This document shows, in pieces, positions 1-64,000 of a stretch of 64,000 bases of DNA (within the stretch, counting starts at the first letter, position 1; every line of letters starts with the position of its first letter). Source of the DNA: a virus. Both the position numbers and the translations under genes were made by a program. The stretch lies in the IMG/VR virus record IMGVR_UViG_3300037010_002261, positions 26,152 through 90,151 of that record. One strand, written 5' to 3'. The notes beneath the pieces are model-generated. The model saw nothing but the letters and a program-made list of their open reading frames with translations, had not been told where the DNA came from and did not search any database.

Positions 1-366
1 CGCTACATGTGCGCCTACTGCTCTGGCTTGTTCACGAGCCATGACCTGACTCGTGACCACATCATGCCGGTGTCGAAGGGCGGCCCGGACGTGTGGATGA
101 ACGTGGTCACGGCCTGCAAGGCCTGCAACAACCTGAAGGGTGACTTGCTGCCAGGCAAGCCGCTGCCGCATGGACAGTACAGCCCGCAAGGCACTCGGAC
201 CATGGATCCGCTCTACCTGCCGTACATCCCGTGCAAGGCCGAAGCCATGATCATGCGCAACCGCAACATCCAGGCTGATCAGATGGCCTTCTTGTTGGGA
301 CGGATCGCCAACAAGGACCGCAGCCGCGTGTACCGTGACTTGGCTCCGAAGTTCATCACGAGCTGA
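1..366 (+). CDS. HNH endonuclease, probably 5'-truncated by the window edge
   Basis: The frame is open from base 1; the first ATG is at 7. The protein has a CxxC pair (CAYC) near the start, then DHIMPVSKGG, a W-x-NVV segment and a second CxxC pair (CKAC) followed by N-x-x-KG. This is the standard zinc-stabilised HNH fold with the catalytic DH pair. HNH proteins normally have residues before the first CxxC, so the true start is probably outside the window. It is a DNA-cleaving enzyme, likely free-standing or homing. It ends just before a hairpin at 387-411. Confidence 0.8.
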   Translation, partial: RYMCAYCSGLFTSHDLTRDHIMPVSKGGPDVWMNVVTACKACNNLKGDLLPGKPLPHGQYSPQGTRTMDPLYLPYIPCKAEAMIMRNRNIQADQMAFLLGRIANKDRSRVYRDLAPKFITS

Positions 367-378
367 GTTCAAGCTCGG

Positions 379-411
379 CTAAATAAGGGTGGCATTTGCC
401 ACCCCCTTTAT
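379..411 (+). promoter_or_regulatory. Late-type TAAATA box followed by a perfect hairpin
   Basis: CTAAATA at 379-385 matches the T4-like late box seen throughout the window. It is followed at once by GGGTGGC-ATTT-GCCACCC and a T-rich stretch, just before the ATG at 415. The hairpin could end transcription from the HNH gene or form the 5' end of the next mRNA. Confidence 0.5.
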
Positions 412-414
412 TCT

Positions 415-1098
415 ATGCTAGTCGAAGATGTGTTCACCAACCGAGATAGGTCACCCCGCACCGCTGCGCTAAAGCTTCAGCAGGCGATGGCTGACTACCC
501 GCTTGACCTTCACATCACCCTCGCCCCCACAGAGGTGTACGGCAAGGCTAAGGAAGCCGGTAAGGCTGGCGTACGGCTCTCCTACACAGACACACACGGC
601 TTAGTCAAAGGCTGGGTTGACCTGCTACCGTCACCGACTCTACCCGAAGAGTATGTCGTCGTGGCGGCTGCGAGCGGTAGCGTCTTTTCGGGGGAGAAGT
701 TTGACATTCCGAAAATCTTCAAGGTCATGCAGCGAGACTTCATGTTCAAGGTGTTTGAGCAGCAGCTGAAGTCAGCCTTAGGTGTGACATCAATTGACCA
801 ACGGCAAGGCATCGGTGAGGACAACGACTACGTTGCGCACTGGGACATCTTCCCGCCGTTCAACCTGCCAGGTCACCAGGTGTATGACCAGTACATCGTC
901 TCTCACATCAACATCAACATCACCACCCATTCGACGGTCCGAGTCTGGATCTATGATGTCAACGGCGATGACGCCGCAAAAGCCGAAGCAACCGACCTCC
1001 ATGAAGCGCTAAAAGAGGCCGCGGAGGCGATCAAGCAAATGACGCCTGACGACATGCAAGATCCAAGCCACAACCTAAAGCCATATAAGCGGTTCTGA
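415..1098 (+). CDS. LQQ-family protein of unknown function, 227 aa
   Basis: I do not recognise a known family. Residues about 13-30 carry the motif AALKLQQAM followed by short alternating hydrophobic stretches that look like beta strands. The same helix motif recurs in more than a dozen proteins of this window. No signal peptide or membrane segment is visible. It starts 29 bases after a late-type box and hairpin. Confidence 0.6.
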   Translation: MLVEDVFTNRDRSPRTAALKLQQAMADYPLDLHITLAPTEVYGKAKEAGKAGVRLSYTDTHGLVKGWVDLLPSPTLPEEYVVVAAASGSVFSGEKFDIPKIFKVMQRDFMFKVFEQQLKSALGVTSIDQRQGIGEDNDYVAHWDIFPPFNLPGHQVYDQYIVSHININITTHSTVRVWIYDVNGDDAAKAEATDLHEALKEAAEAIKQMTPDDMQDPSHNLKPYKRF

Positions 1099-1142
1099 CA
1101 GCTAAATACTAGGCACGGCAAGCTCGCCGTTCGGAGACCGCC

Positions 1143-1334
1143 ATGTGGGACATCCTCACCTTCATCCTTAACTTCCTCACCCACCCGTTCCTGGTGGGCG
1201 CATTCGTCGGCGCTGCAGTCGGCGCCTGGTTCTACCGCTGGATGCTGAAGCGTAACCCAGCAAAGCTCGAGCAGTGGGCTCAAGAAGCGAACGGCCTGGC
1301 CGCTCTCGCTAAGTCCAAGTTGGACAACAAGTAA
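1143..1334 (+). CDS. Small membrane protein, 63 aa
   Basis: A single strongly hydrophobic segment spans residues about 5-32 (LTFILNFLTHPFLVGAFVGA), followed by a charged, amphipathic C-terminal helix. This suggests an inner-membrane anchor with a cytoplasmic tail. The start has a GGAG Shine-Dalgarno element in a 35-base leader that begins at a TAAATA box (1103-1108). Function unknown; a holin or membrane-adapter role is only a guess. Confidence 0.6.
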   Translation: MWDILTFILNFLTHPFLVGAFVGAAVGAWFYRWMLKRNPAKLEQWAQEANGLAALAKSKLDNK

Positions 1335-1366
1335 CGGTACAAGTAGGATTGTTACACTTTAGCCGG

Positions 1367-1395
1367 TTTACAACGACTTCGACTGTAAATACAAT
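1367..1395 (+). promoter_or_regulatory. Sigma70-type promoter of the tRNA operon leader
   Basis: TTTACA at 1367-1372 and TACAAT at 1390-1395 with a 17-base spacer. This is the same promoter form as at 2639, 5208, 7200 and 10332. Transcription would start near 1401-1403, immediately before the leader ORF at 1405, so the leader mRNA would be almost leaderless. Confidence 0.75.
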
Positions 1396-1404
1396 TCTAC
1401 CATC

Positions 1405-1479
1405 ATGAAGAACACCTCCCTATCATATTTGAGCTCCTCATCGCTTTATAGCGATGGAGGCTTTTGCATGATCGGGTAA
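1405..1479 (+). CDS. Ser/Leu/Tyr-rich leader peptide, 24 aa
   Basis: A 24-codon ORF between the promoter and the first tRNA. Residues 5-16 read SLSYLSSSSLYS: twelve consecutive codons for serine, leucine or tyrosine only (Ser TCC x2, TCA x2, TCG, AGC x2; Leu CTA, TTG, CTT; Tyr TAT x2). Those are the amino acids of the tRNAs encoded downstream, and every codon used has a cognate tRNA in this window. The ORF lies across the first hairpin arm and ends just after the second arm, as in amino-acid operon leader peptides. Inference: its translation measures the supply of charged class II tRNAs. It lacks a Shine-Dalgarno sequence. Confidence 0.75.
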   Translation: MKNTSLSYLSSSSLYSDGGFCMIG

Positions 1480-1540
1480 GACAGAACTTCTACCTTCACA
1501 CCTAGCAAAAGCCTCCGACCGAAAGGTCCGAGGCTTTTTC
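1436..1540 (+). promoter_or_regulatory. Transcription attenuator (pause hairpin, antiterminator, terminator)
   Basis: Four segments are visible. Segment 1 (1436-1444) pairs with segment 2 (1451-1460) with one bulge. Segment 2 extended, GGAGGCTTTTGC at 1456-1467, is perfectly complementary over 12 bases to segment 3, GCAAAAGCCTCC at 1505-1516. Segment 3 also forms the 5' arm of the terminator with segment 4 (1525-1539). The antiterminator and terminator are therefore mutually exclusive. A ribosome stalled in the Ser/Leu/Tyr run would cover segment 1 and free segment 2 to block the terminator. A ribosome reaching the stop at 1477 would cover segment 2 and let it form. Confidence 0.75.
1507..1540 (+). 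terminator. Intrinsic terminator of the tRNA operon leader
   Basis: AAAAGCCTC-C-GACC, GAAA tetraloop, GGTC-C-GAGGC then TTTTT: 13 base pairs interrupted by one C-C mismatch, with a U tract. It lies 42 bases before the first tRNA, so it would switch off the whole cluster when formed. Confidence 0.8.
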
Positions 1541-1581
1541 TCATTGGTGTGACGCTCTTTAACAATTCGCGCTTTACTTTT

Positions 1582-1666
1582 GGGGTCGTAGACAGTAATG
1601 GCTTCTGCCCGGCCTGTAAACCCGGTGTCCCTGACCAACAAGGTTCGATTCCTTGCGGCCCCACCA
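1582..1666 (+). tRNA. tRNA-Tyr(GTA)
   Basis: Acceptor GGGGTCG pairs with CGGCCCC, then A and an encoded CCA. T arm CAAGG-TTCGATT-CCTTG. Anticodon loop CTGTAAA gives GTA. The long variable region is as expected for class II tRNA-Tyr. One mismatch (C-C) closes the anticodon stem. Confidence 0.8.
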
Positions 1667-1674
1667 AAAGTAAT

Positions 1675-1755
1675 GGATCAGCTGGGTGAGACGAGCCCAG
1701 GAGCCAGTTTGGGCTCCCGCGAAAGCTACGTAGGTTCGACTCCTATCCTGATCCA
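1675..1755 (+). tRNA. tRNA, isotype unresolved, long variable region
   Basis: Acceptor GGATCAG/CTGATCC and T arm GTAGG-TTCGACT-CCTAT are clear. The anticodon stem GGAGC/GCTCC encloses an 8-base loop CAGTTTGG, so the anticodon cannot be read safely (TTG is possible). The variable region is about 12 bases with a small GC-GAAA-GC hairpin, which suggests class II. CCA is not encoded. A base error or a degenerate gene are both possible. Confidence 0.6.
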
Positions 1756-1769
1756 CCCGTAAGACCCTT

Positions 1770-1850
1770 GGAGGTATAGACGCCTATGGAGAGCGCCCGG
1801 ACTGTAACCCCGGTACTTCGGTCATGAAGGTTCGATTCCTTCTACCTCCA
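1770..1850 (+). tRNA. tRNA-Tyr(GTA), second copy
   Basis: Acceptor GGAGGTA/TACCTCC, T arm GAAGG-TTCGATT-CCTTC. The loop CTGTAAC has U33 followed by GTA, with one A-C mismatch closing the anticodon stem. The variable arm has a TTCG-capped mini-hairpin. CCA not encoded. It differs clearly in sequence from the tRNA-Tyr at 1582. Confidence 0.65.
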
Positions 1851-1856
1851 CCCACC

Positions 1857-1935
1857 GCCCTGGTGATGAAATCTTGGTAAACATGTCCGCCTCAGAAGCG
1901 GAATTCTGCGGGTTCGAGTCCCGCCTAGGGCACCA
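1857..1935 (+). tRNA. tRNA-Leu(CAG) with a shortened variable region
   Basis: Acceptor GCCCTGG/CTAGGGC, A, encoded CCA. Anticodon arm TCCGC-CTCAGAA-GCGGA gives CAG. T arm GCGGG-TTCGAGT-CCCGC. Only five bases (ATTCT) separate the anticodon and T arms. Bacterial tRNA-Leu normally has a long variable arm there, so this one is unusual. Confidence 0.8.
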
Positions 1936-1938
1936 TAT

Positions 1939-2021
1939 GCACACGTGATGGAATTGGTATACATCACAGCCTCAGACACTGTGGCCTTCGGGATTGGGAG
2001 TTCAAGTCTCCCCCGTGTGCA
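1939..2021 (+). tRNA. tRNA-Leu(CAG), second copy
   Basis: Acceptor GCACACG/CGTGTGC. The D loop contains GAATTGGTA, typical of Leu. Loop CTCAGAC gives CAG. The variable arm GGCCTTCGGGATT is long. CCA not encoded. This appears to duplicate the decoding of the neighbouring Leu(CAG). Confidence 0.75.
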
Positions 2022-2023
2022 CC

Positions 2024-2029
2024 TAAATA
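2024..2029 (+). promoter_or_regulatory. Late-type TAAATA box before the HNH gene
   Basis: TAAATA lies 6 bases before the ATG at 2036, the spacing seen before many genes here. A transcript starting there would be leaderless. Confidence 0.45.
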
Positions 2030-2035
2030 GGCAGC

Positions 2036-2545
2036 ATGAAACGCGGACCTAAACCAGCTACACCAATTTCAACGGCACACATGTGTGCTTACGACTGTGG
2101 GCAAACTGCCCTATTCATTAGTGCAAGTGGAAAGTACATTTGCTGCAAGAGCGCTAATCAATGCTTAGCAAATCGAGCTAGAAGCAGTGCTACATTGAGA
2201 GCTGGCTATCAAGCAGGAAGACCTACTGCAGGGCCGATGCGCGAAGATAGAATCAAGGGCGGTTTAATGGCCGCACGTATTGCAAAAGACAAACGGCAGC
2301 ACCACTTAACAGATGCACCATGGCACGAAGTTCCTAAGAGCTGCTTCCATGAGCGCGTGTTGTTAGAGCAAGGCGGCATTTGTAAAGAATGCGGCCTTGG
2401 ACAAACTTGGAATGGCAAGCCCTTAGTGTTTCAGCTTGATCACGCTAATGGTGATAACAAGGACAATCGGCGTGAAAACTTACGCATGATCTGTCCCAAC
2501 TGTCACACACAAACTCCAACGTGGGGTTTTAAGAAACGTACTTAG
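2036..2545 (+). CDS. HNH homing endonuclease inside the tRNA cluster
   Basis: The C-terminal third has CKECG, then QLDHANGDNKDNRRENLRMI and CPNCH, the zinc-ribbon HNH arrangement with the catalytic DH. The N-terminal part has two further Cys-containing clusters that may bind DNA. It sits between two tRNA-Leu genes and is markedly more AT-rich than its neighbours, as expected for a mobile free-standing endonuclease. tRNA genes are common homing targets. Confidence 0.85.
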   Translation: MKRGPKPATPISTAHMCAYDCGQTALFISASGKYICCKSANQCLANRARSSATLRAGYQAGRPTAGPMREDRIKGGLMAARIAKDKRQHHLTDAPWHEVPKSCFHERVLLEQGGICKECGLGQTWNGKPLVFQLDHANGDNKDNRRENLRMICPNCHTQTPTWGFKKRT

Positions 2546-2549
2546 TCAC

Positions 2550-2634
2550 GCGCCCGTGGCGGAATGGGTAGACGCGGCAGACTCAAAATCTGTTGCCGCA
2601 AGGCGTGTCGGTTCGAGTCCGACCGGGCGCACCA
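2550..2634 (+). tRNA. tRNA-Leu(CAA)
   Basis: Acceptor GCGCCCG/CGGGCGC, A, encoded CCA. Anticodon arm GCAGA-CTCAAAA-TCTGT gives CAA. Long variable arm; T arm GTCGG-TTCGAGT-CCGAC. Strongly similar to the tRNA-Leu at 11092. Confidence 0.9.
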
Positions 2635-2638
2635 AGTG

Positions 2639-2667
2639 TTTACAAGCGGATCGTGATGATGTACAAT
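2639..2667 (+). promoter_or_regulatory. Sigma70-type promoter with conserved leader
   Basis: TTTACA (2639-2644), 17 bases, TACAAT (2662-2667) followed by CAT. The downstream leader has GATACTTAGGAG just before the ATG at 2704, a block shared with the promoters at 5208, 7200 and 39497. Confidence 0.8.
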
Positions 2668-2703
2668 CATTCCATTCTGCCAACCGATACTTAGGAGCAC
2701 AGC

Positions 2704-2961
2704 ATGACCTTCCCGACACAAATTGTAGTCACAAAAGACGGCGTCGAGGTGTTCAACGCGGTCGCAGGAATTCATCGCGGCCAACCGCTGACCTACCCAG
2801 GCTGCGAGGACTCTGCTGCGCGAGGCTTCATCTGCTTTGCAAGCCCACTCATTGGTTGCGCTTACCACTACACCAGTTACATCGAAGCCGCTGAGCGCAT
2901 CGCCCGCATGGGTTACATTACGACCATCACGGAAGCCGGCGCCGACAAGGTGATTCAATGA
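2704..2961 (+). CDS. Hypothetical protein, 85 aa
   Basis: Unrecognised small protein directly behind a strong promoter and an AGGAG ribosome-binding site, hence probably early. It begins TFPTQIVVTKDG and has several Cys and Tyr residues in the middle (ARGFICFA, GCAYHYTSY). Its stop overlaps the next start by ATGA, so the two are likely co-translated. Confidence 0.6.
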   Translation: MTFPTQIVVTKDGVEVFNAVAGIHRGQPLTYPGCEDSAARGFICFASPLIGCAYHYTSYIEAAERIARMGYITTITEAGADKVIQ

Positions 2962-3248
2962 GCTGCGTTCACAACTACAAGCCGGTCGAAGGCGTCCGCG
3001 CCGTCTACCGCTGCCCAAGCTGCGGCATCTTTGCGCACAAGAGCAAGGCTCGCATCGGTCATGGCTCAAGCACCGAACTGACACCCTACAAGTGCCACCG
3101 CACAGGGTGCGATCAGCCGGTTGTCGTGCTGTACCCGGTTGTCAAGGGACGGAAGCGCTCACAACCTAGCTGCACCTTCCACCGCAAGGACCAAGAGATC
3201 GCAGAGCTCGGGCCGCTGTCCGACGCCATCCGAAACTTCAAGCGGTGA
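2958..3248 (+). CDS. Zinc-ribbon-like small protein, 96 aa
   Basis: Cys/His pairs at residues about 3-5 (CVH), 19-22 (CPSC), 46-51 (CHRTGC) and 72-75 (CTFH) suggest one or two bound zinc ions. The basic C-terminus would suit nucleic-acid binding. Function unknown. Overlaps both neighbours by four bases. Confidence 0.55.
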   Translation: MSCVHNYKPVEGVRAVYRCPSCGIFAHKSKARIGHGSSTELTPYKCHRTGCDQPVVVLYPVVKGRKRSQPSCTFHRKDQEIAELGPLSDAIRNFKR

Positions 3249-3466
3249 AGCTCGAGTACCTGACCGATAAGGCAAGGCACCTCATCTGCTTGCCCTACTC
3301 AATCGAGAACCTGCACCTGATGGCGCAGGAGCTCAACATCGCTCGCTGCTGGTTCCACAAGGACCACTACGACATTCCCAAGCGCCGCATCGCTGAGATC
3401 GAAGCGAAGTGCCGGATCGTGACCAGCCAGGACATCGTCCGGATCGCGAGGCACGGTGGCGACTAA
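3245..3466 (+). CDS. DUF4031-like protein, 73 aa
   Basis: GTG start overlapping the upstream stop. The order HLICLPYSIENLHLMAQ, then ARCWFHKDHYDIP, matches the DUF4031 family found in phages and bacteria, whose activity is unknown to me. The stop codon TAA is itself the beginning of a TAAATA late box for the next gene. Confidence 0.65.
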   Translation: MKLEYLTDKARHLICLPYSIENLHLMAQELNIARCWFHKDHYDIPKRRIAEIEAKCRIVTSQDIVRIARHGGD

Positions 3467-3469
3467 ATA
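3464..3469 (+). promoter_or_regulatory. Late-type TAAATA box overlapping a stop codon
   Basis: TAAATA begins with the stop codon of the DUF4031-like gene and ends 5 bases before the ATG at 3475. Confidence 0.45.
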
Positions 3470-3474
3470 CCAGC

Positions 3475-4035
3475 ATGAAGTGCTGGCATGAACTGACTAT
3501 CCCGACAGCGGGCGCCCTAAGACCTGGTTGGACGCTCCCCGCTGACCCCAAGCCCTGGGCTATCTATGACCCTACGCTGACCGACATCTTCACCGATGAT
3601 TGGTTACGCTGGATGACCTTGATCGGCCTGCCGGTCTGCCAGGCTATCTTGTTCTACAAGCAGCCTTGGGCTCGAAGCCCCATCGCGCACATCGACATGA
3701 GCACGCCGACTAGGCCGAAAGCATTTGCTTTTAACTGGGTCCTAGGCGGCAAGGGGAGCAAGATGCTGTGGTACACAGGGCATGAGGGCAAAGCAGGTGC
3801 CGCAAGCCTGACCATGGTCGAGACAGACTACCTCTCATGGCCTAAGACGGAGCTCACGCTTATTGACAGCCATGAGGTCAAGCAAGAGCTTACGCTCGTG
3901 CGCACGGACGTTCCGCACTCCATTGACGTGGAGGCTGAGCCTCGGTGGTGCATTAGCGTAAGGGTTCCTGACAGCGTCATTGGGGCCTCTTGGAACGAAG
4001 CTGTAGCTAAGCTGCAGCACCTCATCATCGGATGA
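3475..4035 (+). CDS. 2OG-Fe(II) oxygenase-like double-stranded beta-helix protein, 186 aa
   Basis: The central part has an H-x-D motif (HIDM at about residue 73), then FNWVLGG and MLWYTG, a distal His (VPHSID) and a distal Arg in RWCISVRV. This order is the iron and 2-oxoglutarate binding pattern of the jelly-roll oxygenases. Substrate unknown; phage members may hydroxylate nucleotides or proteins. The stop codon overlaps the first bases of the tRNA-Ser gene at 4030. The ATG at 3475 was chosen because of the TAAATA box just before it. Confidence 0.55.
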   Translation: MKCWHELTIPTAGALRPGWTLPADPKPWAIYDPTLTDIFTDDWLRWMTLIGLPVCQAILFYKQPWARSPIAHIDMSTPTRPKAFAFNWVLGGKGSKMLWYTGHEGKAGAASLTMVETDYLSWPKTELTLIDSHEVKQELTLVRTDVPHSIDVEAEPRWCISVRVPDSVIGASWNEAVAKLQHLIIG

Positions 4036-4120
4036 TAAACCGGGCGGGCGTCCGGGGCCGCCTTGAAAGCGGTACGGTTCGGCTAGTACCCGGGCTGGGG
4101 TTCGAGTCCTCTGTCATCCG
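4030..4120 (+). tRNA. tRNA-Ser(TGA)
   Basis: Acceptor GGATGAT/GTCATCC, anticodon arm GCCGC-CTTGAAA-GCGGT giving TGA, a long variable arm and a T arm with TTCGAGT. CCA not encoded (G-CCG follows). Its 5' end overlaps the stop codon of the preceding CDS. Confidence 0.85.
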
Positions 4121-4170
4121 CCGCTTTATATCACCTTGGCCGAAAAGGTAATATAATGCAAACACATCAC

Positions 4171-4253
4171 GCCCTCGTGATAAATGCAAATTGGTACAGC
4201 TACTAGCTTGAGATGCTAGATTTTTGCGGGTTCGAGTCCCGCCGAGGGCACCA
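4171..4253 (+). tRNA. tRNA-Leu(GAG) with a shortened variable region
   Basis: Acceptor GCCCTCG/CGAGGGC, A, encoded CCA. Anticodon arm CTAGC-TTGAGAT-GCTAG gives GAG. The D loop has AAATTGGTA. Only six bases (ATTTTT) lie between the anticodon and T stems, so the usual Leu variable arm is missing, as in the Leu(CAG) at 1857. Confidence 0.8.
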
Positions 4254-4254
4254 A

Positions 4255-4399
4255 GGTGACATGCTGAAAATTGGTAGACAGCGTCGCGGTCAAGTCAAGA
4301 CGGAGAGGCCTTATCACCCTCGCATGCCCATGGCAGGAACCGATGGCATAAGCTAGCATGACAGACTATGCATCGTAGGTTCGAGTCCTACTGTCACCT
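4255..4399 (+). tRNA. tRNA-Leu-like element, 145 nt, with a large internal expansion
   Basis: The ends form a good acceptor (GGTGACA/TGTCACC), a T arm GTAGG-TTCGAGT-CCTAC and a Leu-like D arm (CTG-AAAATTGGTAGA-CAG). Between the D and T arms lie about 100 bases instead of about 45, with several small inverted repeats. I could not place a canonical anticodon arm. It may be an intron-containing, rearranged or decayed tRNA-Leu. Confidence 0.5.
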
Positions 4400-4402
4400 T
4401 AC

Positions 4403-4491
4403 GGAAGATGAACCGGACAGGGTCCGGACCTGCTTCGAAAGCAGTGGGAGTCACAGAGATGTGGCTTGGGGTTCAAGTCCTCCGTCTTCCA
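4403..4491 (+). tRNA. tRNA-Ser(CGA)
   Basis: Acceptor GGAAGAT/GTCTTCC, anticodon arm CTGC-TTCGAAA-GCAG giving CGA, long variable arm, T loop TTCAAGT. CCA not encoded. Confidence 0.85.
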
Positions 4492-4493
4492 CC

Positions 4494-4579
4494 GCCCCGT
4501 TGGCGAAATTGGTAGACGCAGCAGGCTTAAACTCTGCCGCCTCGGAAGAGGCGTACCGGTTCGAGTCCGGTACGGGACA
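4494..4579 (+). tRNA. tRNA-Leu(TAA)
   Basis: Typical Leu layout with D loop AAATTGGTAGAC, anticodon arm GCAGG-CTTAAAC-TCTGC giving TAA, variable arm GCCTCGGAAGAGGC and T arm ACCGG-TTCGAGT-CCGGT. One mismatch in the acceptor (second pair). Confidence 0.85.
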
Positions 4580-4582
4580 CAT

Positions 4583-4677
4583 GGATAGTTAACCGGTTAG
4601 GTGACCGGACCTGCTTGGAAAGCAGTGGGATTCTTCGGTAACGAGGGATTGGGTTTCGAGTACTCAACTATCCGCCA
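4583..4677 (+). tRNA. tRNA-Ser(GGA)
   Basis: Acceptor GGATAGT/ACTATCC, G, encoded CCA. Anticodon arm CTGC-TTGGAAA-GCAG gives GGA. Long variable arm. The final A of CCA is also the first base of the ATG at 4677. Confidence 0.85.
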
Positions 4678-5075
4678 TGATAGCACACAACGACATTACC
4701 GGCGATGCCCTCAAGTCCAAGTCAACTACCGACTCCTACCGTAGCGGGTGGGACCGAATCTTTGGCAAGAAGGCTGAAGAACAAGAGCCAGCTGCAGAAG
4801 CACTTGGCAAGGAAAAGCGGTACATTGTCCGTGTTGGGCTTGACGCAAAGTACTCGCCCGAAACCGCCGCAAGGCTAATCAATGCAGAGTACGGCACGGT
4901 GCTTCGCGCGTCTGGTCAAAGCTTGCTTATCACGCTGCGTGACGCTCCCGACACGCTCAACCACCTGAAGGAGGCTACAGGTTGCGCTGTGTCCGAGGAG
5001 GTGCTGTACAAACGGCCTGACGCACGCTTACATGTACGGCTCTACGACGACCCGCTCGAAGATCATCACGACTGA
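4677..5075 (+). CDS. Hypothetical protein starting on a tRNA CCA end, 132 aa
   Basis: Unrecognised, acidic at both ends. A middle segment KRYIVRVGLDAKYSPETAAR and a later LLITLRDAPDTLNHLKE suggest a small alpha/beta fold. The only ATG uses the last A of the upstream tRNA-Ser CCA, and there is no Shine-Dalgarno element. Either translation and tRNA maturation compete, or a non-ATG start further inside is used. Confidence 0.55.
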   Translation: MIAHNDITGDALKSKSTTDSYRSGWDRIFGKKAEEQEPAAEALGKEKRYIVRVGLDAKYSPETAARLINAEYGTVLRASGQSLLITLRDAPDTLNHLKEATGCAVSEEVLYKRPDARLHVRLYDDPLEDHHD

Positions 5076-5092
5076 GTAAAGCGCGAATTCAT

Positions 5093-5188
5093 GGAAGGTT
5101 AACCAGGTAGGTGCCTGGACCGGATTGCTAATCCGAGGGTCTCGCTCTCAACAAGCGGGATGGGTTTCGAGTACTCAGCCTTCCGCCA
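5093..5188 (+). tRNA. tRNA-Ser(GCT)
   Basis: Acceptor GGAAGGT/GCCTTCC, G, encoded CCA. Anticodon arm CGGA-TTGCTAA-TCCG gives GCT. Very long variable arm. With TGA, CGA and GGA this completes a serine set. Confidence 0.85.
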
Positions 5189-5207
5189 TCTTTTTGTCTC
5201 TCGAGTG

Positions 5208-5236
5208 TTTACACGGAGGCCGTACTGGTGTACAAT
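5208..5236 (+). promoter_or_regulatory. Sigma70-type promoter
   Basis: TTTACA (5208-5213), 17 bases, TACAAT (5231-5236) then CAT. The leader includes CAGTGATACTTGGAG before the ATG at 5273, nearly identical to the leader at 7230-7260. Confidence 0.8.
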
Positions 5237-5272
5237 CATCATATCGGCAACAGTGATACTTGGAGATGCAAG

Positions 5273-5617
5273 ATGCTCAAATCGCTCAATGATTCCAACC
5301 TTTGCGCCCTGCATGCAGGCGCCACGAAGGTCTGGTACTACAAGCCCGCGGTCGCCCGCTACATCACCTTCGGCGAGGTCAAGGTTGACCCGAAGAACCT
5401 GGAGGCAACGCACGTGCTGTTGGGCTCCATCGCCGAAACCCACCTCGAAGCTATCTTCGGCTCTCTCCAAGGTGAATGCTGGTCCCCGAACGGCGAAGCC
5501 CGCGAGCTAATCACGAGCAAGGAGCTGAACCACACCTCGATGTCCGTCGGTGACGTGATCGAGGTCAACGGCCGCGCCTACGAGTGCAAGCCGTTTGGCT
5601 TTGCGGAGCTGGTATGA
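5273..5617 (+). CDS. Hypothetical protein, 114 aa
   Basis: The start ATG at 5273 follows GGAG and the promoter leader; an earlier in-frame ATG would lie inside the promoter. Residues near the C-terminus, HTSMSVGDVIEVNGRAYECKPFGF split around residue 95, resemble a domain widespread in plasmid and phage hypothetical proteins. No catalytic motif is obvious. Its stop overlaps the next start (ATGA). Confidence 0.6.
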   Translation: MLKSLNDSNLCALHAGATKVWYYKPAVARYITFGEVKVDPKNLEATHVLLGSIAETHLEAIFGSLQGECWSPNGEARELITSKELNHTSMSVGDVIEVNGRAYECKPFGFAELV

Positions 5618-5847
5618 CCTACTCATCCATCTGCTGTGCCTCTAACCGGGGCGGCTGCGGCCACACCTTCACGCCGGCGCGCGAGTTCCAAAAAGCTTGC
5701 TCCCGTGACTGTGCTTCGCGCATGATCGGCCAAGTCACTGAAGAGCTGCGGCTGGCTCGCCGGCAGTACTACATCGAGCGACAAGCAACGCTCTCAGATC
5801 TGGTCCCTAAGCCGAAGCGCAAGCGCGCTCGTCGGCGCAGGAAGTAG
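5614..5847 (+). CDS. Small Cys-rich basic protein, 77 aa
   Basis: N-terminal Cys residues (SICCASNRGGCGH, then KACSRDCASR) suggest a zinc knuckle. The C-terminus is a run of Lys/Arg (PKPKRKRARRRRK) typical of nucleic-acid binding. Role unknown. Confidence 0.55.
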   Translation: MTYSSICCASNRGGCGHTFTPAREFQKACSRDCASRMIGQVTEELRLARRQYYIERQATLSDLVPKPKRKRARRRRK

Positions 5848-5848
5848 C

Positions 5849-6471
5849 ATGAGCAATTCGTCTGACATGCGACGAGCTCTCCTCATCATGCAGCAAGCCT
5901 GCATCGATGATGGCCATGAGCTGACCTTCAAACGAGTCAAAGCGCGGACAGTCAAGGTCACAGTGGTCAACGCCGGCGACACCTTGACGATGACCTGGGA
6001 GGCCTACAAGACAGGCTTCCTTAGCATCGAGTGCGGTGACCAAAGCCGCATGTATCCAGTCGGGTACGATCCTGTTCCCACAGCGGCTGCTGAGCTCAGG
6101 GCGCTAGACTGGAGCTTCAGGGTCATGCGCGCTCCGACTTTGGAGCTAAAGTCTTTCGTGAGCGAGCGTAAGGCCAATGCGGCTCCGACCAAGCATGTCA
6201 TGAACAAGCATGAGCGCAAGCTCATGACGCAGCTGCGGCAAAGTCAGGCAAGACCGAAGCCGAGGTGCGGCGGGACCCGACCGCCCGCCGGCAGCTGGCC
6301 GAGGCTCGCAAGCTTGGCAACAAGCCGGCGGGCGACCACGTGTTCGACGGTCGTAACTGGCTCACGCCTCACCAAGCGGCCAGCCGGGTAGTCGAGCGCG
6401 CTCGCCTGAAAGGCGTCACCAAGCCGATCTACGCTGATGAGCTTGCCAAGGCTCTGAAGAGGGCAAAATGA
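5849..6471 (+). pseudogene. LQQ-family gene broken by a frameshift near 6240
   Basis: The first frame (MSNSSDMRRALLIMQQACID onward) is coherent to about residue 130, then becomes Arg/Thr/Pro-rich nonsense. The coherent continuation (KSGKTEAEVRRDPTARRQL and on to ALKRAK) lies in the -1 frame. It ends at a TGA that overlaps the next ATG in the usual ATGA manner, which supports it as the real C-terminus. One missing base in the AAA run at about 6240 would restore a 207-aa protein. Sequencing error, true decay or recoding are all possible. Confidence 0.6.
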
Positions 6472-6709
6472 ACAACACCCACCGCATCACGTACGTTGTT
6501 CACGCTCTCGTAGACCTGGTTCAGCTCAAGCTGGAATACTCCATGGACCAGCGCGAGGAGGCCGAGGCTTTAGCTGGCTCCTTCAAACGTGTCGGCTTCC
6601 AGGTCCAACTCGGCCGTGTCATGTCACCTACAGCGGCAACACCGTGCGGGAGGAGCTGGACATTCAGAGCACTCCCGCGCTCACGCTCACCCAAACAAGG
6701 AGCTCATGA
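6468..6709 (+). pseudogene. Small gene broken by a frameshift near 6615
   Basis: The N-terminal half (HRITYVVHALVDLVQLKLEY and onward to FQVQLGRV) continues sensibly in the -1 frame as TYSGNTVREELDIQS. It ends with a TGA overlapping the ATG of the next gene. About 80 aa when repaired. Function unknown. Confidence 0.55.
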
Positions 6710-6921
6710 TGATCTACCAAGCCTGCGGCGCTATCACCGCCTTCTCCCTCCTTGCCATGGGCCTGATCACCTTCGATGCTCTCGACGGACCTGTGTATGA
6801 CCGACTCAACACGGCTCTCAAGCGCCTGAACGGGCGCCATGCAGGCATCGCCCTGCTCTTGGGCTGCGTCGCCCTGCTGAGCTTTTTGATCGCTTTGCTT
6901 GCTAAAGGAGCAACACCATGA
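6706..6921 (+). CDS. Small membrane protein with two hydrophobic segments, 71 aa
   Basis: Start ATG-ATG at 6706 after AAGGAG. Hydrophobic segments at residues about 5-24 (CGAITAFSLLAMGLITF) and 45-66 (AGIALLLGCVALLSFLIALL) with a short charged loop between. Inner-membrane protein of unknown role. ATGA overlap with the next gene. Confidence 0.65.
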   Translation: MMIYQACGAITAFSLLAMGLITFDALDGPVYDRLNTALKRLNGRHAGIALLLGCVALLSFLIALLAKGATP

Positions 6922-7193
6922 GCCAAGACTTTGACGAGATCAACCCAGCACCCGAGGTGTCCTACATCCCGCGCTGGTCCTTCACCTTGAGCAAGAAGGA
7001 CGCGCTGCTGGTCCTCAAGGCCCTGGGTGGCCGCTTGACCGATGTCGAGGTCAAGGAGGCCAAGGAGCTTGGCGACCGCTTGACCGAGCTGCGGCAAGCC
7101 ACCGGTCAGGACTACCAGAACTCCTTGGACCGTGCGGCACGCGCCGCGGCTGAAGGCTTCACCGGCAAGCGGAACGTAGCTCCAAAGAGCTGA
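6918..7193 (+). CDS. Hypothetical protein, 91 aa
   Basis: Predominantly helical and charged, with TLSKKDALLVLKALGGRLTD and a second amphipathic helix ending in RAARAAAEGF. No known motif. Last gene before a new promoter at 7200. Confidence 0.55.
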   Translation: MSQDFDEINPAPEVSYIPRWSFTLSKKDALLVLKALGGRLTDVEVKEAKELGDRLTELRQATGQDYQNSLDRAARAAAEGFTGKRNVAPKS

Positions 7194-7199
7194 AAGCCG

Positions 7200-7229
7200 T
7201 TTACATCACGGTCCGAATGGGTGTACAAT
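7200..7229 (+). promoter_or_regulatory. Sigma70-type promoter
   Basis: TTTACA (7200-7205), 18 bases, TACAAT (7224-7229) then CAT, followed by the leader ACAACAGTGATACTTAAGGAG shared with 5240-5266. Confidence 0.75.
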
Positions 7230-7265
7230 CATCTTATCGACAACAGTGATACTTAAGGAGACGGC

Positions 7266-7532
7266 ATGAGCCTCCAATTTGCATTTCTCGAGATCGCCTA
7301 CGACAATGGCTGCGTCAATAGGTCCATGCCCGAGAGCAAGGTCCTGGACAAGATGTGGGGCGTTGTACGCCTCAAGTTTGACTCGAAGGTCATCGCTGAC
7401 GTCGACAAGGAGCTCTCTGCCATGCCTCGGCACGCTTTGGAGGAGCTTTGCTCTGGCGAGGAGTCCGAGCAACCGAGCGTGTCGCAAAACGCGCGCGACA
7501 TCCTGGAACACGCTTTCAACCACATGGTGTGA
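7266..7532 (+). CDS. Hypothetical protein, 88 aa
   Basis: First gene of the promoter at 7200 with a good AAGGAG site. Acidic, mostly helical, no recognised motif. Contains VLDKMWGVVRLKFDSKVIAD in the first half. Confidence 0.55.
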   Translation: MSLQFAFLEIAYDNGCVNRSMPESKVLDKMWGVVRLKFDSKVIADVDKELSAMPRHALEELCSGEESEQPSVSQNARDILEHAFNHMV

Positions 7533-7534
7533 TC

Positions 7535-7707
7535 ATGAGCCTCCTGTCCCTCTACCTCTGCCTCAGCTTCGTGATGTTCGGCTTCCTCATGGTGATCTGG
7601 AACCGCAGCGACCCGTTCAACCTCATCCTCAAGGTAGCCTTCGGGCGTTGACCGGGCTCGCCGCCTTCGTCGTCCTCACCCACTTCGGCTACATCATCAA
7701 AGCCTGA
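7535..7707 (+). pseudogene. Small two-segment membrane protein, frameshifted near 7648
   Basis: The first 38 codons encode a hydrophobic segment (LLSLYLCLSFVMFGFLMVIW) and stop at 7649. In the -1 frame the sequence continues as LTGLAAFVVLTHFGYIIKA, a second membrane segment ending at a TGA just before the next promoter. Restoring one T in GTTGA gives a 57-aa double-span protein. Confidence 0.5.
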
Positions 7708-7717
7708 CAACTTTTTG

Positions 7718-7746
7718 TTTACAACTTGCTTGGCAGGTGTTACTAT
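7718..7746 (+). promoter_or_regulatory. Sigma70-type promoter of the YfaP-like gene
   Basis: TTTACA (7718-7723), 17 bases, TACTAT (7741-7746). A GGAAAGGAAA ribosome site precedes the ATG at 7775. Confidence 0.75.
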
Positions 7747-7774
7747 CTAGACCACAATAGGAAAGGAAATCCCG

Positions 7775-9856
7775 ATGACCCACGTGCTGAACTTCAACGT
7801 CTTCAAGAAGGCGATCCAGAAGCGCTTCGCGGAGATGACGGCCAACAACGCCGCTCTGTTCCGCGTCAGCATCCCGAAGGATGAGACCGGTGCCAAGAGC
7901 GACCTGCTCTGGAACACCTACTTGGGCGCCTTCCCGGAAGGCACCAACCCGATGTACCGTGAGCGCACGGAGCACGACTGTACCTGCTGCCGCCACTTCA
8001 TCCGTGACGTTGGCGACGTCGTGACGATCAACGCCGACGGCTCGCTCACGTCCATCTGGGACATCGACATCGCCGCCAAGGAGCCGGCTTACCAAACTGT
8101 TGCCAACGCGCTGTCCGCGACCGTCAAGGCTCACGCCATCGGCGACGTGTTCCTGCACTACCTGGACAAGGCCGGCACCGACCGCAGCTTCGAGCAGCTG
8201 GTCAACGGCGGTCAGCAAGCCTGGGATCACTTCTTCGTCAACATCCCGCGCGCTTACGTGGTGGGCAAGGACCATGTCGCGACCAAGCTGAGCGAAGACC
8301 GCTCGGCCCGTGACTCCCTGCACCGCAGCCTGACCGACCTGAGCATCGAGAACATCGACGCGGTGCTGGAGCTGATCACGCAGGGCTCGATCTACCGCGG
8401 TGACCAGTTCAAGGGCGCCGTCACCTCCTTCCGTGAGCTGAAGGCCGCTTTCGACAAGCTGTCGGCTGACCGACAAGCGCTCTTCGCCTGGACCAAGTTC
8501 AAGGCAGCAGGCGCACTGTGCGGCTTCCGCACTTCGGTCATCGGCACGTTGGTCGAGGACTTGGCCATGAAGGAGCTGGATGACGCCGTCAAGATCTACG
8601 AGTCCAAGACCGCCCCGCAGAACTACAAGCGTCCGACGGCGCTGGTTACCAAGGGCATGATCGAGAAGGCCAAGGGCGAGCTGCAGAAGCTGGGCTTGGT
8701 CTCGGCCCTGGAACGCCGCTTCGCAGTCCTGACGGACATCACGGTCAACAACGTGTTGTTCGCCAACCGCGACGCCAAGGCGACCATGACCGGCGACGTG
8801 TTCGATGACCTGGTGGGTGACGCCAAGGTCTCGACCAGGTCCTTCGACAAGATCGAGGAGGTGGGCATCGAGAAGTTCCTGAAGGACATCCTGCCGACGG
8901 CCAAGTCGATCGAGCTGCTGTTGGAGAACAAGCACACCAACCGCCTGGTCAGCCTGATCGCTCCAACCGACCCGACGGCTGGCAAGCTGTTTGCTTGGGA
9001 CAACTCCTTCAGCTGGTCCTACACCGGCGACGTGACGGACTCGATCAAGGAACGTGTTAAGAGCGCCGGCGGCCAAGTGGTCGGCGAGCTGTGCTGCCGC
9101 CTGGCCTGGGACTACACCGATGACCTGGATTTCCACATGGTCGAGCCGGGCGGCTCCGAGATCTACTACGGCAGCTACCGGCTGAAGGGTGGCCGTAGCC
9201 TGTCTCCGTGCGGTGGCGAGCTGGACCTGGACGCCAACGGCGTTGACGGCATGAAGAACGAGCCGTGCGAGAACATCTACTACGCCAACCGCAACCGCAT
9301 GAAAGAAGGCGTCTACGAGCTGTTCATCAACAACTTCGTCAAGCGGTCGACGGACGGCAAGGGCTTCGGCGTCGACATCGAGTTCGACGGCGTGACCACG
9401 ACGATCTACTACGATCGCGCGATCCCGTCTCGGTCGAACCTGACCGTGGCGAAGATCAAGTACTCGAAGAAGGACGGCTTCACGATCATCGAGTCGCTGC
9501 CGAGCACGAGCACGACGAAGGATGTCTGGGGCCTGAAGACCCAGACCTTCCAGCAAGTCAACGTCGTGATGCTGTCACCGAACCACTGGGATGACCAGAA
9601 GGGCGCCGGCAACAAGCACTACTTCTTCATGCTGCAAGGCTGTGCCAATGACGGCACCGCCCGTGGCTTCTACAACGAGTTCCTGACCCCGGAGCTGAAC
9701 AAGCACCGCAAGGTCCTGGAGATGGTCGGCTCCAAGCTGAAGGTCGCCAAGGCGTCCGAACAGCTGTCGGGCCTGGGCTTCTCGTCCACGGTACGCGACA
9801 CCGTGGTCGTGCGTGTCAAGGGCGCTCTCAACCGCGTCATCCGAGTCGCATTCTGA
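7775..9856 (+). CDS. Large protein with a YfaP/DUF2135-like domain, 693 aa
   Basis: Residues about 430-550 contain CRLAWDYTDDLDFHMVEPGG, IYYGSYRLKGG and a Cys-flanked ELDLDANG, then ENIYYANR and YELFINNF. This order (LDLHV, YYG, LDVDAN, ENIYW, Y.V.VN) is that of DUF2135/YfaP beta-sandwich proteins. The first 400 residues are charged and helical with no family I recognise; an early CTCCRH may bind metal. Codon use is strikingly uniform and C-rich, suggesting high expression. It is paired with the 140-aa gene 32 bases downstream. Confidence 0.55.
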   Translation: MTHVLNFNVFKKAIQKRFAEMTANNAALFRVSIPKDETGAKSDLLWNTYLGAFPEGTNPMYRERTEHDCTCCRHFIRDVGDVVTINADGSLTSIWDIDIAAKEPAYQTVANALSATVKAHAIGDVFLHYLDKAGTDRSFEQLVNGGQQAWDHFFVNIPRAYVVGKDHVATKLSEDRSARDSLHRSLTDLSIENIDAVLELITQGSIYRGDQFKGAVTSFRELKAAFDKLSADRQALFAWTKFKAAGALCGFRTSVIGTLVEDLAMKELDDAVKIYESKTAPQNYKRPTALVTKGMIEKAKGELQKLGLVSALERRFAVLTDITVNNVLFANRDAKATMTGDVFDDLVGDAKVSTRSFDKIEEVGIEKFLKDILPTAKSIELLLENKHTNRLVSLIAPTDPTAGKLFAWDNSFSWSYTGDVTDSIKERVKSAGGQVVGELCCRLAWDYTDDLDFHMVEPGGSEIYYGSYRLKGGRSLSPCGGELDLDANGVDGMKNEPCENIYYANRNRMKEGVYELFINNFVKRSTDGKGFGVDIEFDGVTTTIYYDRAIPSRSNLTVAKIKYSKKDGFTIIESLPSTSTTKDVWGLKTQTFQQVNVVMLSPNHWDDQKGAGNKHYFFMLQGCANDGTARGFYNEFLTPELNKHRKVLEMVGSKLKVAKASEQLSGLGFSSTVRDTVVVRVKGALNRVIRVAF

Positions 9857-9888
9857 TCCACCCGTGCAACACTGAAAGGAAGCACATC

Positions 9889-10311
9889 ATGACAACCAAC
9901 ATCGACAACCTGCTGCTGCAGGCCTCCCGCCAGAAGTGGCGCTTCGACACGCCGAAGGGCGCGCTGGCCATCGAGGACCTGTGGGACCTGCCGCTGACCT
10001 CGGGCACCGGCAAGGCCAACCTGGACGACATCGCCAAGTCTCTGTTCCGCAAGGCCAAGGCCGACAATGACGAGCCGACCAGCTTCGTCACGGCCAGCGC
10101 CAAGCCGGCTGACGTCGTCACGCCGCTGAAGCTCGAGGTCGTCAAGTACGTCATCGACGTCATCTCGACCGAACGCACGGCCGCCGCCAACGCCGCCGCT
10201 CGCGCCGCTCAGCGCCAGCTGGTGATGAAGGCCATCGACGACAAGAAGGCCAACGCCATCAACGACATGTCCGTCGAGGACCTGCAGGCCCTGCTGGAAT
10301 CGCTGAAGTAA
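9889..10311 (+). CDS. Conserved-looking helical phage protein, 140 aa
   Basis: Begins after an AAAGGAAGCACATC ribosome site. Contains RQKWRFDTPKGALAIEDLWDLPL, a block I associate with small proteins of many large phages, then a long basic helix (RTAAANAAARAAQRQ). Same C-rich codon use as the upstream 693-aa gene, so probably highly expressed with it. Function unknown. Confidence 0.6.
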   Translation: MTTNIDNLLLQASRQKWRFDTPKGALAIEDLWDLPLTSGTGKANLDDIAKSLFRKAKADNDEPTSFVTASAKPADVVTPLKLEVVKYVIDVISTERTAAANAAARAAQRQLVMKAIDDKKANAINDMSVEDLQALLESLK

Positions 10312-10331
10312 GCTTCGGCCTGGATGATGTG

Positions 10332-10359
10332 TTTACAAGGCTTGGCTTTGTGATACAAT
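10332..10359 (+). promoter_or_regulatory. Sigma70-type promoter
   Basis: TTTACA (10332-10337), 16 bases, TACAAT (10354-10359) then CAT. Drives the gene at 10392. Confidence 0.7.
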
Positions 10360-10391
10360 CATCCTACCGAATCCCAAACAGCGAGACTGCC

Positions 10392-10691
10392 ATGCAATAC
10401 CCAAGCAACCTGTTCAACTTCAGCAAGCACTTGGGTATGCTGGTAACACGTGCTGGCGTCCTGCAGCACGCCGCTCGAGGCCTCCCGATCTTCGAGCCTG
10501 TCAATGACCGCACCGCCGATGAAGGCATGCACGTCATCTCGACAGGCTCGGGCGAGGAGGCCTCGTTCTATGTCAGCCATGTTGACAAGAAGCATGACGG
10601 CACCGTCAAGAGCTGGCTGCTGAAGCCCACGCTCGACACCGTGATCCGCCTGCCACAGCTCAGCAAGGCCAAGATTCTGGTGGTCGCATGA
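10392..10691 (+). CDS. Hypothetical protein, 99 aa
   Basis: ATG at 10392 was preferred because the in-frame upstream ATG lies inside the promoter. No recognised motif; the C-terminal half looks like a small beta sheet (EASFYVSHVDKK, SWLLKPTLDTVIRL). ATGA overlap with the next gene. Confidence 0.55.
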   Translation: MQYPSNLFNFSKHLGMLVTRAGVLQHAARGLPIFEPVNDRTADEGMHVISTGSGEEASFYVSHVDKKHDGTVKSWLLKPTLDTVIRLPQLSKAKILVVA

Positions 10692-10949
10692 GCTCGTTCA
10701 AAGAGGCGTTGTTGGTTCTCCCTGAAGCGGACCTGGTCCTGATGGCCGAGTCCCTGCTCGGGAACGAGCTGTTCAGCATCGTCGTTGACGCTGAGACCAA
10801 CCCGCTGGTGCTGAAGCACCAGAGCCACACAGCGCTCGACGAGCTCAGCAAGCGGCCGTACGTTCAAGCATTACCTGAAGCCAGCAAGGTTAAAGATCCT
10901 CGAGCTGGTTGAGCAAGCACGTCATCCCATCGACGCAACCGATGAGTAA
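10688..10949 (+). pseudogene. Small gene broken by a frameshift near 10862
   Basis: The frame is coherent up to DELSKRP. The following residues in frame look random, while the +1 frame reads TFKHYLKPARLKILELVEQA and ends at TAA 10947. Removing one base near 10862 gives an 86-aa protein. Function unknown. Confidence 0.5.
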
Positions 10950-11091
10950 CCAGCCGATGGAGGCTATCATGTAGCGCAAGCTATGCATATGATCACACAA
11001 TAGAGAACTCATCTTTTATACTGTCCAGGAAAGATGGTTGGGCTTACGTATATGGCGAAAGCCTGGGCTTGACACAGGACTTTCCAAAAGC

Positions 11092-11178
11092 GCGCCCGTG
11101 GTGAAATTGGTAGACACACCAGGTTTAGGTCCTGACGCCAGCAGTGGCGTGCCGGTTCGAGTCCGGCCGGGCGCACCA
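11092..11178 (+). tRNA. tRNA-Leu(TAG)
   Basis: Acceptor GCGCCCG/CGGGCGC, A, encoded CCA. D loop AAATTGGTAGAC. Anticodon arm CCAGG-TTTAGGT-CCTGA gives TAG. Variable arm GCCAGCAGTGGC. The last A of CCA is the A of the ATG at 11178. It stands alone, far from the other clusters; bases 10950-11091 hold nothing else I can identify. Confidence 0.9.
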
Positions 11179-11456
11179 TGAGAGACAATCTGTTCACCGA
11201 GATCTTCGCCGACCTTTCGAGCCCGCCATACGTCGCGTTCGGCGGCAAGGCTCCCGAGCCTCAAGAGCCTGGGGCTCACGCCATCGCGGACGCAGTCTGC
11301 GAGATGCTGCAGGCTCGCATCCAGCTCCGGCAAGCTCAAGCCAAGGTGCCGAGCTACACCGGGCAGTGGAGCGACCAGGACTACTGGCAAACGGAGCTCG
11401 GCCAGTATAACGCCGCATGCGATAAGCTGGCGAAAGCCTTGCGAAGCGGGCCGTGA
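11178..11456 (+). CDS. Hypothetical protein starting on a tRNA CCA end, 92 aa
   Basis: Starts on the final A of the tRNA-Leu CCA, as at 4677. Helical, with RIQLRQAQAKVPSYTGQWS and a WQTELGQYNAACDKLAKAL helix. Function unknown. Stop overlaps the next GTG start. Confidence 0.55.
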   Translation: MRDNLFTEIFADLSSPPYVAFGGKAPEPQEPGAHAIADAVCEMLQARIQLRQAQAKVPSYTGQWSDQDYWQTELGQYNAACDKLAKALRSGP

Positions 11457-11767
11457 ACCGCGCCTTCTGCCTCCAGCTGCAAGACGCATTGCTGACGGCA
11501 GGCTATGATGACGCTTCGCTGAAGTACCTGAGCGACAGCATCGCGACCTTCACGCTGTCGCACAAAGGCGTCATTCGGCGCATGGGCATCGAGGTGACGG
11601 TTCCTGGGCACGCTCGTGTGCATGAAGGGCATGACCCTGACAGAGAGCCGCTCCTCATCGACTACGAGACGGTCGCTGAGCTTGCAACCGCGATCTTTGA
11701 CCGTGACCCAGGCGCGCATGACGTGCCTGACTTCAAGCACTTCACAGGACTCAACGATGAAACGTGA
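11453..11767 (+). CDS. LQQ-like hypothetical protein, 104 aa
   Basis: GTG start overlapping the upstream TGA. N-terminal NRAFCLQLQDALLTAGYDDA resembles the LQQ helix motif of this phage, followed by strands (TFTLSHKGVIRRMGIEVTV). No catalytic signature. Confidence 0.5.
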   Translation: MNRAFCLQLQDALLTAGYDDASLKYLSDSIATFTLSHKGVIRRMGIEVTVPGHARVHEGHDPDREPLLIDYETVAELATAIFDRDPGAHDVPDFKHFTGLNDET

Positions 11768-12062
11768 ACAGCTGCTGGCGCTTGATACGCTACTCAGCTC
11801 CTACAAGGACAACCTGCACGCGATGACCTCAAAGGCCATGGCGAAGATCGAGTACGCCAAGGTTGCGGTTCTCTACGAGCTGTTCGAGCTCGCCACCGAC
11901 GAGCAGTGCGAGGGCTTCCTCAACCTGTACAAGGACGGCGTGACGGACAAGAACATCATGACCGCTTTGGCGCTGTGCGAGCGTACGGTGACCGACATGC
12001 ACAAACGGCCGCTGACCTACATGGTCATCAACGGCGTGCACCACAAGCTGGTGCATGCATGA
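11757..12062 (+). CDS. Hypothetical helical protein, 101 aa
   Basis: ATG at 11757 overlaps the previous stop. Almost wholly helical: LLALDTLLSSYKDNLHAM, then VAVLYELFELATDEQ. No recognised family. Overlaps the next start. Confidence 0.5.
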   Translation: MKREQLLALDTLLSSYKDNLHAMTSKAMAKIEYAKVAVLYELFELATDEQCEGFLNLYKDGVTDKNIMTALALCERTVTDMHKRPLTYMVINGVHHKLVHA

Positions 12063-12259
12063 TCAGCGTTCCCTCAAACCTCTACGACGCCATTCACGAG
12101 CTGTTGACTGAGCGGCACTTCCGGTTTCGGTCGATCAGCAGCCCGTATGCCAGCTTCAGCTTCAGCACGCCTGAGCTCGAGCAGGCGGCTGGGCTGCTGA
12201 TCACCGACAAGTACGGCGCCGCCGTCATGACACAGTCGGTCGAGGGTGAGCATGCCTGA
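12059..12259 (+). CDS. Hypothetical protein, 66 aa
   Basis: Small gene translationally coupled to both neighbours (ATGA upstream, stop 12257-12259 overlapping the Fpg start). Contains FSTPELEQAAGLLITDKYG. No known domain. Confidence 0.5.
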   Translation: MISVPSNLYDAIHELLTERHFRFRSISSPYASFSFSTPELEQAAGLLITDKYGAAVMTQSVEGEHA

Positions 12260-13187
12260 AGGTCCAGAGGTTAAGCGCAACGCCGACCTGCTCGACGAGC
12301 TAGTGATCGGCAACACCCTCGAACGCATCGAGTTGGTCTCAGGCAAGCTGCTCAAGAAAGGCATCCCAGGCCTTGACAAATTCAAGCCAGGCGTGGTCAC
12401 ACAAGTGCGGGCCCACGGCAAACTCATCAAGCTCACGCTTGACAACGGCGGCGAGCTGACGTCCACTCTGGGCATGAGCGGTTGGTGGTACCCGGCCTCC
12501 GACAGCATCCATGTCGCTCACAACAACCAGAAGGCCTATGTCGGCGGCGCTCTAGTGCCGATGCGTGACATCATCAACTCGGCGTTGAAGCATGCCAGAG
12601 TCCAGCTTCGCGGCGACTACGGCCTGCATAAGGACGAGGTTCACGCTGTCTACACCGACATGCGCAACTTTGGCAACATGGAGTACTGGCCTGACGGCAT
12701 GCCCGAAGCTGAGCTGAAGCGCCGCATCGGCTTTGACCTGCTCAATGAGCTGCCGAAGCTGATGACCGACATGGCGGTGGCCAAAGGCACGGTCGTTGCG
12801 CTCAAGGAGGGCGCGCCGAAGCGGGTGCAGAACATGCGAATGGGCGATGTCGCTCTCGAGCAAAGCTTCATCGCTGGCTTAGGCAACATCTACCGGGCGG
12901 AAACCTTCTGGCTGACAGGCATCAACCCGCATGTTAGGCTGAAAGACCTCCCGACGGAGGACTGGCTGAAGTTCTGCGAGGTTGCCATGGTGGTGCTGCA
13001 GATCGCCTACATGTACAGCGGCTCGATGCGCTATCGCATGGACTTCATCCATGAGGTGACCGGCATCATCCTGCCTGCCGACCATCGTGGCCACTTGGCC
13101 TACGGGCGCACACATGACATCTGCAGGCGGCCGATCATCCGCGATGACTCATTTGCGCGCCCGCTGTGGCGCTTGGAGACCGCATGA
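12252..13187 (+). CDS. mutM: Fpg/MutM-type DNA glycosylase
   Basis: The sequence MPEGPEVKR at the start is diagnostic: proline 2 is the Schiff-base nucleophile and glutamate 3 the acid catalyst of Fpg/Nei enzymes. An upstream in-frame GTG at 12246 would bury this proline, so 12252 is the start. A central LEQSFIAGLGNIYRAETFWL matches the helix-two-turn-helix (consensus GIGNIY). The C-terminal zinc finger expected of Fpg is not clear: only one Cys (DICRR) is seen in the end region, so it may be a zincless form. It excises oxidised or modified bases. About 311 aa, slightly longer than usual. Confidence 0.85.
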   Translation: MPEGPEVKRNADLLDELVIGNTLERIELVSGKLLKKGIPGLDKFKPGVVTQVRAHGKLIKLTLDNGGELTSTLGMSGWWYPASDSIHVAHNNQKAYVGGALVPMRDIINSALKHARVQLRGDYGLHKDEVHAVYTDMRNFGNMEYWPDGMPEAELKRRIGFDLLNELPKLMTDMAVAKGTVVALKEGAPKRVQNMRMGDVALEQSFIAGLGNIYRAETFWLTGINPHVRLKDLPTEDWLKFCEVAMVVLQIAYMYSGSMRYRMDFIHEVTGIILPADHRGHLAYGRTHDICRRPIIRDDSFARPLWRLETA

Positions 13188-13459
13188 TGTCCTTAGACAG
13201 CACAGTAGAAACCGTCGAATTTCCCTCTAGTGTCATGACACTTACCCAGAAGCGCGTGCTAACGGTGCTGTCTAGAATCAAGGACCAAATAGTTAGCGAT
13301 CATGATGACGCCCTCGCTTACTCTGAAGCGCTAAATGACATCCTCGATGAGCTGGGCCAAGCTGACTTCTTCGGCACCGAAGGGCAGAATGACCCACGCG
13401 GGGACCAACGCAACGGCCTCTGGACCATGGGGCGCGTTGAAGGCGTAGACCCGCGATGA
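13184..13459 (+). CDS. Hypothetical protein, 91 aa
   Basis: ATGATG at 13184 overlaps the Fpg stop. Mixed helical and acidic (SEALNDILDELGQADFFGTE). No known motif. Overlaps the next gene by four bases. Confidence 0.5.
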   Translation: MMSLDSTVETVEFPSSVMTLTQKRVLTVLSRIKDQIVSDHDDALAYSEALNDILDELGQADFFGTEGQNDPRGDQRNGLWTMGRVEGVDPR

Positions 13460-13896
13460 TCCGCCGCATCGGCTCCGTGGATGTGGGCTGGCCGCTTCGC
13501 CAAGCGGCCAACGAGATCAGGTACCTGAGCTACAAGGTCAACACGCCGAAGCGGTTTCAAACGCATCAGCTTCATAATCTTGCCGCTCAGCACCTGATGA
13601 CGCACCTGAGCTACATCGCAGGCGTGCCGGTTGAGAAGCTCGACTTCGTCTACTTCTCAGTCTGCGCCGGCGCTGAGGAGCACGTTGACGAGCTCGACCT
13701 CGAGCGGTTCACGGACCGCACACTCGTTGTGCCCCTCATCCTGCCTAGCGGCGTCTCAACCATCACGGCCGACGGCGTCACGATGCAGGTAGAGCTTGAC
13801 AAGGTCTACGAGTTCAACCATCAGCGGCCCCACCGCATGGACCTCGAGGATACCCAATCCGGGTGCGTTGTGCTGATGGTAGCGGTGCTGAAATGA
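13456..13896 (+). CDS. Jelly-roll (2OG oxygenase-like or cupin) protein, 146 aa
   Basis: Contains EEHVDELD (H-x-D), TLVVPLILPSG and VYEFNHQRPHRMDL, the strand-rich order of small phage double-stranded beta-helix oxygenases with a proximal HxD and a distal His. A distal Arg is uncertain. Substrate unknown. It resembles the protein at 3475 in motif order only. Confidence 0.45.
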   Translation: MIRRIGSVDVGWPLRQAANEIRYLSYKVNTPKRFQTHQLHNLAAQHLMTHLSYIAGVPVEKLDFVYFSVCAGAEEHVDELDLERFTDRTLVVPLILPSGVSTITADGVTMQVELDKVYEFNHQRPHRMDLEDTQSGCVVLMVAVLK

Positions 13897-14168
13897 GCAA
13901 GAACAAGCTCCTGGAGCTTCAACAAACGTTCATCGACCGACTTGCGCTTGACTATGACGTGGTCCTGCGGGACAAGAAGCTGCACGTGATGCGGGGCACA
14001 CGGATCATGATCCACGCTGTCTTCATGGAGACCGTGGATCAGGTGATGCTGGCGTTCTTCACCGGCAACCCGATCTTCTTCGTGTGGTCAGAGGATGGGC
14101 CTGCTTACATCGCCAAGATCGGCGTTGAGCGTTTGCACAAAGAGCTCGACAAGAATCCGTGGAAGTAA
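13893..14168 (+). CDS. LQQ-family protein, 91 aa
   Basis: A clean short member of the family: KNKLLELQQTFIDRLALDYD, then strands DVVLRDKKLHVMRGTRIMIH. Probably the minimal domain. Its stop is followed directly by the tmRNA acceptor segment. Confidence 0.6.
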   Translation: MSKNKLLELQQTFIDRLALDYDVVLRDKKLHVMRGTRIMIHAVFMETVDQVMLAFFTGNPIFFVWSEDGPAYIAKIGVERLHKELDKNPWK

Positions 14169-14169
14169 A

Positions 14170-14434
14170 TAAGAGCTGAACAGCGTAAACTGAAGGTAAG
14201 AAAAGCGGCGACACCCGGGTTCAATTCCCGGCACCTCCACCCAAGCACATATCATGTGTTCTTCGGTGGGGGTGACTTGGCGATCGACCGACGCGTAGTA
14301 TGACCATAGGCGCTCGATAGGTGACTGCCGTAAGCAGCGCAAAGCATTACAAACGCAAACGACTCTGTCTACGCGATGGCGGCCTAATAAGCCTTCGGAG
14401 TTCGTAGCCGTACTTGGCAACAGAAACGGCTACA
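14170..14434 (+). ncRNA. ssrA: Circularly permuted (two-piece) tmRNA, tag ANDSVYAMAA
   Basis: The 3' tRNA-like part comes first: T arm CCGGG-TTCAATT-CCCGG (14215-14231), CACCTCC (14232-14238) and A-CC. A short hairpin spacer (14242-14267) follows, and then the normal 5' end GGGGGTGACTTGGCGATCGA (from 14268). GGGGGTG pairs with CACCTCC over all seven positions (one G-U). The resume codon GCA at 14355 opens a tag reading ANDSVYAMAA and ending TAATAA (14385-14390), close to the E. coli tag ANDENYALAA. A strong hairpin closes at about 14431. This is the gene order of permuted ssrA in alphaproteobacteria, some betaproteobacteria and cyanobacteria. It rescues stalled ribosomes and tags nascent chains. 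Confidence 0.85.
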
Positions 14435-14930
14435 CCCCTTCAGGATATACCCACGTCCTCTTACCGTCAACGACGGCAATTTTCCTGCCTGTAATTGTCT
14501 TAGACAATTTTTCAGCTGACTTGCGTCCATTTTCAGCTGCATTGGGATTCTTTACCCCTTTGTTCCAGGCAGGTTTCCCCGTGCCTTTCCCCTTTCGGCC
14601 TTCGCTGATAGCTTTACAATAGTCTTCAGACATTGTCTTGCCTGCATTCCATGGCAATTGACCTTTCTTGCGACCGACTTTCTGATTGTAGTACTTGGTA
14701 TTGTACTCACAGTCCTTAATTCTGGCTAGTAGATCCCATTCTAGCTTTCGAATCTCTTCAATGTCGCTGATCTTAAGGATTCGACGCTTGAAGTCTTGAG
14801 GTCGATAGTGATATTCACCATTGAACCAACGCGACGATGAGGTGTAGCTGTCTGTCGGTACTCCTTCATGAGAGCCGATGTAGTACATGTTACGCAACGA
14901 GTCGCGCCAGAGATAGATGAAGCCTTGCAT
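14430..14930 (-). CDS. GIY-YIG homing endonuclease, 166 aa
   Basis: N-terminal FIYLWRDSLRNMYYIGSHEG is the GIY-YIG core in the phage Seg-like form, followed by YTSSSRWF. The second half has NUMOD3-like DNA-binding repeats (GKTMSEDYCKAISEGRKGK, PAWNKGVKNP). AT-rich against a GC-rich background. It is antisense to, and abuts the last hairpin of, the tmRNA gene, which is a plausible homing target. Confidence 0.85.
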   Translation of the reverse strand: MQGFIYLWRDSLRNMYYIGSHEGVPTDSYTSSSRWFNGEYHYRPQDFKRRILKISDIEEIRKLEWDLLARIKDCEYNTKYYNQKVGRKKGQLPWNAGKTMSEDYCKAISEGRKGKGTGKPAWNKGVKNPNAAENGRKSAEKLSKTITGRKIAVVDGKRTWVYPEGV

Positions 14931-15037
14931 GAGTACTATGTATCCACTTAGGTGTAGCTGCCTAACGCGCGCCTTGGCCCGTTCTTTTTGCTGTAACCGA
15001 TGTTTCTTTTTGGAATCGAAGTGGATATAATGTGCTC

Positions 15038-15340
15038 ATGGACATTAAACCGCTTCGGCCAATCTTGCTGCTAGCACAGCAAGAGCTGGTCGACAAGCTC
15101 GATGACTCGTACGATGTACGCATTGAGGCTGTCTCTGAACCGAAGGTGCCCACGCTTATCATCAGGCAACACCGAAGAGCCATCTTCAAGGTCTACCCGA
15201 TGAAAGAAGGTCGCTTCCGGATCCTCGACATCGAGGAATCAAAGCGCTTGAAGGAGCAGGTGTTTACCTATGTCAATGGAAAGCACCTGATGGTTAACCT
15301 CCTGATGAGCCGAATCGAATATCAAAGTTATGCCTTCTAA
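15038..15340 (+). CDS. LQQ-family protein, 100 aa
   Basis: RPILLLAQQELVDKLDDSYD followed by strands (VRIEAVSEPKVPTLIIRQ) shows the family pattern. A TATAAT box at 15026-15031 lies only six bases before the ATG, so the mRNA may be leaderless; a GTG at 15032 is an alternative start. Confidence 0.6.
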   Translation: MDIKPLRPILLLAQQELVDKLDDSYDVRIEAVSEPKVPTLIIRQHRRAIFKVYPMKEGRFRILDIEESKRLKEQVFTYVNGKHLMVNLLMSRIEYQSYAF

Positions 15341-15388
15341 TAAATGCCACGGCAGAACGGTATGTGGTAAAATGAATTTCGCCCCTCT

Positions 15389-15425
15389 TCAGGCCTAAAA
15401 CCTGATGTCTCACCCAAAAGGTGAG
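15389..15425 (+). promoter_or_regulatory. Two tandem stem-loops in a gene leader
   Basis: TCAGG-CCTAAAA-CCTGA followed three bases later by CTCACC-CAAAA-GGTGAG, ahead of the ATG at 15448. They could be a terminator pair or a structured leader. Confidence 0.4.
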
Positions 15426-15447
15426 TTGCTTTACTCGAAGCTTGCAG

Positions 15448-15786
15448 ATGCACACCGAGTCATGCACACCATTTTCTTTTATCATCAACCAACTTACTGC
15501 TGCTGAGCAGGAGCGAACCTTAGAAAACATCGAACCGCCTAAACGTCAGCGCGGCCGCCCTGCAAAACCCGTTGAGGAACCCATCGCTCCCAACGCACAT
15601 CGCCATCACCTGAGCGATGCCGACCCAGAGTGCTGCAAGCTAGGCAAGGATGACCGGCGCAAGATCCGCCTCGAGTACGCCGATCTCATGCGCACAGGCA
15701 TGACAACCCCCAACGCAATCCGCAAGCTGTTGCGCCGCTATGAGGTGACCTACAAGGAAGCCTTTGACATCTGCAGGGCCGCATGA
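15448..15786 (+). CDS. AT-hook-containing protein, 112 aa
   Basis: The segment PPKRQRGRPAKP contains the GRP core of an AT hook flanked by basic residues, so it should bind the minor groove of AT-rich DNA. The C-terminal half (YADLMRTGMTTPNAIRKLLR and YKEAFDICRA) looks like a helix-turn-helix. Possible transcription regulator. An upstream GTG at 15421 is an alternative start. Confidence 0.5.
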   Translation: MHTESCTPFSFIINQLTAAEQERTLENIEPPKRQRGRPAKPVEEPIAPNAHRHHLSDADPECCKLGKDDRRKIRLEYADLMRTGMTTPNAIRKLLRRYEVTYKEAFDICRAA

Positions 15787-15830
15787 GCTATAAGCCAGTG
15801 CTTCGCTTTAGCAAGAGCGGCTACCAATGA
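15783..15830 (+). CDS. Micro-ORF, 15 aa, coupled on both sides
   Basis: ATG overlaps the upstream TGA and its own TGA overlaps the next ATG. Encodes MSYKPVLRFSKSGYQ. It may only serve to carry ribosomes from one gene to the next. Confidence 0.35.
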   Translation: MSYKPVLRFSKSGYQ

Positions 15831-16045
15831 GACACGTTGTCTTACAAGCCGCAGGCGGCAGGTGGCACGCCGTCTACAAGCTAGCAGCTGGGTCTTATGG
15901 GAGCGTCGGTGACGCCCCGACCCAACGAGCCGCGCAGGAGCTAGCTGATGAGGCCAACAAGGCTTATGCCGCAGAGATCAAGTTGATCATGCGGGACGCG
16001 AAGCTGCGGGGTCTAACCTTCATCGAGCCTTCAGCCGACATCTAG
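15827..16045 (+). CDS. Hypothetical protein, 72 aa
   Basis: Starts RHVVLQAAGGRWHAVYKLAA with strand-like alternation, then a helix (RAAQELADEANKAYAAEIKL). Resembles small phage proteins with a beta-hairpin plus helix. No function assigned. Confidence 0.5.
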   Translation: MRHVVLQAAGGRWHAVYKLAAGSYGSVGDAPTQRAAQELADEANKAYAAEIKLIMRDAKLRGLTFIEPSADI

Positions 16046-16051
16046 GCTTTG

Positions 16052-16057
16052 TAAATA
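16052..16057 (+). promoter_or_regulatory. Late-type TAAATA box
   Basis: TAAATA followed after GGAGC by the ATG at 16063. Confidence 0.45.
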
Positions 16058-16062
16058 GGAGC

Positions 16063-16536
16063 ATGAAGCTCTCGCAAATCATTGAGTCTTATAAGTATGA
16101 GGCTCCAAGCCCTGACGCTAAAAGCGTTCAGGATGCTAAGCTTAGATTCAAAAAATTGATTGCAGCTGGAGTTCTCTATCATCAAACACGTAAAGAAAAC
16201 GTTGAGTCAATCTTGGCTAACGGTTTCGTAAAGAACTCTTTCTTTAGCTTTAATAAAGTAAATCTGCTTAAGCATGAAGACTGGGTGACGCTTAGCGTGA
16301 AAGGCAGTGATGTCGCCGATGACATCCTTCCCGACCCCGAACACATGTACGCTAGCCATTGGATTAGCGATCTAATGACCGTGAATGGCTGGTCTAGCAT
16401 AGAATTTGAGCGCGTCATTACTGTCATTGACAAAGATATCTTGCCGTGGATATTTTTTGGCATTCAAAAGAAAATATCTACTGGCTTTTGGCTAGTTTGC
16501 AGCAAGCCAATTGACCCCAAGCTTATTATCAAATGA
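16063..16536 (+). CDS. Possible ADP-ribosyltransferase-fold protein, 157 aa
   Basis: Residues about 38-60, VLYHQTRKENVESILANGFV, match the H-x-T...I..IL..G element of the ART superfamily (RNA 2'-phosphotransferase, DarT and related NAD-binding folds). The rest is not diagnostic and a catalytic Glu is not obvious. More AT-rich than neighbours. It overlaps the NTase gene by ATGA, suggesting joint action. Confidence 0.4.
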   Translation: MKLSQIIESYKYEAPSPDAKSVQDAKLRFKKLIAAGVLYHQTRKENVESILANGFVKNSFFSFNKVNLLKHEDWVTLSVKGSDVADDILPDPEHMYASHWISDLMTVNGWSSIEFERVITVIDKDILPWIFFGIQKKISTGFWLVCSKPIDPKLIIK

Positions 16537-18323
16537 CTTTCAAGACCTTCCTCTCCGAAGCCCTCATCCTTGAAGGCGGCGCCGCTATCAAGGGCTCCCA
16601 CCCGCTGACCCAAGCCGAGGCTCGGGAGATCGGCATGCAGGTCATCTGTGACCTCAAGGTCAAGCTTAACCTCCCGTCATCAGCTATCGCGCTTGTCGGC
16701 AGCGCCGGTTTGAAGGAGCCCGACCAGCTCTCAGGTGATATCGACGTCGCGGTGGAGGCTGATGTTACGCTCGTCAAAACCGCCGTAGAGCAGCTGGCTT
16801 TGAACGGCCAATTCCGCCACATGCCGGGCCTTAATGTCTACAGCTTTGCGCGGCTCCATGGGTCAAAGATAGCCCAAGTTGACATCATCCCTACAACGAA
16901 CCTCAAGCTAGCGAAGTGGGCCTACTACAACGCCCCGAACGACCTGAAGCTAGGCTTGAAGGGCTCTCACCGCAATGAGCTGCTGTTTGCAATCGCGAAG
17001 TATGCGGAGTACAAGGTGACGGCCAGGGCGGCAGACGGCCAAGAGACGGCAAGGAGTAGGCTTGCATTCGATCTAAGCCGTGGGCTCTATAGGTCAACAC
17101 AGGACAAGGCAGGAAAACGCGGGATCACGAAGTCCTTCAAGACCACGGGCAAGAGCCTGATCACCAGCGACCCTGACAAGATCTGCACCATCCTCTTCGG
17201 CTCAAGCGTGAGCGCGAAGCAGGTCATGACCTACGGCGACGCCTTCAAGCTAATGATGTCATCAAGCTTCCCGCACAAGGCACAGCTGAAGGAGATCCTG
17301 AAGCGAGCCGTTGAGGGCTTGGAAAGCAAGAAGCTGGTCGTACCTGCTGAGCTACGCCAGGCGTGTACAAGTAAGCTCAATGAAGCCAGCACGTTGCGGT
17401 CACGGGCTCTCTTGATCCAGCAGGCTATCGTTGACGCGCTGCCTAAGCACAATGTCAAGATTGAAGATGGCGGCAAGGAGGTCGTCGTCTATGATCACCT
17501 CGGCGACAAGCTCTACGACGTAAGCATCGCGAACCTCTTGGGTGATGATGCCGCTCTACCTCACTGGGTCGCGAACCTCTTGGGTGATGATGCCGCTCTA
17601 CCTCACTGGGTCAAGCTACATGTTGCTTATGCGGAACGTACTGCGTTCTTGAAGATCATCACAGCGGCAGGCTTTAAGCGGAACCACGTTAACTACACGC
17701 AGGAGTACGAGCTTACTCTTGATGATCGACGGCTCATCGCAACGACTAAGCATCCGCTAACAATCTATGTGAGCACGCTTGACCGCTTCAGCGTTGAGCG
17801 AGTCCGAGTGCGTGACGTTGAGCAAACAAGAGAGGCCATCGCTTACTCTAAGACAGTCCACCTCGACGACAACGTGATCCAACGGACTATCGCCGACGGC
17901 CCTGTTGAGAAGATCTTTGAAGAGGTTGAATACAGCAAGCGCGTGATGCTTTCGCTTCAGCAGAAGTTCATCGGCTTTGAGACGCCTAGAGGCCGTGAGT
18001 TTGACGACGTCAAGATGAGTGGCGGCGTACTGCATGCATGCCTTAGATGCCAGCACTACAATTGGACATTCGGCGCATCGCACGTGCCGTACTCAGGCAA
18101 CAGGGACAGGTTGAGGGTCACCTTGAAAGCCAGCGGCGGTGACTATGACACCGAATGCTCGTACATCATCCGCCGGGTGCCTAACGAAGAACGCATCCTG
18201 ATGTTTGTTGACGGCGGCGCGCTCACCGACGGCGAGGACGAAGCTGTGTTTGATACTTGGGAGCAAGCTCTCAATAAGCTCATGTCAGAGCTAACTGCCA
18301 TCTTCAGCGACCAAGACGAGTGA
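16533..18323 (+). CDS. Nucleotidyltransferase fused to two LQQ domains, 596 aa
   Basis: Residues about 53-75 read LVGSAGLKEPDQLSGDIDVA: the GS and D-x-D of the DNA-polymerase-beta-like NTase superfamily. VDIIP further on supplies the third acid. Residues about 290-330 (RALLIQQAIVDALPKHNVKI) and about 470-520 (VMLSLQQKFIGFETPRGREF) are two copies of the LQQ domain. Between them is an exact 14-residue tandem repeat. Likely substrate: RNA or a small molecule, unknown. Ends tail-to-tail with the next gene with no gap. Confidence 0.6.
   Translation: MTFKTFLSEALILEGGAAIKGSHPLTQAEAREIGMQVICDLKVKLNLPSSAIALVGSAGLKEPDQLSGDIDVAVEADVTLVKTAVEQLALNGQFRHMPGLNVYSFARLHGSKIAQVDIIPTTNLKLAKWAYYNAPNDLKLGLKGSHRNELLFAIAKYAEYKVTARAADGQETARSRLAFDLSRGLYRSTQDKAGKRGITKSFKTTGKSLITSDPDKICTILFGSSVSAKQVMTYGDAFKLMMSSSFPHKAQLKEILKRAVEGLESKKLVVPAELRQACTSKLNEASTLRSRALLIQQAIVDALPKHNVKIEDGGKEVVVYDHLGDKLYDVSIANLLGDDAALPHWVANLLGDDAALPHWVKLHVAYAERTAFLKIITAAGFKRNHVNYTQEYELTLDDRRLIATTKHPLTIYVSTLDRFSVERVRVRDVEQTREAIAYSKTVHLDDNVIQRTIADGPVEKIFEEVEYSKRVMLSLQQKFIGFETPRGREFDDVKMSGGVLHACLRCQHYNWTFGASHVPYSGNRDRLRVTLKASGGDYDTECSYIIRRVPNEERILMFVDGGALTDGEDEAVFDTWEQALNKLMSELTAIFSDQDE
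17529..17612 (+). repeat. Perfect 42-bp tandem duplication in the NTase gene
   Basis: Bases 17529-17570 are repeated exactly at 17571-17612. In frame, this doubles ANLLGDDAALPHWV. The lack of any difference means it is very recent or an assembly artefact. Confidence 0.95.
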
Positions 18324-19451
18324 TCAGAACTCGAGCAGGTCGAGCCTGAACGGCGGTTCCGGCTTCATGTCCACGGTCTTGCCGTAGTCACCCGTTGGGA
18401 TGTCATCGGCCGCAACACCCTGCTCCCGCAGCTTAAACGGCGTCAGGTCGTAGGTCACGTCCTTGCGCCGCTTCATCGCCTCAGGCTCCTTGAGGAACTT
18501 GTTGTAGACGCTGCACTGGCACAAACCTACCTCTAAGCTGTTGGCCGTATAGAAGGTTTGGTCCTTCTTGAGAATCTTGCCGTCCCAGCCGTCCAAGTTT
18601 TGGAACTCAACCGGCACCTTGACATCAGGCATCAGAGTGTCTTGATGCTCAACGAGGAGGTTAATGAGCTTATTGGGATTCAGCTTGACGCCGGCGCTCT
18701 TCATCGGCTCAAACAGCCAGTCAAGCGTGGCGATCGCGCCGCCGCCAGCTGCGCAGAAGCTTTCTTCGTGCGAGTATGCGGCTTCCTTGAGGTTGGCGGC
18801 CATCATGACAGCGTTGCCGCCGAAGTACGGGCCTACACCTCGAGGCTCGCAGTAAGCCTTGTAAGCGTCTTCGAGGGTCTTCGCCTCGATGACCTTCTTC
18901 ACCCAGCCGTTACGCTTGAGGTGAGCCATCCACTCGACGATGTCCAACGAGTCAGCCTTGCGGGCCGGGTCGTTGTACTTCTGCTTGCAGTAGTTGCGGC
19001 CTTCTGTCTGGATCGACGTGTGTAGCTCAGTCGTAGTCCAGATGGGATGCTTGTGCTTGCGGGCAAAGGCGATGTTGGCTCGCAGGGACTCGACGTAGTC
19101 CTGGTCATCGTAGACACGGTCAAAGTCTATGTGCGCCTTGGCTGTGTCGGTGATCCCGGTCAAGTAGGTCAGGATGTAGGTCGGGCCATACCAGTAAGAC
19201 AACGACGCGTTGCAGACCTTGTCCTCGGGTGAGAGCTGGCTTGACGGAACGCCGATGATGTCGCGCGCCAGCATCCGGCGGTCAGACGGCGCTAAGACCA
19301 GCGGCTGGAAGTACATAACGTCCGGCGAGAGGGCCGTGGTGTAGCTGTAGGTCTTGTTGTAGTGAGCCGCAAGACCTCGGACGTTCATCTGCTTGAGGAA
19401 GTAGCAGAACTGGTCCCAGCGGGAGCGGTCAAGGTAGTTGAGGACTGTCAT
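18324..19451 (-). CDS. Possible HMUDK-helical / glutamyl-putrescinyl-thymine enzyme family protein, 375 aa
   Basis: The second half has the order KTLEDAYKAYCEPRGVGPYF, GGNAVMMAANL, then SFCAAGGGAIATLDWLFE. This recalls the DNA-glycosylase-like helical family involved in thymine hypermodification (5-hmdU kinase helical domain and the amino acid:DNA transferases), where a GxGPF helix-hairpin-helix is followed by a D-F-V-x-GPG-A motif. The first half (SYWYGPTYILTYLTGI) is not recognised. If correct it would act on modified thymines in phage DNA. C-terminus LLEF is shared with the gene at 20366. Confidence 0.4.
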   Translation of the reverse strand: MTVLNYLDRSRWDQFCYFLKQMNVRGLAAHYNKTYSYTTALSPDVMYFQPLVLAPSDRRMLARDIIGVPSSQLSPEDKVCNASLSYWYGPTYILTYLTGITDTAKAHIDFDRVYDDQDYVESLRANIAFARKHKHPIWTTTELHTSIQTEGRNYCKQKYNDPARKADSLDIVEWMAHLKRNGWVKKVIEAKTLEDAYKAYCEPRGVGPYFGGNAVMMAANLKEAAYSHEESFCAAGGGAIATLDWLFEPMKSAGVKLNPNKLINLLVEHQDTLMPDVKVPVEFQNLDGWDGKILKKDQTFYTANSLEVGLCQCSVYNKFLKEPEAMKRRKDVTYDLTPFKLREQGVAADDIPTGDYGKTVDMKPEPPFRLDLLEF

Positions 19452-19678
19452 GGGTGCGGCTCAAATCCGTGTGCTTGCAGGTTGCCAACGCAAGACAGCA
19501 GCGTCGTCTTGCCGTCAAGGCGGCGCATGCCGTAGTAATAGTCATCCTTGCCGTGCACCAAGCCGTAGAGGACCCAGATGTAGCCGTCATCGTCGATGAA
19601 CTTGGTGTCGAGCAGCGGTTCAACTTCGGCGACAATAGCGCGCCAGTTGCCTTTGCCTTTGCAAATGCAGTCAGTCAT
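19448..19678 (-). CDS. Hypothetical protein, 76 aa
   Basis: Small protein with two N-terminal Cys (CICKGKG) and a WVLYGLVHGKDDYYYGMRRL segment. A TAAATA box (complement of 19683-19688) ends four bases before its ATG. Overlaps the next gene by four bases. Confidence 0.5.
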   Translation of the reverse strand: MTDCICKGKGNWRAIVAEVEPLLDTKFIDDDGYIWVLYGLVHGKDDYYYGMRRLDGKTTLLSCVGNLQAHGFEPHP

Positions 19679-19685
19679 TGGCTAT

Positions 19686-20135
19686 TTAGGGTAGCGGCCG
19701 GCGGTAGGCGGTGAGGGTGTCAATGACCGTCTTCCAGTCGGTCTCGGCGTCAAAGCCAGCCTTGTCATCTAGCAGGACGTTGAAGTAGAACTTCTGGTTA
19801 AAGCTTGCGTACTCGGTCTCACCGCACTCGGGATTGCAGTTGAGGTAGACGCAGTCCTGCTCCTTGGGAGAGAAGATGTCCTTGAAGATGTGGTCCTTGT
19901 GCCGCTGCATGTCTTCTGGGCTGAGGGAGGACCAAAGGATGATCCGTGACTCAGGGAAGCTGAGGATCAGCTTCAAGCTTTCAATCACCAGCGGGTAGTG
20001 AACGCCCAGGACCTTGCTGTCATATGACGGCACGAGGATGGTCTCGTGGATGTCAATCGCCCAGTAGATGCGGTCCCACTTACGAGCTGCAGCTTTCTTG
20101 TAAGCCAGCTTGATAACGTTGGTCAGCGATTTCAT
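19686..20135 (-). CDS. HAD-superfamily phosphatase-like protein, 149 aa
   Basis: Motif I WAIDIHETIL (D-x-H-x-T), motif II IILWSS, and motif IV NVLLDDKAGFD match the HAD hydrolase fold; a motif III Lys may be the one before DHIF. Small phage HADs are often 5'-nucleotidases or polynucleotide 3'-phosphatases. The start at 20135 gives the common TAAcATG junction; a longer start would run into the upstream gene. Neighbours suggest nucleotide or modified-base metabolism. Confidence 0.6.
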   Translation of the reverse strand: MKSLTNVIKLAYKKAAARKWDRIYWAIDIHETILVPSYDSKVLGVHYPLVIESLKLILSFPESRIILWSSLSPEDMQRHKDHIFKDIFSPKEQDCVYLNCNPECGETEYASFNQKFYFNVLLDDKAGFDAETDWKTVIDTLTAYRRPLP

Positions 20136-20136
20136 G

Positions 20137-20364
20137 TTAGAAGGGATAGGGCGGCCGTTTCGCAGCGCGCGCAATCATGGCAGGAGTCGGGTTGAGCACT
20201 GGGTTGAAGGTTTCGAACTTCATGCTGTGCATGTCAACCGAGGTGACGGTGCCGTCCTCGAGCTCGATGATGGTGCCAAAGCCCATGAAGGCAGCGCGAA
20301 AAGGTGATTCTCACGGCTGCCCCTTGCGAGGCAGGAAGACGATGACCACACGTTGTTCAGCCAT
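20137..20364 (-). pseudogene. 75-codon gene interrupted by an in-frame TGA
   Basis: Starts after a TGAcATG junction and ends with a TAAcATG junction, both typical here. The product reads MAEQRVVIVFLPRKGQP, stop (TGA at 20311-20313), then ESPFRAAFMGFGTIIELEDG and on to PPYPF in the same frame. A TGG would restore it. Either a nonsense mutation, readthrough, or two tiny genes (the second starting at ATG 20286). Confidence 0.5.
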
Positions 20365-20365
20365 G

Positions 20366-21514
20366 TCAGAACTCCAAGAGGTTTGAAACGACGGGGACTA
20401 CCTTCTGGTGGACGGGGTTGGGCCTGTTGCCCTTCAAGTCCCAACGGTAGTTGCACCAGCCAAGGTGGACCGAACGTGGGCGCTCCATGAACTTCATGAA
20501 GTCCACTGGGTCCATGGCGTACCAGCTCTCAGGCCAGCTGAACACCGTCCAGCTGTTGCGAGCGGCGATGTCATGTAGCCCAGCGATGAACTGGTCCAGC
20601 ACCGCTTTACGCTCGAGGCGGGTGCCGAAGAACGGCGTGCCCTTGTACCAGCCCATCTTCGGAACCACGCGGGACTCGTCCTCGATGGGCAGCGGAGTCA
20701 CCAGCTCAATCGGCCGCCCGGCCAGGAGGAGGGCCTGCTCGTAGTCGGCCAGCAGCTTGGCGCATGCGGCTTTGGGGTCAGGGTCACGGCAAAGGTGGTG
20801 ACGAATGTCGATGCTGCCGTAGTAGCAGGTCAGCGTGTCGATGTCAGCCAGGTCAAAGCCTGCGCCGGTGATCTCATTGAGAAGTCCCTTCTTGATGACG
20901 CCGGCGAGCGTGCGCCCGTCCTTGCGCAGCACCATTGAGCCTGCCTTGTAGGCCGAGTGAGCGTGCGAGTCGCCCATGACCAGGTGCCTAACCTTGCCCT
21001 TGGCGTAGGTGAAGCCTGGGTCAAGCACGTACTCGTCGGCCAGGATCTGGTCGCACTTCTCCTGGTACTTCTCCCAGTCGGTGGCGCGCCAGGCGTCGGA
21101 GCAGACCGGGCGTGTAGACTTGTAACGGCCACGCTTACCGTAGTCGAGCATCGGCCAATCAAGCGACACGATCTTGATGTGCTTGTGCTTGTCCCACATA
21201 ATCCGCTGGAAGTACCACGCGGACTTGTCCAAGCCGATGTCGTAGACGTTGACGATGTTGCTGTCGACGAAGTTCTGCATCGCCATGTCCTGGTAGAGCA
21301 GGATGACGTCATACTGATCCCAAGCCGTGTACTCGGCTTCAGGCTTGCTGCCTTCATGGATGGTCTCGCAGTCAACGCCGAGGTTGACCATCTGGTTGGA
21401 TCGGAGCTGAGCCCACGAGTTGCCGTGCGAGTGCTCGTCATCGGTCAGGCGTCGTTGCAGGAGGTCGATGCCGACCTTCTTGCCCTTAAAGTCATCGAGG
21501 GTCCAAATTGCCAT
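20366..21514 (-). CDS. SGNH/GDSL-hydrolase-like protein, 382 aa
   Basis: Block I appears as VMGDSHAHSAY (residues about 178-188), a second block as CYYGSIDIRHHL, and a late His in PRSVHLGWCNYRW. This fits the Ser-Asn/Asp-His layout of SGNH hydrolases, although the block V Asp is not clear. About 150 N-terminal residues have no clear family. It lies upstream of the HAD and the thymine-enzyme-like gene in one leftward operon. Confidence 0.45.
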   Translation of the reverse strand: MAIWTLDDFKGKKVGIDLLQRRLTDDEHSHGNSWAQLRSNQMVNLGVDCETIHEGSKPEAEYTAWDQYDVILLYQDMAMQNFVDSNIVNVYDIGLDKSAWYFQRIMWDKHKHIKIVSLDWPMLDYGKRGRYKSTRPVCSDAWRATDWEKYQEKCDQILADEYVLDPGFTYAKGKVRHLVMGDSHAHSAYKAGSMVLRKDGRTLAGVIKKGLLNEITGAGFDLADIDTLTCYYGSIDIRHHLCRDPDPKAACAKLLADYEQALLLAGRPIELVTPLPIEDESRVVPKMGWYKGTPFFGTRLERKAVLDQFIAGLHDIAARNSWTVFSWPESWYAMDPVDFMKFMERPRSVHLGWCNYRWDLKGNRPNPVHQKVVPVVSNLLEF

Positions 21515-21515
21515 G

Positions 21516-21668
21516 TCAGCGCACCTTAACGATCATGTAGTAGAGGAAGGGTACAGCCGCAAGCATCAAGAGGACAATGTCATCTGCGAGCCACAACCTG
21601 AGGCAAGCAACAGCGGACGCTCCGTAGAGCACGACAACCGTCAGAAGGGTGTTGCGGAGGGTAAACAT
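21516..21668 (-). CDS. Small membrane protein, 50 aa
   Basis: Two hydrophobic stretches (LLTVVVLYGASAVACLRLWL and IVLLMLAAVPFLYYMIV) separated by ADD. Upstream on this strand lies TTCACC-N17-TACAAT (complement of 21677-21705), so it probably has its own promoter. Confidence 0.6.
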   Translation of the reverse strand: MFTLRNTLLTVVVLYGASAVACLRLWLADDIVLLMLAAVPFLYYMIVKVR

Positions 21669-21705
21669 GGTCTCGGATTGTAACACAGCTTTGCCCGCAG
21701 GTGAA

Positions 21706-22257
21706 CTATTGCGGCATGCCTTTAGTTGCAATTTGCAGTACCTGAATGAAGGGGTAAGGCTCTTTGCTCTTAAATCGCTTCCAGTATTGCGGGTGAGCGA
21801 AGGCTGTGTAAGGGACCTTGTGCTTCTCAAGCTGACGCTCAGCGACCTTGCCTAGGGCAAACACGAACTGCGGCTTGAGATAGCTGTACATCGCACCTAG
21901 GTCAACAGGCGTGCCGTCATTGTCAAGAGCGTTGACCCAGAAGAGATCCTTCTCGTCAATCTTAGCGTCGCAGAGCTGAGCGTTGAGCCAACCTGAGCAA
22001 GCCTTGATCGAACAGAACGGCGCATGGTACTTGTTGACCTCTGGGTGGCTGGTCTGCTCACCAATGATAAGTACCTTGACGCCAGGTGTATAGTTACCTG
22101 CACCAACTGGCGCCTTGGTCTTCGAGCCTAGCCTGAAGCGAGTCAGCACCCTGTCACGCACTGACTCGTCCTTAGGCGAGGTAGGCTTAGGGATCATGCC
22201 GTTAGCCTGTAGGCGTTGCACGATCTCTTCAAACTCAGCACGGATGGCGTCAGTCAT
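21706..22257 (-). CDS. Uracil-DNA-glycosylase-superfamily-like protein, 183 aa
   Basis: VLIIGEQTSHPE (motif 1 region), PFCSIKACSGWLNAQL, LFWVNALDND, LKPQFVFALGKVAERQLEK and FAHPQYWKRF follow the order of UDG-fold proteins (GEAPG, NxxK-like, HPS loop). The catalytic residues differ from classical UDG, so it may remove or recognise another base. With Fpg and the thymine-enzyme-like gene it points to unusual DNA bases. Confidence 0.55.
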   Translation of the reverse strand: MTDAIRAEFEEIVQRLQANGMIPKPTSPKDESVRDRVLTRFRLGSKTKAPVGAGNYTPGVKVLIIGEQTSHPEVNKYHAPFCSIKACSGWLNAQLCDAKIDEKDLFWVNALDNDGTPVDLGAMYSYLKPQFVFALGKVAERQLEKHKVPYTAFAHPQYWKRFKSKEPYPFIQVLQIATKGMPQ

Positions 22258-22739
22258 CAGAGCACCATACGAGCGAAGTAATTCAAGTAGCCTTCGTGAG
22301 CGTACAGCTGGCCGTCATGCCAGGCGATACCACCCTCTATGGCACTGTTCTTTGATGAAAAAAGCGCCATGCGCAGCTCACCGACCGGTAGCTCTGGCGC
22401 ATGCACATAGGTTATATCTTGCGAGCCGTGCTGTGTCTTCAGCAGTTCAATGAACTCAGCGTCAGCCGTGAACAGTAGGTTGCCGAAGACTCGCCGGGAC
22501 CGCGCGGCGATGCTGTTGCGCAGCACGTTGACGGCCCTGATGGCCGTGGTCACCGAGTCAGCGACTCGTTCGGGCACGACTTCAAACTCGCCCCACAGTT
22601 CATCAAAGGTCAGCTCTAATGGCTCACCTTTGCAAACCGTGATGGTAAGGTTGGTGACAGGACCGTCGGTGCTAGGAGCCGGGGTGCAGGCGATGAAGAA
22701 CGGCTTGGTAGCGGAGCGAAAATACTCAAAGTAGTTCAT
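22257..22739 (-). CDS. Hypothetical protein, 160 aa
   Basis: No recognised family. Contains LTITVCKGEPLELTFDELWG and a later AIEGGIAWHDGQLYAHEGYL. Coupled to both neighbours by short overlaps. Confidence 0.5.
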   Translation of the reverse strand: MNYFEYFRSATKPFFIACTPAPSTDGPVTNLTITVCKGEPLELTFDELWGEFEVVPERVADSVTTAIRAVNVLRNSIAARSRRVFGNLLFTADAEFIELLKTQHGSQDITYVHAPELPVGELRMALFSSKNSAIEGGIAWHDGQLYAHEGYLNYFARMVL

Positions 22740-23314
22740 GCTGCCTTCTTGAAGTTTGCCTTCACCCAGTCCGTCTTGATCGGCTCGGTAAAGAGCTTGG
22801 TGATGTTGACGTACAACGGCTCGCTCAGACTTGCAATCTTGCTGTTGAGGTCATCGACCGCCGAATGGCACTCAGCCTTCGGCACGTCGTAGCAGAGCGA
22901 GACATGCGGGCTGAGCTCGGGGTAAGTGTGGGTGCAACCCAGATCCTTGCAAGCAGCGTGCAGCTGCATGAGCTCAGAACATTCAAGCTTCAGCACCAAC
23001 GTGCTCACGTCATCGGCTCGGGTGCCGTCTTCGCGAGGCACGGCGTCAAAGGCTGCAGCTCCGATGATCTTGGCCTTGAGCGGCAGCTTGTAAGAGTCGA
23101 ACGCAGGCTTGAGCAGGTCGGGCTCGACAACCGTGCCCTTGCTGTAGACAACCGTGATGTGCAGCTTCTCGCTAGCTACCCTTGAACCTGCAATGCATGA
23201 CAGGCTCTTGAACAGTGCACAGTGCTCGGCGTTGAAGTCTTCGACGTTGGCGCCGACATACGTGCCTCCGGGCGCGTCAGCCTTGTTGGCCAAGAAATTG
23301 AGGATGTTGCTCAT
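22736..23314 (-). CDS. Acb1-like 2H phosphodiesterase (anti-CBASS candidate), 192 aa
   Basis: Two catalytic H-x-T/S motifs, LHITVVYS (residues about 51-58) and PHVSLCYDV (about 137-145), define the 2H phospho-esterase fold. GTYVG near the start, and YPELSPH before the second motif, are the features I associate with T4 gp57B (Acb1), which degrades the cyclic nucleotides that trigger CBASS defence. Alternative: a tRNA/2'-5' RNA ligase-type phosphodiesterase. Confidence 0.65.
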   Translation of the reverse strand: MSNILNFLANKADAPGGTYVGANVEDFNAEHCALFKSLSCIAGSRVASEKLHITVVYSKGTVVEPDLLKPAFDSYKLPLKAKIIGAAAFDAVPREDGTRADDVSTLVLKLECSELMQLHAACKDLGCTHTYPELSPHVSLCYDVPKAECHSAVDDLNSKIASLSEPLYVNITKLFTEPIKTDWVKANFKKAA

Positions 23315-23901
23315 AGCGGAATAATATCTTTCAAGCTGATGAATTTTGAGATAGTGTCGCGCTTTGAGTCAATCCAAGATTGCTGTCGAGCATAAAACAC
23401 TTGAGAGAGGGTTAATGCGCTCGCACCGCTGCATTCATCAAGTACTACGCGCACGTGGATCACGTTTGGATCCGTAGGTGGGGTGGGATTGCTCAACGAA
23501 TCATACGAGCCAAAGATCGCCGCATGCTCGCTGTTCATGATAGACGTGGTGCCAGCATAAACCGACCGCTTAGACAACTTAACGTCAAGCTTCATCGGCT
23601 CATCATACGTAGCTACGATGATGTCATATGCGCCGGTGTTAGTGCTGCCAAAGCCCATCCAATGGGCGTTGAACCGATGAGCTACCAAGTAACGCCAGAC
23701 GTTGACTTCAGCGACCGTCTCGAGGTATGCATCCTCATACTGAGGAATGTCACGATCCTCCTTACGCCGGCTGACAAGCTTCCACTTATGCAACGATTCA
23801 GCCGCGGCTGTGACGCTCGACTTAAGCTCGCTGGGTACTTCAATTAGCATTGCTGTGCCGACAAGGCTCACAAGGCTTTGGCAAGCCACACGATGACTCA
23901 T
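23311..23901 (-). CDS. Possible PD-(D/E)xK nuclease-like protein, 196 aa
   Basis: TNTGAYDIIVATYDEPMKLD followed by VKLSK has the spacing of a D...(D/E)xK active site, with an upstream Glu-rich helix (YLETVAEVNVWRYL). Start taken at 23901 because longer forms run over the upstream gene; ATG 23850 is also possible. AT-richer than neighbours. Confidence 0.4.
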   Translation of the reverse strand: MSHRVACQSLVSLVGTAMLIEVPSELKSSVTAAAESLHKWKLVSRRKEDRDIPQYEDAYLETVAEVNVWRYLVAHRFNAHWMGFGSTNTGAYDIIVATYDEPMKLDVKLSKRSVYAGTTSIMNSEHAAIFGSYDSLSNPTPPTDPNVIHVRVVLDECSGASALTLSQVFYARQQSWIDSKRDTISKFISLKDIIPL

Positions 23902-23912
23902 CGTCAGCGGCT

Positions 23913-24419
23913 TCAAATCAGCAGCTCCTGCGCGCTCATGTTGACCATGTGCTTGCCCAGGTCTTGCGGGCCGAGCAGGACGTTCATCGGCAAGTCCTTG
24001 CTCGACATGGTCTGCCCAACCGGATGACAGATCATGGTCAAGCGCGGGATGGCCAGGTGAACAACAACGCCGTTGTAGTCCAAGTCCATCAGCTCGACAG
24101 CTACAGCTTCGTAGCGGTTCAGCCTTGGGTGCATCAAGTAAGCCTTGAAGGCCGAAGAGGCGCATTGAGTGATCGGCACCGTGTCTACGGTGCGCGTGTC
24201 GTCATCAACGATCAGTATGTACCAGCTCGCAGGCACTGAGATGACCGTGCCGTTGATCCGAGCGGTCACCGTCGGGCCGGTTGTCTCCTCAAGCATGTGA
24301 ATCGGCCTGAGAAGAAAGTCATTTACCTGCACGTCGTAGAACCAAGCGTACTTAGGAATAACGGGTGTTGTTACGTCATCGATGGCGAACGCAAAGCCGT
24401 AGTCAGGAAGAATTTGCAT
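23913..24419 (-). CDS. Hypothetical protein, 168 aa
   Basis: Strand-rich (FAFAIDDVTTPVIPKYAWFY, TVTARINGTVISVPASWYIL), no known motif. A TATAAT-like box lies just upstream on this strand (24431-24436), so it may begin a transcript. Confidence 0.5.
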   Translation of the reverse strand: MQILPDYGFAFAIDDVTTPVIPKYAWFYDVQVNDFLLRPIHMLEETTGPTVTARINGTVISVPASWYILIVDDDTRTVDTVPITQCASSAFKAYLMHPRLNRYEAVAVELMDLDYNGVVVHLAIPRLTMICHPVGQTMSSKDLPMNVLLGPQDLGKHMVNMSAQELLI

Positions 24420-24439
24420 GTAGTCCTTGGATTATACCG

Positions 24440-24877
24440 CTAGAACGAAACGAATTGAAAATTCATGCGGTGGTTTGCGTGGTGGTTAACGCTAATGACG
24501 GCGGCTTGGTAGAACATCAGCGAATGCTGATCCATCGTAATGACGTGCACCTCGCTAGGATGGAAGGTCCGCACCTCTTCGTCCGTGACCGTGTAAGCCG
24601 AGTAAAGCTGATCCACCGGGATGACAGCTCTGAAGATATGAATCTCATACTTGTCCTGCACCGTGAAAACACCGCACCTGGTGAGCTCAGAGGTCAGCAA
24701 ATCGAGCCCCGATTCCTCGTGCACCTCGCGCACGGCAGCGTCCTCAATGGCTTCGCCTGGTTCTACCTTGCCGCCGATCCCGTTCCACTTACCTGCGAGG
24801 TAGTCAGGACGATTCTTCTTGATCAGAGCCACCCGTCCGTTAGGGTCAAAGGCGAAGACCATTGTGTAGAGCTGCAT
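24440..24877 (-). CDS. Nudix hydrolase, 145 aa
   Basis: The Nudix box is complete: GGKVEPGEAIEDAAVREVHE followed by ESGL, i.e. G-x5-E-x7-REVHEESGL at residues about 35-57. WNGIGGK precedes it, as in MutT/8-oxo-dGTPase-type members. It hydrolyses nucleoside diphosphate derivatives; substrate not deducible. It would complement the Fpg glycosylase in handling oxidised nucleotides. Confidence 0.85.
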   Translation of the reverse strand: MQLYTMVFAFDPNGRVALIKKNRPDYLAGKWNGIGGKVEPGEAIEDAAVREVHEESGLDLLTSELTRCGVFTVQDKYEIHIFRAVIPVDQLYSAYTVTDEEVRTFHPSEVHVITMDQHSLMFYQAAVISVNHHANHRMNFQFVSF

Positions 24878-24879
24878 GG

Positions 24880-25236
24880 TCAGACCAGGCGCTTGATGGC
24901 CGCTGCCCAGATCGCGTCTACCTCTCCTTGCGTCAGGCCGACGTCGAGGCTGTAGACCTGACGCTCAGCGCCTGGCTCAGCCTTCGCAAAGGTGCCAACC
25001 AAAGCCAGCGGATCTGCGAGCGTGTTGATCATGACGGTGAACGGCGTCTCTTGCTCGATCTGCTTGATGGCCTCAGGCGCGGGCACGAGCAGGACAGAGC
25101 CTTCATCTGGGTACTCAGCGACCCAGGCGTGGACGGAGCCGTCGGCAAACTGCTTGATAGTGAGCTGGGTCTCATAGTCGCCGCCGAGGATGGCGACTGC
25201 TTGCTTCAGTTGGTGGAGGTCGAGATTGAGGGACAT
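24880..25236 (-). CDS. Hypothetical protein, 118 aa
   Basis: Unrecognised. Contains LKQAVAILGGDYETQLTIKQ and VHAWVAEYPDEGSVLLVPAP. Lies between UvsW and Nudix in the same transcript. Confidence 0.5.
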   Translation of the reverse strand: MSLNLDLHQLKQAVAILGGDYETQLTIKQFADGSVHAWVAEYPDEGSVLLVPAPEAIKQIEQETPFTVMINTLADPLALVGTFAKAEPGAERQVYSLDVGLTQGEVDAIWAAAIKRLV

Positions 25237-25251
25237 GGTGGGTTTCCTTGG

Positions 25252-26694
25252 TTAGCTAAGCAGCCCTGGCTTGGACGCTTCGGTGTACTTGACTTTGACA
25301 GGCTTGGAGATGGGGTATCCAGCCTCCTGGTAGTACTCTTTCCGCTTCTTGAAGTGCTTTTTACTGAACTTCAGCTTCGAGTGCACGTCATAGACTTCGA
25401 TATGTTTCTTGTCACCCTTCTTTCGCAGGCCACGACCTACAGACTGGATGCACTTAACGAATGACTTGCCGGTGTCGATAAGCCATTGGCAGAAGATGCG
25501 GTCGATCGAGATGCCGGTCGATGCGATGCCGACGGAGGCGATCAGGATGATGTTGTCCCGCTCGGCGTACTCTTGGTAGTTCTGCTTCCGCAAGTCATTT
25601 TCAGACTCACCAAAGAGGAAGACAGCGCCTGGAATCAGCTCCTCGAGCGCCTGCCCCTGCACAATGCTGTTGACAAGCACCAGCGTGTTGCCGACCTCGT
25701 CGCGCTTCTGCATGATCAGCTTGGCGATCAGCTCAAGACGGTCGGTGTTCTTTGAAAGGTAAGCTCGCTCTGACTGATAGTCAGGGAACTCCTCCTCTAC
25801 CAGGTCCTGAATCTCGATGTCGGTGATGTTGATGCTTGACAGGTAGCCCTGGCTGATCAGCCAAGCCGCATCAACCGTGACATGGATCGGCCCGATGGAG
25901 GTCCGCAGCGAGTACTGGTCTGTCTCAGGCTTCGGGAAGGTGCCGGTGACGCCGTAGCGGTAGGCGATGTGCTTGCCGTGCTCGTTGATCAGCTTCTTGA
26001 TAACATCGGCCTTAGCGCCGTGAGCCTCGTCTACGATGACCGCTTGGAAGTAGGCCATGTAGTGCGGGGCGTTCTGCAGGGACTGCCAGGTAGCAACAAC
26101 GATCGGGTGGTCGATGTTCTTCTCGCTGCCTGAGTAGGAGCCGATGGTCAGGTCACCCTTGATGTTGACCAGCCTCTCCTCAAACTCAGTCACTGTTTGG
26201 GTGATCAGGTCGCCTGACGGTACGATGATGATGACCTGAAACCCCTGCTTGGCAAGCAGGTACGCCATCGCGGCGCACATTGAAGTCTTCCCTGAGCCCG
26301 TAGCACAGATGCCGAAGCCCGAGCCTTCTTGCAACAGCTTGTTGATGACGTTGAGCTGGTACGGCCTGAACTTGAACTCGGTCTGGAACATGTCCTCGGT
26401 CGCCACCTCGGTGATGGCTTTGACCGGCAAGCGCCGATCATCGAAGTCGATGTCATACTCCCAAACCACAAGGTAAGGGAGGATCTCGACAAGCAGCTTT
26501 GTGTAGGTCTTGCCTTGCTGGTCCATAAAATGGACCTTGCCACTCCACCTGCCCAGCTGAAATTGAGGCATATAACGGTAGCCTTCGACATAAAAGCCGA
26601 ATTTGTTCCAAAGAACTTCAAGATGTCCGGGATGCAAACCACCGATTCGGCAATTTACTTCATCATCAATGACAATGGTACATTTTTTAGACAT
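25252..26694 (-). CDS. uvsW: UvsW-type SF2 DNA/RNA helicase, 480 aa
   Basis: Walker A ATGSGKT (about residue 133), Walker B VDEAHG, motif III GVTGTFPK and a C-terminal SVGRGLRKKGD motif VI mark a UvsW-like SF2 helicase. The N-terminal segment (WNKFGFYVEGYRYMPQFQLG) is like the T4 UvsW DNA-binding domain. It unwinds branched DNA and R-loops and promotes the switch from origin- to recombination-dependent replication. Works with UvsX, UvsY and gp32 encoded further along this strand. Confidence 0.9.
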   Translation of the reverse strand: MSKKCTIVIDDEVNCRIGGLHPGHLEVLWNKFGFYVEGYRYMPQFQLGRWSGKVHFMDQQGKTYTKLLVEILPYLVVWEYDIDFDDRRLPVKAITEVATEDMFQTEFKFRPYQLNVINKLLQEGSGFGICATGSGKTSMCAAMAYLLAKQGFQVIIIVPSGDLITQTVTEFEERLVNIKGDLTIGSYSGSEKNIDHPIVVATWQSLQNAPHYMAYFQAVIVDEAHGAKADVIKKLINEHGKHIAYRYGVTGTFPKPETDQYSLRTSIGPIHVTVDAAWLISQGYLSSINITDIEIQDLVEEEFPDYQSERAYLSKNTDRLELIAKLIMQKRDEVGNTLVLVNSIVQGQALEELIPGAVFLFGESENDLRKQNYQEYAERDNIILIASVGIASTGISIDRIFCQWLIDTGKSFVKCIQSVGRGLRKKGDKKHIEVYDVHSKLKFSKKHFKKRKEYYQEAGYPISKPVKVKYTEASKPGLLS

Positions 26695-26723
26695 CGTGCC
26701 TACATTCTAACTATATAGTTGGT

Positions 26724-27431
26724 ATGGATGCTATTTATTTTGTCTACGTGATCGAGCTTTTGGACGGAACACCGCTGTACTTCGGAAAAGGTAAGAACAA
26801 TAGGCCTGATGATCATTTTCACCCTAGAGCTACAAGCTACATCGCAAATAAGATCCGTAAAGAAGGAAAAGAAAAAGTTCAAGTACGAAAGCTGCATGAA
26901 CAGCTTGATCGCGATACAGCATTCGCTCTAGAGATGGCTTATATTGCTAAGCATGGTAGGAAAGACATCGGAACAGGAATTCTTTATAATCGGTCGATTG
27001 GTGGTGAAGGCAGTCGTGGTCATCGGATGACACCTGAAGGTATTGAACGCCTACGACAGCTTAATTTAGGGAAGAAGCTGTCAGTGGAAACTAAGGCTCT
27101 TCTTAGTAGCATGTTTAAGGGCCGTAAATGTACATGGGGTAACAAAATCGCGATCAGCTTAACAGGACAACAGCACACAGAAGAACGCAAGCGTAAGGTT
27201 TCAATAGCAGCTGTTACCCGATGCTCTAAGATGACAGCTGAGGAACGGAGGGAACGAATGAAGAGGGTAGCAGCCTGCATTGATCGAACGAAACCAAACC
27301 CGATGGCTAAGCGTTGCTCAGTCAATGGCATTGAATACGCAAACGTTTCAGAAGCCGCCCTAATGCTAAAATGGTCTCGAAGACGAGTAAGAGATCATGA
27401 GACCTTTTCTTACTTACATAGTATCTCATAA
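26724..27431 (+). CDS. GIY-YIG homing endonuclease with NUMOD domains, 235 aa
   Basis: N-terminal YFVYVIELLDGTPLYFGKGK is the variant GIY-YIG core. The middle has NUMOD3-like blocks (RMTPEGIERLRQLNLGKKLS), and the end NUMOD1-like VNGIEYANVSEAALMLKWS. AT-rich and opposite in orientation to uvsW, with a palindrome AACTATATAGTT between them. The stop TAA begins a TAAATA box for the next gene. Confidence 0.85.
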   Translation: MDAIYFVYVIELLDGTPLYFGKGKNNRPDDHFHPRATSYIANKIRKEGKEKVQVRKLHEQLDRDTAFALEMAYIAKHGRKDIGTGILYNRSIGGEGSRGHRMTPEGIERLRQLNLGKKLSVETKALLSSMFKGRKCTWGNKIAISLTGQQHTEERKRKVSIAAVTRCSKMTAEERRERMKRVAACIDRTKPNPMAKRCSVNGIEYANVSEAALMLKWSRRRVRDHETFSYLHSIS

Positions 27432-27460
27432 ATAGCACACCAGTCATTTTTGAACGGAAT

Positions 27461-28903
27461 ATGCTGCCTCTATTTAGCGAGCTCCTAGAAGCGAGAAAAG
27501 ACGTGTTGCGTCTGCAGCAGGAGCTCATCGAGATCGAGCCGCGGTTGCATTACAAGGTTGTAGATGATCAGCATATCCGTGTCGATGTCAAGTTTAGAGG
27601 CGAGACCCAAACTATCCTCTTTAGCATTGCTGCTTACGAGCCGTTTTCAGCTACGGTCGATATTTGCGACATGACCGCGAACGGTAAGTCTGTCAACGGT
27701 TTCTCGGCTTGGACTGATCATGCTGGCTTTCACCGCCATGTTAGCCGAATGCTCCCGACCTTCGGTAACCTGCAAGATGGGAAGCTCGAAGAAGGCTTCA
27801 AGCATGCCGTGGCTGCCGGTGTCCTGGCCGCTGCTTCGCTGACCGGCAGCACGCTTAAGGCTCCCGCCCATGAGCCGGTCTCCGCCGCACAGAAGGCCGA
27901 GAACGACTCAGAGACCAAGCGCTTGACCATGAAGCAGCACATGGCTCAAGAGGACAACAAGAAGGAGGCTCGTGCTAAGGAGCTGGCTTCGATCGTTGTC
28001 GACAAGTACAAGGTCACCGATGACTTCGCCCTGAAGGTCGCTCGCCTCGCCGTCAAGCATGAGAAGCCGACCTTTCCGAAGGCGGAAGACATCCTCTCGG
28101 TTATCGGCATCGAGAGTTCGTTCAAGCCTAACGTGGTGTCAGGCTTGAAGCATGACCCGGCTGTAGGCCTGACACAGATCCGGCCGGGTGTTTGGGGCAT
28201 CGACCCAAGCAAGCTAAAAGGCAACATCGAGAACCAGGTCAAGATTGGCGCCAACATCCTCAAGACCTACTACGACAAGGTCAAGTCGGTGCCTGACGCG
28301 CTGCATGCTTTTAACATCGGTATGACCAACTTCATGAAGAAGAAGGGCCTAAACCCGAAATACGTGCAGAAATTTGACGCCGAACGCGAGCTGTATGAAG
28401 CCGAAGATCCAGAGCTGCAAGCTTTGCTCAAGTGGCAGCAGGAGATCGCTGAGCACACTGATGTCAAAATCACGATTCCGCGGTCGAAGGAGGGCTTGAT
28501 TGTGACTGGCCCCAACAACCTATTCAAGTGGTTGCTGGTCATCAGGGCCAACCCCAACTATGAGAGCGGCGCTGACGTTGAAGTTTACGAGAGCGGTGCC
28601 AAGAATAAGACTCGCCTGGCGTCACATGGCTTAGGCGAAATTATCTATGTGCTCAGGTCATACGAAGAGCTATGCGAACTTCTGCCAGCTGATCAGCTGA
28701 GTAAGTGCACGGCGACGCCGTGGAGTATCAAGATTCCAGGTCCGAACGGAGACAAGTTCATCATCAACTTTCAAACGCCCGATCAAGCCGATGCAAACAT
28801 CATCTACGAGTTCGAGCACAAGAAAGGCAACAAGGTTCTTGATGGTGATGCCGGCTACTATGCCAAAACCATCGCAGCAGAGCTGAAACGCTGCTTAGGC
28901 TAG
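27461..28903 (+). CDS. SLT-type lytic transglycosylase with LQQ domains at both ends, 480 aa
   Basis: Residues about 205-290 carry the goose-lysozyme/SLT signature: VIGIESSFKPNVVSG with the catalytic Glu, AVGLTQIRPGVWGI, IGANILKTYYDKV and ALHAFNIG. Residues about 20-60 (VLRLQQELIEIEPRLHYKVV) and about 325-400 (LLKWQQEIAEHTDVKITIPR) are LQQ domains. It would cut peptidoglycan, either at entry or at lysis; no signal peptide is seen, which favours a virion protein or use of a holin. Confidence 0.7.
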   Translation: MLPLFSELLEARKDVLRLQQELIEIEPRLHYKVVDDQHIRVDVKFRGETQTILFSIAAYEPFSATVDICDMTANGKSVNGFSAWTDHAGFHRHVSRMLPTFGNLQDGKLEEGFKHAVAAGVLAAASLTGSTLKAPAHEPVSAAQKAENDSETKRLTMKQHMAQEDNKKEARAKELASIVVDKYKVTDDFALKVARLAVKHEKPTFPKAEDILSVIGIESSFKPNVVSGLKHDPAVGLTQIRPGVWGIDPSKLKGNIENQVKIGANILKTYYDKVKSVPDALHAFNIGMTNFMKKKGLNPKYVQKFDAERELYEAEDPELQALLKWQQEIAEHTDVKITIPRSKEGLIVTGPNNLFKWLLVIRANPNYESGADVEVYESGAKNKTRLASHGLGEIIYVLRSYEELCELLPADQLSKCTATPWSIKIPGPNGDKFIINFQTPDQADANIIYEFEHKKGNKVLDGDAGYYAKTIAAELKRCLG

Positions 28904-29088
28904 TAGTTAGCCCAGTCGCGCTCAACTTGAGCGCCTTCAATGATCTTGATCCAGCGCCTACGCATACGGTCACGTTGCGGCTTTGAGAGAGCCAGCATCA
29001 TCGAGCCCATGTAGACCGAGTCGCTAATGTCCTCGAGGATCTTGTCGACCACCGCCTCAGCGTCATTGACCTGAGGCTGGTCAGTCAT
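28900..29088 (-). CDS. Hypothetical protein, 62 aa
   Basis: Acidic N-terminus and basic C-terminus (KPQRDRMRRRWIKIIEGAQ). Its stop region overlaps the end of the convergent transglycosylase gene. Coupled to the next gene. Confidence 0.5.
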   Translation of the reverse strand: MTDQPQVNDAEAVVDKILEDISDSVYMGSMMLALSKPQRDRMRRRWIKIIEGAQVERDWANY

Positions 29089-29357
29089 GGCCTGCTGCCC
29101 AAGACGGTGCCTGGGGTTGCTGTGGTCCCGGACCCAACTGGAGCGTTGCTCAAACCGGCCGCAGAGAAGACGTTCAAGCCGTCAGGCGACAGCACTTGAA
29201 TCTCAAGGCCGGTGATTGACGACGGCACGACGACAGCCTTCGCGTTGAAGACCGTGGTGATGTGCGTCTGCAGGTCAACAACCGCTTGCGAGCGCTCGAG
29301 GCCGTACTCCACGTGGATGACGACGATCGAGGAAGGTTGGATGTAGAAGTGGCTCAT
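29085..29357 (-). CDS. Hypothetical protein, 90 aa
   Basis: Strand-rich first half (YIQPSSIVVIHVEYGLERSQ), Gly/Thr-rich end. No family recognised. Overlaps uvsY-like and the 62-aa gene by four bases each. Confidence 0.5.
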   Translation of the reverse strand: MSHFYIQPSSIVVIHVEYGLERSQAVVDLQTHITTVFNAKAVVVPSSITGLEIQVLSPDGLNVFSAAGLSNAPVGSGTTATPGTVLGSRP

Positions 29358-29815
29358 AGGATGACGTGGTCCGCTTGGGCGACTCGCAGCTTCGTGATGT
29401 TGCTGAGGGTCCAGCCCATTGACTCAAGCGCCGACACGATTGCTTCGAGGCTGCGCTTGACATGGTTGACTTCGATCAGGATGGTCTTGATCTCAATCGC
29501 CAACGGGTCGCTCTTCACATACTGTTTGAGCTCCGTGGCGCCGAGAGCGCGAGCCCCTGACTCGATGTACTTGCGGTAGAGCAGGCCTTCTTGCTCTTCC
29601 GCTTTGGCTTCGACATACTGCTCGATGGTCTTGCACTCTTGCAGCAGGAGGTTGTACATCGAGAGGTCCTGTGGGTGAGCCTTGCAGAGATCCTCGAGCC
29701 TGCGGCCCGACATCTCGAAAACAGGAGCTGATGATTGAATCACCATCTCGTATGTCGCCATCCGCTCAGCAATCTTTGAGAGCGGTTGGTTCTTCAGGCT
29801 ACCCGTGAAGGACAT
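29354..29815 (-). CDS. uvsY: UvsY-like recombination mediator, 153 aa
   Basis: A helical protein with the UvsY layout: a central EQEGLLYRKYIESGARALG, LKQYVKSDPLAIEIKTILIE and the ending ALESMGWTLSNITKLRVAQA, which parallels T4 UvsY (…KSRGFAIKHIQDMRAFEA). Position beside uvsX and the gp31-like gene supports it. It loads UvsX on gp32-covered single-stranded DNA. Identification is by pattern rather than strong identity. Confidence 0.6.
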   Translation of the reverse strand: MSFTGSLKNQPLSKIAERMATYEMVIQSSAPVFEMSGRRLEDLCKAHPQDLSMYNLLLQECKTIEQYVEAKAEEQEGLLYRKYIESGARALGATELKQYVKSDPLAIEIKTILIEVNHVKRSLEAIVSALESMGWTLSNITKLRVAQADHVIL

Positions 29816-30148
29816 TTAGGTCGGGACTCGCTCGATGCCGAGGAGCGCCGAGCCGGCGACTACCCACATCTTCTGCTTGCCAAAGGCCAGCGGCATCGCC
29901 GAGCCAGCTGTCCAGCGGATGATGTCACCTTCCTTGATCGCAGGCATTTGAATCGGCAGGCCGTTGACCTGGTCACGCTTGCCTGGCCCAACAGCCAACA
30001 CGATGCCGCGCGACGGAGCCTTCTGATTCTCGATCACAGTCAGCACGCCTTGCTGGCCCACCTTGGCGTCGGAGTAGAGCTCGTTGCTGTCATGGGCCAA
30101 CGGCTGGACCCAGACTTGCTCGTTAAGAGGTTGCAGGTTGATGCTCAT
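29816..30148 (-). CDS. GroES/gp31-like co-chaperonin, 110 aa
   Basis: NLQPLNEQVWVQPL (opening strand), SRGIVLAVGPGKRD (the G-x-V-x-AVGxG core), IKEGDIIRWTAGSA and a final LLGIE follow GroES order. A long loop after SNELYSDAKVGQQG would be the mobile loop contacting GroEL. In T4, gp31 replaces GroES to fold the capsid protein. Lies in the uvsX operon. Confidence 0.65.
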   Translation of the reverse strand: MSINLQPLNEQVWVQPLAHDSNELYSDAKVGQQGVLTVIENQKAPSRGIVLAVGPGKRDQVNGLPIQMPAIKEGDIIRWTAGSAMPLAFGKQKMWVVAGSALLGIERVPT

Positions 30149-30345
30149 ACTTTCCTCGCGAAGGTGATGTCCACGCCCAGGCCGCCGATCTCAGCCAGCA
30201 CGAGCACCTGGTTGCTGTAGAAGGACTTCTTGATGGCCCTACGGACGCCTTGCAGGGTGGACCTGACTTGGTAAGGCGTGGCGCTGGGCATGACGCCCAC
30301 TCGTGCGATGATCACGTCATCTGGCTTGTATTCGATGGTCTTCAT
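30145..30345 (-). CDS. Hypothetical protein, 66 aa
   Basis: Begins KTIEYKPDDVIIARVGVMPS; small beta-rich fold. Sits between the co-chaperonin and uvsX with four-base overlaps on each side. Confidence 0.5.
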   Translation of the reverse strand: MKTIEYKPDDVIIARVGVMPSATPYQVRSTLQGVRRAIKKSFYSNQVLVLAEIGGLGVDITFARKV

Positions 30346-31412
30346 GTTGCGAGTCCTTCTTCGGGTGTGTCTTCAACGTCAAGATCGAGCGAGCTGAAGC
30401 GCTCGTCAACGGCTTTGAGCTTCGGGTGGTTGAGGCAGAGCTCGACGATCTCAGCCGTCAGCTCTTTGTCCATGAACTTGCGGCTGACGCCTTCATAGTC
30501 CAGGGTGTTCCAGGCCGCTGACTTGGTGATGACCTCGTCTTCGCGGAGACGCTCCAGCAAGCCGCTGGTCGGGTCCAGGCCCACATCGTACGGCACTTCG
30601 AGCTCGACCTTTGAGCCGATGAGCGAGAAGCGCGACTTGAAGGTCTCAGCCTTGAGGCGAATGCCGATCGTCGTCTTGTTGCCCTTGGCGTCCTCGTCAC
30701 GCAGCTTGAGCTTGGTGATGATTGGGATCTGGCTGCAAGCGTAGCGCAGGGACGGCGTCACAGAGTACATGCCTTCGCCCTTCAGCGGGTCGGCTGAGTA
30801 GACGTGCGCGGTTGTGACCAGCGTCATGTTGGTCATCTTCATCCGGGAGACCATGGTCTTCAGGAAGTGCTTGATCTGCTTGGCTTGCTGACCTTGGTCG
30901 CCCTTCTGGTCGCCCTTGGAGAAGTTCTCGTTCTCCGCTTCCGTCAAAAGCATAGACAACGAGTCGATGCCCACAAAGACTTTGGGCGCCTCTGGATTGT
31001 ACTTCCCGTAGTCCTTGAGGTATAGACCTACGAAGTCGGACAAAACATCGACCACGTCGTTCACCGTCACGACCTGCACAGGCTGGAAGTGATCCGGGCT
31101 CACGTTGACGCCGACGCGCTTAAGGTAGTTGTAGTCGAGCGCATTCTCGGTGTCGATGGCGAGCACGTATGCACCTTCGGCCTGAGCCTGCTTCATGCCG
31201 TTGGTCAGCAGGAAGGACTTGCCCGAGTCAGACGGGCCAGCCAGCGCGGTCACGCGGCCTTGCGGGAAGCCGAAGCGATAGCTTCCCGAGATAATCCGGT
31301 TCAACGCATAGTTGCCGGTGCTGTACCAGAACGCCGGCGGCTTGGCGTCCAGGTTAACGTTCTCGAGCTTCGAGGCGTTCTTGCGAAAGTCCTTGAGGAA
31401 TTTCAGTGTCAT
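30342..31412 (-). CDS. uvsX: UvsX RecA-like recombinase, 356 aa
   Basis: Walker A GPSDSGKS (about residue 59), VLAIDTENALD, a Walker B VFVGIDSLSMLL, and an MKMTNMTLVTTAHVY strand are RecA-fold core elements in the UvsX form. It catalyses strand invasion in recombination-dependent replication. C-terminal acidic tail (DLDVEDTPEEG) as in T4. Its ATG overlaps the stop of a 48-aa upstream ORF. Confidence 0.9.
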   Translation of the reverse strand: MTLKFLKDFRKNASKLENVNLDAKPPAFWYSTGNYALNRIISGSYRFGFPQGRVTALAGPSDSGKSFLLTNGMKQAQAEGAYVLAIDTENALDYNYLKRVGVNVSPDHFQPVQVVTVNDVVDVLSDFVGLYLKDYGKYNPEAPKVFVGIDSLSMLLTEAENENFSKGDQKGDQGQQAKQIKHFLKTMVSRMKMTNMTLVTTAHVYSADPLKGEGMYSVTPSLRYACSQIPIITKLKLRDEDAKGNKTTIGIRLKAETFKSRFSLIGSKVELEVPYDVGLDPTSGLLERLREDEVITKSAAWNTLDYEGVSRKFMDKELTAEIVELCLNHPKLKAVDERFSSLDLDVEDTPEEGLAT

Positions 31413-31555
31413 TGGGCGAGGTTGTTGACGAAGGCCACCGCGAGAGCGAGGCCGCTGCTGTGCACGCCATACGGGCTGTGCGTCAGCGTAAAGGTTAACT
31501 GTGCCGAAGGTTGGCTAGCCGAGAGCCCATTGCAGGCTCCTGAGAGGGTGTTCAT
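31409..31555 (-). CDS. Small ORF coupled to uvsX, 48 aa
   Basis: ATG at 31555, TGA overlapping the uvsX start. Begins MNTLSGACNGLSASQPSAQL and ends in a hydrophobic LALAVAFVNNLAQ. Unknown; may be a real small protein or a coupling leader. Confidence 0.4.
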   Translation of the reverse strand: MNTLSGACNGLSASQPSAQLTFTLTHSPYGVHSSGLALAVAFVNNLAQ

Positions 31556-31609
31556 ATGCTATGCTTCCAGAGAAGAGAAAGGGAGGCCGAAGCCTCCCTC
31601 ATTGCGAGC

Positions 31610-32506
31610 TTACTTAGCTGCGCGGTCCTTGTTGATGCGAGCCAGCAGGGCGCGGGCGCGATCGGAAGCAGAGCCGCCTTCAGCCGGAGGAGCGCCGTCA
31701 GCGGCCGGAGTTGCGGCCGACAGCACTGGGGTTTCCTTCGGAGAGTCCACGTTCGGCGAGCCGGTGGTGTCGCCTTCGCGCGAGTCCTCGTAGGACTTGC
31801 CGGTCAGGAAGGCCTCGATTTGGGCCTGCATGACATCAGCTTCCACACGAGCGAAGCGGAACTTGTTAAGGTCCACCAGCTCCAGACGGGAGAGGATGTT
31901 CTCTGGGATCGCCGAAGCCTTCCGCACGAACTCCGAAGAGGAGTAGTCGGCGTACTCGCCCTGCTTCGTCTTCATGATCTTGAAGTCGAAGCCTTCCAGG
32001 AGGTCATACGGAGCGACATCGAAGTCGCCGCTTGCGATCGAGGTCTCGACACGCTTGAAGAGCTTCGGGCCTAGGGAGACCAGGCGGACCGGGTTGTCTT
32101 CGGGCTTGATCGGGTACTCGAACGGGGAATGCATCACCAGGCCGGCGCCGATGTAGTCGATCTTGCGCCAGAAGAGCTTGCCCATCTTCTCGTCGCCGAG
32201 CTCGTTGTAGTACTTCGCCGAAGCGGCGCACGCCGGGCAGTGAGCCTCGTGGCCGTCATGCATCTTCAGGCAAGCGATGCGCTTCTTCTTGCCGTTGATC
32301 GTGAACTCGTGGTACTTGTTTTCGACGATGAAGCCCAGCGGGTTTTCTTCATTTGCGTCAGGGAGGAAACGGAAGAGAGCCGTTTCACCGAAGCCCATCT
32401 TGTAGAATGGGTAGAACTTGTCCCAGAAGCCGGTGTTTTCGTTGGAACCACCGCCAGTGGTGCGCTTGCCGAATGCAGCCTTGAGTTGGTCGAATGAGAG
32501 AGCCAT
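31610..32506 (-). CDS. gp32-like single-stranded DNA-binding protein, 298 aa
   Basis: Basic N-terminus, then FWDKFYPFYKMGFGETALFR and FRFLPDANEENPLGF, a zinc site with ACLKMHDGHEAHCPACA (C, H, C, C ligands), WRKIDYIGAGLVM, and a long acidic low-complexity C-terminal tail ending in ARALLARINKDRAAK. This is the T4 gp32 architecture. It coats ssDNA and recruits replication and recombination partners through the tail. Confidence 0.9.
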   Translation of the reverse strand: MALSFDQLKAAFGKRTTGGGSNENTGFWDKFYPFYKMGFGETALFRFLPDANEENPLGFIVENKYHEFTINGKKKRIACLKMHDGHEAHCPACAASAKYYNELGDEKMGKLFWRKIDYIGAGLVMHSPFEYPIKPEDNPVRLVSLGPKLFKRVETSIASGDFDVAPYDLLEGFDFKIMKTKQGEYADYSSSEFVRKASAIPENILSRLELVDLNKFRFARVEADVMQAQIEAFLTGKSYEDSREGDTTGSPNVDSPKETPVLSAATPAADGAPPAEGGSASDRARALLARINKDRAAK

Positions 32507-32564
32507 GATGTTTACCTGTTACCTTATAAAAAGATCAGCAATATCAGTTATGCTGAACGCTATA

Positions 32565-32578
32565 TTTATAGCCGAGTT
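32565..32578 (-). promoter_or_regulatory. Late-type TATAAATA box upstream of the gp32-like gene
   Basis: On the minus strand the sequence reads GGCTATAAATATAG, the full T4 late consensus TATAAATA, about 60 bases before the ATG. Confidence 0.5.
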
Positions 32579-32628
32579 GATTATATGATCCTTCCGTTTG
32601 CCCATGCATTTTGGAAAGAGCGGGATAT

Positions 32629-32982
32629 TTACCGTGCTTCAATGTCAGCCAAAAAGGCAACGAGCTGCTCGAGCACGGCTTGAATGTCAGGCCGAATGAA
32701 GTGCAGCTGAGCAATAGCCGAACGGGCGATAGCCGCATCCTTGATCCCATGCTTAGCCAGCATCTTGCGAGCACCGTGCTTTGCCGATGCGATGACCTGC
32801 TTGCTAGAACAGGCGATACAGTATGACCTGCCTTCAACGGGAGTCGTCTCGCACATCACGCACAGCCCAAGCAACTTAAGTCGTTGATAGCGCCCTTTAT
32901 GCGACTGAGACTGATTCTGGTCTTTGCTAACCTTTTGGGTACGGCGATCACCCGAATCGGGCTTGATAAGTTCAACGCTCAT
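32629..32982 (-). CDS. Zinc-finger-containing small protein, 117 aa
   Basis: LLGLCVMCETTPVEGRSYC with IAC gives two CxxC pairs about 12 residues apart. The basic N-terminus is rich in Lys, Gln and Ser. ATG 32982 chosen over a TTG further upstream. Possibly DNA-binding; function unknown. Confidence 0.5.
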   Translation of the reverse strand: MSVELIKPDSGDRRTQKVSKDQNQSQSHKGRYQRLKLLGLCVMCETTPVEGRSYCIACSSKQVIASAKHGARKMLAKHGIKDAAIARSAIAQLHFIRPDIQAVLEQLVAFLADIEAR

Positions 32983-33083
32983 GAGCTTGTCCAATTAAGG
33001 CAGCCAATCTAGTTGATTGGGCGGGTACCAAGAATCATTATATACTCAAATGCCCGCTCAGAGGCCATTTTGGCCAAGCAACT

Positions 33084-34694
33084 TTAGAGGATCGCCATCG
33101 GCATCGGCTCCATGTCCCTGCCTGCATACTCGCCCATGCCCAGCTCCTCGCCCGTGCCTTGACGGCTGCGGTACAGCCGATCGAAGGCGTCATCGTCGTA
33201 AGCGGTTACGTACTTGAACAAGCGCGTGATGATCAAGCAAGCTGAGACGCAGTCATCGGTCGCGCCCGGTTTGGCAGCGTAGATGCCGTCGGTTCGGCTT
33301 TGAGCGTAGTTCTTGAACTCGTTGATCAGGTCCTTGGAGCGGACAGTCATCGAGCCTGACTCAAGCAGGCGCTTCAGGTCTTTGGAGGCCTCCTTCTTAG
33401 TGGAGGCGTTGGTGTTCATGCCGAGCTTCTCACCAACGCTGATCAGCTCGCCTTCGCCTGGGAACTTCTCATCCTTGTAGTAGAGGGTCGAGATGACCTT
33501 GCCGCATGAGTTGTTCTCGTAAGACCACATCAGCTTAGCCTTGTTGCTGGTCAGGTAGTTGATGATCCACTTGATCTTGTCGAACAGCTCCGCTTCACTT
33601 ACCTTGTTAGAGCGGAACTCGGCTACCTGCACAAGTCTAGTGTCAAAGACCTCGACGACGGACGAGTCCTGACCCAGGCCCTCTGCCACGTCACAGCCAA
33701 CCAAGTACTCCTTGCGAGGGTCGATGCGTTCATAGAAGTTGAAGCCGTTGTCCTTGAACAACGGGTCTTGGGACTTCCAGCTGTTAGCTATTAGTGAGCT
33801 AATCAGCAGCGGGTCATTGGATAGGAACTCGCACGCGTACTCTTGGCGGAACATCAGCTCGCCGACCTTGGCGATCATTCGCTTCTTGTAGAGGATGCCC
33901 TCCTTAGAGGTTTCATCGCCGGCGCCCCGGTCCGGGTGGTCATACCACGGCGCAAAGACCGGATGGAAGTTGATGTCGATCTCCTCTTCGTCATTAACGA
34001 CCGTCGTCTCTTCAGCCATGCCTTGCCGCCACAACTGAGCAAACATGTCCGAGTCGCCGTTAGGCGTTGAGGAGATGATGCATCGGCCACCTGTTGACAG
34101 GGTTGGCGCAAGCGAAGTCCACATCGCTTGCTGGATTTGCCGGTTGACAAAAGCCAGCTCGTCAATCATCAGGAGCGAGATCGAGCGACCGCGACCCGTG
34201 CCTTCGGTGGTAGCCGATGACTTGATGGTTGAGCCATTGTCGAGAGCGATCTCGTGGCGGTTGAAGTAGATGCAGCCTGGCTTGAGCCACATCGGGAGCT
34301 CTTCATAGGAGAACCGGATCCGGTTCAGCACGTCCATAGCAGCGTCATTGTCCTTGGACGCCACCAGGATGTAGTTGGAGGAATCTTCGCCGGCGGCTAC
34401 CGATGGGTCACGATAGAAGCAGGCAAACCAGAGGAGGAAAGCGGCAATAACCGTGGTCTTGCCCATCTGCCGACCCAGCATAACGATGCTGTCCTTGTGG
34501 TTCATGAAGGACCTGACGGCCTTCTCTTGATAGTCGTACATCAAGAACGGAATCGAACCTCGGACCGGGTGCTGCACCTTCATGTACGTGCGCATGAAGT
34601 AGATCGGATCATTCATGCAACGAGCCAGCTCCATGACCTGCTGGTGGGTGTAGTTTTCTACCTGGTTGGGCTTCTTGATGAACTCGCTTTTCAT
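33084..34694 (-). CDS. Terminase large subunit (gp17-like), 536 aa
   Basis: Walker A VMLGRQMGKT (about residue 60), Walker B SLLMIDELAF, coupling motif IISSTPNG, then an RNase H-like nuclease domain beginning VGCDVAEGLGQDSSVV with a later CVSACLI region. This is the ATP-driven DNA packaging motor and headful nuclease. The start at 34694 lies five bases after a CTAAATA late box; the frame is open further upstream but runs back through a terminator. Ends FDRLYRSRQGTGEELG and a methionine-rich tail. Confidence 0.92.
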   Translation of the reverse strand: MKSEFIKKPNQVENYTHQQVMELARCMNDPIYFMRTYMKVQHPVRGSIPFLMYDYQEKAVRSFMNHKDSIVMLGRQMGKTTVIAAFLLWFACFYRDPSVAAGEDSSNYILVASKDNDAAMDVLNRIRFSYEELPMWLKPGCIYFNRHEIALDNGSTIKSSATTEGTGRGRSISLLMIDELAFVNRQIQQAMWTSLAPTLSTGGRCIISSTPNGDSDMFAQLWRQGMAEETTVVNDEEEIDINFHPVFAPWYDHPDRGAGDETSKEGILYKKRMIAKVGELMFRQEYACEFLSNDPLLISSLIANSWKSQDPLFKDNGFNFYERIDPRKEYLVGCDVAEGLGQDSSVVEVFDTRLVQVAEFRSNKVSEAELFDKIKWIINYLTSNKAKLMWSYENNSCGKVISTLYYKDEKFPGEGELISVGEKLGMNTNASTKKEASKDLKRLLESGSMTVRSKDLINEFKNYAQSRTDGIYAAKPGATDDCVSACLIITRLFKYVTAYDDDAFDRLYRSRQGTGEELGMGEYAGRDMEPMPMAIL

Positions 34695-34712
34695 GCGGCT
34701 ATTTAGCACGCA

Positions 34713-34739
34713 TGAAAAAAAAGGACCCGCAGGTCCTTT
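34713..34739 (-). terminator. Intrinsic terminator upstream of the terminase gene
   Basis: On the minus strand: AAAGGACC-TGCG-GGTCCTTT followed by a T run. It separates the transcript from 35354 from the late terminase transcript. The stretch 34740-34958 holds no gene I can support. Confidence 0.75.
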
Positions 34740-34958
34740 CAAAATGTAACTGTTGAGGGTTGAGTCTGAGCACATAGCAGCGTCAAGCACTACTTGCTCA
34801 AACCCGCGCTTCACCCACTTTTCATGGCCTTCATCAGGGTTACGAATTCCATCGAAGGCTCTGTGTTTGTGCCCCATATGTAAGAGTAAGCACGCCATAC
34901 AGCGCACACCCCAAGTCTGTCCGCCGGTTGTAAACTCGAGCGAAACACAGAGCCTCGC

Positions 34959-35354
34959 TCACAGGGCCTCAAACGTGACGAAGCGTGGCAGGAACTCGGT
35001 GTGGATGACGTTGATCGGCTTATCCTGCACCAGCGCGTCAAGCTCATCATCGGTGAAGGTAGACGGGCTAAGGGTGAATGCAGGGCCTGAGTTCTTGGTG
35101 ATAATCATCACCTTTGACGGGCTCTTGTAGAGCACGGTGCCAGGGGTCGCCGTGACTTTCTCGACACGGACACCGTTCTCGCCGTCCTCAGTCTTGAACG
35201 GCGTGCCGTCATGATCAAGGGTGTACTTGTAGTACTTGTTCTTGCCCTTCTCGACGCATGCGGACTCGACGACCTTGCAGACGCACCGGTCTCTGGGATG
35301 ACCTTTGGAGAAGAAGACCACCTGGGTGCCTGTGGGGTACAGCTCGAGCGCCAT
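34959..35354 (-). CDS. Hypothetical protein, 131 aa
   Basis: Strand-rich with a KYYKYTLDHDGTPFKTEDGE segment and several Cys (DRCVCKVVESAC). No known family. It has its own promoter with an overlapping inverted repeat and ends before the terminator at 34739, so it is a monocistronic, probably regulated unit. Confidence 0.55.
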   Translation of the reverse strand: MALELYPTGTQVVFFSKGHPRDRCVCKVVESACVEKGKNKYYKYTLDHDGTPFKTEDGENGVRVEKVTATPGTVLYKSPSKVMIITKNSGPAFTLSPSTFTDDELDALVQDKPINVIHTEFLPRFVTFEAL

Positions 35355-35371
35355 GACTGACTCCTAAGTTT

Positions 35372-35419
35372 CTAACTAACGGTTAGTTAGATTGTAACCC
35401 AAGAGTCAGCTCGTGTAAA
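35372..35419 (-). promoter_or_regulatory. Promoter with a 19-bp palindromic operator
   Basis: Minus strand TTTACA (35414-35419), 17 bases, TACAAT (35391-35396). Directly downstream is CTAACTAAC-C-GTTAGTTAG (35372-35390), a perfect inverted repeat at the expected transcription start, then CTTAGGAG. The repeat looks like a repressor site. Confidence 0.65.
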
Positions 35420-35422
35420 CAC

Positions 35423-36217
35423 CTATTGCGGGCACGATGTCGCCTTGAGGGCGGCAGCGGATGTCGGGGTCGCCCACAGCTGTGGGTAGCTCACGTTAGC
35501 TGGCATCGGGAAGGTGACGCTTGTCTGGCGCTGGACCTCTGGCAAGCTCGACTTGAAGGTTTCAATGCCGGCATGCTTGCCATCTTCGTGCTTGAACAGG
35601 AAGACCTGCGCCTCGCCGGTCATGATGTCCACAATGACCTTGTAGAAGGCGTGCGGCACCACGACACGGTTCTTGCCGATCGTGCTGTCTTGCACGCCAT
35701 AGACTGGACCCACGTAGATAAGCAGCGGGTGCAGGCGTGAGACTGACCAGCTACGTGTCGTGCTTTCAAGGGCTTTCCACACGCCGCGGTTGAATGACGG
35801 CAGCTGAGGTGCCATGTTGGTTAAGTAGAACGACTCGCGCTCTGCCTCAACGTCCCAACGCATGTCGCTGTTGTTAGCCATGTGGCCTGTGTCATAGCCG
35901 CTCTTGTTGTAGTCAGCGAGCGATGCACGGTCAGCCTTCTTGAGGCTTTGGTCAACAGCGAAGGCATTGGTCCGCTTGCCACAGCCTACGCTGTTTGTAG
36001 GCACCAGCACGTAGGAGACCCACACCGGTACCTTAGCCTGCGGGTCATACTCGACCGCATAAGCCTTGCGGCACTGACCTAATGTGCGCTGCTTACGGCC
36101 CTTAGGAGCGCCGTAGGGTAGCTGGTCCTTGCATTCGCTTAGCGGCCGAGGTGGCTGCTGGGGAGCCGCTTGTACGGCTCCTACTAACAGCGCGAGCGAG
36201 AGGAGCCAAGCCTTCAT
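35423..36217 (-). CDS. Exported DNA/RNA non-specific endonuclease, 264 aa
   Basis: A clear signal peptide (KAWLLSLALLVGAVQA, cleavage near residue 18). The catalytic motif is YDTGHMANNSDM, where most family members have DRGH; then TNMAPQLPSFNRGVWKALE supplies the metal-binding Asn. This is the Serratia-nuclease fold. It would act in the periplasm or outside the cell, degrading nucleic acid. Possible roles: destroying DNA of competing phages or scavenging nucleotides. Confidence 0.8.
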   Translation of the reverse strand: MKAWLLSLALLVGAVQAAPQQPPRPLSECKDQLPYGAPKGRKQRTLGQCRKAYAVEYDPQAKVPVWVSYVLVPTNSVGCGKRTNAFAVDQSLKKADRASLADYNKSGYDTGHMANNSDMRWDVEAERESFYLTNMAPQLPSFNRGVWKALESTTRSWSVSRLHPLLIYVGPVYGVQDSTIGKNRVVVPHAFYKVIVDIMTGEAQVFLFKHEDGKHAGIETFKSSLPEVQRQTSVTFPMPANVSYPQLWATPTSAAALKATSCPQ

Positions 36218-37056
36218 TGCAGCTTCGGCTCACAAACGGACACTGAGTACTGGTAGCTAGGCGATTCATTGATCGCACAGTACTGACGACCGGTATCAAT
36301 GGAGCGCCACAGGTTGCAATAGCAAGCTGCTCCGACCTTGACCGAACCGGTCACCTTCGGGTCCAACTTGCCATTGAGGGGCGTAGATGAGTATGTCGGG
36401 CGTGTCGCGGCGGTGCCGTTGAGCGGCACGGTGTAGCCGGTGAACATGTCAACGCCTACCAACCTGTAGAGCTCAGCTGGGATGTTGTCAGGGTTATCCT
36501 TGACCTTCGCGGTCCACAGCGCGTTGAGCGCGGTCACCGGCGAGGTTGACGCAAGCACGGCTGCCATGTCATTGAAGAAGGTCGAGTTTGAGTAGGTCAG
36601 CTTCGAGACCACGACAAACTGAGGCTCGTACATGACCTTGTTGGAGCAATACCACCAAGCCCAAACGCCCGTATCAGACGAGTTAGTTCGGAGCCTAGTG
36701 CCCGTACCGATCGGCTTCGGCCAGCACTTCGGCAGGGGCGCTACGGCGGAACCTGATGCTGGCGTGCTCGGCGGGGTTACAGCTCCGGCTTGCTTATAGT
36801 AGCAAGCCTTAGCGGCTCCGTGAGCCGGGTCCATGAAGTAGTCATTGGAGCAAGCGATCGACCCTGACAGGCCCTGCTTGACAGTGAACATACCCTCGAT
36901 GCCATATGACACGTCATACGTACCTGCAAACGGTAACACGCATGTTTCATTTTCGGCTGAACAGTACACGCCGGCGCTGGTTTGCGGCGTTGTTGAGCCT
37001 TGGGCTGCGGCGAAGCCTGAGACGGCGAGGAGAGCTATAGCTATGAGATGCTTCAT
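36214..37056 (-). CDS. Exported protein of unknown function, 280 aa
   Basis: Signal peptide KHLIAIALLAVSGFAAA, then many Cys residues (at least eight in the mature part), fitting disulfide bonds in the periplasm. Contains DTGVWAWWYCSNKVMYEPQF. Overlaps the exported nuclease gene by four bases and is transcribed with it, so they may act together. Confidence 0.6.
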   Translation of the reverse strand: MKHLIAIALLAVSGFAAAQGSTTPQTSAGVYCSAENETCVLPFAGTYDVSYGIEGMFTVKQGLSGSIACSNDYFMDPAHGAAKACYYKQAGAVTPPSTPASGSAVAPLPKCWPKPIGTGTRLRTNSSDTGVWAWWYCSNKVMYEPQFVVVSKLTYSNSTFFNDMAAVLASTSPVTALNALWTAKVKDNPDNIPAELYRLVGVDMFTGYTVPLNGTAATRPTYSSTPLNGKLDPKVTGSVKVGAACYCNLWRSIDTGRQYCAINESPSYQYSVSVCEPKLQ

Positions 37057-37060
37057 GTTT

Positions 37061-37741
37061 TTAGGCTAGGTTTTCAAGCTTGTATTTCGTCCTGTACACG
37101 AGGGCTTGAACCTCGTCTACCAGGTTGTGAATGAAAGTTTCAGCAGGGCTAAATGCGTGGTGGCCTGCTGCACACACAGCGGTGAGCGCGTCCATGAACA
37201 GCCTGATCTCCTCGTCTACAGTGTCAGCGTGCGAGGTCATGCTCTGCACGTCACCCATGACAGGGCCCATGATTCCGTGAACGCCTTGCACAACTTCAGC
37301 GATCTCGTCAGCCTTGTCGATCAGCCCTTGGTACAGGTCGCCGAGGGCAACATGCTTTGAGAAGGACTTGGTCCGTAGGTGCAGCTGATGCGCACGGTCC
37401 CGAGCGCTGAAGAGGATCGAGATGAAGTCACGAGCGGTCGACGCCAACTCAGCGCCAGCAGGAGTAGGCGGCAGCTCTGGCTCAACTGTAGGCAAAGGCT
37501 CTGGGTCAACAGCGGTAGGCGGCAGGATCGCCGAAGCTGACGGGTACTTATGTTGATTGTCACAGATGTCATTACCGTTCGGCCGCTTCTCGCGCGCAAC
37601 ACCCGGAGAGCCGCACTGTGGGCAAAAACCGTAGACAGCTGCGAACGGTTCTGGTTCAGGCAAAGCAGGCGCGTCAAACTGAGTCAAGTCAACGACGGGT
37701 TCGCCGTCAGCGAGATGTTGGAGTACGTCTAGGATAGGCAT
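37061..37741 (-). CDS. Zinc-ribbon protein with a helical (ferritin-like) C-terminus, 226 aa
   Basis: A zinc knuckle FCPQCGSPG with a later CDN lies at residues about 39-65, followed by a Pro/Glu linker. The C-terminal 120 residues, including ARDRAHQLHLRTKSFSKHVA and LGDLYQGLIDKADEIAEVVQ, form a four-helix bundle reminiscent of Dps-like phage proteins (DUF5856 type). Assignment by pattern only. Confidence 0.4.
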   Translation of the reverse strand: MPILDVLQHLADGEPVVDLTQFDAPALPEPEPFAAVYGFCPQCGSPGVAREKRPNGNDICDNQHKYPSASAILPPTAVDPEPLPTVEPELPPTPAGAELASTARDFISILFSARDRAHQLHLRTKSFSKHVALGDLYQGLIDKADEIAEVVQGVHGIMGPVMGDVQSMTSHADTVDEEIRLFMDALTAVCAAGHHAFSPAETFIHNLVDEVQALVYRTKYKLENLA

Positions 37742-37762
37742 GGAATGTTCCTCTAGACTTAC

Positions 37763-38281
37763 TTATAGTAACCATGACGGCAGCTCATCAACGCCATAGA
37801 GGAACATGGGAACATTAGCAATGTCAATCCGTCCAAGAAAGTCCAACCCTGGGAGCTGCATGTTGCCTATGCAAAGCAGCTCTAGCTTGTTGCTAAGCAA
37901 GTAATGCCCGAGCAGCCGCATGCTGCGCTCATCGCTCCAGTCTACAGGCTTAGCGCCTTCATATACATTGTGCATGACATGCTCGAACAAACTATAGTCA
38001 TACGCGTCTGTCATGAAGTTGAAGACGATGTCCGAGAGTAAGCCTTCAAAGGAGACCGAGTAGTCGATGAATTCTAACCCATCCCCTACGTCCATGCCAA
38101 TTTGGAACGGCGATTCTTCCTCATGCGCCGAGCGATGCACAGCGAGGACACGGTGACAGCCAGGCACCTGGAGCTTGACTCGCAGGATGCCCAGGTGAAC
38201 TATGGTAGCTTGGAGCGGGCCGAGAGCAAAAACCTCTACAAGCCGCTGCTGCAGCTTGAGGGCCTCGGCCCGTTCGCTCAT
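37763..38281 (-). CDS. LQQ-family protein, 172 aa
   Basis: Starts RAEALKLQQRLVEVFALGPL followed by strands (TIVHLGILRVKLQVPG). The C-terminal 90 residues are unique. Overlaps the upstream 384-aa gene by four bases. Confidence 0.6.
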   Translation of the reverse strand: MSERAEALKLQQRLVEVFALGPLQATIVHLGILRVKLQVPGCHRVLAVHRSAHEEESPFQIGMDVGDGLEFIDYSVSFEGLLSDIVFNFMTDAYDYSLFEHVMHNVYEGAKPVDWSDERSMRLLGHYLLSNKLELLCIGNMQLPGLDFLGRIDIANVPMFLYGVDELPSWLL

Positions 38282-39432
38282 GCCTTGCCGCCGAAGACCT
38301 TCAGCATCTTCTCTTCGGAAGGTGCATCGAGCTTGGTGCCGTCGGCCTTGACCACGTCATGGAAGGTGGTCGGGAACTGATAGAAGGTATTGCCCAGCGA
38401 GGTGCGGTTGATGATGACCTTGTTGCGCACCGTAAAGCTCGAGCCGTCAGCAAACTTGACCACCATCTCGGAGGTCAGCGTGCCGGCGCCGTTGTGCAGC
38501 TTGACCGGCGAGCTGGGCAGCACGTCGATGCTGGTCAGGTTGCCCTTGGCGTCCAACAGGGCAGACAGCTTGAGGGCGTTCTTGTGCAAGAACTTCTCCT
38601 CGATTATCTTGCGCTGAATAGCAGCCTCGTGCTTCGGAAAAGCATCTGCGTTGGCAGTACGCTTCAGCTCGGTGTACACGCGCTTGTCGTCCCAGCCCTT
38701 GGCCTTGAAGTCGTACGTCTTGTTGAAGACCATTGAGTCGATGGGGTTTTTGAAAGGCTTGACCTCGGTTTGGCCCTTGCACGCAGCGTCAAGGCCAGCC
38801 AGCACGCGCTCGAACCAAGCCTGCACTTGCTTCTCGAAGTCATCGAGCGGCGGCGTGATGCTCTTCAGCAGGTTGGTGCGCACCGTGGCCACAGCGTGAG
38901 CCGAACCCATGCGCGAAGCGAACTCATTCGCCGCATTCAAGTTTGGGCGGCGCCCCTTGATGACCTTGCTTTGGGTGGCCTTGAAGGCGTCCATGCAGTA
39001 GCTATAGGCATCACCGAGCCGGCGGAGCTGCGCAATTGCGGCTTTGCTTTCGGCATCATTCAGGACCTTTTCCATCGCGTCGAGGGTCCTGATTGCTTTC
39101 TTGTAGTTCGTGCCGTTGATGTGGTGCTCGGGGTAGATGTCGGCGTCATTGAGCACCTTCTGGTTCGGCTGTTGATAGCCAAACCACGGAGCGGCGTAGT
39201 CGACCTTTTCCCAAGCCGTGTCGAAGATGCGGTTGACGGCGTCCTTGGCTTCGACATGAACCGTGTTGTACACAGCGTCGGCCTTGGCGCCGTCCTCGAA
39301 GGCCTTGATGGGAGCTTCGTAGTAGCGCTCGAACTTCCTGACATCGATCAGGTCATGGACCGTGTCCAGCTTCGCGATGATGTCAAAGCCTGTGTGGGCG
39401 TTTTCAGCGATGAAGGTCTTGAGTTCGGCCAT
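38278..39432 (-). CDS. Hypothetical protein, 384 aa
   Basis: Largely helical, charged, without known motifs. Contains FDTAWEKVDYAAPWFGYQQP and a C-terminal strand pair (VVKFADGSSFTVRNKVIINR) that could be a small beta domain. It has its own early-type promoter, so it is unlikely to be a late structural gene. Confidence 0.55.
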   Translation of the reverse strand: MAELKTFIAENAHTGFDIIAKLDTVHDLIDVRKFERYYEAPIKAFEDGAKADAVYNTVHVEAKDAVNRIFDTAWEKVDYAAPWFGYQQPNQKVLNDADIYPEHHINGTNYKKAIRTLDAMEKVLNDAESKAAIAQLRRLGDAYSYCMDAFKATQSKVIKGRRPNLNAANEFASRMGSAHAVATVRTNLLKSITPPLDDFEKQVQAWFERVLAGLDAACKGQTEVKPFKNPIDSMVFNKTYDFKAKGWDDKRVYTELKRTANADAFPKHEAAIQRKIIEEKFLHKNALKLSALLDAKGNLTSIDVLPSSPVKLHNGAGTLTSEMVVKFADGSSFTVRNKVIINRTSLGNTFYQFPTTFHDVVKADGTKLDAPSEEKMLKVFGGKA

Positions 39433-39468
39433 GTTGCGCTCCTAAGTATCCGTACCGTGAATAGTATG

Positions 39469-39497
39469 ATTGTATACTTACGGTCTGACCGTGTAAA
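39469..39497 (-). promoter_or_regulatory. Sigma70-type promoter on the minus strand
   Basis: TTTACA (39492-39497), 17 bases, TACAAT (39469-39474) then CAT; leader ends GATACTTAGGAG, the same block as at 2690. Confidence 0.8.
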
Positions 39498-39501
39498 CCA
39501 G

Positions 39502-40072
39502 CTATCGTTCTTTGACGAAGAAGACAGCAATTTTACCCGAGACAGGAGTTTCAGCGCAAATCGTCCAACCGTGCTCTTCGGCGTCAGCCTCGATGTCATC
39601 TGACTTCTTGTACACGACTTCGCACATTTCATGCACCGAAGCCTCGTCTGTCTCAATGTACCTTCGCAGCACCGCTTCGAGATTCTTGCCGCTGGTATGC
39701 TCAGCTCCTACAATGTTACCCAGGCTTTCGATCAGCGCGCTGCTCAAAGCATCGACGCACAGCTTGACAGTCGTCGAGCGTGGTGTCAAAGAAGAACTCA
39801 CGAGAAAGCCTGCTAAGACCGTCACGGCTGCTAACCTCAAACCTGAGCTTAGGCGCGTCACGGCGAGTCAATGAGCTTAGCTGGTCATCATAGAAGAACA
39901 TGCTTGTAGCCACGCCTGGGGTGCTAGGCATGTCGCCTGCCCACACCAAGAGCGTAGGGCATCCGTGATGCTGGGTGAGCCTTGTCTCGTGCTTCGGGTG
40001 CTTGTCAAGGTACGCTTGCTGCACCTCGAGCAAGAAGCGCCGATGATCATTGAGCACTTCACTGAGGCGCAT
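39502..40072 (-). pseudogene. LQQ-family gene broken by a frameshift near 39790
   Basis: The N-terminal frame (RRFLLEVQQAYLDKHPKHET) is coherent to SREFFFDTTL. The coherent remainder lies one base over (TTVKLCVDALSSALIESLGN onward to KIAVFFVKER). The length, 571 bases, exceeds a multiple of three by one, consistent with one inserted base near a CGACGAC repeat. Repaired length about 189 aa. Confidence 0.55.
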
Positions 40073-40739
40073 AGAGGAACCACTTTAAGTCGGTAGTAGT
40101 CGCCATGGCGAGCTGCTTTGGCCTAGGAGCCTTTCGGAGCACCTCGTCATTGAACTTGTTTAGCGCGTCACTGCCGCCAAGAACGTCCTTGTCAGGCTTG
40201 CGAATAGCCATGCAAACAACCTCCTTGCCCTTAAGAGCCGCATCGCCTATCATGACCTCTTGCTCGCCTGTCAGCCTTGGCGCATAGTGAAACGGAGTGA
40301 AGTCATCGCTGTCAGGCATATTGTTGATGCCCTTATACTTTGCCTTCTCCGCATACCACTTTGCTCGCTCTCCCAAAGCAACCTTCTCGCTAATGCCTAC
40401 ACGCCGGCAGCACTCCCGCTTGATAACTTCACCGATGTCAGGATCGCTTAAGGATTTGAAGCTTGTCCCAGTGTCGCCGCGGATGAACAAGTGGCTCCTG
40501 CCAAGCCCTTCAATGCCCACAGAGATGTCATCAGCGCCTTCGCGCTTGAAGTCCACGTCGGCGAAATTGTCATTGCTGTGCTGCCAAGCAGGAAACGTTA
40601 AGCGCAGGATGCCTACATCGCTGGTAGGGCGGAGGATAAGCTTAGCATTCACTTCAAAGTCGCAAGCGTCAATGATGGTTTGCTGAAGCTCGAGCGCGTC
40701 ACGCCGACTAGCCGATTCTAGCAAACTGCTCAGCCTCAC
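40059..40739 (-). CDS. LQQ-family protein, 226 aa
   Basis: RRDALELQQTIIDACDFEVN followed by AKLILRPTSDVGILRLTFPA. The C-terminal half has YAPRLTGEQEVMIGDAALKG and a Lys-rich region. Intact. Overlaps the small terminase gene by four bases. Confidence 0.6.
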   Translation of the reverse strand: MRLSSLLESASRRDALELQQTIIDACDFEVNAKLILRPTSDVGILRLTFPAWQHSNDNFADVDFKREGADDISVGIEGLGRSHLFIRGDTGTSFKSLSDPDIGEVIKRECCRRVGISEKVALGERAKWYAEKAKYKGINNMPDSDDFTPFHYAPRLTGEQEVMIGDAALKGKEVVCMAIRKPDKDVLGGSDALNKFNDEVLRKAPRPKQLAMATTTDLKWFLYAPQ

Positions 40740-41272
40740 GCTTCGTCCTCGCCAACCGCTTTTGCTACGGTCTTGAGCTGCTCAGCAAACAGGGTCTGCA
40801 TGAGCGAATTACGGTCCGCAACGATGATGTTGTTCTGCACGCTGTTAGGAGCGCCGTCGGTGAGCTTCTGCTTCTCCAGCCTCGCCTTGATCCGCTTGTG
40901 CTTGGCGTCTACTCGAGCGCTGACCGTGCTCAAAGCGATGTTGAGGAACTGTGCTGCGACTTCAGAGTTGCGCGCTGAGAACTTTGGGTCAACCTGCTGG
41001 GCGAGCGCTGACTGCTGGTAGAAGGCCTGCATTGCAGCTGTGTGCACCTCGCCGAGCTGGGCGTCAACCTGTAGGTCCTCGATCCGCTCTTCGCGCTCGA
41101 AGTCAATCTTTGCAAGCTCTGTCGTAGGCCGCTCTACAACCTCACCCGATGTTGGGTCGATGAGCGCGCTTGTTTGCTCGGGCGCCTCATGAATAGCCTG
41201 CATGGTCGAGCCAGGCTCAATGTCGAGGAAGTCCTCAATCGGGTGGGAGATTGTAGAAGGTGCGGTGCTCAT
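40736..41272 (-). CDS. Terminase small subunit (gp16-like), 178 aa
   Basis: A helical protein with DPKFSARNSEVAAQFLNIAL and a following basic helix (AKHKRIKARLEKQKL), then NNIIVADRNSLMQTLF. I associate this arrangement with gp16-type small terminases of T4-like phages, which regulate the large subunit and select DNA for packaging. It is not adjacent to the large subunit gene here. Confidence 0.5.
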   Translation of the reverse strand: MSTAPSTISHPIEDFLDIEPGSTMQAIHEAPEQTSALIDPTSGEVVERPTTELAKIDFEREERIEDLQVDAQLGEVHTAAMQAFYQQSALAQQVDPKFSARNSEVAAQFLNIALSTVSARVDAKHKRIKARLEKQKLTDGAPNSVQNNIIVADRNSLMQTLFAEQLKTVAKAVGEDEA

Positions 41273-41407
41273 GCGTGGGTGTCTGCTAAAGCCTGCCGAA
41301 AGTCATCACCTGAAGTGATAATCCTTGACCGGGAAAATGATTGGCTATTTAACTGAAACCTGTAGTCGTTTTGTTTGAGCGGACCAAATGAAAGCAGCAA
41401 GCTCAAA

Positions 41408-41445
41408 TTCGCCTTTGCTCCTTGTATACAAGGAGCAAAGGCGAA
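41408..41445. repeat. 38-bp perfect palindrome
   Basis: Left arm TTCGCCTTTGCTCCTTGTA, right arm its exact reverse complement, no spacer. A second outer pair, CAGCAAG and CTTGCTG, flanks it. It lies in the 232-base gap between the gp16-like and gp4-like genes, with no T tract. The rest of that gap shows nothing else. Confidence 0.95.
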
Positions 41446-41504
41446 GCCTGATGACACGCTTGCTGAGATGGGCATGCGATTGTTGCTTCATGAAGCTATT
41501 TATG

Positions 41505-41921
41505 TCACTTTCGGAACAATTCCTGCTCTGTCGCGACGCGGAAACGGATGCCATGGCTCTCGCACACAGCCTTAGCGGCGGCCCACTTGGCCATGTTGAC
41601 AGCGATCGCTATCTGGTCATACAGCGATGACTTCTTGGTCATCTTGGACTGCTTCATCGGCTTGATCTCGATCACCTCTGTAATGAGGTTACCTTGCCTG
41701 TCCTTGTACTTGATGATGAAGTCAGGGATGTAGTCGCAAACTTTCCCCTTAATCGGGTTGAAGTACTTGACACGAAACTCCTCAGACCCCCAAGAGATGA
41801 TGTTTGGGTTCATGTCACAGACCTGCATGAACTTGAGCTCCCAGCTCGACAGGAACCTGATCTTCCGCGGGTCACCCATGTACTTCTCAGGATGCTTCGG
41901 GGTATATAATCCACGTGCCAT
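41505..41921 (-). CDS. Head-completion nuclease (gp4-like), 138 aa
   Basis: TPKHPEKYMGDPRKIRFLSS, WELKFMQVCDMNP, ISWGSEEFRVKYFNP, YIPDFIIKYKDRQG and EVIEIKPMKQ follow T4 gp4, a TnsA-like PD-(D/E)xK fold whose active residues include the D of PDF and the E-I-K. It trims or protects packaged DNA ends before tail joining. ATG 41921 lies five bases after a TAAATA box. Confidence 0.8.
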   Translation of the reverse strand: MARGLYTPKHPEKYMGDPRKIRFLSSWELKFMQVCDMNPNIISWGSEEFRVKYFNPIKGKVCDYIPDFIIKYKDRQGNLITEVIEIKPMKQSKMTKKSSLYDQIAIAVNMAKWAAAKAVCESHGIRFRVATEQELFRK

Positions 41922-41960
41922 ACGGATATTTATGATGAACAAGTACGAACGTGCATCAAG

Positions 41961-42413
41961 ATGTGCAGTCGAACTTACCAGCGCCTCAAGGAAGAATGGT
42001 GTGTTCGCAATAGACAGCAAATTCATACAGCTGAATCAATTGCTAAAATTAGCCTAGCCAATAAAGGTCGTAAACGGCCATTTACAGCTGAGCATTTGGC
42101 AAATATGAGACTATCTGCTATAAATCGATTTCCTAATAAGCGCAGAACACCGCTTAGCGAAGAAGAATTACAAGCAAAAAGAGAGCAGAAAAGAGCTCAT
42201 CGTTCAGCTTTAATGAAAAATCCATCAGAAGCTCAATCAAAGCAATTAGCTGATTGGCAGAAGGCTGGATTACTAGCTAGGCAAGCTAAGGCGAAACCAA
42301 AACCTAAGGCTTGTGAATTTAGCGACCCTGAAGAAACCAGGCGTAAGATGAGCGAAGCTCGTAAAGCCTACTGGGCTAAACGCCGAGAGCTTAACCAGAC
42401 CTCGTGGTCTTAA
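41961..42413 (+). CDS. NUMOD3-type homing-endonuclease-derived protein, 150 aa
   Basis: Repeats SIAKISLANKGRKRPFTAEH, LSEEELQAKREQ and PEETRRKMSEARKAYW are NUMOD3-like DNA-binding elements of GIY-YIG homing enzymes, but no catalytic core is present. AT-rich. The frame is open further upstream (YDEQVRTCIK) without an ATG, so this may be the tail of a decayed endonuclease. Its 3' end overlaps the convergent tail gene by 23 bases. Confidence 0.55.
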   Translation: MCSRTYQRLKEEWCVRNRQQIHTAESIAKISLANKGRKRPFTAEHLANMRLSAINRFPNKRRTPLSEEELQAKREQKRAHRSALMKNPSEAQSKQLADWQKAGLLARQAKAKPKPKACEFSDPEETRRKMSEARKAYWAKRRELNQTSWS

Positions 42414-43644
42414 TCGGCGAGAACAAGGATGTGAAGCCTGAAACCTTGCTAGTGAGCGAGGAGACCGCAGAAGTGTTGAAATTGGCGCCGGTCTTGATAG
42501 AGGTCAGCGTATCGCTGATGTCGCGGCTGATGGTCGAGTCAGCTGAGCCTACCACGTTCTTAAACGAAGCGGTGAGGCCGGTTGCATCAGGTAGGACGCC
42601 TTGCAAGGCCTTAGGCAGCTGTTGCAGCTGCGTAACGCCTGCCGCTACGACTTGACTTACCGTGTCTGAGAACCGGCTCAAGCCCAAGCCGCCGATCATG
42701 CTGCCGCCGCTCGCTGACTGTGCGACTTGCCTGACGCCTTCGCCGAAGGACGTAGCGCCTGCGTTAGGGAACCCTGACGTGCCGCCACCCTTGAGGATGT
42801 CGGTGTTGCCCCAGGTGTAGAGGCCTTCACCGTTCGAGCCTTCAGGGCCGACGGCGTAAGTGTTCATCGCCAAGGAATCATAGGAGAACTGCAACGTCAG
42901 CAGCGAGCCTGCATTGTCTTCCATGTTCAGCTCGTCGAAAGAGAAGCTCTCGATCCGAGGGTTGATGAACTTGAACTCGTTGGTGTAGAGGCCGTTGGCG
43001 AAGATCTGGTTGATGATGATCGCCTTGCCGCCTGAGTAGCCTCGCTTGTAAGGCTTGGTGCTTGACGCATCACCGAAGCCGCTGTTGATGCCTGACTTGC
43101 CGCCCGCCTGGCCGGACATGCTCAGCATGTACTTGACGAAGAAGTCATTGACTGAGTTGCCTACCTCGTCCAGCAGGGTCATGCTGATAGGCTGGAAGAC
43201 GGTCTTGGTCAGGACACGAGAGCGGAAGTTGTAGTAGTTGACATCGACATGCTCGAAGGTGATGTTCGGCTTGTCGCACCGGTGCACGTAGTAGAAGAAG
43301 TCGCTGTTGCCCATGCCCTCAAAGCCAACGAACTTGACCTTGAAGATGAACTTGAACTTAGGATGGTGGGCTACTAGGTCATCCGCATAGTGCAGCGCGG
43401 TCCACTCGCCTTGTTTCGGTGTAAACTTGACGCCGCCTGGGCTTGGGTTGGTCCGAAAGATCGGCGGGATGTTGCTCTCGATGATGTCACGGAGAGCGCC
43501 GCCGATGCCCAAGGAGGGCAGGCCATTGTTAGCCGAGCCGAAGTCTGTGATGGCCTTGGTTAGGCCGAGAGCGGCGCCGATAGCGCCGTTGGTGTCAGGC
43601 GTGACGCCGACCGCCCCGAGGGCCTGTTCAAGAAGTGAGGACAT
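42391..43644 (-). CDS. Tail-tube-fold virion protein (gp54/gp48-like), 417 aa
   Basis: The central part (KFKFIFKVKFVGFEGMGNSD, YVHRCDKPNITFEHVDVNYY, TVFQPISMTLLDEVGNSVND) resembles the tail-tube fold shared by T4 gp19, gp48 and gp54. The Gly/Ala-rich ends suggest interaction regions. Likely a tube initiator or terminator. The start is four bases after TAAATA. Confidence 0.5.
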   Translation of the reverse strand: MSSLLEQALGAVGVTPDTNGAIGAALGLTKAITDFGSANNGLPSLGIGGALRDIIESNIPPIFRTNPSPGGVKFTPKQGEWTALHYADDLVAHHPKFKFIFKVKFVGFEGMGNSDFFYYVHRCDKPNITFEHVDVNYYNFRSRVLTKTVFQPISMTLLDEVGNSVNDFFVKYMLSMSGQAGGKSGINSGFGDASSTKPYKRGYSGGKAIIINQIFANGLYTNEFKFINPRIESFSFDELNMEDNAGSLLTLQFSYDSLAMNTYAVGPEGSNGEGLYTWGNTDILKGGGTSGFPNAGATSFGEGVRQVAQSASGGSMIGGLGLSRFSDTVSQVVAAGVTQLQQLPKALQGVLPDATGLTASFKNVVGSADSTISRDISDTLTSIKTGANFNTSAVSSLTSKVSGFTSLFSPIKTTRSG

Positions 43645-43743
43645 CGGCTATTTACACGCCGACGGCCCTACACGAATTAGCCGTTGATGATCAGCTCGTC
43701 AACCAGGATGAAGATGCTTTCGTCAGCCGAAGACGGGTTGTTG

Positions 43744-43905
43744 TCAATTCGGCCGCGCCAGCTCGCCTTCATGCAAGACGATGAGCTCGAGCGAGCCGTT
43801 TTCGCTTTTGCCAAGCTTGAAGGTGTACGAGTCAGGCATTAGCGTGATGAGCTGAGCTTGAACATCAAGCAGCAGCATGCGGTCGCTAAGTATCTCAGTA
43901 GTCAT
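43744..43905 (-). CDS. Short LQQ-like protein, 53 aa
   Basis: Encodes ILSDRMLLLDVQAQLITLMP followed by strands (SYTFKLGKSENGSLELIVLH). It has a full promoter: TTTACA (43937-43942), 17 bases, TACTAT (43914-43919). It is a truncated or minimal member of the LQQ family. Confidence 0.55.
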   Translation of the reverse strand: MTTEILSDRMLLLDVQAQLITLMPDSYTFKLGKSENGSLELIVLHEGELARPN

Positions 43906-43913
43906 GAATCAGA

Positions 43914-43942
43914 ATAGTATCACGGGCTCAATCCCGTGTAAA
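43914..43942 (-). promoter_or_regulatory. Sigma70-type promoter on the minus strand
   Basis: TTTACA-N17-TACTAT. The spacer contains an inverted repeat CACGGG/CCCGTG, which may be an operator. Confidence 0.7.
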
Positions 43943-43947
43943 CTGGC

Positions 43948-44459
43948 TCAGCCTGTCTTATAGATTAGCTTGTCATCCGTTTCAAGCTTGAGCTCAAGCT
44001 TGTCAAAGTCAGCAAGAGCTTTGCTGACCAGCGTCGGGGAGTAGATGAGGGCTTTGACAAAGACCGAGGTGTCAGGGACGGTTCTATGCCTGCCATGCCT
44101 GCCAATGATCGCGCATGCTGGCTCACCCTCAGCGGTGACTGTGCCGTAGATTGTGTACCCCGGCCATCTTCGCGCTCGAGGTACCACATAGCCCGACGCT
44201 TCTTACGGGCGCGCCCCGTTGCGTTAACTGCTCTGCTGTAAGCGTGTTCAGCAAGCTTGCCTGCAACGTCTAGCTTAGGATCGCTGAGCTAGGCGACGCT
44301 AAACTTGATCGGCTGGCATGCATCTTGGCACGTGACTGTTAAGCCGTGCTTTGTGATTGCAACGTTGAATGCTGGGTCTAGCATGTCAAGCTTAGTTTGA
44401 GCGGTCAGCATTGCCCGCTTATCAAGCGCTTCAACAAGCTGCTGCTCTAACAGCTGCAT
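43948..44459 (-). pseudogene. LQQ-family gene with an in-frame TAG and a frameshift
   Basis: MQLLEQQLVEALDKRAMLTA begins the reading frame, which stops at TAG 44289-44291. In the same frame it continues as LSDPKLDVAGKLAEHAYSRA to YLEREDGRG, then a base is missing in a GGGG run near 44160 and the -1 frame goes on as YTIYGTVTAEGEPACAIIGR. Two independent lesions in one gene argue for true decay. Repaired length about 170 aa, like intact relatives. Confidence 0.55.
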
Positions 44460-44460
44460 G

Positions 44461-44916
44461 TTACTTGCGCTTGAAGTCATGGCTAAGCATCACAAGCATG
44501 TCCTGAACCATGCGCAGGATCTTCTCATTTACGACCTTGCCGAAGTTAACACCGCGCAGCACCGATGCGTTACCCTTGCTGACAAACTTCAGCTTCGCCT
44601 TCGAAGAGACGCTGTGCTCGTCATACATGCGCAGCAGCTCCTTGACTACGTCACTGTCCTTCTCGATACCGAGCGGCGTCAAGGAGTTGAGCTCATACTC
44701 AAACTGAGAGTTGCTGTTGTCAAAGGACAGCTTCAGCATGTTGCCGTTCTTGTCCTCCAGCGTTGACTCGGCGTTGATGATGCCGTAGTGCTTGCCTGAC
44801 GAGTACGCGCCCTCCTGCCTGAAGAGGAGCTTGCAGATCTTGTCGATGAAGGGGCGTGACTCCTCCACAGCTTTGTTGTTGGGTTCGAGCAGCTCGAGCA
44901 GCAGGTAGAATGACAT
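44461..44916 (-). CDS. Hypothetical protein, 151 aa
   Basis: Begins MSFYLLLELLEPNNKAVEES; has KLSFDNSNSQFEYELNSLTP and a helical end. TAAcATG junctions at both ends place it in one operon with the kinase-like gene. No family recognised. Confidence 0.5.
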   Translation of the reverse strand: MSFYLLLELLEPNNKAVEESRPFIDKICKLLFRQEGAYSSGKHYGIINAESTLEDKNGNMLKLSFDNSNSQFEYELNSLTPLGIEKDSDVVKELLRMYDEHSVSSKAKLKFVSKGNASVLRGVNFGKVVNEKILRMVQDMLVMLSHDFKRK

Positions 44917-44917
44917 G

Positions 44918-45733
44918 TTAGTCCTTGAGTGAGGGGCGTGACCCGCTCTTGATAGCAGTTGACGCAAATTTGCCGCGCTGCACGGCGTCATTGATTGCGT
45001 CAATGTTGGTGTCGAGGTGGCTCATATAGAGCATGCCCTTACCCTTCTGATAGCCCTCATAGTCATCGGACATGCAGAACGGGTCAATGATGACCGGCTG
45101 TGACCCACGCAGCATTAGGTTGCTTGCATGGAGGTCAAGGTCGATGTCAACCTCATTGTTGAAGAGCACTTGCCGAAGAGCTTGGGCTACCTTGAACAGG
45201 TCAGCAGATGAGGCTAGCAAGTGGTCAAGCACCTTGGCGGCAGCTATTGCTTCAGGTGACGGGTCCTTCATCCGATGAGTGAAGATCTCTACGTCACGAT
45301 GCGCATGTTCGGGTGTGAAGCCTGAGATCGAGACCTTCGTAGCAACAAACGTCTTGAGAAATACCGTCAAGGCCCCTGTGAAGTCGTGAGCGGCGGGGGA
45401 GCGCTTAGGCATCGGCGTCAAGCGTTCCATCTTGACGATCTTAAGGAAGCCGTCAACGGTGTCTGGCCGTTTGAAGAAGATCGGCAGACGATGAATGCGG
45501 CCAAACTTAGGAACGAAGACGTTGCTCTGCATCGAGCTAGCGACACGGTAGAAGGCTTCATAGCCAGGGTCATTGGTCCAGACCTTGTACACAGCGTCGC
45601 CCGCTTTAGGAATGACGACTACGCTAAACGCGCCGGTGTCATTGATGTACGCATGCTGCTTGAGCTGGTCCATCAACTCGTAGAAGTCTTTGTCCAGGTA
45701 CTGCTTGTAGCCGTGAAGCTCATTGAGGATCAT
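44918..45733 (-). CDS. Protein-kinase-fold (phosphotransferase-like) protein, 271 aa
   Basis: N-lobe FSVVVIPKAGDAVYKVW with a candidate ATP-binding Lys and later IVKMERL hinge; C-lobe DIDLDLHASNLMLRGSQPVI with IDPF, equivalent to the HxD...N catalytic loop and the DFG Asp. Targets could be host proteins or an aminoglycoside-like small molecule. TAAATA lies eight bases before the start. Confidence 0.6.
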   Translation of the reverse strand: MILNELHGYKQYLDKDFYELMDQLKQHAYINDTGAFSVVVIPKAGDAVYKVWTNDPGYEAFYRVASSMQSNVFVPKFGRIHRLPIFFKRPDTVDGFLKIVKMERLTPMPKRSPAAHDFTGALTVFLKTFVATKVSISGFTPEHAHRDVEIFTHRMKDPSPEAIAAAKVLDHLLASSADLFKVAQALRQVLFNNEVDIDLDLHASNLMLRGSQPVIIDPFCMSDDYEGYQKGKGMLYMSHLDTNIDAINDAVQRGKFASTAIKSGSRPSLKD

Positions 45734-45760
45734 AAGTGGTGTATTTAGCCATGTTAGCTG

Positions 45761-45789
45761 TGTACATCAGCTTCCATTTATAGTATAAT
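45761..45789 (+). promoter_or_regulatory. Promoter of the PEP-CTERM island
   Basis: TGTACA (45761-45766), 17 bases, TATAAT (45784-45789), then GGAG before the ATG at 45814. Confidence 0.65.
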
Positions 45790-45813
45790 AGGCCGTACCT
45801 TTTGGAGCAGTAC

Positions 45814-46308
45814 ATGAAACATATCCTCACAGCCCTGGCCCTCGCGGCCTTCGCTGCAGCCTCAGCTGCTGCAGCACCCGTCCCTCTGGGCACGTTGAAC
45901 CCGAGCTCTTCGTTCAGCCACACCGTGGCCGGCGAGTTCCACGACAGCTACACCTTCACCCTCGCTTCAAACTCGATCGTCGGCTCGTCTGTCACAAACG
46001 TCGCGATCGACTTCGTCGGCTTCAAGTTCGGCGACATCACGGACTTCTCAGCAACGCTCAACGGCATTGACCTGGTCTTGAACTCGGTCACCGGCACAGG
46101 GCCAGGCTACACGATCAGCACGCAAGTGCTCGCCGGCAGCACAACGTTGGCCGCAGGTAACTACTTGCTGAATGTCAACGGCGTAGCTCACGGCTTGAAT
46201 GCCAGCTACGGCGGCAACGTCGTTGCAACGCCGGTTCCCGAGCCGAGCGCCTACTTGCTGCTGGTTGCTGGTCTCGGCGCAATCGCCTTCGTCCGTCGCC
46301 GTCAATGA
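45814..46308 (+). CDS. PEP-CTERM-sorted exported protein (FxDxxT type), 164 aa
   Basis: Signal peptide KHILTALALAAFAAASAAAA. The mature part contains EFHDSYTFTLAS, the F-x-D-x-x-TF motif of a PEP-CTERM subfamily. The C-terminus has PVPEPSAYLLLVAGLGAIAF then VRRRQ: Pro-Glu-Pro, a membrane span and an Arg cluster, the signal cut by exosortase. Such proteins are typical of biofilm-forming Gram-negative bacteria and are exported with exopolysaccharide. This is a bacterial gene type carried by the phage, with its own promoter and terminator. Confidence 0.88.
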   Translation: MKHILTALALAAFAAASAAAAPVPLGTLNPSSSFSHTVAGEFHDSYTFTLASNSIVGSSVTNVAIDFVGFKFGDITDFSATLNGIDLVLNSVTGTGPGYTISTQVLAGSTTLAAGNYLLNVNGVAHGLNASYGGNVVATPVPEPSAYLLLVAGLGAIAFVRRRQ

Positions 46309-46424
46309 CCAAGCTGCTGAAGTACTGGGTATGGGCCGTAGGCCTAGGCTTAGGAGTACCCACGCTGTTCGTCATCGCTTCGATGATGGATGATCATGCT
46401 CAGAGCAACCATCGAAAGTGGTGA
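46305..46424 (+). CDS. Small membrane protein, 39 aa
   Basis: ATGA overlap with the PEP-CTERM gene. One hydrophobic segment (WVWAVGLGLGVPTLFVIASM) and a polar tail. The frame stays open for some distance after its TGA, but runs into the terminator, so the TGA is probably the true end. Confidence 0.5.
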   Translation: MTKLLKYWVWAVGLGLGVPTLFVIASMMDDHAQSNHRKW

Positions 46425-46508
46425 CAAGAACACTGGGAAGGCTCAGGCTACCCTGCATGGTATGAGTCAGGCGTGGGTTGCAAGAGTACTTTAGGCCTGC
46501 GAAAGACT

Positions 46509-46542
46509 GAGGCCCCCGGCGCTTCACAGCGCCGGGGGCCTC
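46509..46542. terminator. Strong bidirectional hairpin terminator
   Basis: GAGGCCCCCGGCGC, loop TTCACA, perfect 14-bp complement GCGCCGGGGGCCTC. It separates the rightward PEP-CTERM island from the leftward tail genes. T tract weak. Confidence 0.75.
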
Positions 46543-46572
46543 GTTACTCACTCCCATACGTGGTGGATGAGC

Positions 46573-46867
46573 TTAATCGTAGTACGACCAGTAGGTGGTC
46601 GGGCGCCAGAAGCATACAGCACCAGCTAGCTGGTTTACAAGTTGCTGAAGAGTCAAGCCACTCAGATCGCTGTTGGTCACGTAAACATCGATGAATTCAT
46701 CTCTGGCGCTTACATGGTCAAAGCTGCCATGCTTGATCCAATCTTGCACGCCGCCGGAAACGTCTGCATTGGCTTTCAGAGAAGTCAATTTCAACCAGCT
46801 TTGCTGGTTGATTGTCAGCCAAATACCTGATCTTCAGCTTGACGACATTAGCTGTCGAATAAGCCAT
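46573..46867 (-). pseudogene. Small gene next to the tail tube gene, frameshifted near 46787
   Basis: MAYSTANVVKLKIRYLADNQ leads to PAKLV; removing one G of GG gives KLTSLKANADVSGGVQDWIK and continues to YWSYYD. The stretch of 295 bases is one longer than a multiple of three. Repaired length 97 aa. Directly downstream of the tail tube gene, so possibly a virion or tail-assembly protein. Confidence 0.5.
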
Positions 46868-46873
46868 GGCTTA

Positions 46874-47467
46874 TTACTGAACCAGACCGCCGATAGCCGA
46901 GCCGGTGACGGAAGGCAGCAGCACTTGACGAGCGTGGTCGAAACGAACGGTCAGGTTGATCATGACCTTTTCACCTGTCGAGACATCGAGATCCGTCCAG
47001 TCCACGGCTTGCAAGAAGCAGCCTTCATACTTCCAGGTTTCGGTGACCGCTTCGTTACCATCTAGCATCTCAAGCATCATGCCGAACTTGTAGCCGAAGG
47101 CGGTTGCCTCGGTGTTCAGCCATGGGCCCGAAGCGCCGATCAAGCGTTGCTGACGTTCCAGCTGCGTCTGTACAGCGTTTGCCGCCTTGTTTGTGACGTC
47201 ATCTTCGACGGTCATCTGGCAGTAGTCGAAGCTGTGCTTACCCGCGATGTATGCGCGCGAGTTATAGCGGTCGAGCTGGATGTCTTCGAAAGAGAGGCTT
47301 GGACGAGTCCAAGTCACAACCTGCATTGACAGGTCATTAGGCACGCCAGCTTGAGCGCCCAGTGAGCCTCCCAGGCCTGAGAAGATAGCGCGCCAGCGGT
47401 TCTTGTGCTTTGGATGCAGGATACCGGTGCCGATGCCCGCGATACCAACTTGTGAGAGCGTTCCCAT
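46874..47467 (-). CDS. Tail tube protein (gp19-like), 197 aa
   Basis: Contains PHNRWRAIF-like KHKNRWRAIFSGLG, MQVVTWTRPSLSFEDIQLDR, EDDVTNKAANAVQTQLERQQ and the ending YEGCFLQAVDWTDLDVSTGE with VRFDHA, all in gp19 order. It stacks as hexamers to form the inner tube. Upstream is TAAATATAG and a GGGTTGTTACCC-type inverted repeat. Confidence 0.8.
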   Translation of the reverse strand: MGTLSQVGIAGIGTGILHPKHKNRWRAIFSGLGGSLGAQAGVPNDLSMQVVTWTRPSLSFEDIQLDRYNSRAYIAGKHSFDYCQMTVEDDVTNKAANAVQTQLERQQRLIGASGPWLNTEATAFGYKFGMMLEMLDGNEAVTETWKYEGCFLQAVDWTDLDVSTGEKVMINLTVRFDHARQVLLPSVTGSAIGGLVQ

Positions 47468-47509
47468 TTGTTTAGGTTCCCTTAAGGGTTGTTACCCTAT
47501 ATTTACCAA

Positions 47510-47727
47510 CTAGGCATCACAATTTGCCTTCGCCCACTTCTTCTCGCCTTCGTCAGGCTTGTAGTCTCGCTTAAACTTGATTTGAAGCTTCAGCTCCTTG
47601 TCTTCAGTGACAAGCTTTGTCTCGAGCTTGTCGCTATCATCCAGGTCATCCAAGACAAGCTGTTGAAGCTTCAACAAGCTATGCCGAAGGCCGGAATCTC
47701 AAAATCGAACACCTCAGCAAGCTTCAC
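47510..47727 (-). pseudogene. LQQ-family gene frameshifted near 47675
   Basis: GTG start overlapping the upstream TGA gives VKLAEVFDFEIPAFGIAC then a stop. The -1 frame continues LLKLQQLVLDDLDDSDKLET to the TAG at 47510. 218 bases is one short of a multiple of three; one T added in GTTGA repairs it to about 72 aa. Confidence 0.55.
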
Positions 47728-48446
47728 AGTTGTTCCACGTCAATCGAGATAACAGCCTCTACAACCGCAATGCGCTTGTCTGACCGCAGCTGAGGATCAA
47801 AGAATAAACGGCTCTCAATCTTGAAGAAGCCATTGTAGTCAGGATCACCTGGGTTGAAGTCGCGCACGATGAAACAGTCGTCGCCCGCCTCATAGCCGAC
47901 ACACAAGATAGCATGCGTAGTAGGTTCATACTCGGAATTATCAAGCATGTCTTGGTTTGGGAACGGGATGATGCCGTTCTTCACCTTCTCAACCATGTCT
48001 TGCGTAGCACCTAGCTCGCGATAGTGAGCCCAGTACCAATGATCGCTGTCATTCCTCTTACCGTCACGCAAGATTTTTGCAGCAAGGTAATAGGAGTCAG
48101 ACCAACGAATTGACACGATCAGGGGCAGCTCCTTTGCTAAAGCTGTTTTAGCTTCAGCCATGCCATTGACAAAGTCATAGGTAAATTCAATGTTGAACTT
48201 ATCCTTCAGCACCTCAACCACTTCGTTCGGGTGGATGTCAGCACCTGAGCCGTCCCAATCATTGTGAGCAAAGAACTCATACAGATCTTTCTCGGAAATG
48301 TGAACATGCTTCAGCTTGAAGGCTTCAACGAGAGCCTTCAGCAAGCAATGAAACTCACCATGACTGTGCTCGTGCTCGAACGCGTCGAGGAAGACGATCA
48401 GGTCATCCCGCACAATGTGCTTTTCAAGCAGGTCACGGATCTTCAT
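47724..48446 (-). CDS. Papain-like (C1/C39-type) cysteine-peptidase-fold protein, 240 aa
   Basis: GEFHCLLKALVEAF may hold the catalytic Cys; PLIVSIRWSDSYYLAAKILR is a core strand and helix; THAILCVGYEAGDDCFIVRD gives the catalytic His with a later Asp/Asn. A second protein of this type is at 57922. Target unknown; it could process a virion protein or act on host proteins. Confidence 0.5.
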   Translation of the reverse strand: MKIRDLLEKHIVRDDLIVFLDAFEHEHSHGEFHCLLKALVEAFKLKHVHISEKDLYEFFAHNDWDGSGADIHPNEVVEVLKDKFNIEFTYDFVNGMAEAKTALAKELPLIVSIRWSDSYYLAAKILRDGKRNDSDHWYWAHYRELGATQDMVEKVKNGIIPFPNQDMLDNSEYEPTTHAILCVGYEAGDDCFIVRDFNPGDPDYNGFFKIESRLFFDPQLRSDKRIAVVEAVISIDVEQL

Positions 48447-49315
48447 GGCTTAGCAGGTGGCTGGACATGGCACTCAGGATCGGTGCTCGGGTCGTAGTGT
48501 TCAGTTAGGGATGCGTGCGGAACGTCATCAGGATATTCTATGTCGCCGTCAACGATGTCCGAACGCACGATCACCTGTCCGATGAGTTGGTTGGGGTCAA
48601 ACGGGGCTAGCTCGCCGTCCTCACCTACTTCGAGGATCTTGGTCCCACCTTCGCTGTCCATGTTTGCAAAGTTGAGCGTAATCGTGTTGATCAGGCCCTG
48701 CTTGACTTCAGCTGGCGGGCTAATCCAAGTCTCAAAGGTGAAGCTGAGGTTCCAGACGATGATGCGACGATCGGTGCCTGCTGGGTAGTTCTCCTCGTTG
48801 CCGATGGAGTCCAGGATGACCCGCGTGATCTTTGCCCAGTCAAACGGCGAGTCATTGAACTGAACCTGCATCTCATAGTCAAAGATGATCAGAATCTGCT
48901 CGATGATCTGATAAGCCTGGTCGGTGTTGGAGGCGTAAATCGACAGCTCGTAGGTCAGGTTGTACGGCGTCGGCATGGTCCGCTTGATGAACTTGACATC
49001 CTGCGGAAAGACGCCACCCTGCTCGAGATATGACTTACGGTCATGAGTGCCGTGACCGTGCTTACGCTCAGGCGCCATCTCGATGCCGGTCAGGTAGCAG
49101 GACATGATCGGGAGAGTGTGCAAGGCGTTTTGCGTGTTGCGCGTCGCAATAGCCGCGGCTACCCGATCCGACGAGCCGTAACGGATCGGCACTACCAGCT
49201 CGTCAATCTCGCCGCACGCATTTTGTCCTGTGCGGACACGCATGTTGGCGAAGATATTGGCGAAGACGATGGTCGCCTTCTTGAGCTGCTGATTGTAGTA
49301 GTAGCTATTGAGCAT
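48443..49315 (-). CDS. Tail sheath completion/stabiliser protein (gp15-like), 290 aa
   Basis: Starts MLNSYYYNQQLKKATIVFAN, followed by an FIKRTMPTPYNLTYELSIYA strand pair and QIIEQILIIFDYEMQVQFND, matching T4 gp15, which caps the sheath and tube and joins the tail to the head. The start was taken at 49315, five bases after CTAAATA, although the frame is open for 15 more codons upstream. Confidence 0.8.
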   Translation of the reverse strand: MLNSYYYNQQLKKATIVFANIFANMRVRTGQNACGEIDELVVPIRYGSSDRVAAAIATRNTQNALHTLPIMSCYLTGIEMAPERKHGHGTHDRKSYLEQGGVFPQDVKFIKRTMPTPYNLTYELSIYASNTDQAYQIIEQILIIFDYEMQVQFNDSPFDWAKITRVILDSIGNEENYPAGTDRRIIVWNLSFTFETWISPPAEVKQGLINTITLNFANMDSEGGTKILEVGEDGELAPFDPNQLIGQVIVRSDIVDGDIEYPDDVPHASLTEHYDPSTDPECHVQPPAKP

Positions 49316-49356
49316 GCGGCTATTTAGGCCGCATAGCTCAACGGTTAAATTAAACG

Positions 49357-49885
49357 TCAATGTGAATCCCAGACATTGAACCCGCCACGGTCAGTGGTCA
49401 GGCCCAAGTCTCGCTTCATGTACGTAATGACAGCGTGGTTGAGCGCGCCGGCCATGGCCGTACTTATGGTCGGGGAGGTGACCCAAGACAAACATGATCG
49501 CTCCCTTCAAGGCCGCAACCTTTTGAGCAGACGCGTCATGATCCTTGAGTGCACGGGCGATGTTTCGGATGAAACCTTCAAACCCGGTCAGCTTGTCATG
49601 CCCCAAGTCCGCGACGTGCTTCGGGTTGACGCGCTTGAAGTCGGAGTCGAGCTCGTGCACGAGCTCGACGGCGTCTGTCACGAACGCTTGGTCATGCGCA
49701 TGTGAGGCCAAGAAGTCACACAGGTCATGAAAGAATTGCTTCGGCTCAACGGCTGCAAGGTACTCTGTGAACTCAGCGTTGTCGCTCAGCGACGACAACG
49801 AATGGTCATAAAGCTGTTGCCACCCGTCAAAGTGGGGAACAGGCTCTTCGGTCAGGAACTTTTTTGAATGACATACTGTCCTCAC
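49357..49885 (-). pseudogene. Hypothetical gene frameshifted near 49460
   Basis: GTG start overlapping the VWA gene stop. Coherent through ALKGAIMFVLGHLPDHKYGH; the +1 frame then gives MAGALNHAVITYMKRDLGLT and ends at TGA 49357. 529 bases is one more than a multiple of three. Helical, His-rich; unknown function. Repaired about 175 aa. Confidence 0.5.
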
Positions 49886-51894
49886 ATGTGCGATGCGTTG
49901 TTGGAAATTTCCTTCATCGTAGTGCAAAACTTCGAGAAGGTCTCTTTGCTGTCCAAGAGGAGCCAGACATGCTTGCGGTACGAGTTGTACAAGTCGCGGA
50001 AGTGGGTTAGGTTCTCACCCCACAGCAAATCACCGTCTGAGACTACAAGGCAATTATACCCTCTAGAAGCCAGCTTTTTGATCTGGCTGGCGAGGCTTGA
50101 GCTGAAAACTGTACCGCCGGACTTGTGATTCGACAGCACATGTTGCAGCTTTGACTTACCTAGAGGGCCAGGCTTACCGCTGTCAATGTCGGTGATGTTG
50201 TTGGCGTGGCCATGCTTACCAGGCGAGCACTCATAGATGTCGTAGTCGCCGCTGAAGATGAAGAGGTAGAAGTCGTCCTGAACGCCTGTCAGGCCTTGCC
50301 GTTGGACAAGCAGCTTGTCCAAGTTAGCCATGACGGTGTGAATGACATAGGACATCGAGCCTGACGAGTCGATGATGACAGCCAGCTTGATCTTCTTCTT
50401 GTTCGGGTTCTTAACATCACCAGGCTTGATAGCGCCGCGGTTTGTCTTGATGACCTGCTGCATCGTGCCAATGGCTCGATGGCTGACCTTTTGGTAAGAC
50501 TGGTCAAGCGTGAACGTGGTCTCGCCGATCATCTTCTTCAGCAGCGCGTCCCACTTGTAACGTGGGTTGGCTTGCGTGTAGTCAATCGGAGTCTTCTCGC
50601 CCTTTGAGTTGCCCACGGCGCGGTCTTCAGGCGGCTTGTTCTCGTAGTCAGGCGGCGGGGAGTCATCCTCGTCGGCCTGCTTATCCTTAACCTTCTTGTT
50701 CCACTTGTCAACGTCTTCGGGCTTCAGCTTGCGTTCAGCGGCCTTCTCGGTGCCGTCGGTGTTGCTACCCCCTTCAGAGTGGTCATCACCCATCCGGTCA
50801 AGCGTGTCGCCGAGCTCCTTCTTGCACTTGTCCTTCAGCTTAGCGAACTCGTTCTTGACCAGGTTGTACATCTCCTGGTACGAGCCTTGCTTGTGGAAGT
50901 TGACATATGAGCTAAACAAGCCCATCGGCAGCTGGGTGAAACCTTGCTGCACGAGCCGGTGGTTGGTGCGGAAGTCGCCCACCCAGTTGATCAGCATGTT
51001 AGACGCGTCGGGAATCACTTTCCGATAGTGGAAGTCCGAGTACGTATAGTGCATGAACTCGTGACGAATCAGGAACTCGATGTACTCATACTCGTCAGGA
51101 ATCTCGCCGCCGTTGGAGACGTACTTCTTGCCGTAGCGGTTATCCTTAGGCTTGAGCTGCTTCAGATGGGCGAAGTCGATCAGGCTCTGGCAAAACTTGA
51201 CGTTGAAGATGAACGTGCCGTCTGAGGTAGCAGCAGCGGTGTCGATGCCGCCGAAGCGCTTCTCGTTCTTCTCATTTAAGCCGTCGCCGACCAGCTTGAT
51301 CTCGGGGTGATGAATGACGTGGAAGTCAATCATGTTCCGCAACGGGAAGAACGAACGGGACTCAGCCTTGATCTTGCTAATCAACTTGCTGAAGATGATC
51401 GGGCTGAACTTTGGAGCCGTCTTGACCGGCGGCGCACGCTTAACAAAGTGCGGCGAGACGGTCAACCTACGGATGATCTCCTCGATGTCAACGTCCTTAT
51501 CCTCGATGGGATTGTCGCTGACAACGTCCTTCTTGCCCCCCTTCTTCCGCTCTTCCTCCGTTGGCGCTGCATCTTCGCCTTCAGGAGGCTTGTTCTCTTT
51601 CGGCGGAGGGCCCTTGCGGTCCCAGAACTTGTCAAACAAGATCGTCTCGATCATGTTGTCAGCCGCCGCTTCGTAAAGCACCGGTGAAATCTGAGCGACA
51701 CAGTCGATTTGCTTGAGGCGCTCAGCTACCTCATCCTTGATCGCTTGAATCTTGTCTGGGTCGCCGCCGGTGACGTGGTCAATGATCTGCTTGATGTGCG
51801 GATCATTGAACGTTGTCTTGAGCAGCGGGACTTCAACCTTATGAGACTGAACGACGATGTCGTCATCAGCCTCGTTGAGCTTGCGCCGCGCCAT
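49882..51894 (-). CDS. VWA-domain protein with a metallopeptidase-like region, 670 aa
   Basis: The C-terminal 200 residues hold a VWA domain: LAVIIDSSGSMSYV (MIDAS DxSxS), a TVFSSSLASQ (MIDAS Thr) and CLVVSDGDLLWG (MIDAS Asp). Residues about 275-300, EYIEFLIRHEFMHYTYSDFH, resemble the zincin helix seen in VWA partners of MoxR ATPases. A long charged linker separates them. It is immediately downstream of a MoxR-like gene, so it probably acts as its substrate adapter. Confidence 0.75.
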   Translation of the reverse strand: MARRKLNEADDDIVVQSHKVEVPLLKTTFNDPHIKQIIDHVTGGDPDKIQAIKDEVAERLKQIDCVAQISPVLYEAAADNMIETILFDKFWDRKGPPPKENKPPEGEDAAPTEEERKKGGKKDVVSDNPIEDKDVDIEEIIRRLTVSPHFVKRAPPVKTAPKFSPIIFSKLISKIKAESRSFFPLRNMIDFHVIHHPEIKLVGDGLNEKNEKRFGGIDTAAATSDGTFIFNVKFCQSLIDFAHLKQLKPKDNRYGKKYVSNGGEIPDEYEYIEFLIRHEFMHYTYSDFHYRKVIPDASNMLINWVGDFRTNHRLVQQGFTQLPMGLFSSYVNFHKQGSYQEMYNLVKNEFAKLKDKCKKELGDTLDRMGDDHSEGGSNTDGTEKAAERKLKPEDVDKWNKKVKDKQADEDDSPPPDYENKPPEDRAVGNSKGEKTPIDYTQANPRYKWDALLKKMIGETTFTLDQSYQKVSHRAIGTMQQVIKTNRGAIKPGDVKNPNKKKIKLAVIIDSSGSMSYVIHTVMANLDKLLVQRQGLTGVQDDFYLFIFSGDYDIYECSPGKHGHANNITDIDSGKPGPLGKSKLQHVLSNHKSGGTVFSSSLASQIKKLASRGYNCLVVSDGDLLWGENLTHFRDLYNSYRKHVWLLLDSKETFSKFCTTMKEISNNASHM

Positions 51895-54569
51895 TACTTT
51901 ACGCCTTTGCTTAGCAGCTGCTTGATGTACTTCGTCATGCGCTGATTGATGTCGCCCAGGGCGTCATACTCATCATCGCTGATGGCATCGCTGCCGAGGA
52001 AGGTCAGCAGAGCTTCCTTCAGCGGTGGGATGAACTCTCGTGACAAGCCGTGGATCATGATAGCGTGGACGAGCTCTCGCAAGAAGTACTCGAAGTGAGA
52101 AACCTTCGGGCCGTTCGCGATGTGCTTGATCGTGATCTTGTCATCGGCCAGCTCGCGCATCAGGTGGGTCGCGTCGATCAGGAACTTCTGATCGTGGGCG
52201 CCACGATTCGAGAGGAACTCGTTCAAGTCCTGCTTGAAGATGCCCGGATCGATGTTCTGGATGTAGTTCGTGAAGGCGATGTTGTTGGCCAGCACGAAGT
52301 CCGTGTCACGGAAGGTCTTCTCAGCGATGTCCTCGAAGGTCATGACCTTCGCTTTCTTGCTAATGAGGTCGAGACGGTCAGCCTCAGGGGCGGTCATGAA
52401 CCACTCCTCCAAGTCATTCCAGAAGTCAGGCGAGCGGATGCCGTGCTTGTCTTCGATGATGAAGCTGAGCTTCTGCTTAAACGCCTCGTAGACCTTCTGC
52501 TTCAGCTTGTGCGCCATCTTGTCAACGGCTGCAGCGTCGTCGGTATCATGCGCTTCGCGCTTGAAACGGGACACTTTCGGGTCCATGTTGTGGCAAACAC
52601 CCGAGTACATGTCCTCGAACTCGCGCGGCGACACGTAGATGTTGCTGCTGCCTAGGTTCAAGTGGAACTCAGTGTTGTCGCCGTCATGCTTGCCCTCATT
52701 GCGAGCGTCCTTGAACTTGTCGTAGAAGGCCGACGTGATCTCGAAGACAGCCTTGGCGATCTCTGGGTTCTTCAGCACCTTGGCAAGCTTCGGCTCAGTC
52801 TTTGTCTTGAGGAAGGTGACCGTCTGGTTCCAGCTAGCTCCAGCCGGGATGATGTCCAGGACGTCGCGCATGTGCTTGGTTAGCTCAGTCGTGCCTTGGT
52901 CATTCGGGTTGATAGCGGCGACCACGATCGAGCCTTTAGGCAGCTCGAGCGAGCCTTCATGACCAGGCTCACCCACGAACGTCTTGTCGAGGAGAATCCG
53001 ACGCAGCGCGTTGAAGACCTTGGTAGAGGTCCGGTTCAGCTCATCGAAGAAGATCAGGTACTTGTGCTCACGGCCTTCGAACTCTTTCCAGTCGATGTCC
53101 GGGTCAGAGCCTTCAGAACGCTTAGCGCCCGCGCCGTGCTCTTGAGAGCCCAGGTGATACTCCTTCAGGTGCTCCTTGAGCCAGCCTTCGCCTTCTTTGA
53201 TCTTGTTCTTGATGATTTTGTAGAGGCCAGGCTCGGAGAACTTGACAGACAGCGAGCCCTTTTCATTCTCGTCCGACAGCGGCAAGCCGATGATGTCTTC
53301 TGGTGAAAGGGTATCGGTTGGAATCATGACAGGCACCAAGCCGAGCTCGAGAGCAACGTCGATGATGTGCGAGGTCTTGCCGATGCCAGGCAAGCCAGAG
53401 ATGACTGGCACGTAGCTGCGATGCTCAGCCAGCTTCATCTTGACTTCGAGCTGGTGCTTCAGCACGTCGCGCCAGTGCTCAACCGGGTGCAGGCCCTTTT
53501 GGCCGCCGCCGACCGACCAGCTCGACTCGACTTCGATGCCTGACTGGTCTTTGATCAGCTCAGCGACAGCCGTAGCGACCTTCTGTGCAAGCTGTGACTT
53601 GGCGCCGGTCGTGTAGTTACGGAAGTTGGTGTGAACCTGGCTCATCAGCACCTTGGCGTCCTTCTCGCTCTTGACAGGCATGCTGGCGTTGATGAGCAGC
53701 AACAGCTGTTCCCACCGGCGTGGCGATGTCCGAACGTCAGCGTTGGCGTCATCGTGCGAGAGGTCAGCGTCATCAAGCGCGTCAAAGAACTTGTCGACGA
53801 GCTGCATGTTCAGCTTAACGCGCGGGTTGTCTTGGAACTTCTTGACGAACCAAGAGAACCACTCCGCCTTGCCAGGATTGTCAAACTCAAGCTTGCTGTA
53901 GTCTTGGTTGAGCGCGATTCCTTCCACGCCCTCGTCGTTCATGTTTGACGCATAAACCACGTAGCAGGTCTTCGGCAGCTGATGCAAGCCAAGGTTGCCG
54001 TTCAGGATGCCCCGCAAGATATTGCGGATAGACATCGAGGTTTCGCGGTAGTACTCGTCCAGGAACAAGATGCAGTTGAAGTGCTCACGCAGCTCCTGCA
54101 CCTCTTCTGAGAAGGTGTCATCCGTGCCGCCGAGCGCTTCGTGTAGGTGCTTGATAGCCGGAGAGCGCTTGATCGAAGCAAGCACCTGGGACTCAGGCAC
54201 AATCTTGGAGTGCATGACCTGGTTATACAGGTCGGAGTCAGCCAGCTTAACGTCGAACTTGGCCTTGTGAGCCTCGATCTTGCCTTCGGTGCTCGTGTTC
54301 GACTCAGGGTGATAGACGATGAACGGGATGTTGATGATGTGCTCTTCAACCAAGTGCGGAGTTTCAATCAGCACAAGCTTGATGCCGGCGAGCTGTGCCA
54401 GCTGGCGCACGAATGAGGTCTTACCCACACCAGGGTCGCCGGCAAGCAGCAAGCCGCCCTTGACCGTCTGGTGCATCTTGGCCTTCATGTCAGCAAACAC
54501 CGACTCAAGGTAGTCTAGCCGCTTTTCAGGAACGACAGACGAGACAGAGAACTTTTTACCTTGCGCCAT
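51894..54569 (-). CDS. MoxR-like protein with two tandem AAA+ domains, 891 aa
   Basis: First Walker A LLLAGDPGVGKTSF (about residue 42) with Walker B CILFLDEYYRE. Second Walker A VISGLPGIGKTSHI (about residue 395) with Walker B LIFFDELNRTS and sensor IVVAAINPNDQGT. These are MoxR-type AAA+ features. With the VWA protein it forms a chaperone or remodelling module, like RavA-ViaA or NorQ-NorD. Two AAA units in one chain is unusual. Substrate unknown. Confidence 0.8.
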   Translation of the reverse strand: MAQGKKFSVSSVVPEKRLDYLESVFADMKAKMHQTVKGGLLLAGDPGVGKTSFVRQLAQLAGIKLVLIETPHLVEEHIINIPFIVYHPESNTSTEGKIEAHKAKFDVKLADSDLYNQVMHSKIVPESQVLASIKRSPAIKHLHEALGGTDDTFSEEVQELREHFNCILFLDEYYRETSMSIRNILRGILNGNLGLHQLPKTCYVVYASNMNDEGVEGIALNQDYSKLEFDNPGKAEWFSWFVKKFQDNPRVKLNMQLVDKFFDALDDADLSHDDANADVRTSPRRWEQLLLLINASMPVKSEKDAKVLMSQVHTNFRNYTTGAKSQLAQKVATAVAELIKDQSGIEVESSWSVGGGQKGLHPVEHWRDVLKHQLEVKMKLAEHRSYVPVISGLPGIGKTSHIIDVALELGLVPVMIPTDTLSPEDIIGLPLSDENEKGSLSVKFSEPGLYKIIKNKIKEGEGWLKEHLKEYHLGSQEHGAGAKRSEGSDPDIDWKEFEGREHKYLIFFDELNRTSTKVFNALRRILLDKTFVGEPGHEGSLELPKGSIVVAAINPNDQGTTELTKHMRDVLDIIPAGASWNQTVTFLKTKTEPKLAKVLKNPEIAKAVFEITSAFYDKFKDARNEGKHDGDNTEFHLNLGSSNIYVSPREFEDMYSGVCHNMDPKVSRFKREAHDTDDAAAVDKMAHKLKQKVYEAFKQKLSFIIEDKHGIRSPDFWNDLEEWFMTAPEADRLDLISKKAKVMTFEDIAEKTFRDTDFVLANNIAFTNYIQNIDPGIFKQDLNEFLSNRGAHDQKFLIDATHLMRELADDKITIKHIANGPKVSHFEYFLRELVHAIMIHGLSREFIPPLKEALLTFLGSDAISDDEYDALGDINQRMTKYIKQLLSKGVK

Positions 54570-54572
54570 TGT

Positions 54573-54776
54573 TTACTCCAACCCGACAATACGATTATAC
54601 AACTCTTTGTTGTCTCGAGCGATTAAACTCAACATGTGCTTGAAGCGATCAGACGCCGGGAAGATGACGGACTCGACCGGGTCGGGTGCCGGAGCGTCTT
54701 CAACGACAGGCACGACCTTAGGCTGGGTGATGGGCTCACGCACCGCATCAATGTCAAGAAATTTGCTGATCTTCAT
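54573..54776 (-). CDS. Hypothetical protein, 67 aa
   Basis: Short, Pro/Val/Asp-rich middle (PKVVPVVEDAPAPDPVESVI) and a helical end. It precedes the MoxR-like gene in the same transcript. Confidence 0.5.
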   Translation of the reverse strand: MKISKFLDIDAVREPITQPKVVPVVEDAPAPDPVESVIFPASDRFKHMLSLIARDNKELYNRIVGLE

Positions 54777-54782
54777 GTGGCT

Positions 54783-55100
54783 TTACGCTGTAGTGATAGT
54801 GACGGTGTTGCCTTGCTTGGCATTGAACTCGCGGGCCGCATCGCGGTAGGCTTCGAGCTCAGGATGTTCAGCCTTGAAGGCGCGAAATGCCTCCTTGGTC
54901 TCCCATTCCTCAACGGTTGTAAGAGTCAGGCCATCCTCCGACACGCTCACATGGTCCCGAGAGATAAAACCAGGCGCGACTTTCTTGAGCTCGATCAAGG
55001 CCAAAGCTTGCTTGCGCAGCTTGTTAGACAGCGGTAGGTCCTTAACGAACTTGCCTGCTGAAGTTGACTTGACCGTAACGGTAGTGAGTGTGTAGGACAT
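54783..55100 (-). CDS. Possible ABM-like alpha/beta-barrel protein, 105 aa
   Basis: SEDGLTLTTVEEWETKEAFR followed by AFKAEHPELEAYRDAAREFN has the strand-W-helix pattern of small dimeric monooxygenase-like barrels. No catalytic claim. Preceded by CTAAATAG and a GGAGG site. Confidence 0.35.
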   Translation of the reverse strand: MSYTLTTVTVKSTSAGKFVKDLPLSNKLRKQALALIELKKVAPGFISRDHVSVSEDGLTLTTVEEWETKEAFRAFKAEHPELEAYRDAAREFNAKQGNTVTITTA

Positions 55101-55118
55101 GATTGCCTCCGGAGCTAT

Positions 55119-55934
55119 TTAGGAAACCGAAAGCTCGTGCATGAAGAGCTTAACGGCCTTCTTCCACTTCATAGGCGCCCGGTTATAGAGCGTGTCGAAG
55201 AAGTTGCTGGTATCAGCAGGGTTCATCCACTCTGGCGGGTCAGCCGCGAGCACGTATGCGTCGGTTAGGGCGCGCTCGGTGTAACCTGGGATGGTCTTGT
55301 ACTTTGCTTGCAGGTGCTTCAAGCGCCCGACCGCCGACTTGATCAGCGGGTCAAACTCGATGTCACTCAGGTTGTAGTCGTCAGACTCAGCTTCGTAGTC
55401 TGAGTGCATGCGCGTCTGCTTGCCATGCTTGTAGTGCAATGATTGGTACTGCACTAGGTGGGTCAGCTCATGCTCAAGCATCTTGATGAGCATCGGGACC
55501 TTGGACAGCGAAGCTTTTAGCGAGTCAAGCGTGCCGATTGACGGGCCTGTCATCCGTAAGTTGAACGGGGACAAGCGGATGAACGGGCCGTCATCCTCGT
55601 CATACATGCCCCCGCTGCGACCGAGCTTCTCATCCTTATCAAAGATCAGCCGCATGGCTACCGTGATGTCCACGGGGACGCCGTAGAAGGTCTCATCAAT
55701 GACGAAGCTTCGAGTGCGAAACCGTTGGTGGCCGTTCTCAATGTCAGCAAGCGTTAGCTTAACGCCGTGACGAGTCTCGACCGCTCTAATAAGCCGTGTA
55801 GCATCAGATAAGTCAGAGCCGGTCATCCGCTTCGTGATGACCCGCTCGACATAGGCAAAGTACCACTCAAGCATCACAGTCCGCATCTCAGCAGTAACGG
55901 ATGGAAGCTTGATCATGCCTTCAGTTAGCCTCAT
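55119..55934 (-). CDS. Zincin-type metalloprotease-like protein, 271 aa
   Basis: KMLEHELTHLVQYQSLHYKH holds a HELTH (HExxH) zinc motif, with later acids (DYEAESDDYNL) that may provide the third ligand. No signal peptide, so it acts in the cytoplasm or virion. Overlaps the gp14-like gene by four bases; may process a structural protein. Confidence 0.6.
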   Translation of the reverse strand: MRLTEGMIKLPSVTAEMRTVMLEWYFAYVERVITKRMTGSDLSDATRLIRAVETRHGVKLTLADIENGHQRFRTRSFVIDETFYGVPVDITVAMRLIFDKDEKLGRSGGMYDEDDGPFIRLSPFNLRMTGPSIGTLDSLKASLSKVPMLIKMLEHELTHLVQYQSLHYKHGKQTRMHSDYEAESDDYNLSDIEFDPLIKSAVGRLKHLQAKYKTIPGYTERALTDAYVLAADPPEWMNPADTSNFFDTLYNRAPMKWKKAVKLFMHELSVS

Positions 55935-57541
55935 AGCTTCTTGTCCAGGTTAACCTTGTTCGGCGAAGCGAGCACCTTGTCGATGGTCCGCTTGTGCGAC
56001 GAGTACTTGTCACGCGTGTTGACTTCGATCACGTTCCAGCGGGAGCCGTTCCACTTCAGCAGCCGATCAGGCGGTCGCAGGCTAGCAGGGAGGTTTGTGT
56101 AGGTCTGACGGTGGAAATGGCCTGCTGTGATCGTGTTGCCTGGCGGCAGGGCGTCGCCCGACGTGAACGCTTGACCATCAGCAGGTAAGGCGTCTTGCAC
56201 ATACGGGTCACGCCCGTCATAGGAGCCAGGCGGCTTGCCCATAGCCTTGCCTGACATGATGTTAGCCGGGTCACCGCCGACTTGAGGCACGTCATCCTTG
56301 CTCTTCTGGATGATAGCTTCAGTCGACTTATAGGCTTGGTCATTCTGCAGCGCGCCCAGCAAGAAGTCGTCATCGGCTTGCGCTTGGTTGATCTTGCCTG
56401 GTGTGCCTAGCAGGTCACGATGCTCGACCGATGGCATGATCGGCTGGGCATAGAATTTGAACAGCTGCGGTTTCCAGTTGAATGCATAGCCTTCGGTCGC
56501 CCAGGCTGTGTCTGTCACCTCGAGCCACTTACGTACAGGCTTCAAGAAGGCGTCATACTGTACCTCGCCGGGCAGCTCGACCACGTCACCGACCACGATC
56601 GGGCGTCCTAGCTTCTGGACCATGACGGCGAAGCTGCAAGTGAAGATGTAGGTCTGTGGCAAGCTGATGCCGAACTTTGCTAGCTCAGACTGCACGTCAA
56701 GCAGGTCATATTGACACTTGAGGAGAGTAGACTGACGGTTGTAGGACCTGTCACGGTTCTCCATCAGGAAGAAGTCCTGAATGTTGTCAATGCTGGTAGC
56801 TGTAGCCTCAAGCAGGTGTAGCTCGATGACCTCCCACTGAGAGTTGGTCGAAACACCGTTGAAGAAGATTGGCACCAGGCGCCACTGGTTGTACATTGCA
56901 TTCGATGGCACGCCTACAGTGACTAGGTCACTAGTGTCAGGCAAGGAAACGATTCCTACACGCTTCCACTCGAGACCGTCATCGCTCGCTTCCACTCGAG
57001 CTTTCGTAGCACGGTTTTCGGCGACCACACCCTGCCTGATCTTGAACGAGCCTACCTGCTTTCGAACAGGCTCAGGTGTGAAGTACCGCTCTTGCGGCGC
57101 GCCCAGCTTGTCCCACGCCTTCTTCGTGCCGAATGAGAAGCCGATGAATGCGGGCGCGCTAATGACATCAGCACCTTGCTGAACAGAGCGCCACGAAGCG
57201 TCATTGACGTTGAAGGTGTCGAGCGCGTTGTAGCCTGACGGCGCGCCCGAGGACAGCGGATAGCCTGCCGACGTGACCATGTCAACGGTTGAGCCTTGAC
57301 TGTGAACGCCAAGCATCGGGAAAACATTGACGGGGCCAGCGGCCATCTCCAGCGCTTCAGCCTGGAGGCTGGCGATGTAGTTGGCTTCGTTGTCAGCGCA
57401 CTCTGATGTCGAGTAGTCAACCGTGCCGATGCAGACCTCAGGCGGCTTGTATACGGCAGGCGCCGTGTCGTATGCGAACTTTGGGTTCGGCGGACTGCAG
57501 TCAAGCGGTGCTGGGCCTGTAGGTGTAATCTCATCAGCCAT
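55931..57541 (-). CDS. Neck/head-closure protein (gp14-like), 536 aa
   Basis: The second half, FGISLPQTYIFTCSFAVMVQ, GRPIVVGDVVELPGE, then KWLEVTDTAWATEGYAFNWK, KPQLFKFYAQP, follows the order of T4 gp14 after its FGM...GDLIYFP...INWVEP region. The N-terminal half looks like a carbohydrate-binding beta sandwich (SFKIRQGVVAENRATKARVE, VGIVSLPDTSDLVTVGVPSN), an added domain. Confidence 0.55.
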   Translation of the reverse strand: MADEITPTGPAPLDCSPPNPKFAYDTAPAVYKPPEVCIGTVDYSTSECADNEANYIASLQAEALEMAAGPVNVFPMLGVHSQGSTVDMVTSAGYPLSSGAPSGYNALDTFNVNDASWRSVQQGADVISAPAFIGFSFGTKKAWDKLGAPQERYFTPEPVRKQVGSFKIRQGVVAENRATKARVEASDDGLEWKRVGIVSLPDTSDLVTVGVPSNAMYNQWRLVPIFFNGVSTNSQWEVIELHLLEATATSIDNIQDFFLMENRDRSYNRQSTLLKCQYDLLDVQSELAKFGISLPQTYIFTCSFAVMVQKLGRPIVVGDVVELPGEVQYDAFLKPVRKWLEVTDTAWATEGYAFNWKPQLFKFYAQPIMPSVEHRDLLGTPGKINQAQADDDFLLGALQNDQAYKSTEAIIQKSKDDVPQVGGDPANIMSGKAMGKPPGSYDGRDPYVQDALPADGQAFTSGDALPPGNTITAGHFHRQTYTNLPASLRPPDRLLKWNGSRWNVIEVNTRDKYSSHKRTIDKVLASPNKVNLDKKL

Positions 57542-57565
57542 TAGTCGTCTCCAATGTTTGCAGCT

Positions 57566-57925
57566 TCATGCGTATGTCCTATGCAGCCAAGCGACAATGT
57601 CTGACATGGTCATATAGCCGCCATGGCTGTGGACTTCCCAGTTGACATACTCGTGGCCTTTAACATTATGATGAGAGCCCTCAGCGATGTAATAACCGAT
57701 CACCTTATCAGCATGCGGCGTGTCCATCTCACTCGCTTCTTTCGTGCACGAGATAATGACGCACGGTATGTTTGTGTTGGTAGTCGTGAACTGGACTTTC
57801 GTGTCCCAGTCATCATCGACCAGCAGCTGTTGCATTTCAAGTGCCTGCTTACGCAAGTAGGAGGGCGAGTTTGGCTTAGGCACGACTTGCACCAGCACAG
57901 CTTCTAGCACGCGTTGAAGCTTCAT
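57566..57925 (-). CDS. LQQ-family protein, 119 aa
   Basis: LRKQALEMQQLLVDDDWDTK then strands VQFTTTNTNIPCVIISCTKE. Intact. ATG overlaps the upstream stop by four bases. Confidence 0.6.
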   Translation of the reverse strand: MKLQRVLEAVLVQVVPKPNSPSYLRKQALEMQQLLVDDDWDTKVQFTTTNTNIPCVIISCTKEASEMDTPHADKVIGYYIAEGSHHNVKGHEYVNWEVHSHGGYMTMSDIVAWLHRTYA

Positions 57926-58617
57926 GGCTGCACCGGCTCTAAGTCGGCGTCAAAGGTGAACGCCATCTTGATGTAGTTACGCATCGCCTTGTACGGCACC
58001 TTGACATAGCCTTTAAACAGGTACAGCGAGCGAATGTCTCGCAGGATTACCTCTTTAGAGCCTTCGTCAACGCCTACAGCAAGCAGCGCGTGATAATAGC
58101 TGCTGTGCGGGTCACGAACGCCACGGCGATCAATGAATTTTTGATGAAACTTCCCCTCATTAGAGTGGTGATTAGCACCATTGCTAAACCGCCCGTATGA
58201 ATTGTAAGGGACAATTACAGGGTGACCTTCCTTAACCGCGCTCACGATCTCTTCAACCGATGTATAGTGGTCAAAGCTAAGCTTTAGCTTATAGGGCTTA
58301 TCTTTGATTACCAGCTTGAACCCGTCATAAGCGTCGAACAGCTGTTGCGGCGTAACACCGTAAGCGTCAACCTTGTAGCGCGCCTGACGATCAAGCTTCT
58401 TGTTGTAAGCGGTAGCAAAGATCTTCAGCAAATCCGTGAGCGGAACTTGAGTTCGGGCGCTTAACACGTACGCGACTTGAGCTGTCATACAACGTTGGTC
58501 GAACGGAATTGCTCGGAGCTCGGAGCCAAAGTCACGCTTGATCAAGTCGACCAGGACAGTTAGCTGACCGTTGACGTGCACGTTGACTGGGCGCTCAAGC
58601 AGGGGGCGGATATGCAT
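57922..58617 (-). CDS. Papain-like cysteine-peptidase-fold protein, 231 aa
   Basis: FDQRCMTAQVAYVLSARTQV resembles the Q...C helix of papain-like peptidases, GHPVIVPYNSYGRF a core strand, and YYHALLAVGVDEGSKEVILR the catalytic His strand. Same fold as proposed for 47724 but little sequence in common. It lies between neck genes, so a virion maturation role is possible. Confidence 0.5.
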   Translation of the reverse strand: MHIRPLLERPVNVHVNGQLTVLVDLIKRDFGSELRAIPFDQRCMTAQVAYVLSARTQVPLTDLLKIFATAYNKKLDRQARYKVDAYGVTPQQLFDAYDGFKLVIKDKPYKLKLSFDHYTSVEEIVSAVKEGHPVIVPYNSYGRFSNGANHHSNEGKFHQKFIDRRGVRDPHSSYYHALLAVGVDEGSKEVILRDIRSLYLFKGYVKVPYKAMRNYIKMAFTFDADLEPVQP

Positions 58618-58619
58618 GC

Positions 58620-60398
58620 TTAGCCGATCACGAAAGGCATGTGGAAGTTATCGGGGCCATTCTGACCGACTTCGTAGTTCTTGACCTGGTTGACGCAGTC
58701 CTCTTGCAAGCGTTGGCCTTCAGACATCAGCATGTCAGCGTTCAAGGACAAACCGCCACCAGGGCCTGGAAGGCTCGAGAACTTGCCGCGAATGTGCGCC
58801 AGCATAAACATGAGCTCAGACTCGGCCCACTGCTGAATCCACTGCTGAGTCCACCGATCGATGAGCAGCTCCTGCTCGGTCTTTTCCATCGAGCACTCTA
58901 CCAGCACTTTCTCCATGTGGCCGAAGGTACGGTAGGTGGTCAGCTCGCGGCGCGCCTCGCGCCAGTTGAATGCGATGTCACCCGCAAACAGCTGGGTGTA
59001 GGTCTCAGACAGCGAGTGGATTAGGTGGATCGAGACCAGGTCATAGCCGACGCCTGGCGAGTAGAACTGGTTGAGGAACTGCTGCGCATATAGGTTGTCG
59101 GGGCCAAAGTTGACCAAGCCAAGCATGTTGAGGCGGTGGATCTTCAGCACGTCTACAATGCCATCTAGGCCTTTGGTCGGGTCGTTCAGGTAGTACAGCT
59201 GCTGACCTGGGACGATCGTCAAGAAGAAGTACTGCTTGTAGTAAGCCGAATCCACGCGGCGGCGCAGCTCTTGCAGTGCGTTGTTGAGCGCGATGTCAAA
59301 CTGCTCTTCGTCAAGCTCGACACAGACCTTTGGGTAACCGAGCTGACGCTTCAGGATGTCCTTGATTGTATCGCGAGGACCTGGCTCACCGTTGTCACCG
59401 ATGTTGATGCGCTGGTAAGTCGGAACGCCCTTCTTCGGCTCCTCCGACTCGACCCATGCAGTGCCAGACCAGCACTTCAAGCGCCGATCACGGGAGTTAT
59501 AGAAGAAGTCACCCTGCTTCGGGTAGCCGGTAGGCAAGCCCTTAGTTAGTGGCACTGACTTCACGGTGACAGTGTACGTGTCACCTGGGATGTATGCAGT
59601 TGGGCCTGCTTCAATCAGGAAGCTGATGTAACCGTTGCTGTACGGAACGCCTACGATAGCCGACGGCTTGATGCTCAGCGTCGAGCCTGTCACCGTGAAG
59701 ATAGTCGGTGAGACGGCCATGATCGTCCACACCTGCTCTTCGATCGCGGTGGTGCCTACAGCTGATGAGTGGATGCCACCGTCGCCCAAGCCAGAGTACT
59801 CAGCTGAGTAGATCTGCAGCTGAGCTGTTGGATCAACCTCGCCGGTGATGACCGTATGAGCGGTAGACGGCAGCCATGCGGTGCCGTTCCACGCAAACAT
59901 CATCCGCTGGGTCGGGTCGTAGTAGACCTGGCCAGGCTCAGGGTTGTCAGGCGGGCCGTAGATGTTCTCTACGTGCGGAGCCCAAGCTGAGCTAAGCTGC
60001 GTGTCTGGATATGACCTAACGCCGATGCCATAGTAGGTGTAGACATTCGTTGCGAGGTGGACCGCGACATAGACCGGGTCATTCTCGGGCAGGTTTGTGA
60101 TCGTAACCTCATTCGAGACCATGTCGTCATAGTAAGCGCCGACAACGTGGGCAGAGCCAACACGATCAGCAGGCACGTTGAAGTCAGCTGATGCGCTGTA
60201 ACGCACGCTGTCAGTCGGAAAGTTGGACGGGTTGAGCTCAGTGAGCGATGCCAGCACGATCGCGCCAGCGTAGACGTACGGCTTCTCAGGCACGTTCCAT
60301 GAGATCTTGACCGATGTCGAGCTCAAGCGCGTTAGCCGGACTTGCAGCTCGCGGCCTTCAGCGTCAACGTAGTTCGTCAGTGAGTTTACGGCTGTCAT
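58620..60398 (-). CDS. Neck protein (gp13-like) with an N-terminal fibronectin-III-like extension, 592 aa
   Basis: Residues about 325 to the end follow T4 gp13: IKDILKRQLGYPKVCVELDE, FFLTIVPGQQLYYLND, DRWTQQWIQQWAESELMFML and LPGPGGGLSLNADMLMSEGQ. The first 130 residues look like an Fn3 domain (RLTRLSSTSVKISWNVPEKP), then further beta domains. T4 gp13 has only about 309 residues, so this version is decorated, perhaps for surface adhesion. Confidence 0.7.
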   Translation of the reverse strand: MTAVNSLTNYVDAEGRELQVRLTRLSSTSVKISWNVPEKPYVYAGAIVLASLTELNPSNFPTDSVRYSASADFNVPADRVGSAHVVGAYYDDMVSNEVTITNLPENDPVYVAVHLATNVYTYYGIGVRSYPDTQLSSAWAPHVENIYGPPDNPEPGQVYYDPTQRMMFAWNGTAWLPSTAHTVITGEVDPTAQLQIYSAEYSGLGDGGIHSSAVGTTAIEEQVWTIMAVSPTIFTVTGSTLSIKPSAIVGVPYSNGYISFLIEAGPTAYIPGDTYTVTVKSVPLTKGLPTGYPKQGDFFYNSRDRRLKCWSGTAWVESEEPKKGVPTYQRINIGDNGEPGPRDTIKDILKRQLGYPKVCVELDEEQFDIALNNALQELRRRVDSAYYKQYFFLTIVPGQQLYYLNDPTKGLDGIVDVLKIHRLNMLGLVNFGPDNLYAQQFLNQFYSPGVGYDLVSIHLIHSLSETYTQLFAGDIAFNWREARRELTTYRTFGHMEKVLVECSMEKTEQELLIDRWTQQWIQQWAESELMFMLAHIRGKFSSLPGPGGGLSLNADMLMSEGQRLQEDCVNQVKNYEVGQNGPDNFHMPFVIG

Positions 60399-60423
60399 GC
60401 CCTTTCCCCCTATCTAGATAAAC

Positions 60424-60446
60424 TATTTATGACGGCTAACTAAATA
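60424..60446. promoter_or_regulatory. Divergent late-type TAAATA boxes
   Basis: TAAATA on the minus strand (60424-60429) points to the gp13-like gene; TAAATA on the plus strand (60441-60446) points to the gene at 60469. They are 11 bases apart. Confidence 0.5.
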
Positions 60447-60468
60447 GACACGACCAGGAGAAGGTTAC

Positions 60469-61836
60469 ATGAAGCTATTCGGATTGCTGCAAGACGACAC
60501 CCCACAACAACTCGACGAGCACTTGGGCAACTTAGACGCGGTTGACAAGGAGCTTGCCACTACCTTGGTCAGGCGCGCCAGGTCGCCAGGAGCCACGATC
60601 GGGCGCGGCTTCAAGAGGAGCGAGTATAAGACTCGGCCCGGCGTTCCAGCGGGCAAGGCTGAAGAATGGAAGGACGGCGTTGACCGTACGACAAATACTG
60701 TCTACAGCAAGATCGGCCGAGGCTCAGCCGTTGACCCGGCTAAGCTTAAGTTTGACGCCGCCGCTGCTGAGTTCTCTCATGATGATGTCGGCGCTCTCAT
60801 TTACATGCTCGACGGTAAGCAGGTGTTCATCATTACCCTTCAGGACGCGATCAGCACAGGCGCTCGCAAACCTGGCTACAAGGAATCGCTAGCATTCGCT
60901 TGGCGAGGCACGTCTGAGTTCTTCCGTAGCTTCAAGTCCGACGCCCCGTTCTTCCCTGGCACGAAGAAGACCTTCATGTCTGAGTTCGTGAGGATCACCA
61001 AGAGCGGCCCAAAGGCGGGAACGCTTCAAGAGGTGAAGAAGGTCGAAGAGTTGTTGCGGCTCTTCGCTCAACATCAATGGGCTATGGCCAACCCGGCGGC
61101 TAAGGTGATGGCTAAGGACGACAAGTTCCCTGAGCTCGACCTGCTGATCATCAAGTTTGACAAAGAACGCGAGCAGAAGCATGCTGACCGAGTTGAGGCG
61201 CGCAAGGATATGGTGCCGGTTCCTAAGACGCTTGGCATTGCCAGGTCGATCACCCACACGTCAGTGCTGATCTCAAGCCACAACGCTTACATCCAGAAGC
61301 TGGTGGGCCAGTTAAAGTACAAGGCTAATGCGCTACGCAACAAGCGCGCTGCAGGCTTTGATAACACGGCTGACATGCTCGAGCACGTCATCAGGGAGGG
61401 CTACGTAAAGAAGCTCAACTTCATGGGGAAAACCTACAACCTGACAGACAGCCGGATCAGCCTTGACGACCTGATGAAGAGGGAGCGCGGCACGGGCGAC
61501 ACCTACGTCGAGTACAAGTGCGAGACTGCTCTTAGCTACGGTGACCCAAAGATCAAGGCGGCGAACGATGAGTACGAGGAGCTTGTCAAGCAGGTCTCGA
61601 GTCAGCATGACCAAGAGCTCCCTTCATGGGTCAAGGACGAGGACGAGGCTGATGACGAGAAGCGCGCCGAAAGCCGCTACAAGCTTGCGTGGGCTAAGGA
61701 GAAGGTCAAGGGCCAGGCCACAGACATCTTCCTCAAGCACGGAGCCTGGCCTAGCAAGATGACGATCCGCCTCGTGCTTGAAGGTGGCCGCATCACGCCG
61801 TTCAAGATCGACATGAACTTTAGCATGTGGGGCTGA
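60469..61836 (+). CDS. Hypothetical protein, 455 aa
   Basis: Good AGGAGAAGG site. Charged and helical with no recognised motif; contains VFIITLQDAISTGARKPGYK and a Glu/Asp-rich KDEDEADDEKRAESRY before a basic helix. Divergent from the neck genes and followed by a terminator, so a single-gene unit. Confidence 0.55.
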   Translation: MKLFGLLQDDTPQQLDEHLGNLDAVDKELATTLVRRARSPGATIGRGFKRSEYKTRPGVPAGKAEEWKDGVDRTTNTVYSKIGRGSAVDPAKLKFDAAAAEFSHDDVGALIYMLDGKQVFIITLQDAISTGARKPGYKESLAFAWRGTSEFFRSFKSDAPFFPGTKKTFMSEFVRITKSGPKAGTLQEVKKVEELLRLFAQHQWAMANPAAKVMAKDDKFPELDLLIIKFDKEREQKHADRVEARKDMVPVPKTLGIARSITHTSVLISSHNAYIQKLVGQLKYKANALRNKRAAGFDNTADMLEHVIREGYVKKLNFMGKTYNLTDSRISLDDLMKRERGTGDTYVEYKCETALSYGDPKIKAANDEYEELVKQVSSQHDQELPSWVKDEDEADDEKRAESRYKLAWAKEKVKGQATDIFLKHGAWPSKMTIRLVLEGGRITPFKIDMNFSMWG

Positions 61837-61844
61837 GCATGAAA

Positions 61845-61866
61845 AAGCCGACCCTAAGGTCGGCTT
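61845..61866. terminator. Bidirectional intrinsic terminator
   Basis: AAGCCGACC-CTAA-GGTCGGCTT, nine perfect pairs, with A and T runs on either side, between convergent genes. Confidence 0.85.
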
Positions 61867-61881
61867 GTTGGTGCAGGTCGC

Positions 61882-62970
61882 TTAAGCGGCCTTGAGGCCG
61901 GCTGAGTTGTTGGCTTGCTCGAGGAACCAGGCCTTGGCGATGTTGTTGACCGCCTTGGTCACCTCCTTCACCTCGAAGCCGTTGCCGACAATAGTGTCGG
62001 TCTCTTCCTTGACGATGTCCGTGCCCACCCACTTAAGGAACGGGCCCATGTTGCGAATATCGAACACGTCCTCGCAGTGCATCGTCTCCTGCAAGAAAGC
62101 GACGGCCTTCTCGAGACGGTGCTCCGTGGTCACGGCTTGAGCAAGCTCCTTGATCGAGTTGAGCCGCTCGATGTCCACGGCGGCCACGGTGGTGACCTTC
62201 GTGTCCGAGTGCTTCTCACCCTTGACCTTGAAGACCAGGTCGGAGATGCGCAGGCCGCCGACGTCCTGACCGCCGACGCAGGTCCAGACGATGCCTTCGC
62301 CGACGCCCGAGACGTTGTGCGCCGAGCCGAATGGGCAGAGCTCCTCCACCTCGGTGGTCAGGCGAACCAGCTCGTTCTGAGCCGCAGCCGGATTGGCCAT
62401 GTCAATGGTCAGCTGCCAGGTACGGTACTTCTCGATGCACTTGACCGTGCTGCCGTTGGTCGCAGCAGCTGCTGAATCATAGATCGACTCGACCTCCCAG
62501 GGCATCAGCCAAAGCGAACGCTCGCTCTCGAGACTGATGAGCCGCACGCCGAAGATGACGAACTGCTTCGGCAGCTGGTTGAGCGCAACGCCCTTCTGGA
62601 TGTTGCCGCCGCACCACTCGCCGTAGATACCGACCAGGCACTTGAACGGTGTCTCGTAGTCACGGCTGAAGAAGGACGCCTTGGCCAGCGATGCGAACCT
62701 CAGCAGGAACTGACGCACGTCATCGTTGCCGTGGACGTAGGCGGCAAAGCCAGCGTTGTCATCGCCCGGTGTCAGGACGTTAGACCGGGACTGGCAGTAG
62801 AAGCTGGCGTCTTCGCCGACAATGACGGACACGTTCATGCCGTGCAGCTTGATCGTGCCGTGGAAGCTGAGCTTCGGCAGGCCGATGTTGCTGAAGGTGC
62901 AACGGTCCTTGACGGTCCGGATGACGCCGCGAAACTGGTCGATGTTTGGGAAGGAGTAGTGCGTGTTCAT
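61882..62970 (-). CDS. Rnl2-type RNA ligase, 362 aa
   Basis: Motif I GTIKLHGMN (KxxG with the adenylated Lys near residue 41), motif III GIYGEWCGGNIQKG, motif IV EGIVW and motif V LVFKVKGEK are all present in nucleotidyltransferase order. It seals nicked RNA, and in T4-like phages such ligases repair cleaved tRNAs. No 3'-phosphatase/kinase partner is seen here, though a HAD enzyme is at 19686. Confidence 0.85.
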   Translation of the reverse strand: MNTHYSFPNIDQFRGVIRTVKDRCTFSNIGLPKLSFHGTIKLHGMNVSVIVGEDASFYCQSRSNVLTPGDDNAGFAAYVHGNDDVRQFLLRFASLAKASFFSRDYETPFKCLVGIYGEWCGGNIQKGVALNQLPKQFVIFGVRLISLESERSLWLMPWEVESIYDSAAAATNGSTVKCIEKYRTWQLTIDMANPAAAQNELVRLTTEVEELCPFGSAHNVSGVGEGIVWTCVGGQDVGGLRISDLVFKVKGEKHSDTKVTTVAAVDIERLNSIKELAQAVTTEHRLEKAVAFLQETMHCEDVFDIRNMGPFLKWVGTDIVKEETDTIVGNGFEVKEVTKAVNNIAKAWFLEQANNSAGLKAA

Positions 62971-63920
62971 GCTTTGGGGAACCTTTGCGAGATGATGTCG
63001 AAGAGGGTGCTCAGGCCTTGGCCAGGCTTCATCGTGATGAAGCCGTCATTGCCGTACTTGGCCTTGAGCATGTTCTCCATCGAGTGGTTGGCGAACGTGG
63101 TCCACTGAATGATCAGGTCATAGTAGCCCTTGTCGGCGAGCGCCTTCAAGTTCTGGCCATTGTTGTTCTCGATGATCAGCCAGGGAAAGCGTTGCTGCAG
63201 CTGCCCGCGCTGAGCGTCCAGGCCGCCGAGGATCAGCACCGTAGGCTTGCGGCCTTTGGGCGGCTTAAACGTGTCAATGCGGGCCTCGATGCTCTTGACA
63301 GCGGCGTCCAGGCAGGCCTCGAACGTGCGCGTCAGCGTCGAAAGCTTCGTGTCCAGCTGCTCGAGGATCAACTGCACGGTAGCCAGCTGCCGGTCATCCG
63401 CTTCCTTGATGAGCTTGGCCAGCAGCTCAGCCATGACCTTGTCCATGTGTTCCTTGGGGACAACGAGCATGGTCGGGCGCTGCAACGTAGGGGGCATGAC
63501 CCCCTCGGGCGCCGGCTTGAAGACCGGCTCTTCAGCGTGCGGATCCTCATCGCCCCTGAGGCGAGGCTTGACGACCGTCAACTTGGGCTTGGCGAGCCGC
63601 TTCTTGGCAGCAACCTTGGGCTTCTTCTCCTTGCGGAACAGGCCCATGTTGTCCTGGGCAAACTGCTGCAGCATGTCGATGACCGGGTAGACATTGATCA
63701 GCGAGCGGCGGCGCTTCTCGTCGAGCAGCTGGCAGGCACGCTCCAACGCGGCCTTCTTGTTGCCGTCAACGTTCAGCTCGAGCAGGTAGGCCTTCCAGAC
63801 CTTGACCTTCTCGTCGGGTGTCCAGTCAACGCGCTTACGAGCACCAAACTGAGCTTCGACCGCCTTCAACAGGCTGTAGTTGACCTTTGCAGGTGCAGCT
63901 TTCCGGGGTGTTGCCATCAT
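62967..63920 (-). CDS. Hypothetical protein with a DUF2325-like C-terminus, 317 aa
   Basis: A Lys/Pro-rich linker separates a helical N-terminus (WTPDEKVKVWKAYLLELNVD) from a Rossmann-like end: TVLILGGLDAQRGQLQQRFP, then YYDLIIQWTTFANHSMENML, reminiscent of DUF2325. Possible sensor or DNA-binding protein. Overlaps both neighbours. Confidence 0.45.
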   Translation of the reverse strand: MMATPRKAAPAKVNYSLLKAVEAQFGARKRVDWTPDEKVKVWKAYLLELNVDGNKKAALERACQLLDEKRRRSLINVYPVIDMLQQFAQDNMGLFRKEKKPKVAAKKRLAKPKLTVVKPRLRGDEDPHAEEPVFKPAPEGVMPPTLQRPTMLVVPKEHMDKVMAELLAKLIKEADDRQLATVQLILEQLDTKLSTLTRTFEACLDAAVKSIEARIDTFKPPKGRKPTVLILGGLDAQRGQLQQRFPWLIIENNNGQNLKALADKGYYDLIIQWTTFANHSMENMLKAKYGNDGFITMKPGQGLSTLFDIISQRFPKA

Positions 63921-64000
63921 GCTTCCTTCGGTTGAAGTTTCTTTGCCGCTTTCTTCTTTGCGGCCTTGTGCTCTCGACAGGCCTTCTCCGCCTTGGAGTA
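63917..64000 (-). CDS. C-terminal end of a Lys/Ala-rich protein (partial)
   Basis: The last 27 codons of a gene running in from beyond the window: KACREHKAAKKKAAKKLQPK and EA, stop overlapping the next ATG. The basic tail suggests nucleic-acid binding; nothing more can be said. Confidence 0.5.
   Translation of the reverse strand, partial: YSKAEKACREHKAAKKKAAKKLQPKEA

Follow-up and report, generated by a model that had tools for sequence, protein, structure and literature searches.

A T4-like jumbo phage most likely controls a tRNA operon by ribosome-mediated transcription attenuation: when class II tRNAs are uncharged or missing, the leader would derepress genes for their replacements. The window analysed here, 64,000 nucleotides long, comes from a linear IMG/VR record of 90 kb (G000). 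A second record (G001; 113 kb) carries a leader and tRNAs 100% identical to those in the window, and two more that represent this phage in other samples (G020 and G021; overlaps 99.94-100%), from which the leader is absent, extend its known sequence to ~265 kb.

In the proposed mechanism, transcription would begin near position 1402 and a ribosome would load at the 5′-proximal AUG. When charged Ser, Leu and Tyr tRNAs are plentiful, this ribosome would cross twelve Ser/Leu/Tyr codons to reach the stop codon and would mask segment 2 of the leader, the terminator hairpin would form, and tRNA transcription would remain low. When any Ser, Leu or Tyr tRNA is scarce, the ribosome would instead stall within the run, segments 2 and 3 would pair, the terminator would not form, and RNA polymerase would continue into the replacement class II tRNA genes, whose products would relieve the stall, so that the class II tRNA pool would be under negative feedback. 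The analysis shows the parts, their statistics and, in silico, the dependence on ribosome position; we infer that the leader ORF is translated, that termination takes place, that the switch responds when tRNAs run short, and that the likely reason for their running short is a host defence that cuts or disables tRNAs with a long variable arm.

Leader ORF, codon run and alternative pairings

The promoter that an earlier, sequence-only reading had placed upstream of the leader ORF was recovered (Table 1) and belongs to a real promoter class of this phage: allowing up to one mismatch, TTTACA-N17-TACAAT occurs at 18 sites in 131.5 kb, compared with 0-2 in shuffled sequences, and most of the sites have an ATG within 40 nt downstream. 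The leader ATG lies only 9 nt past the −10 box, and the 5′ end of the transcript should therefore fall within ~3 nt of it; no Shine-Dalgarno sequence precedes the ORF. Leaderless initiation is plausible, since promoters of the same class lie equally near other ORFs of this phage, including that of a 5′-3′ deoxyribonucleotidase (phrog_2643, E 5.5e-24; L008 140-688), which has coding-like codon usage, starts with an ATG ~8 nt past TTTACA-N17-TACAAT and serves as a precedent.

Translation of the 24-codon ORF bore out the claimed run, with Ser, Leu or Tyr at every residue from 5 to 16. It is the longest of its kind in the six frames of 131.5 kb, where the next longest has 8 codons, and when the leader was shuffled with dinucleotides preserved, 0 of 200,000 sequences had a run of twelve. 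Ser, Leu and Tyr together make up 19.1% of the phage's residues, which gives p^12 of ~2.4e-9, close to the ~0.2^12, or ~4 in a billion, estimated beforehand. Under standard decoding, the Ser codons of the run (UCC, UCA, UCG, AGC) need all four Ser isoacceptors and its Leu codons (CUA, UUG, CUU) need three of the five Leu isoacceptors, and the Tyr codon is UAU. The run codons are rarer than expected from phage codon usage (p ~0.03), and CTG, CTC and TAC, the commonest Leu and Tyr codons of the phage, are missing.

Segments 2 and 3 can form the perfect 12-bp antiterminator that had been described, a match that arises in 12 of 100,000 shuffles; for other terminator-like hairpins from the same scan, the upstream complements are 6 nt at most. 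The intrinsic terminator that had been proposed to use segment 3 was likewise found, as a hairpin with a U tract, and the antiterminator and terminator, with one strand in common, are mutually exclusive. The 1:2 hairpin also exists, but it did not hold up as a clean competitor of 2:3: the 2:3 helix can form alongside its core and only the extended 1:2 stem competes, making it a weak protector in comparison with the textbook leader. This hairpin itself resembles a terminator or pause site.

Table 1. Features of the leader and of the tRNA gene set (positions in the window).
Feature	Position	Strand	Remarks
Promoter TTTACA-N17-TACAAT	1367-1395	+	Recurrent class in this phage
Leader ORF, 24 codons, MKNTSLSYLSSSSLYSDGGFCMIG	1405-1479	+	Probably leaderless; stop at 1477
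Twelve-codon Ser/Leu/Tyr run	1417-1452	+	TCC CTA TCA TAT TTG AGC TCC TCA TCG CTT TAT AGC
1:2 hairpin	1436-1460	+	Core CATCGC/GCGATG (1439-1444 with 1451-1456), CCT/AGG extension, then TTTT
Segment 2, antiterminator strand, GGAGGCTTTTGC	1456-1467	+	Perfect 12-bp complement of 1505-1516
Segment 3, GCAAAAGCCTCC	1505-1516	+	Common to antiterminator and terminator
Intrinsic terminator	1507-1540 (hairpin 1507-1538)	+	9+4 bp stem, one C-C mismatch, GAAA loop, U5 tract
tRNA-Tyr(GTA)	1582-1666	+	
tRNA-like gene, no assignable anticodon	1675-1757	+	Abnormal anticodon loop AGUUUG closed by 6-bp stem; acceptor and T arms intact
tRNA-Tyr(GTA), copy two	1769-1854	+	
tRNA-Leu(CAG), short variable loop	1857-1935	+	No long arm
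tRNA-Leu(CAG), long variable arm	1938-2023	+	
HNH (homing-type) endonuclease	2036-2545	+	Within tRNA array
tRNA-Leu(CAA)	2550-2634	+	
tRNA-Ser(TGA), tRNA-Sec-like D arm	4030-4122	+	Missed by ARAGORN
tRNA-Leu(GAG), short variable loop	4171-4253	+	Missed by ARAGORN; family homologues in other phages
Interrupted or degenerate tRNA-like element	4255-4402	+	Perfect acceptor and T arms, ~60 extra nt
tRNA-Ser(CGA), tRNA-Sec-like D arm	4403-4492	+	Missed by ARAGORN
tRNA-Leu(TAA)	4494-4580	+	
tRNA-Ser(GGA)	4583-4675	+	Missed by ARAGORN
tRNA-Ser(GCT)	5093-5188	+	
tRNA-Leu(TAG)	11092-11178	+	Completes the Leu set

The tRNA gene set and the shortage it may answer

ARAGORN identified 8 tRNAs, all for Tyr, Leu or Ser, and a scan for acceptor and T arms added four tRNA genes, whose anticodons were read by eye from the sequence, and two tRNA-like elements. 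The Tyr and Leu tRNA genes reported by the sequence-only reading are both present downstream, as part of a fuller set of 14 tRNA or tRNA-like genes in the window that also includes Ser. All 12 genes with a readable anticodon are for Ser, Leu or Tyr, the same amino acids as in the codon run, and they provide four isoacceptors for Ser, five for Leu and the one for Tyr; the ~265 kb of this phage yielded no tRNA for any other amino acid. In contrast, related phages carry mixed sets in which 33 of 159 tRNAs (~21%) are for Ser, Leu or Tyr, a rate at which the probability of 8 out of 8 is ~4e-6. The set is therefore defined by tRNA class, and its being essentially complete, with no other tRNA found, makes the connection with class II tRNAs stronger. 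Immediately after the attenuator come the genes at 1582-2634, and the Ser cluster (4030-5188) lies beyond a second promoter at 2639, because of which the Ser tRNAs may not be under control of this attenuator.

Several members of the set are structurally altered. The Ser tRNAs have extended D stems and short loops like those of tRNA-Sec; two of them match the tRNA-Sec model somewhat below its gathering score, and the exact D-arm pattern common to two had no other occurrence in IMG/VR. Two tRNAs with Leu anticodons lack the long variable arm and belong to a family that recurs in other phages (L013 6001-6079 and L014 9001-9079), where it is unannotated in the two records examined. Such tRNAs are not unique to this phage, being present also in Synechococcus phage BUCT-ZZ01 and Rhizobium phage RHph_I1_18, both of which have mixed tRNA sets. 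The short-armed Leu tRNAs and the Ser tRNAs with Sec-like D arms are what one would expect if they escape an enzyme that recognises class II structure, and the two tRNA-like elements may be decoys or decaying genes.

As the earlier reading had suggested, the leader could act as a sensor of tRNA-directed defence. In one form, which we rate as somewhat less likely than not, this would be an inducible counter-defence: the leader would gauge the class II tRNA pool, and a host enzyme that destroys tRNAs with long variable arms would turn on a replacement set that is complete and structurally altered (short-armed Leu, tRNA-Sec-like Ser). Such a system would imply that hosts have a defence, as yet undescribed, that targets the whole class of class II tRNAs. 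The tRNA set here is class II, and known variable-loop cutters act on tRNA-Tyr. Related strategies have been described: the tRNA-Tyr of phages T5 and SP15 evades tRNA cutting by retron-Eco7 PtuAB (PMC11555353), the tRNA-Tyr of T6 is directed against Septu EcB88 (PMC13096335), and phage tRNAs with an altered anticodon loop evade tRNA-cutting defences (PMC10264068). In each case, as here, the phage supplies replacement tRNAs, although those cases concern single tRNAs with no attenuator described, whereas here all class II isoacceptors are present, no others were found, and there is a putative sensor.

Another explanation for the arrangement is that the same attenuator answers a shortage that the phage itself brings about, or one that arises from ordinary limits on host amino acids or tRNAs during infection, with the set serving as a general class II supply. 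The leader would react whenever charged Ser, Leu or Tyr tRNA runs short, for any reason, no defence system has been linked to this phage, and the phage has an RNA ligase, all consistent with this explanation. However, a general supply leaves unexplained why only the long-arm classes are present, with all isoacceptors and no other tRNA found in ~265 kb. Two Leu tRNAs lack the long arm and the Ser D arms are altered, as might be expected under structural attack. We consider this explanation unlikely.

Ribosome position and terminator formation

The dependence of the leader on ribosome position was modelled at equilibrium, and not kinetically, by folding it at 37°C with its 5′ part masked to mimic a ribosome with a 12-nt footprint. 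The free full-length leader RNA favoured the terminator (0.82-0.91). With the ribosomal A site at ORF codons 5-13, the first nine of the run, the terminator probability was ≤0.18; at codon 14, the tenth of the run, it was ~0.4, and from codon 15 to the stop it was 0.94-0.98. The permissive window also included codon 4 and partly codon 3 but otherwise matched the run, minus its last two codons. A 9-nt footprint gave a window from codon 5 to codon 14, and footprints of 9-15 nt moved the pattern by about one codon, the pattern being stable at 25-37°C. When the leader was shuffled with the terminator kept, 998 of 1000 sequences had no permissive codon and none attained the observed ten. In these models, stalls within the run favour the antiterminator and completed translation favours the terminator, in agreement with the earlier reading.

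Ribosome-free transcripts ending up to position 1532, from which the terminator 3′ arm has not emerged, formed the 2:3 helix at 0.99. Because 2:3 is favoured without a ribosome until that point, with the 1:2 core coexisting, the operon might also be derepressed if the leader ceases to be translated, and an untranslated transcript might antiterminate kinetically. This behaviour is compatible with a general translation-arrest leader, in which any slowing of the ribosome or loss of leader translation leads to readthrough with no specificity for class II tRNAs. However, a codon run for class II tRNAs only would then be purposeless, and the absence from the run of the commonest Leu and Tyr codons also argues against such a leader, which we judge improbable. 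A simple insulator ahead of the tRNA genes, made of one terminator or of terminators in tandem, with an untranslated ORF and a fortuitous run, would account for the lack of a Shine-Dalgarno sequence, for the terminator-like 1:2 hairpin followed by TTTT and, segment 2 being a near copy of the terminator 3′ arm, for a 2:3 pairing produced by duplication of a terminator half, but it is very unlikely, as duplication leaves the run unexplained (0 of 200,000 shuffles) and the run coincides with the stall-permissive window and matches the tRNA set in its amino acids.

Against the attenuator itself stand the missing Shine-Dalgarno sequence, the short U tract (U5) and the fact that the permissive window ends before the final two run codons; the sequence statistics and the ribosome-constrained folding support it well, and the original observation emerges strengthened. 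The leader is known in one sequence version, the copy in G001 being identical.

Comparison with known leaders and with related phages

In the trp, his, leu, ilvGMEDA, thr and pheST leaders, an ORF rich in codons for the operon product precedes alternative 2:3 and 3:4 pairings, and ribosome position decides between them. The phage leader has a short ORF with clustered codons cognate to the downstream product and, in silico only, yields the antiterminator on stalling at the regulatory codons and the terminator on completion. It would work like a trp/ilv-type attenuator and is a likely, though formally incomplete, member of that group, with a predicted translation start and a predicted response to tRNA charging. 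Like the ilv and thr leaders, it would sense several amino acids through one leader. In contrast to all of these, it precedes tRNA genes in a phage, would sense the class of tRNAs with long variable arms and not the product of a pathway, and probably has a leaderless start. Leaderless polycysteine uORF attenuators occur in mycobacteria; they too have a short ORF that begins at the 5′ end of the transcript or close to it and contains a regulatory codon run, although the organism and amino acid differ and they govern metabolic genes, whereas here a tRNA operon is concerned. T-box riboswitches are likewise RNA leaders that answer uncharged tRNA by antitermination, but they bind the tRNA directly, whereas the leader here has a codon run; a T-box was rejected, with no covariance-model match at the gathering threshold in the window or at a relaxed threshold in 1300-5600.

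No description of an attenuated phage tRNA operon was found in the literature searched, which lay mostly outside subscription journals. If the attenuator is real, it would have no precedent, as far as that literature shows, either in the control of a phage tRNA operon by ribosome-mediated attenuation or as a leader responding to a structural class of tRNA. Such an attenuator would also provide a direct test of why phages carry tRNAs, with the answer written in regulatory codons, and one could search for the host defence against class II tRNAs whose existence it predicts.

By terminase, the nearest cultured relatives are Xanthomonas phage XacN1, Stenotrophomonas phage RAS14, Pseudomonas phage PA5oct and Sinorhizobium phage Phosso (37-43% identical). 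IMG/VR scans with the terminase and other proteins returned only the identical G001 and phages of ≤58% protein identity, in which the locus was not found, and the exact 2:3 pair pattern occurred across IMG/VR in G001 only. Comparison of the leader with phage nucleotide sequences gave short chance matches only, and no convincing leader-like run was found before the tRNA clusters of related jumbo phages. Matches to the Rfam families SurA, Plastid-ycf2 and Rev39 were far below gathering scores and were attributed to chance; no Rfam cis-regulatory family matched.

Among the neighbouring genes, an upstream HNH protein (7-366) was considered as part of a Septu system and rejected, its likeness to PtuB being weak and confined to a generic HNH motif. 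The phage encodes a tmRNA (14149-14478), which matches the permuted and betaproteobacterial tmRNA models and could rescue ribosomes stalled through tRNA loss. Near it lies a gene for a 596-aa protein of unknown family (16533-18323), which had no PDB, Pfam or PHROG match and whose N-terminal part, GSAGLKEPDQLSGDIDVAVE, appears nucleotidyltransferase-like by eye. The RNA ligase (phrog_548) is encoded at 61882-62970 and possibly functions in tRNA repair.

Follow-up and report, generated by a model that had tools for sequence, protein, structure and literature searches.

Why should a phage carry, among the genes for its tail, a gene whose product has the signals of a bacterial surface-sorting system? 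PEP-CTERM/exosortase sorting was defined in bacteria by genome comparison, and few of its substrates have a known job. The window analyzed here, a stretch of 64,000 bases (positions 26152–90151 of a 90151-base IMG/VR record), contains such a gene. A sequence-only reading had described it as part of a phage moron, a rightward unit with its own promoter and terminator that might alter the host surface and exclude other phages. The features on which the argument turns are these.

44918–45733, minus strand: left neighbor, kinase-like protein (phrog_15752, E 2e-4; 55% relative in the related record L014)
45761–45789, plus strand: sigma70-type promoter, TGTACA-17-TATAAT (consensus scan)
45804–45807, plus strand: ribosome-binding site GGAG, with the ATG 6 nt downstream (read from the sequence)
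45814–46308, plus strand: P0001, an FxDxF-family PEP-CTERM protein of 164 aa (NF038126, PF07589 and TIGR02595 all above cut-off)
45814–45876, plus strand: predicted signal peptide, about residues 1–21 (hydropathy; A-x-A run before PVP)
46234–46305, plus strand: PEP-CTERM sorting signal, consisting of PEP motif, hydrophobic helix and RRR tail (TIGR02595; C-terminal helix in a low-confidence model)
46305–46424, plus strand: doubtful 39-aa open reading frame with one hydrophobic segment, its start overlapping the PEP stop as ATGA
46509–46542, no strand assigned: perfect 14-bp GC hairpin with a 6-nt loop between convergent units, a candidate terminator lacking a U-tract
46874–47467, minus strand: right neighbor, tail tube protein (phrog_4542, 147 bits)
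48443–49360, minus strand: T4 gp15-type tail sheath stabilizer (PF16724, 153 bits)

The PEP-CTERM protein

The NF038126 profile, which describes the FxDxF family, matches P0001 over its full length (residues 7–163) at 100.9 bits, against a curated cut-off of 50 bits. PF07589 matches at 31.1 bits (cut-off 20.7), and TIGR02595 at 26.4 bits (cut-off 16) over residues 141–164. The frame reads MKHILTALALAAFAAASAAAAPVPLG...EFHDSYTFTL...VVATPVPEPSAYLLLVAGLGAIAFVRRRQ, in which the FxDxxTF motif is F42-D44-TF48 and the C-terminal tail is VPEPSAYLLLVAGLGAIAFVRRRQ. Hydropathy reveals only two hydrophobic segments, one at each terminus, and no further transmembrane segment; the published definition of the class describes the same two terminal segments (PMC1569441). 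P0001 has both an N-terminal signal peptide and the C-terminal succession of PEP motif, helix and basic cluster that characterize PEP-CTERM proteins. Its earlier identification from signal peptide, motif and tail is therefore borne out by three profiles, and its assignment as a phage-borne protein of the exosortase-substrate type is supported by a sequence that fits export and exosortase recognition.

The NF038126 proteins of Burkholderiales resemble P0001 in full-length match, motif, signal peptide and sorting tail, with identities of up to 43%; P0001 differs from them in being carried by a phage, with no exosortase nearby and no close cellular match. The PepA flocculation family (NF033554) shares the sorting signal, but P0001 falls outside that family, scoring 25.4 bits where the cut-off is 80 bits, with a match confined to the tail. 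The ectodomain of P0001 keeps the conservation of its own family. A PDB search with a model of the protein (pLDDT 63) returned zero matches at E ≤ 0.001, and a function based on fold was set aside: the weak matches resembling carbohydrate-binding modules are no evidence. P0001 has no match in PHROG and belongs to a cellular surface family. Only one sequence type of the gene is known, so that selection on it is not measurable.

Anatomy of the inserted unit

By chance, about 0.1% of random 100-nt sequences would contain an exact TATAAT preceded by a fair −35 element, and the claim of a sigma70 promoter belonging to the gene itself stands as a sequence match. A promoter-like form, TTTACA-N16/18-TACAAT, recurs at several genes between positions 1367 and 39497 of the window, on both strands, often with a shared leader, GATACTTAGGAG, between it and the ATG; it is probably the phage's own promoter class. 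The PEP promoter shares 10 of 12 positions with this form and so may be a member of the same class.

The other parts of the proposed unit fare less well. The perfect 14-bp stem is present and its stretch folds with an energy of −39.7 kcal/mol (z −6.5), but neither strand has a T-run at the hairpin and a terminator scan found no site there, so the label of terminator is unproven. A second long perfect hairpin (41408–41445, 17-bp stem) lies between leftward genes, likewise with no T-run. The small membrane protein said to accompany P0001 does correspond to a reading frame with one hydrophobic segment; however, 39% of the ATGA sites in the window open an equally long frame (39 aa). Its reality is thus uncertain, and with a length within chance it was rejected as a sure gene.

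A variable site in a jumbo phage

The PEP unit runs rightward and the adjacent genes, for the tail tube, the tail sheath stabilizer and the kinase-like protein, all run leftward, as the sequence-only reading had noted. Terminase, head–tail adaptor, RNA ligase and helicase are also encoded in the window. Of the eight tRNA genes at positions 1582–11178 (plus strand), five are for leucine. The best deposited relatives of the tail tube protein belong to jumbo phages, namely XacN1 (45%), Stenotrophomonas phages CM1 and RAS14, and PA5oct, and among its relatives in IMG/VR are contigs of 360 kb and 389 kb; because of these relatives, the record probably covers only part of a jumbo phage genome. The contig is that of a T4-tailed jumbo phage (a myovirus) with XacN1 as a relative. 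Some 17.7 kb around the PEP unit recur without a difference in another record of 113 kb, IMGVR_UViG_3300036715_001578, although the two samples are possibly not independent.

Among relatives, the span from the tail tube gene to the next conserved tail gene differs. In L014, whose tube protein is 93% identical, the kinase-like gene is kept, but the place of the PEP unit is taken by genes for a DUF7487 protein of 537 aa and another protein of 300 aa; in L015 and L026 a single small gene occupies the site between the tail tube and the next conserved tail gene. Searches for PEP-CTERM proteins through 31 whole viral records, many of them short fragments, recovered only the two copies from the present phage, and the PEP unit is missing from the 29 related records and from every related tail module fetched. 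From the variability of the site and the restriction to two copies in 31 records, the gene is read as an accessory one, inserted in this phage or in its close relatives. An extra gene thus lies between genes that adjoin in relatives, under what is by sequence match its own promoter, and the moron-like anatomy proposed earlier holds in a real phage. Long reading frames of 710, 537 and 538 aa adjoin the tail tube gene in L014 (5825–10303) and L019 (8695–10311), the 537-aa frame being the one that matches DUF7487; they may encode mobile endonucleases and mark a hot spot for insertion.

Host and origin of the gene

The window contains a permuted, two-piece tmRNA gene (14131–14478, plus strand) with the tag ANDSVYAMAA, which scores 96.7 bits with RF04321 and 86.7 bits, barely over threshold, with the beta_tmRNA model. 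Two-piece tmRNAs are already known from phages, and a phage tmRNA may mirror a past host (PMC9004378). The record of a distant relative, L039, also has a permuted tmRNA. Burkholderiales genomes commonly encode FxDxF proteins and, taken together, these homologues and the betaproteobacterial type of the tmRNA indicate that the host is probably a betaproteobacterium. A search of the phage record, which is incomplete, found no exosortase; processing of P0001 would therefore need a host enzyme.

In a sample of about 800 genomes, the nearest cellular relative of P0001 reaches 43% identity, and the composition of the PEP gene falls inside the range of phage genes. On both counts a recent transfer from a known host was rejected. 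In a phylogenetic tree P0001 groups with two host genes (support 99/94) on long branches. The tree thus speaks against a common origin, confined to phages, of P0001 and of the small-phage proteins described below, but the AU test does not reject a clade that unites them (p 0.106), so there may have been one acquisition or several.

PEP-CTERM genes in other phages

An FxDxF alignment scan of IMG/VR yielded 31 contigs with PEP-CTERM proteins, of which some, other than those described here, may be prophages or host pieces. About 20 IMG/VR contigs (L095, L099, L092 and about 17 more) carry a shared tandem pair of PEP-CTERM genes or just one of the two, and one member passes NF038126 at 76 bits. 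At nine of these loci the pair, or the member present, lies downstream of a phage gene for DNA polymerase or primase/helicase, and at several of these an opposite-strand gene that by our reading resembles a tail fiber, with no PHROG match, directly follows the pair. The proteins are conserved along their length. Pairwise dN/dS values, mostly 0.2–0.6, argue that the tandem-pair genes are under purifying selection for the protein. L121, a 138-kb contig whose metagenome is also the source of the second record, encodes phage RNA polymerase subunits and thymidylate synthase, and at 7671–8087 a short repeat-bearing PEP-CTERM protein unrelated to P0001. Close to the latter gene lie those for a fatty acid desaturase and for further proteins that look secreted.

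Neither P0001 nor generic PEP-CTERM tails found a counterpart in 50,697 deposited phage records, the one match being at chance level (E 9). The same 30-aa tail query recovers annotated PEP-CTERM genes on plasmids, which indicates that the method works. The sequence-only reading had proposed such a search, and its outcome is divided: unrelated IMG/VR phages carry the family, but no close relative does, nor does any deposited record. A search of the open-licence literature in PubMed Central found no account of phage-borne PEP-CTERM proteins, save for a count in Yellowstone viral contigs of TIGR03118 proteins, which have a putative exosortase-interaction C-terminus (PMC11003980). These belong to another family, and P0001 has no TIGR03118 match.

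It may be, though we hold this with slightly less than even confidence, that phages recurrently carry exosortase substrates as a class of cargo not recognized until now, and that several unrelated lineages use the host exosortase to display a protein of their own and thereby reshape the surface coat of the cell they infect. The lineages meant are the XacN1-related jumbo phage, the jumbo phage that encodes an RNA polymerase, and the small DNA-polymerase-bearing phages with the tandem pair. It seems that this bacterial system of surface display has been borrowed by phages more than once, and the pattern across several groups is more interesting than the P0001 gene alone.

A proposed role at the surface of the infected cell

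The expected route of PEP-CTERM proteins is Sec insertion, cleavage at the PEP motif, and release to the surface or matrix. The account that we favor, and consider somewhat better than an even prospect, is that P0001 is accessory cargo of a jumbo myovirus, ultimately derived from a betaproteobacterial PEP-CTERM gene that was inserted next to the tail tube gene, at a site that varies. In the infected cell, the sigma70-type promoter of the gene would drive its transcription, and Sec would export the protein, whose C-terminal helix would keep it in the inner membrane. The host exosortase would then cut it at the PEP motif, and the product would pass to the outer surface or the exopolysaccharide layer and change the coat of the infected cell. 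A thickened or altered coat could keep other phages off the cell, or hold progeny and cells in aggregates; P0001 might also compete with host exosortase substrates. The intact gene, its sorting signal, its phage setting and the presence of the family in other phages are established, and expression, processing and a surface role are inferred from them.

This account is preferred because the full-length family match is joined by every sorting feature, an own promoter, and a strand opposite to that of the neighbors. It draws further on the identical second viral record, the embedding in tail genes, the lack of an exosortase in the phage record and the betaproteobacterial type of the tmRNA, and finally on the same family in other phages, with its conserved pair under purifying selection, and on the effect of PepA on polymers. 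In Aquincola, overexpression of PepA raises bound and lowers soluble polysaccharide (PMC9850573). Counted against it are that an exosortase-bearing host is presumed, that no close phage relative keeps the gene, and that P0001 scores far below the PepA-family cut-off. Less superinfection, changed aggregation and changed polysaccharide are all conceivable benefits to the phage, and the sequence does not choose among them; superinfection exclusion, suggested at the outset, is one possibility.

The PEP unit resembles phage morons and superinfection-exclusion genes in its separate promoter, gene and hairpin among structural genes, and in a likely envelope target. In the known cases the protein is a lipoprotein or membrane protein, usually from a temperate phage, and to our knowledge no moron or superinfection-exclusion protein uses exosortase. 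The curli genes of phage Melnitz likewise encode surface proteins and are absent from its host, and Melnitz and the present phage both have a two-piece tmRNA (PMC9004378). The proteins are unrelated, however, and their export pathways differ.

It is possible, although we think it unlikely, that the gene is a mere passenger, a host gene caught by chance in a tolerant, variable spot and of little or no benefit. Its occurrence in the present phage type only and the variable insertion site would suit such an origin. Yet the frame, promoter and ribosome-binding site are intact, every signal has survived far divergence from sampled host genes (43%), and PEP-CTERM genes recur in unrelated phages. That recurrence also weighs against an assembly chimera or misbinned host DNA, which we regard as highly improbable: the host-type family and the absence of the gene from close phage relatives might suggest it, but tail genes flank the unit on both sides, the composition of the gene is that of phage genes, and two records, albeit possibly from dependent samples, agree around it.

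A decoy function is distinctly improbable but would account for a phage that supplies the substrate and not the enzyme, and for a strong-looking promoter. Excess P0001 would saturate the host exosortase and leave host PEP-CTERM proteins and bound polysaccharide undisplayed, exposing receptors or loosening biofilm. The tail alone would suffice for this purpose, whereas P0001 keeps the family conservation of its ectodomain and the paired proteins of other phages are conserved along their length. A virion or lysis component in place of surface cargo is highly improbable. The tail-gene neighborhood and a possible coupling to the short membrane reading frame invite the idea, but the gene has the opposite strand and its own promoter, P0001 is of a cellular surface family foreign to PHROG, and the short frame is within chance expectation.

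Phages that keep PEP-CTERM genes, perhaps acquired repeatedly, would show that the exosortase system shapes phage success, and their proteins would supply small natural substrates for testing. A PEP-CTERM gene in a viral contig is, in addition, a usable clue to an exosortase-bearing host.

Follow-up and report, generated by a model that had tools for sequence, protein, structure and literature searches.

A tandem MoxR-type AAA+ ATPase linked to a zincin-VWA protein in a tailed phage

Introduction

The cellular pairs NorQ/NorD and CbbQ/CbbO combine a MoxR AAA+ fold with a VWA fold; their ATPases carry a single AAA module per chain, assemble as homohexamers and serve in metal insertion or Rubisco activation. 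We know of no zincin in either pair. In the eukaryotic proteins midasin (Rea1) and dynein, six side-by-side AAA+ modules are concatenated in one chain, and midasin also uses a MIDAS domain on its ring. How these six-module concatemers arose from rings of separate subunits is an open question. For NorQD, cryo-EM places a finger of the VWA domain in the AAA pore and supports a model in which ATP drives the VWA domain to rotate, stretching a linker (PMC13036017).

Viruses encode related pairs. The proteins p618/p892 of Acidianus two-tailed virus (ATV), a MoxR ATPase and a VWA protein, are implicated in virion tail development (PMC4124505); ATV is an archaeal spindle-shaped virus, its pair has no peptidase domain (PMC7824862), and we liken it to the pair studied here by description. 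The CobS/CobT genes annotated in a cyanophage, a haloarchaeal virus and RsoM2USA (ORF445/446) likewise set an AAA+ ATPase beside a peptidase/VWA gene; they are annotated as cobalamin genes, and the ATPase is sized for one AAA module (352 aa in RsoM2USA). The closest described system comes from group 2.2 jumbo phages, in which Iyer et al. 2021 reported a MoxR ATPase (ASV44729.1) paired with a metallopeptidase-vWA protein (ASV44728.2) and suggested that the pair acts in virion assembly (PMC7824862). We located these Atu_ph07 proteins as members of PHROG 1297 and PHROG 1314, respectively. Genes of the two families are also close together in SCTP-2 and PA5oct, and the known partners (PHROG 1314) match DUF2201_N and DUF2201 in Pfam.

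Here we describe a related pair in a 64,000-nucleotide stretch of viral DNA (the window), which belongs to a viral contig of 90,151 bases, a linear fragment. The initial annotation had called the pair a phage MoxR and VWA chaperone module and had advised searching jumbo phages for it. That search recovers the MoxR-VWA pair in Atu_ph07, SCTP-2 and PA5oct, and such a pair is not new to phages (PMC7824862). What sets the window pair apart is the covalent joining of two ATPase modules; the literature searched, a body of work with most subscription journals outside its scope, gave no account of a tandem MoxR.

Results

The gene pair and its motifs

The two genes lie on the same strand with the ATPase gene upstream, and they overlap by one base (Table 1). 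The open reading frames and motifs are exactly as initially described: an 891-aa protein with two Walker A/B sets, followed by a VWA protein with a full MIDAS and an HEFMH segment. The ATPase P-loops read GDPGVGKT (aa 44-51) and GLPGIGKT (aa 392-399), and the Walker B motifs read ILFLDEY (aa 167-173) and LIFFDELNR (aa 505-513). Against the Pfam models of MoxR-like AAA+ proteins (PS-II clade) the whole protein scores 39.5 bits with AAA_3 (cut-off 27) and 39.9 bits with AAA_5 (cut-off 22), the best stretch being aa 502-569 in module 2, and each of these models matches 23 of 24 homologues. The best sequence-profile match in the PDB is midasin (5.7e-8), and the match to phrog_1297 (2.5e-27) also falls in module 2.

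Table 1. Features of the pair and its neighbours in the window (all coordinates are window positions)
Feature	Position	Strand	Basis or details
Tail tube protein	46874..47467	(-)	phrog_4542, 9.8e-43
Tail sheath stabiliser (T4 gp15 type)	48443..49360	(-)	PF16724, 9.8e-45
Partial duplicate of ATPase C-terminus (aa 760-859 like), probably decayed	49391..49927	(-)	36.5% over 104 aa
Zincin-VWA partner, 670 aa	49882..51894	(-)	AF2 model pLDDT 74, pTM 0.53
VWA domain, aa 499-670	49885..50400	(-)	MIDAS D509-S511-S513, T595, D620
Zincin-like metallopeptidase domain, aa about 160-370	50785..51417	(-)	HEFMH 278-282; N303, D307, N311 invariant
Tandem MoxR-type AAA+ ATPase, 891 aa	51894..54569 (stop codon included)	(-)	AF2 model pLDDT 84.9, pTM 0.76
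ATPase C-terminal region, mostly helical, aa 661-891	51897..52589	(-)	secondary structure of AF2 model
AAA+ module 2, aa 363-660	52590..53483	(-)	Walker A 392-399, Walker B 505-510; sensor-1 N554, sensor-2 SPR 647-649, candidate finger R523
AAA+ module 1, aa 10-343	53541..54542	(-)	Walker A 44-51, Walker B 167-172; PF00004 aa 40-175; sensor-1 N209, sensor-2 SPR 282-284, candidate finger R186
271-aa neighbour, second HExxH (HELTH)	55119..55934	(-)	conserved beside the pair in L005, L065
Virion structural protein	55931..57541	(-)	phrog_11591, 7.3e-24
Neck / head-tail adaptor Ad2	58620..60398	(-)	phrog_211, 3.4e-53

Residue conservation was scored in a set of homologues taken almost entirely from other viral contigs, with 33 distinct ATPase ORFs and 39 zincin/VWA ORFs. 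The Walker A lysine is kept in 30 of 32 aligned rows in module 1 and in all 32 in module 2, and the Walker B D/E pair in 32/32 rows in each. The sensor-1 asparagine and the arginine of the sensor-2 'SPR' are conserved in both modules (24-homologue alignment; counts over the 33 ORFs). A conserved arginine also stands at the equivalent place in each module (R186 and R523), and these residues are candidate trans-acting fingers. By the secondary structure of the model, strands ahead of long inserted helices (E81-86/E105-111 and E430-434/E440-444) would fit a helix-2 hairpin in both modules. Judged by these motifs, both AAA modules look catalytically intact.

The partner has a complete MIDAS, DSSGS at aa 509-513 together with T595 and D620, and this MIDAS is kept in homologues (D in 28/28, T in 27/27), as is the first histidine of HExxH (33/34). 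Motif conservation in the ATPase and in the zincin/VWA homologues is thus far beyond chance. PF13203 (DUF2201_N, 'putative metallopeptidase') matches 16 of 19 partner homologues, above its cut-off in L065; the window partner does not reach E 0.01 with this model, yet it carries the HExxH. By its sequence, then, HEFMH represents the HExxH motif of a DUF2201_N-type zincin metallopeptidase. The PF09967 VWA-like model is absent from the partner-family matches, and other VWA models match weakly. The partner also matches PHROG 1314 (1.4e-14). The label 'chaperone' is incomplete for the pair, as it left this apparent peptidase active site unexplained.

Compared with the known jumbo-phage pair, the window pair shares the neighbouring MoxR-like AAA+ gene, the N-terminal zincin fused to a VWA domain and the same PHROGs. 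It differs in its tandem ATPase, its longer partner and its location in a tail cluster. The known ATPases have one AAA module in 371-452 aa, as compared to two modules in 891 aa here; the known partners span 394-431 aa, as compared to 670 aa with a long linker; and in Atu_ph07 and SCTP-2 the pair is found close to DNA polymerase genes.

Predicted structures of the ATPase and its partner

Structure predictions agree with a MoxR-type AAA+/VWA assignment, as do the AAA_3 and AAA_5 scores above. The best single-module folds for the ATPase model are CbbQ2 (Z 12.8) and NorQ (Z 12.3), and the top Foldseek match of the partner VWA domain is NorD, with which it aligns at Z 10.7 and rmsd 3.0 over 146 residues (VIA-align). 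No profile placed the ATPase outside the MoxR clade. For the zincin-VWA model, the VWA domain accounts for the listed structure matches, and the zincin assignment derives from sequence. A low-confidence long linker (aa about 373-445) joins the two domains in the AF2 model.

Over both modules, the top VIA alignments of the AF2 ATPase model are with dynein AAA2-AAA3 (Z 14.6, rmsd 5.1 A, 504 residues) and Rea1/midasin (Z 13.6, rmsd 7.0 A, 477 residues). The rmsd of these superpositions is high, at 5-7 A, and the model is a monomer prediction without PAE. Nonetheless, the alignments suggest an arrangement of the two AAA modules next to each other within a single ring, in the manner of dynein and midasin. 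Modules so arranged would let three ATPase chains give one six-module ring, and this is probably the assembly formed.

The alternative for the architecture is a conventional two-tier hexamer in the style of p97 or ClpA, an arrangement that is compatible with any of the functions considered below. Two AAA modules per chain usually mean two stacked rings, as in the Type II AAA+ proteins p97 and NSF (PMC5447069), and ClpA does appear among the Foldseek matches, at rank 46-47. However, its query TM of 0.14-0.16 is far below the ~0.40 of dynein, the best two-module alignments are with dynein and Rea1, and the modules are MoxR-like by both Pfam and their best single-module folds. We consider the stacked hexamer somewhat unlikely.

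Origin of the tandem

HHalign shows the two modules to be homologues (99.2%, E 2.1e-19), with 24% identity across 232 columns, and a quick tree recovers each module as a single clade (support 100 and 99). This topology fits a single origin of the tandem before the family diversified, and from these sequences it appears that a single ancient duplication or fusion gave rise to both modules. In the same tree, which has long branches, canonical MoxR, RavA and YehL lie farther from both modules than do the phage PHROG 1297 and two Omnitrophota genes.

A scan of a cellular genome collection, made with two short peptide patterns only, gave one locus, on a 12.7-kb contig of an Omnitrophota MAG. The gene content of this contig resembles the viral locus L069 and includes virus-like genes, and no further tandem-ATPase locus was found in 14 Omnitrophota genomes. 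On this limited pattern scan, a cellular origin of the tandem form was dropped. Two adjacent single-AAA genes in the same MAG (L131) show only weak similarity and have no recognisable VWA gene nearby; they were discarded as a candidate precursor.

Distribution and gene linkage

A profile scan of contigs from uncultivated viruses returned 35 tandem-ATPase loci. With regard to the >200 kb size of jumbo phages, the window record is a 90 kb fragment, a 113-kb contig is its twin (identical over the 22 kb compared), and the contigs of relatives extend up to 360 kb. For linkage we used 32 loci, from which copies were removed and to which the window and one MAG locus were added; kinship among these loci is otherwise uncorrected. 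A zincin-VWA gene lies downstream on the same strand in 30 of the 32, directly adjacent and often overlapping in 27 and after one intervening gene in 3. The other two loci have no nearby VWA gene, and some viruses (L010, L012, L113) have a zincin-VWA gene without an adjoining ATPase. In five tandem-ATPase loci (L069, L075, L085, L086 and L087) the zincin and VWA parts are two consecutive separate ORFs, the pattern expected of functional partners. By this conserved gene order, the tandem ATPase and the zincin-VWA protein constitute a linked gene module.

Searching 50,697 phage records by tblastn with the ATPase, the VWA protein and two homologues gave no match, and the ATPase and partner alignments, used as profiles against known jumbo and T4-like phages, yielded no full-length match. 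We therefore draw the link to the known pairs through PHROG 1297 and PHROG 1314.

Genome context

The two AAA units are fused in one ORF of a phage, as first annotated, and the phage is a tailed one. The nearest recognisable genes flanking the pair on both sides are virion genes, and a tail-tube-like protein, a head-closure protein and a terminase are encoded farther off in the window. The best relatives of the sheath stabiliser are in jumbo phages, e.g. XacN1 and PA5oct, and gp15-like genes are also found near the pair in L005, L006, L065 and L078. The 271-aa neighbour has no Pfam match. Only 10 of the 32 loci have flanking sequence, as far as it was retrieved, in which a gene for a head, neck or tail protein or for a terminase can be recognised. 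L068 adjoins UvsX/gp32-like genes, and so do L010/L012. Gene context thus favours the virion as a target in the window phage and its nearest relatives only.

Just downstream of the pair is a 178-aa ORF that resembles the ATPase C-terminus, with the similarity running into another frame at its end. It was not found downstream of the pair in relatives. We rejected it as a third functional component and regard it as a decayed duplicate.

Discussion

We tentatively propose, with slightly less than even confidence, that the pair is an ATP-driven phage machine that remodels and processes proteins during neck and tail assembly and maturation of the virion. Several observations point in this direction: the conserved motifs of the two AAA modules, the peptidase HExxH and the VWA MIDAS, combined with linkage of the genes in nearly all loci; the tail sheath stabiliser, tail tube, neck adaptor and virion-protein neighbours; the precedent of ATV p618/p892; and a single-AAA homologue in PA5oct that is annotated with an ESI-MS/MS note. 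Against it stand the small share of loci (10 of 32) with a recognised head, neck, tail or terminase gene in the retrieved flank, the UvsX/gp32-like neighbours of L068, the DNA polymerase genes beside the known single-AAA pairs in Atu_ph07 and SCTP-2, and the two loci that lack a nearby VWA gene.

In such a virion machine, the VWA domain would dock on the ATPase ring, by analogy with the NorD finger that enters the NorQ pore, and its MIDAS would grip a tail or neck protein at an acidic residue. Driven by ATP hydrolysis, the VWA domain would move (rotate) relative to the zincin domain by way of the long flexible linker between them. The substrate would be remodelled in the process, and a segment of it presented to the zincin would be cleaved.

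Gene context varies among distant relatives, and host- or replication-directed remodelling is therefore possible. A machine that remodels or cleaves a host complex, in defence, respiration or transcription, would match the action of cellular MoxR-VWA pairs such as NorQD and RavA-ViaA on cellular complexes, and the peptidase domain would suit that role. We judge it unlikely, given the tail and neck clustering in the nearest relatives and a strong long-term conservation across very different phages that is unlike most host-takeover genes. Action on the phage's own replication or recombination complexes is drawn from the known single-AAA pairs beside DNA polymerase and RNA ligase genes and from the UvsX/gp32-like neighbours of L068 and L010/L012; with virion genes as the nearest recognisable neighbours on both sides in the window, we hold this reading to be improbable.

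A cobaltochelatase-like (CobST) pair, helping to insert cobalt into the corrin ring and boosting host cobalamin synthesis, is not supported by these sequences and is very improbable: phage cobST clusters are widespread and read as cobalamin boosters (PMC8651126), the ATPase is weakly similar to phrog_249 'porphyrin biosynthesis' (3.9e-7) and 3 of 19 VWA homologues weakly match TIGR02442 (6.9e-6), but no CobS model is among the NCBIfam matches listed for the ATPase and no CobT model among the Pfam matches of the 19 partners, the partner has an apparently intact DUF2201_N-type zincin instead, no CobN was found in 10 related viral records (four >289 kb, some fragments), although a host CobN could serve, and the surroundings are tail genes.

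Taken with the predicted architecture, the virion-machine reading leads to a fuller model that we consider possible and hold with more reserve: a viral MoxR-clade ATPase with two active modules covalently joined, three chains of which would form one six-module ring, and which would act with a peptidase-VWA effector, encoded separately, in the maturation of phage tails. Such a ring would stand half-way between MoxR homohexamers and midasin or dynein, whose rings are built from a single chain. The likeness to midasin and dynein lies in the concatenated, predicted side-by-side modules and the two-module structural match; those proteins hold six modules in one chain, whereas the chain here has two, and the VWA domain sits with a peptidase on a different protein.

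If this model is true, a large and old virus-borne family of two-module MoxR ATPases would offer a natural, tractable intermediate for the origin of such concatemers, analogous to, and not shown to be ancestral to, the eukaryotic rings. Phage AAA-VWA pairs should, with due caution, not be read as cobalamin genes, and jumbo-phage biology would gain a testable energy-driven peptidase for virion assembly.

Genes surrounding the ATPase-VWA module and related arrangements

The module is flanked on each side by one C39-peptidase-like ORF, and the zincin-VWA gene is directly followed by an apparently frameshifted remnant of its partner. The second HExxH protein, which had no match in a Pfam search, is kept in L005 and L065, two loci on other viral contigs.

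Related genes also occur in other arrangements. The adjoining Omnitrophota paralogs amount to a double motor in a two-gene version. Zincin-VWA genes with no adjoining ATPase gene were found at three other viral loci, with UvsX/gp32-like genes nearby in two of these (L010 and L012). PHROG 1314, the metallopeptidase-vWA family of the known jumbo-phage pair, is labeled “HNH endonuclease” in PHROGs. This is likely a misannotation, as all three members checked (in L060, L061, and L062) are DUF2201 metallopeptidase-VWA proteins.

Features of the window and of compared loci
Feature	Location	Strand	Remarks
Predicted tmRNA	14149-14478	+	ARAGORN; tag ANDSVYAMAA, starred in output
FxDxF-family PEP-CTERM protein	45802-46308	+	NF038126, 9.3e-29; PEP-CTERM tail
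C39-peptidase-like protein	47724-48446	-	Weak Pfam match, 0.012
Partial duplicate, tandem ATPase C-terminal region	49391-49927	-	
Second HExxH protein (HELTH)	55119-55934	-	Upstream of module, two small ORFs between
C39-peptidase-like protein	57922-58617	-	Weak Pfam match, 0.019
Adjoining paralogous single-AAA MoxR-like genes	L131:1217-3746 (G004:C370)		Omnitrophota MAG
Zincin-VWA gene, no adjoining ATPase gene	L010:7704-9608		
Zincin-VWA gene, no adjoining ATPase gene	L012:3315-5228		
Zincin-VWA gene, no adjoining ATPase gene	L113:9638-12137		

Other genes of the window

The predicted tmRNA lies close to a cluster of eight tRNAs, five of them for Leu. An FxDxF PEP-CTERM protein is odd cargo in a phage genome. 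Its gene sits within the tail cluster on the strand opposite to that cluster, and is carried by both contigs of this virus. The presence of a PEP-CTERM protein in a phage suggests that the host has an exosortase system.
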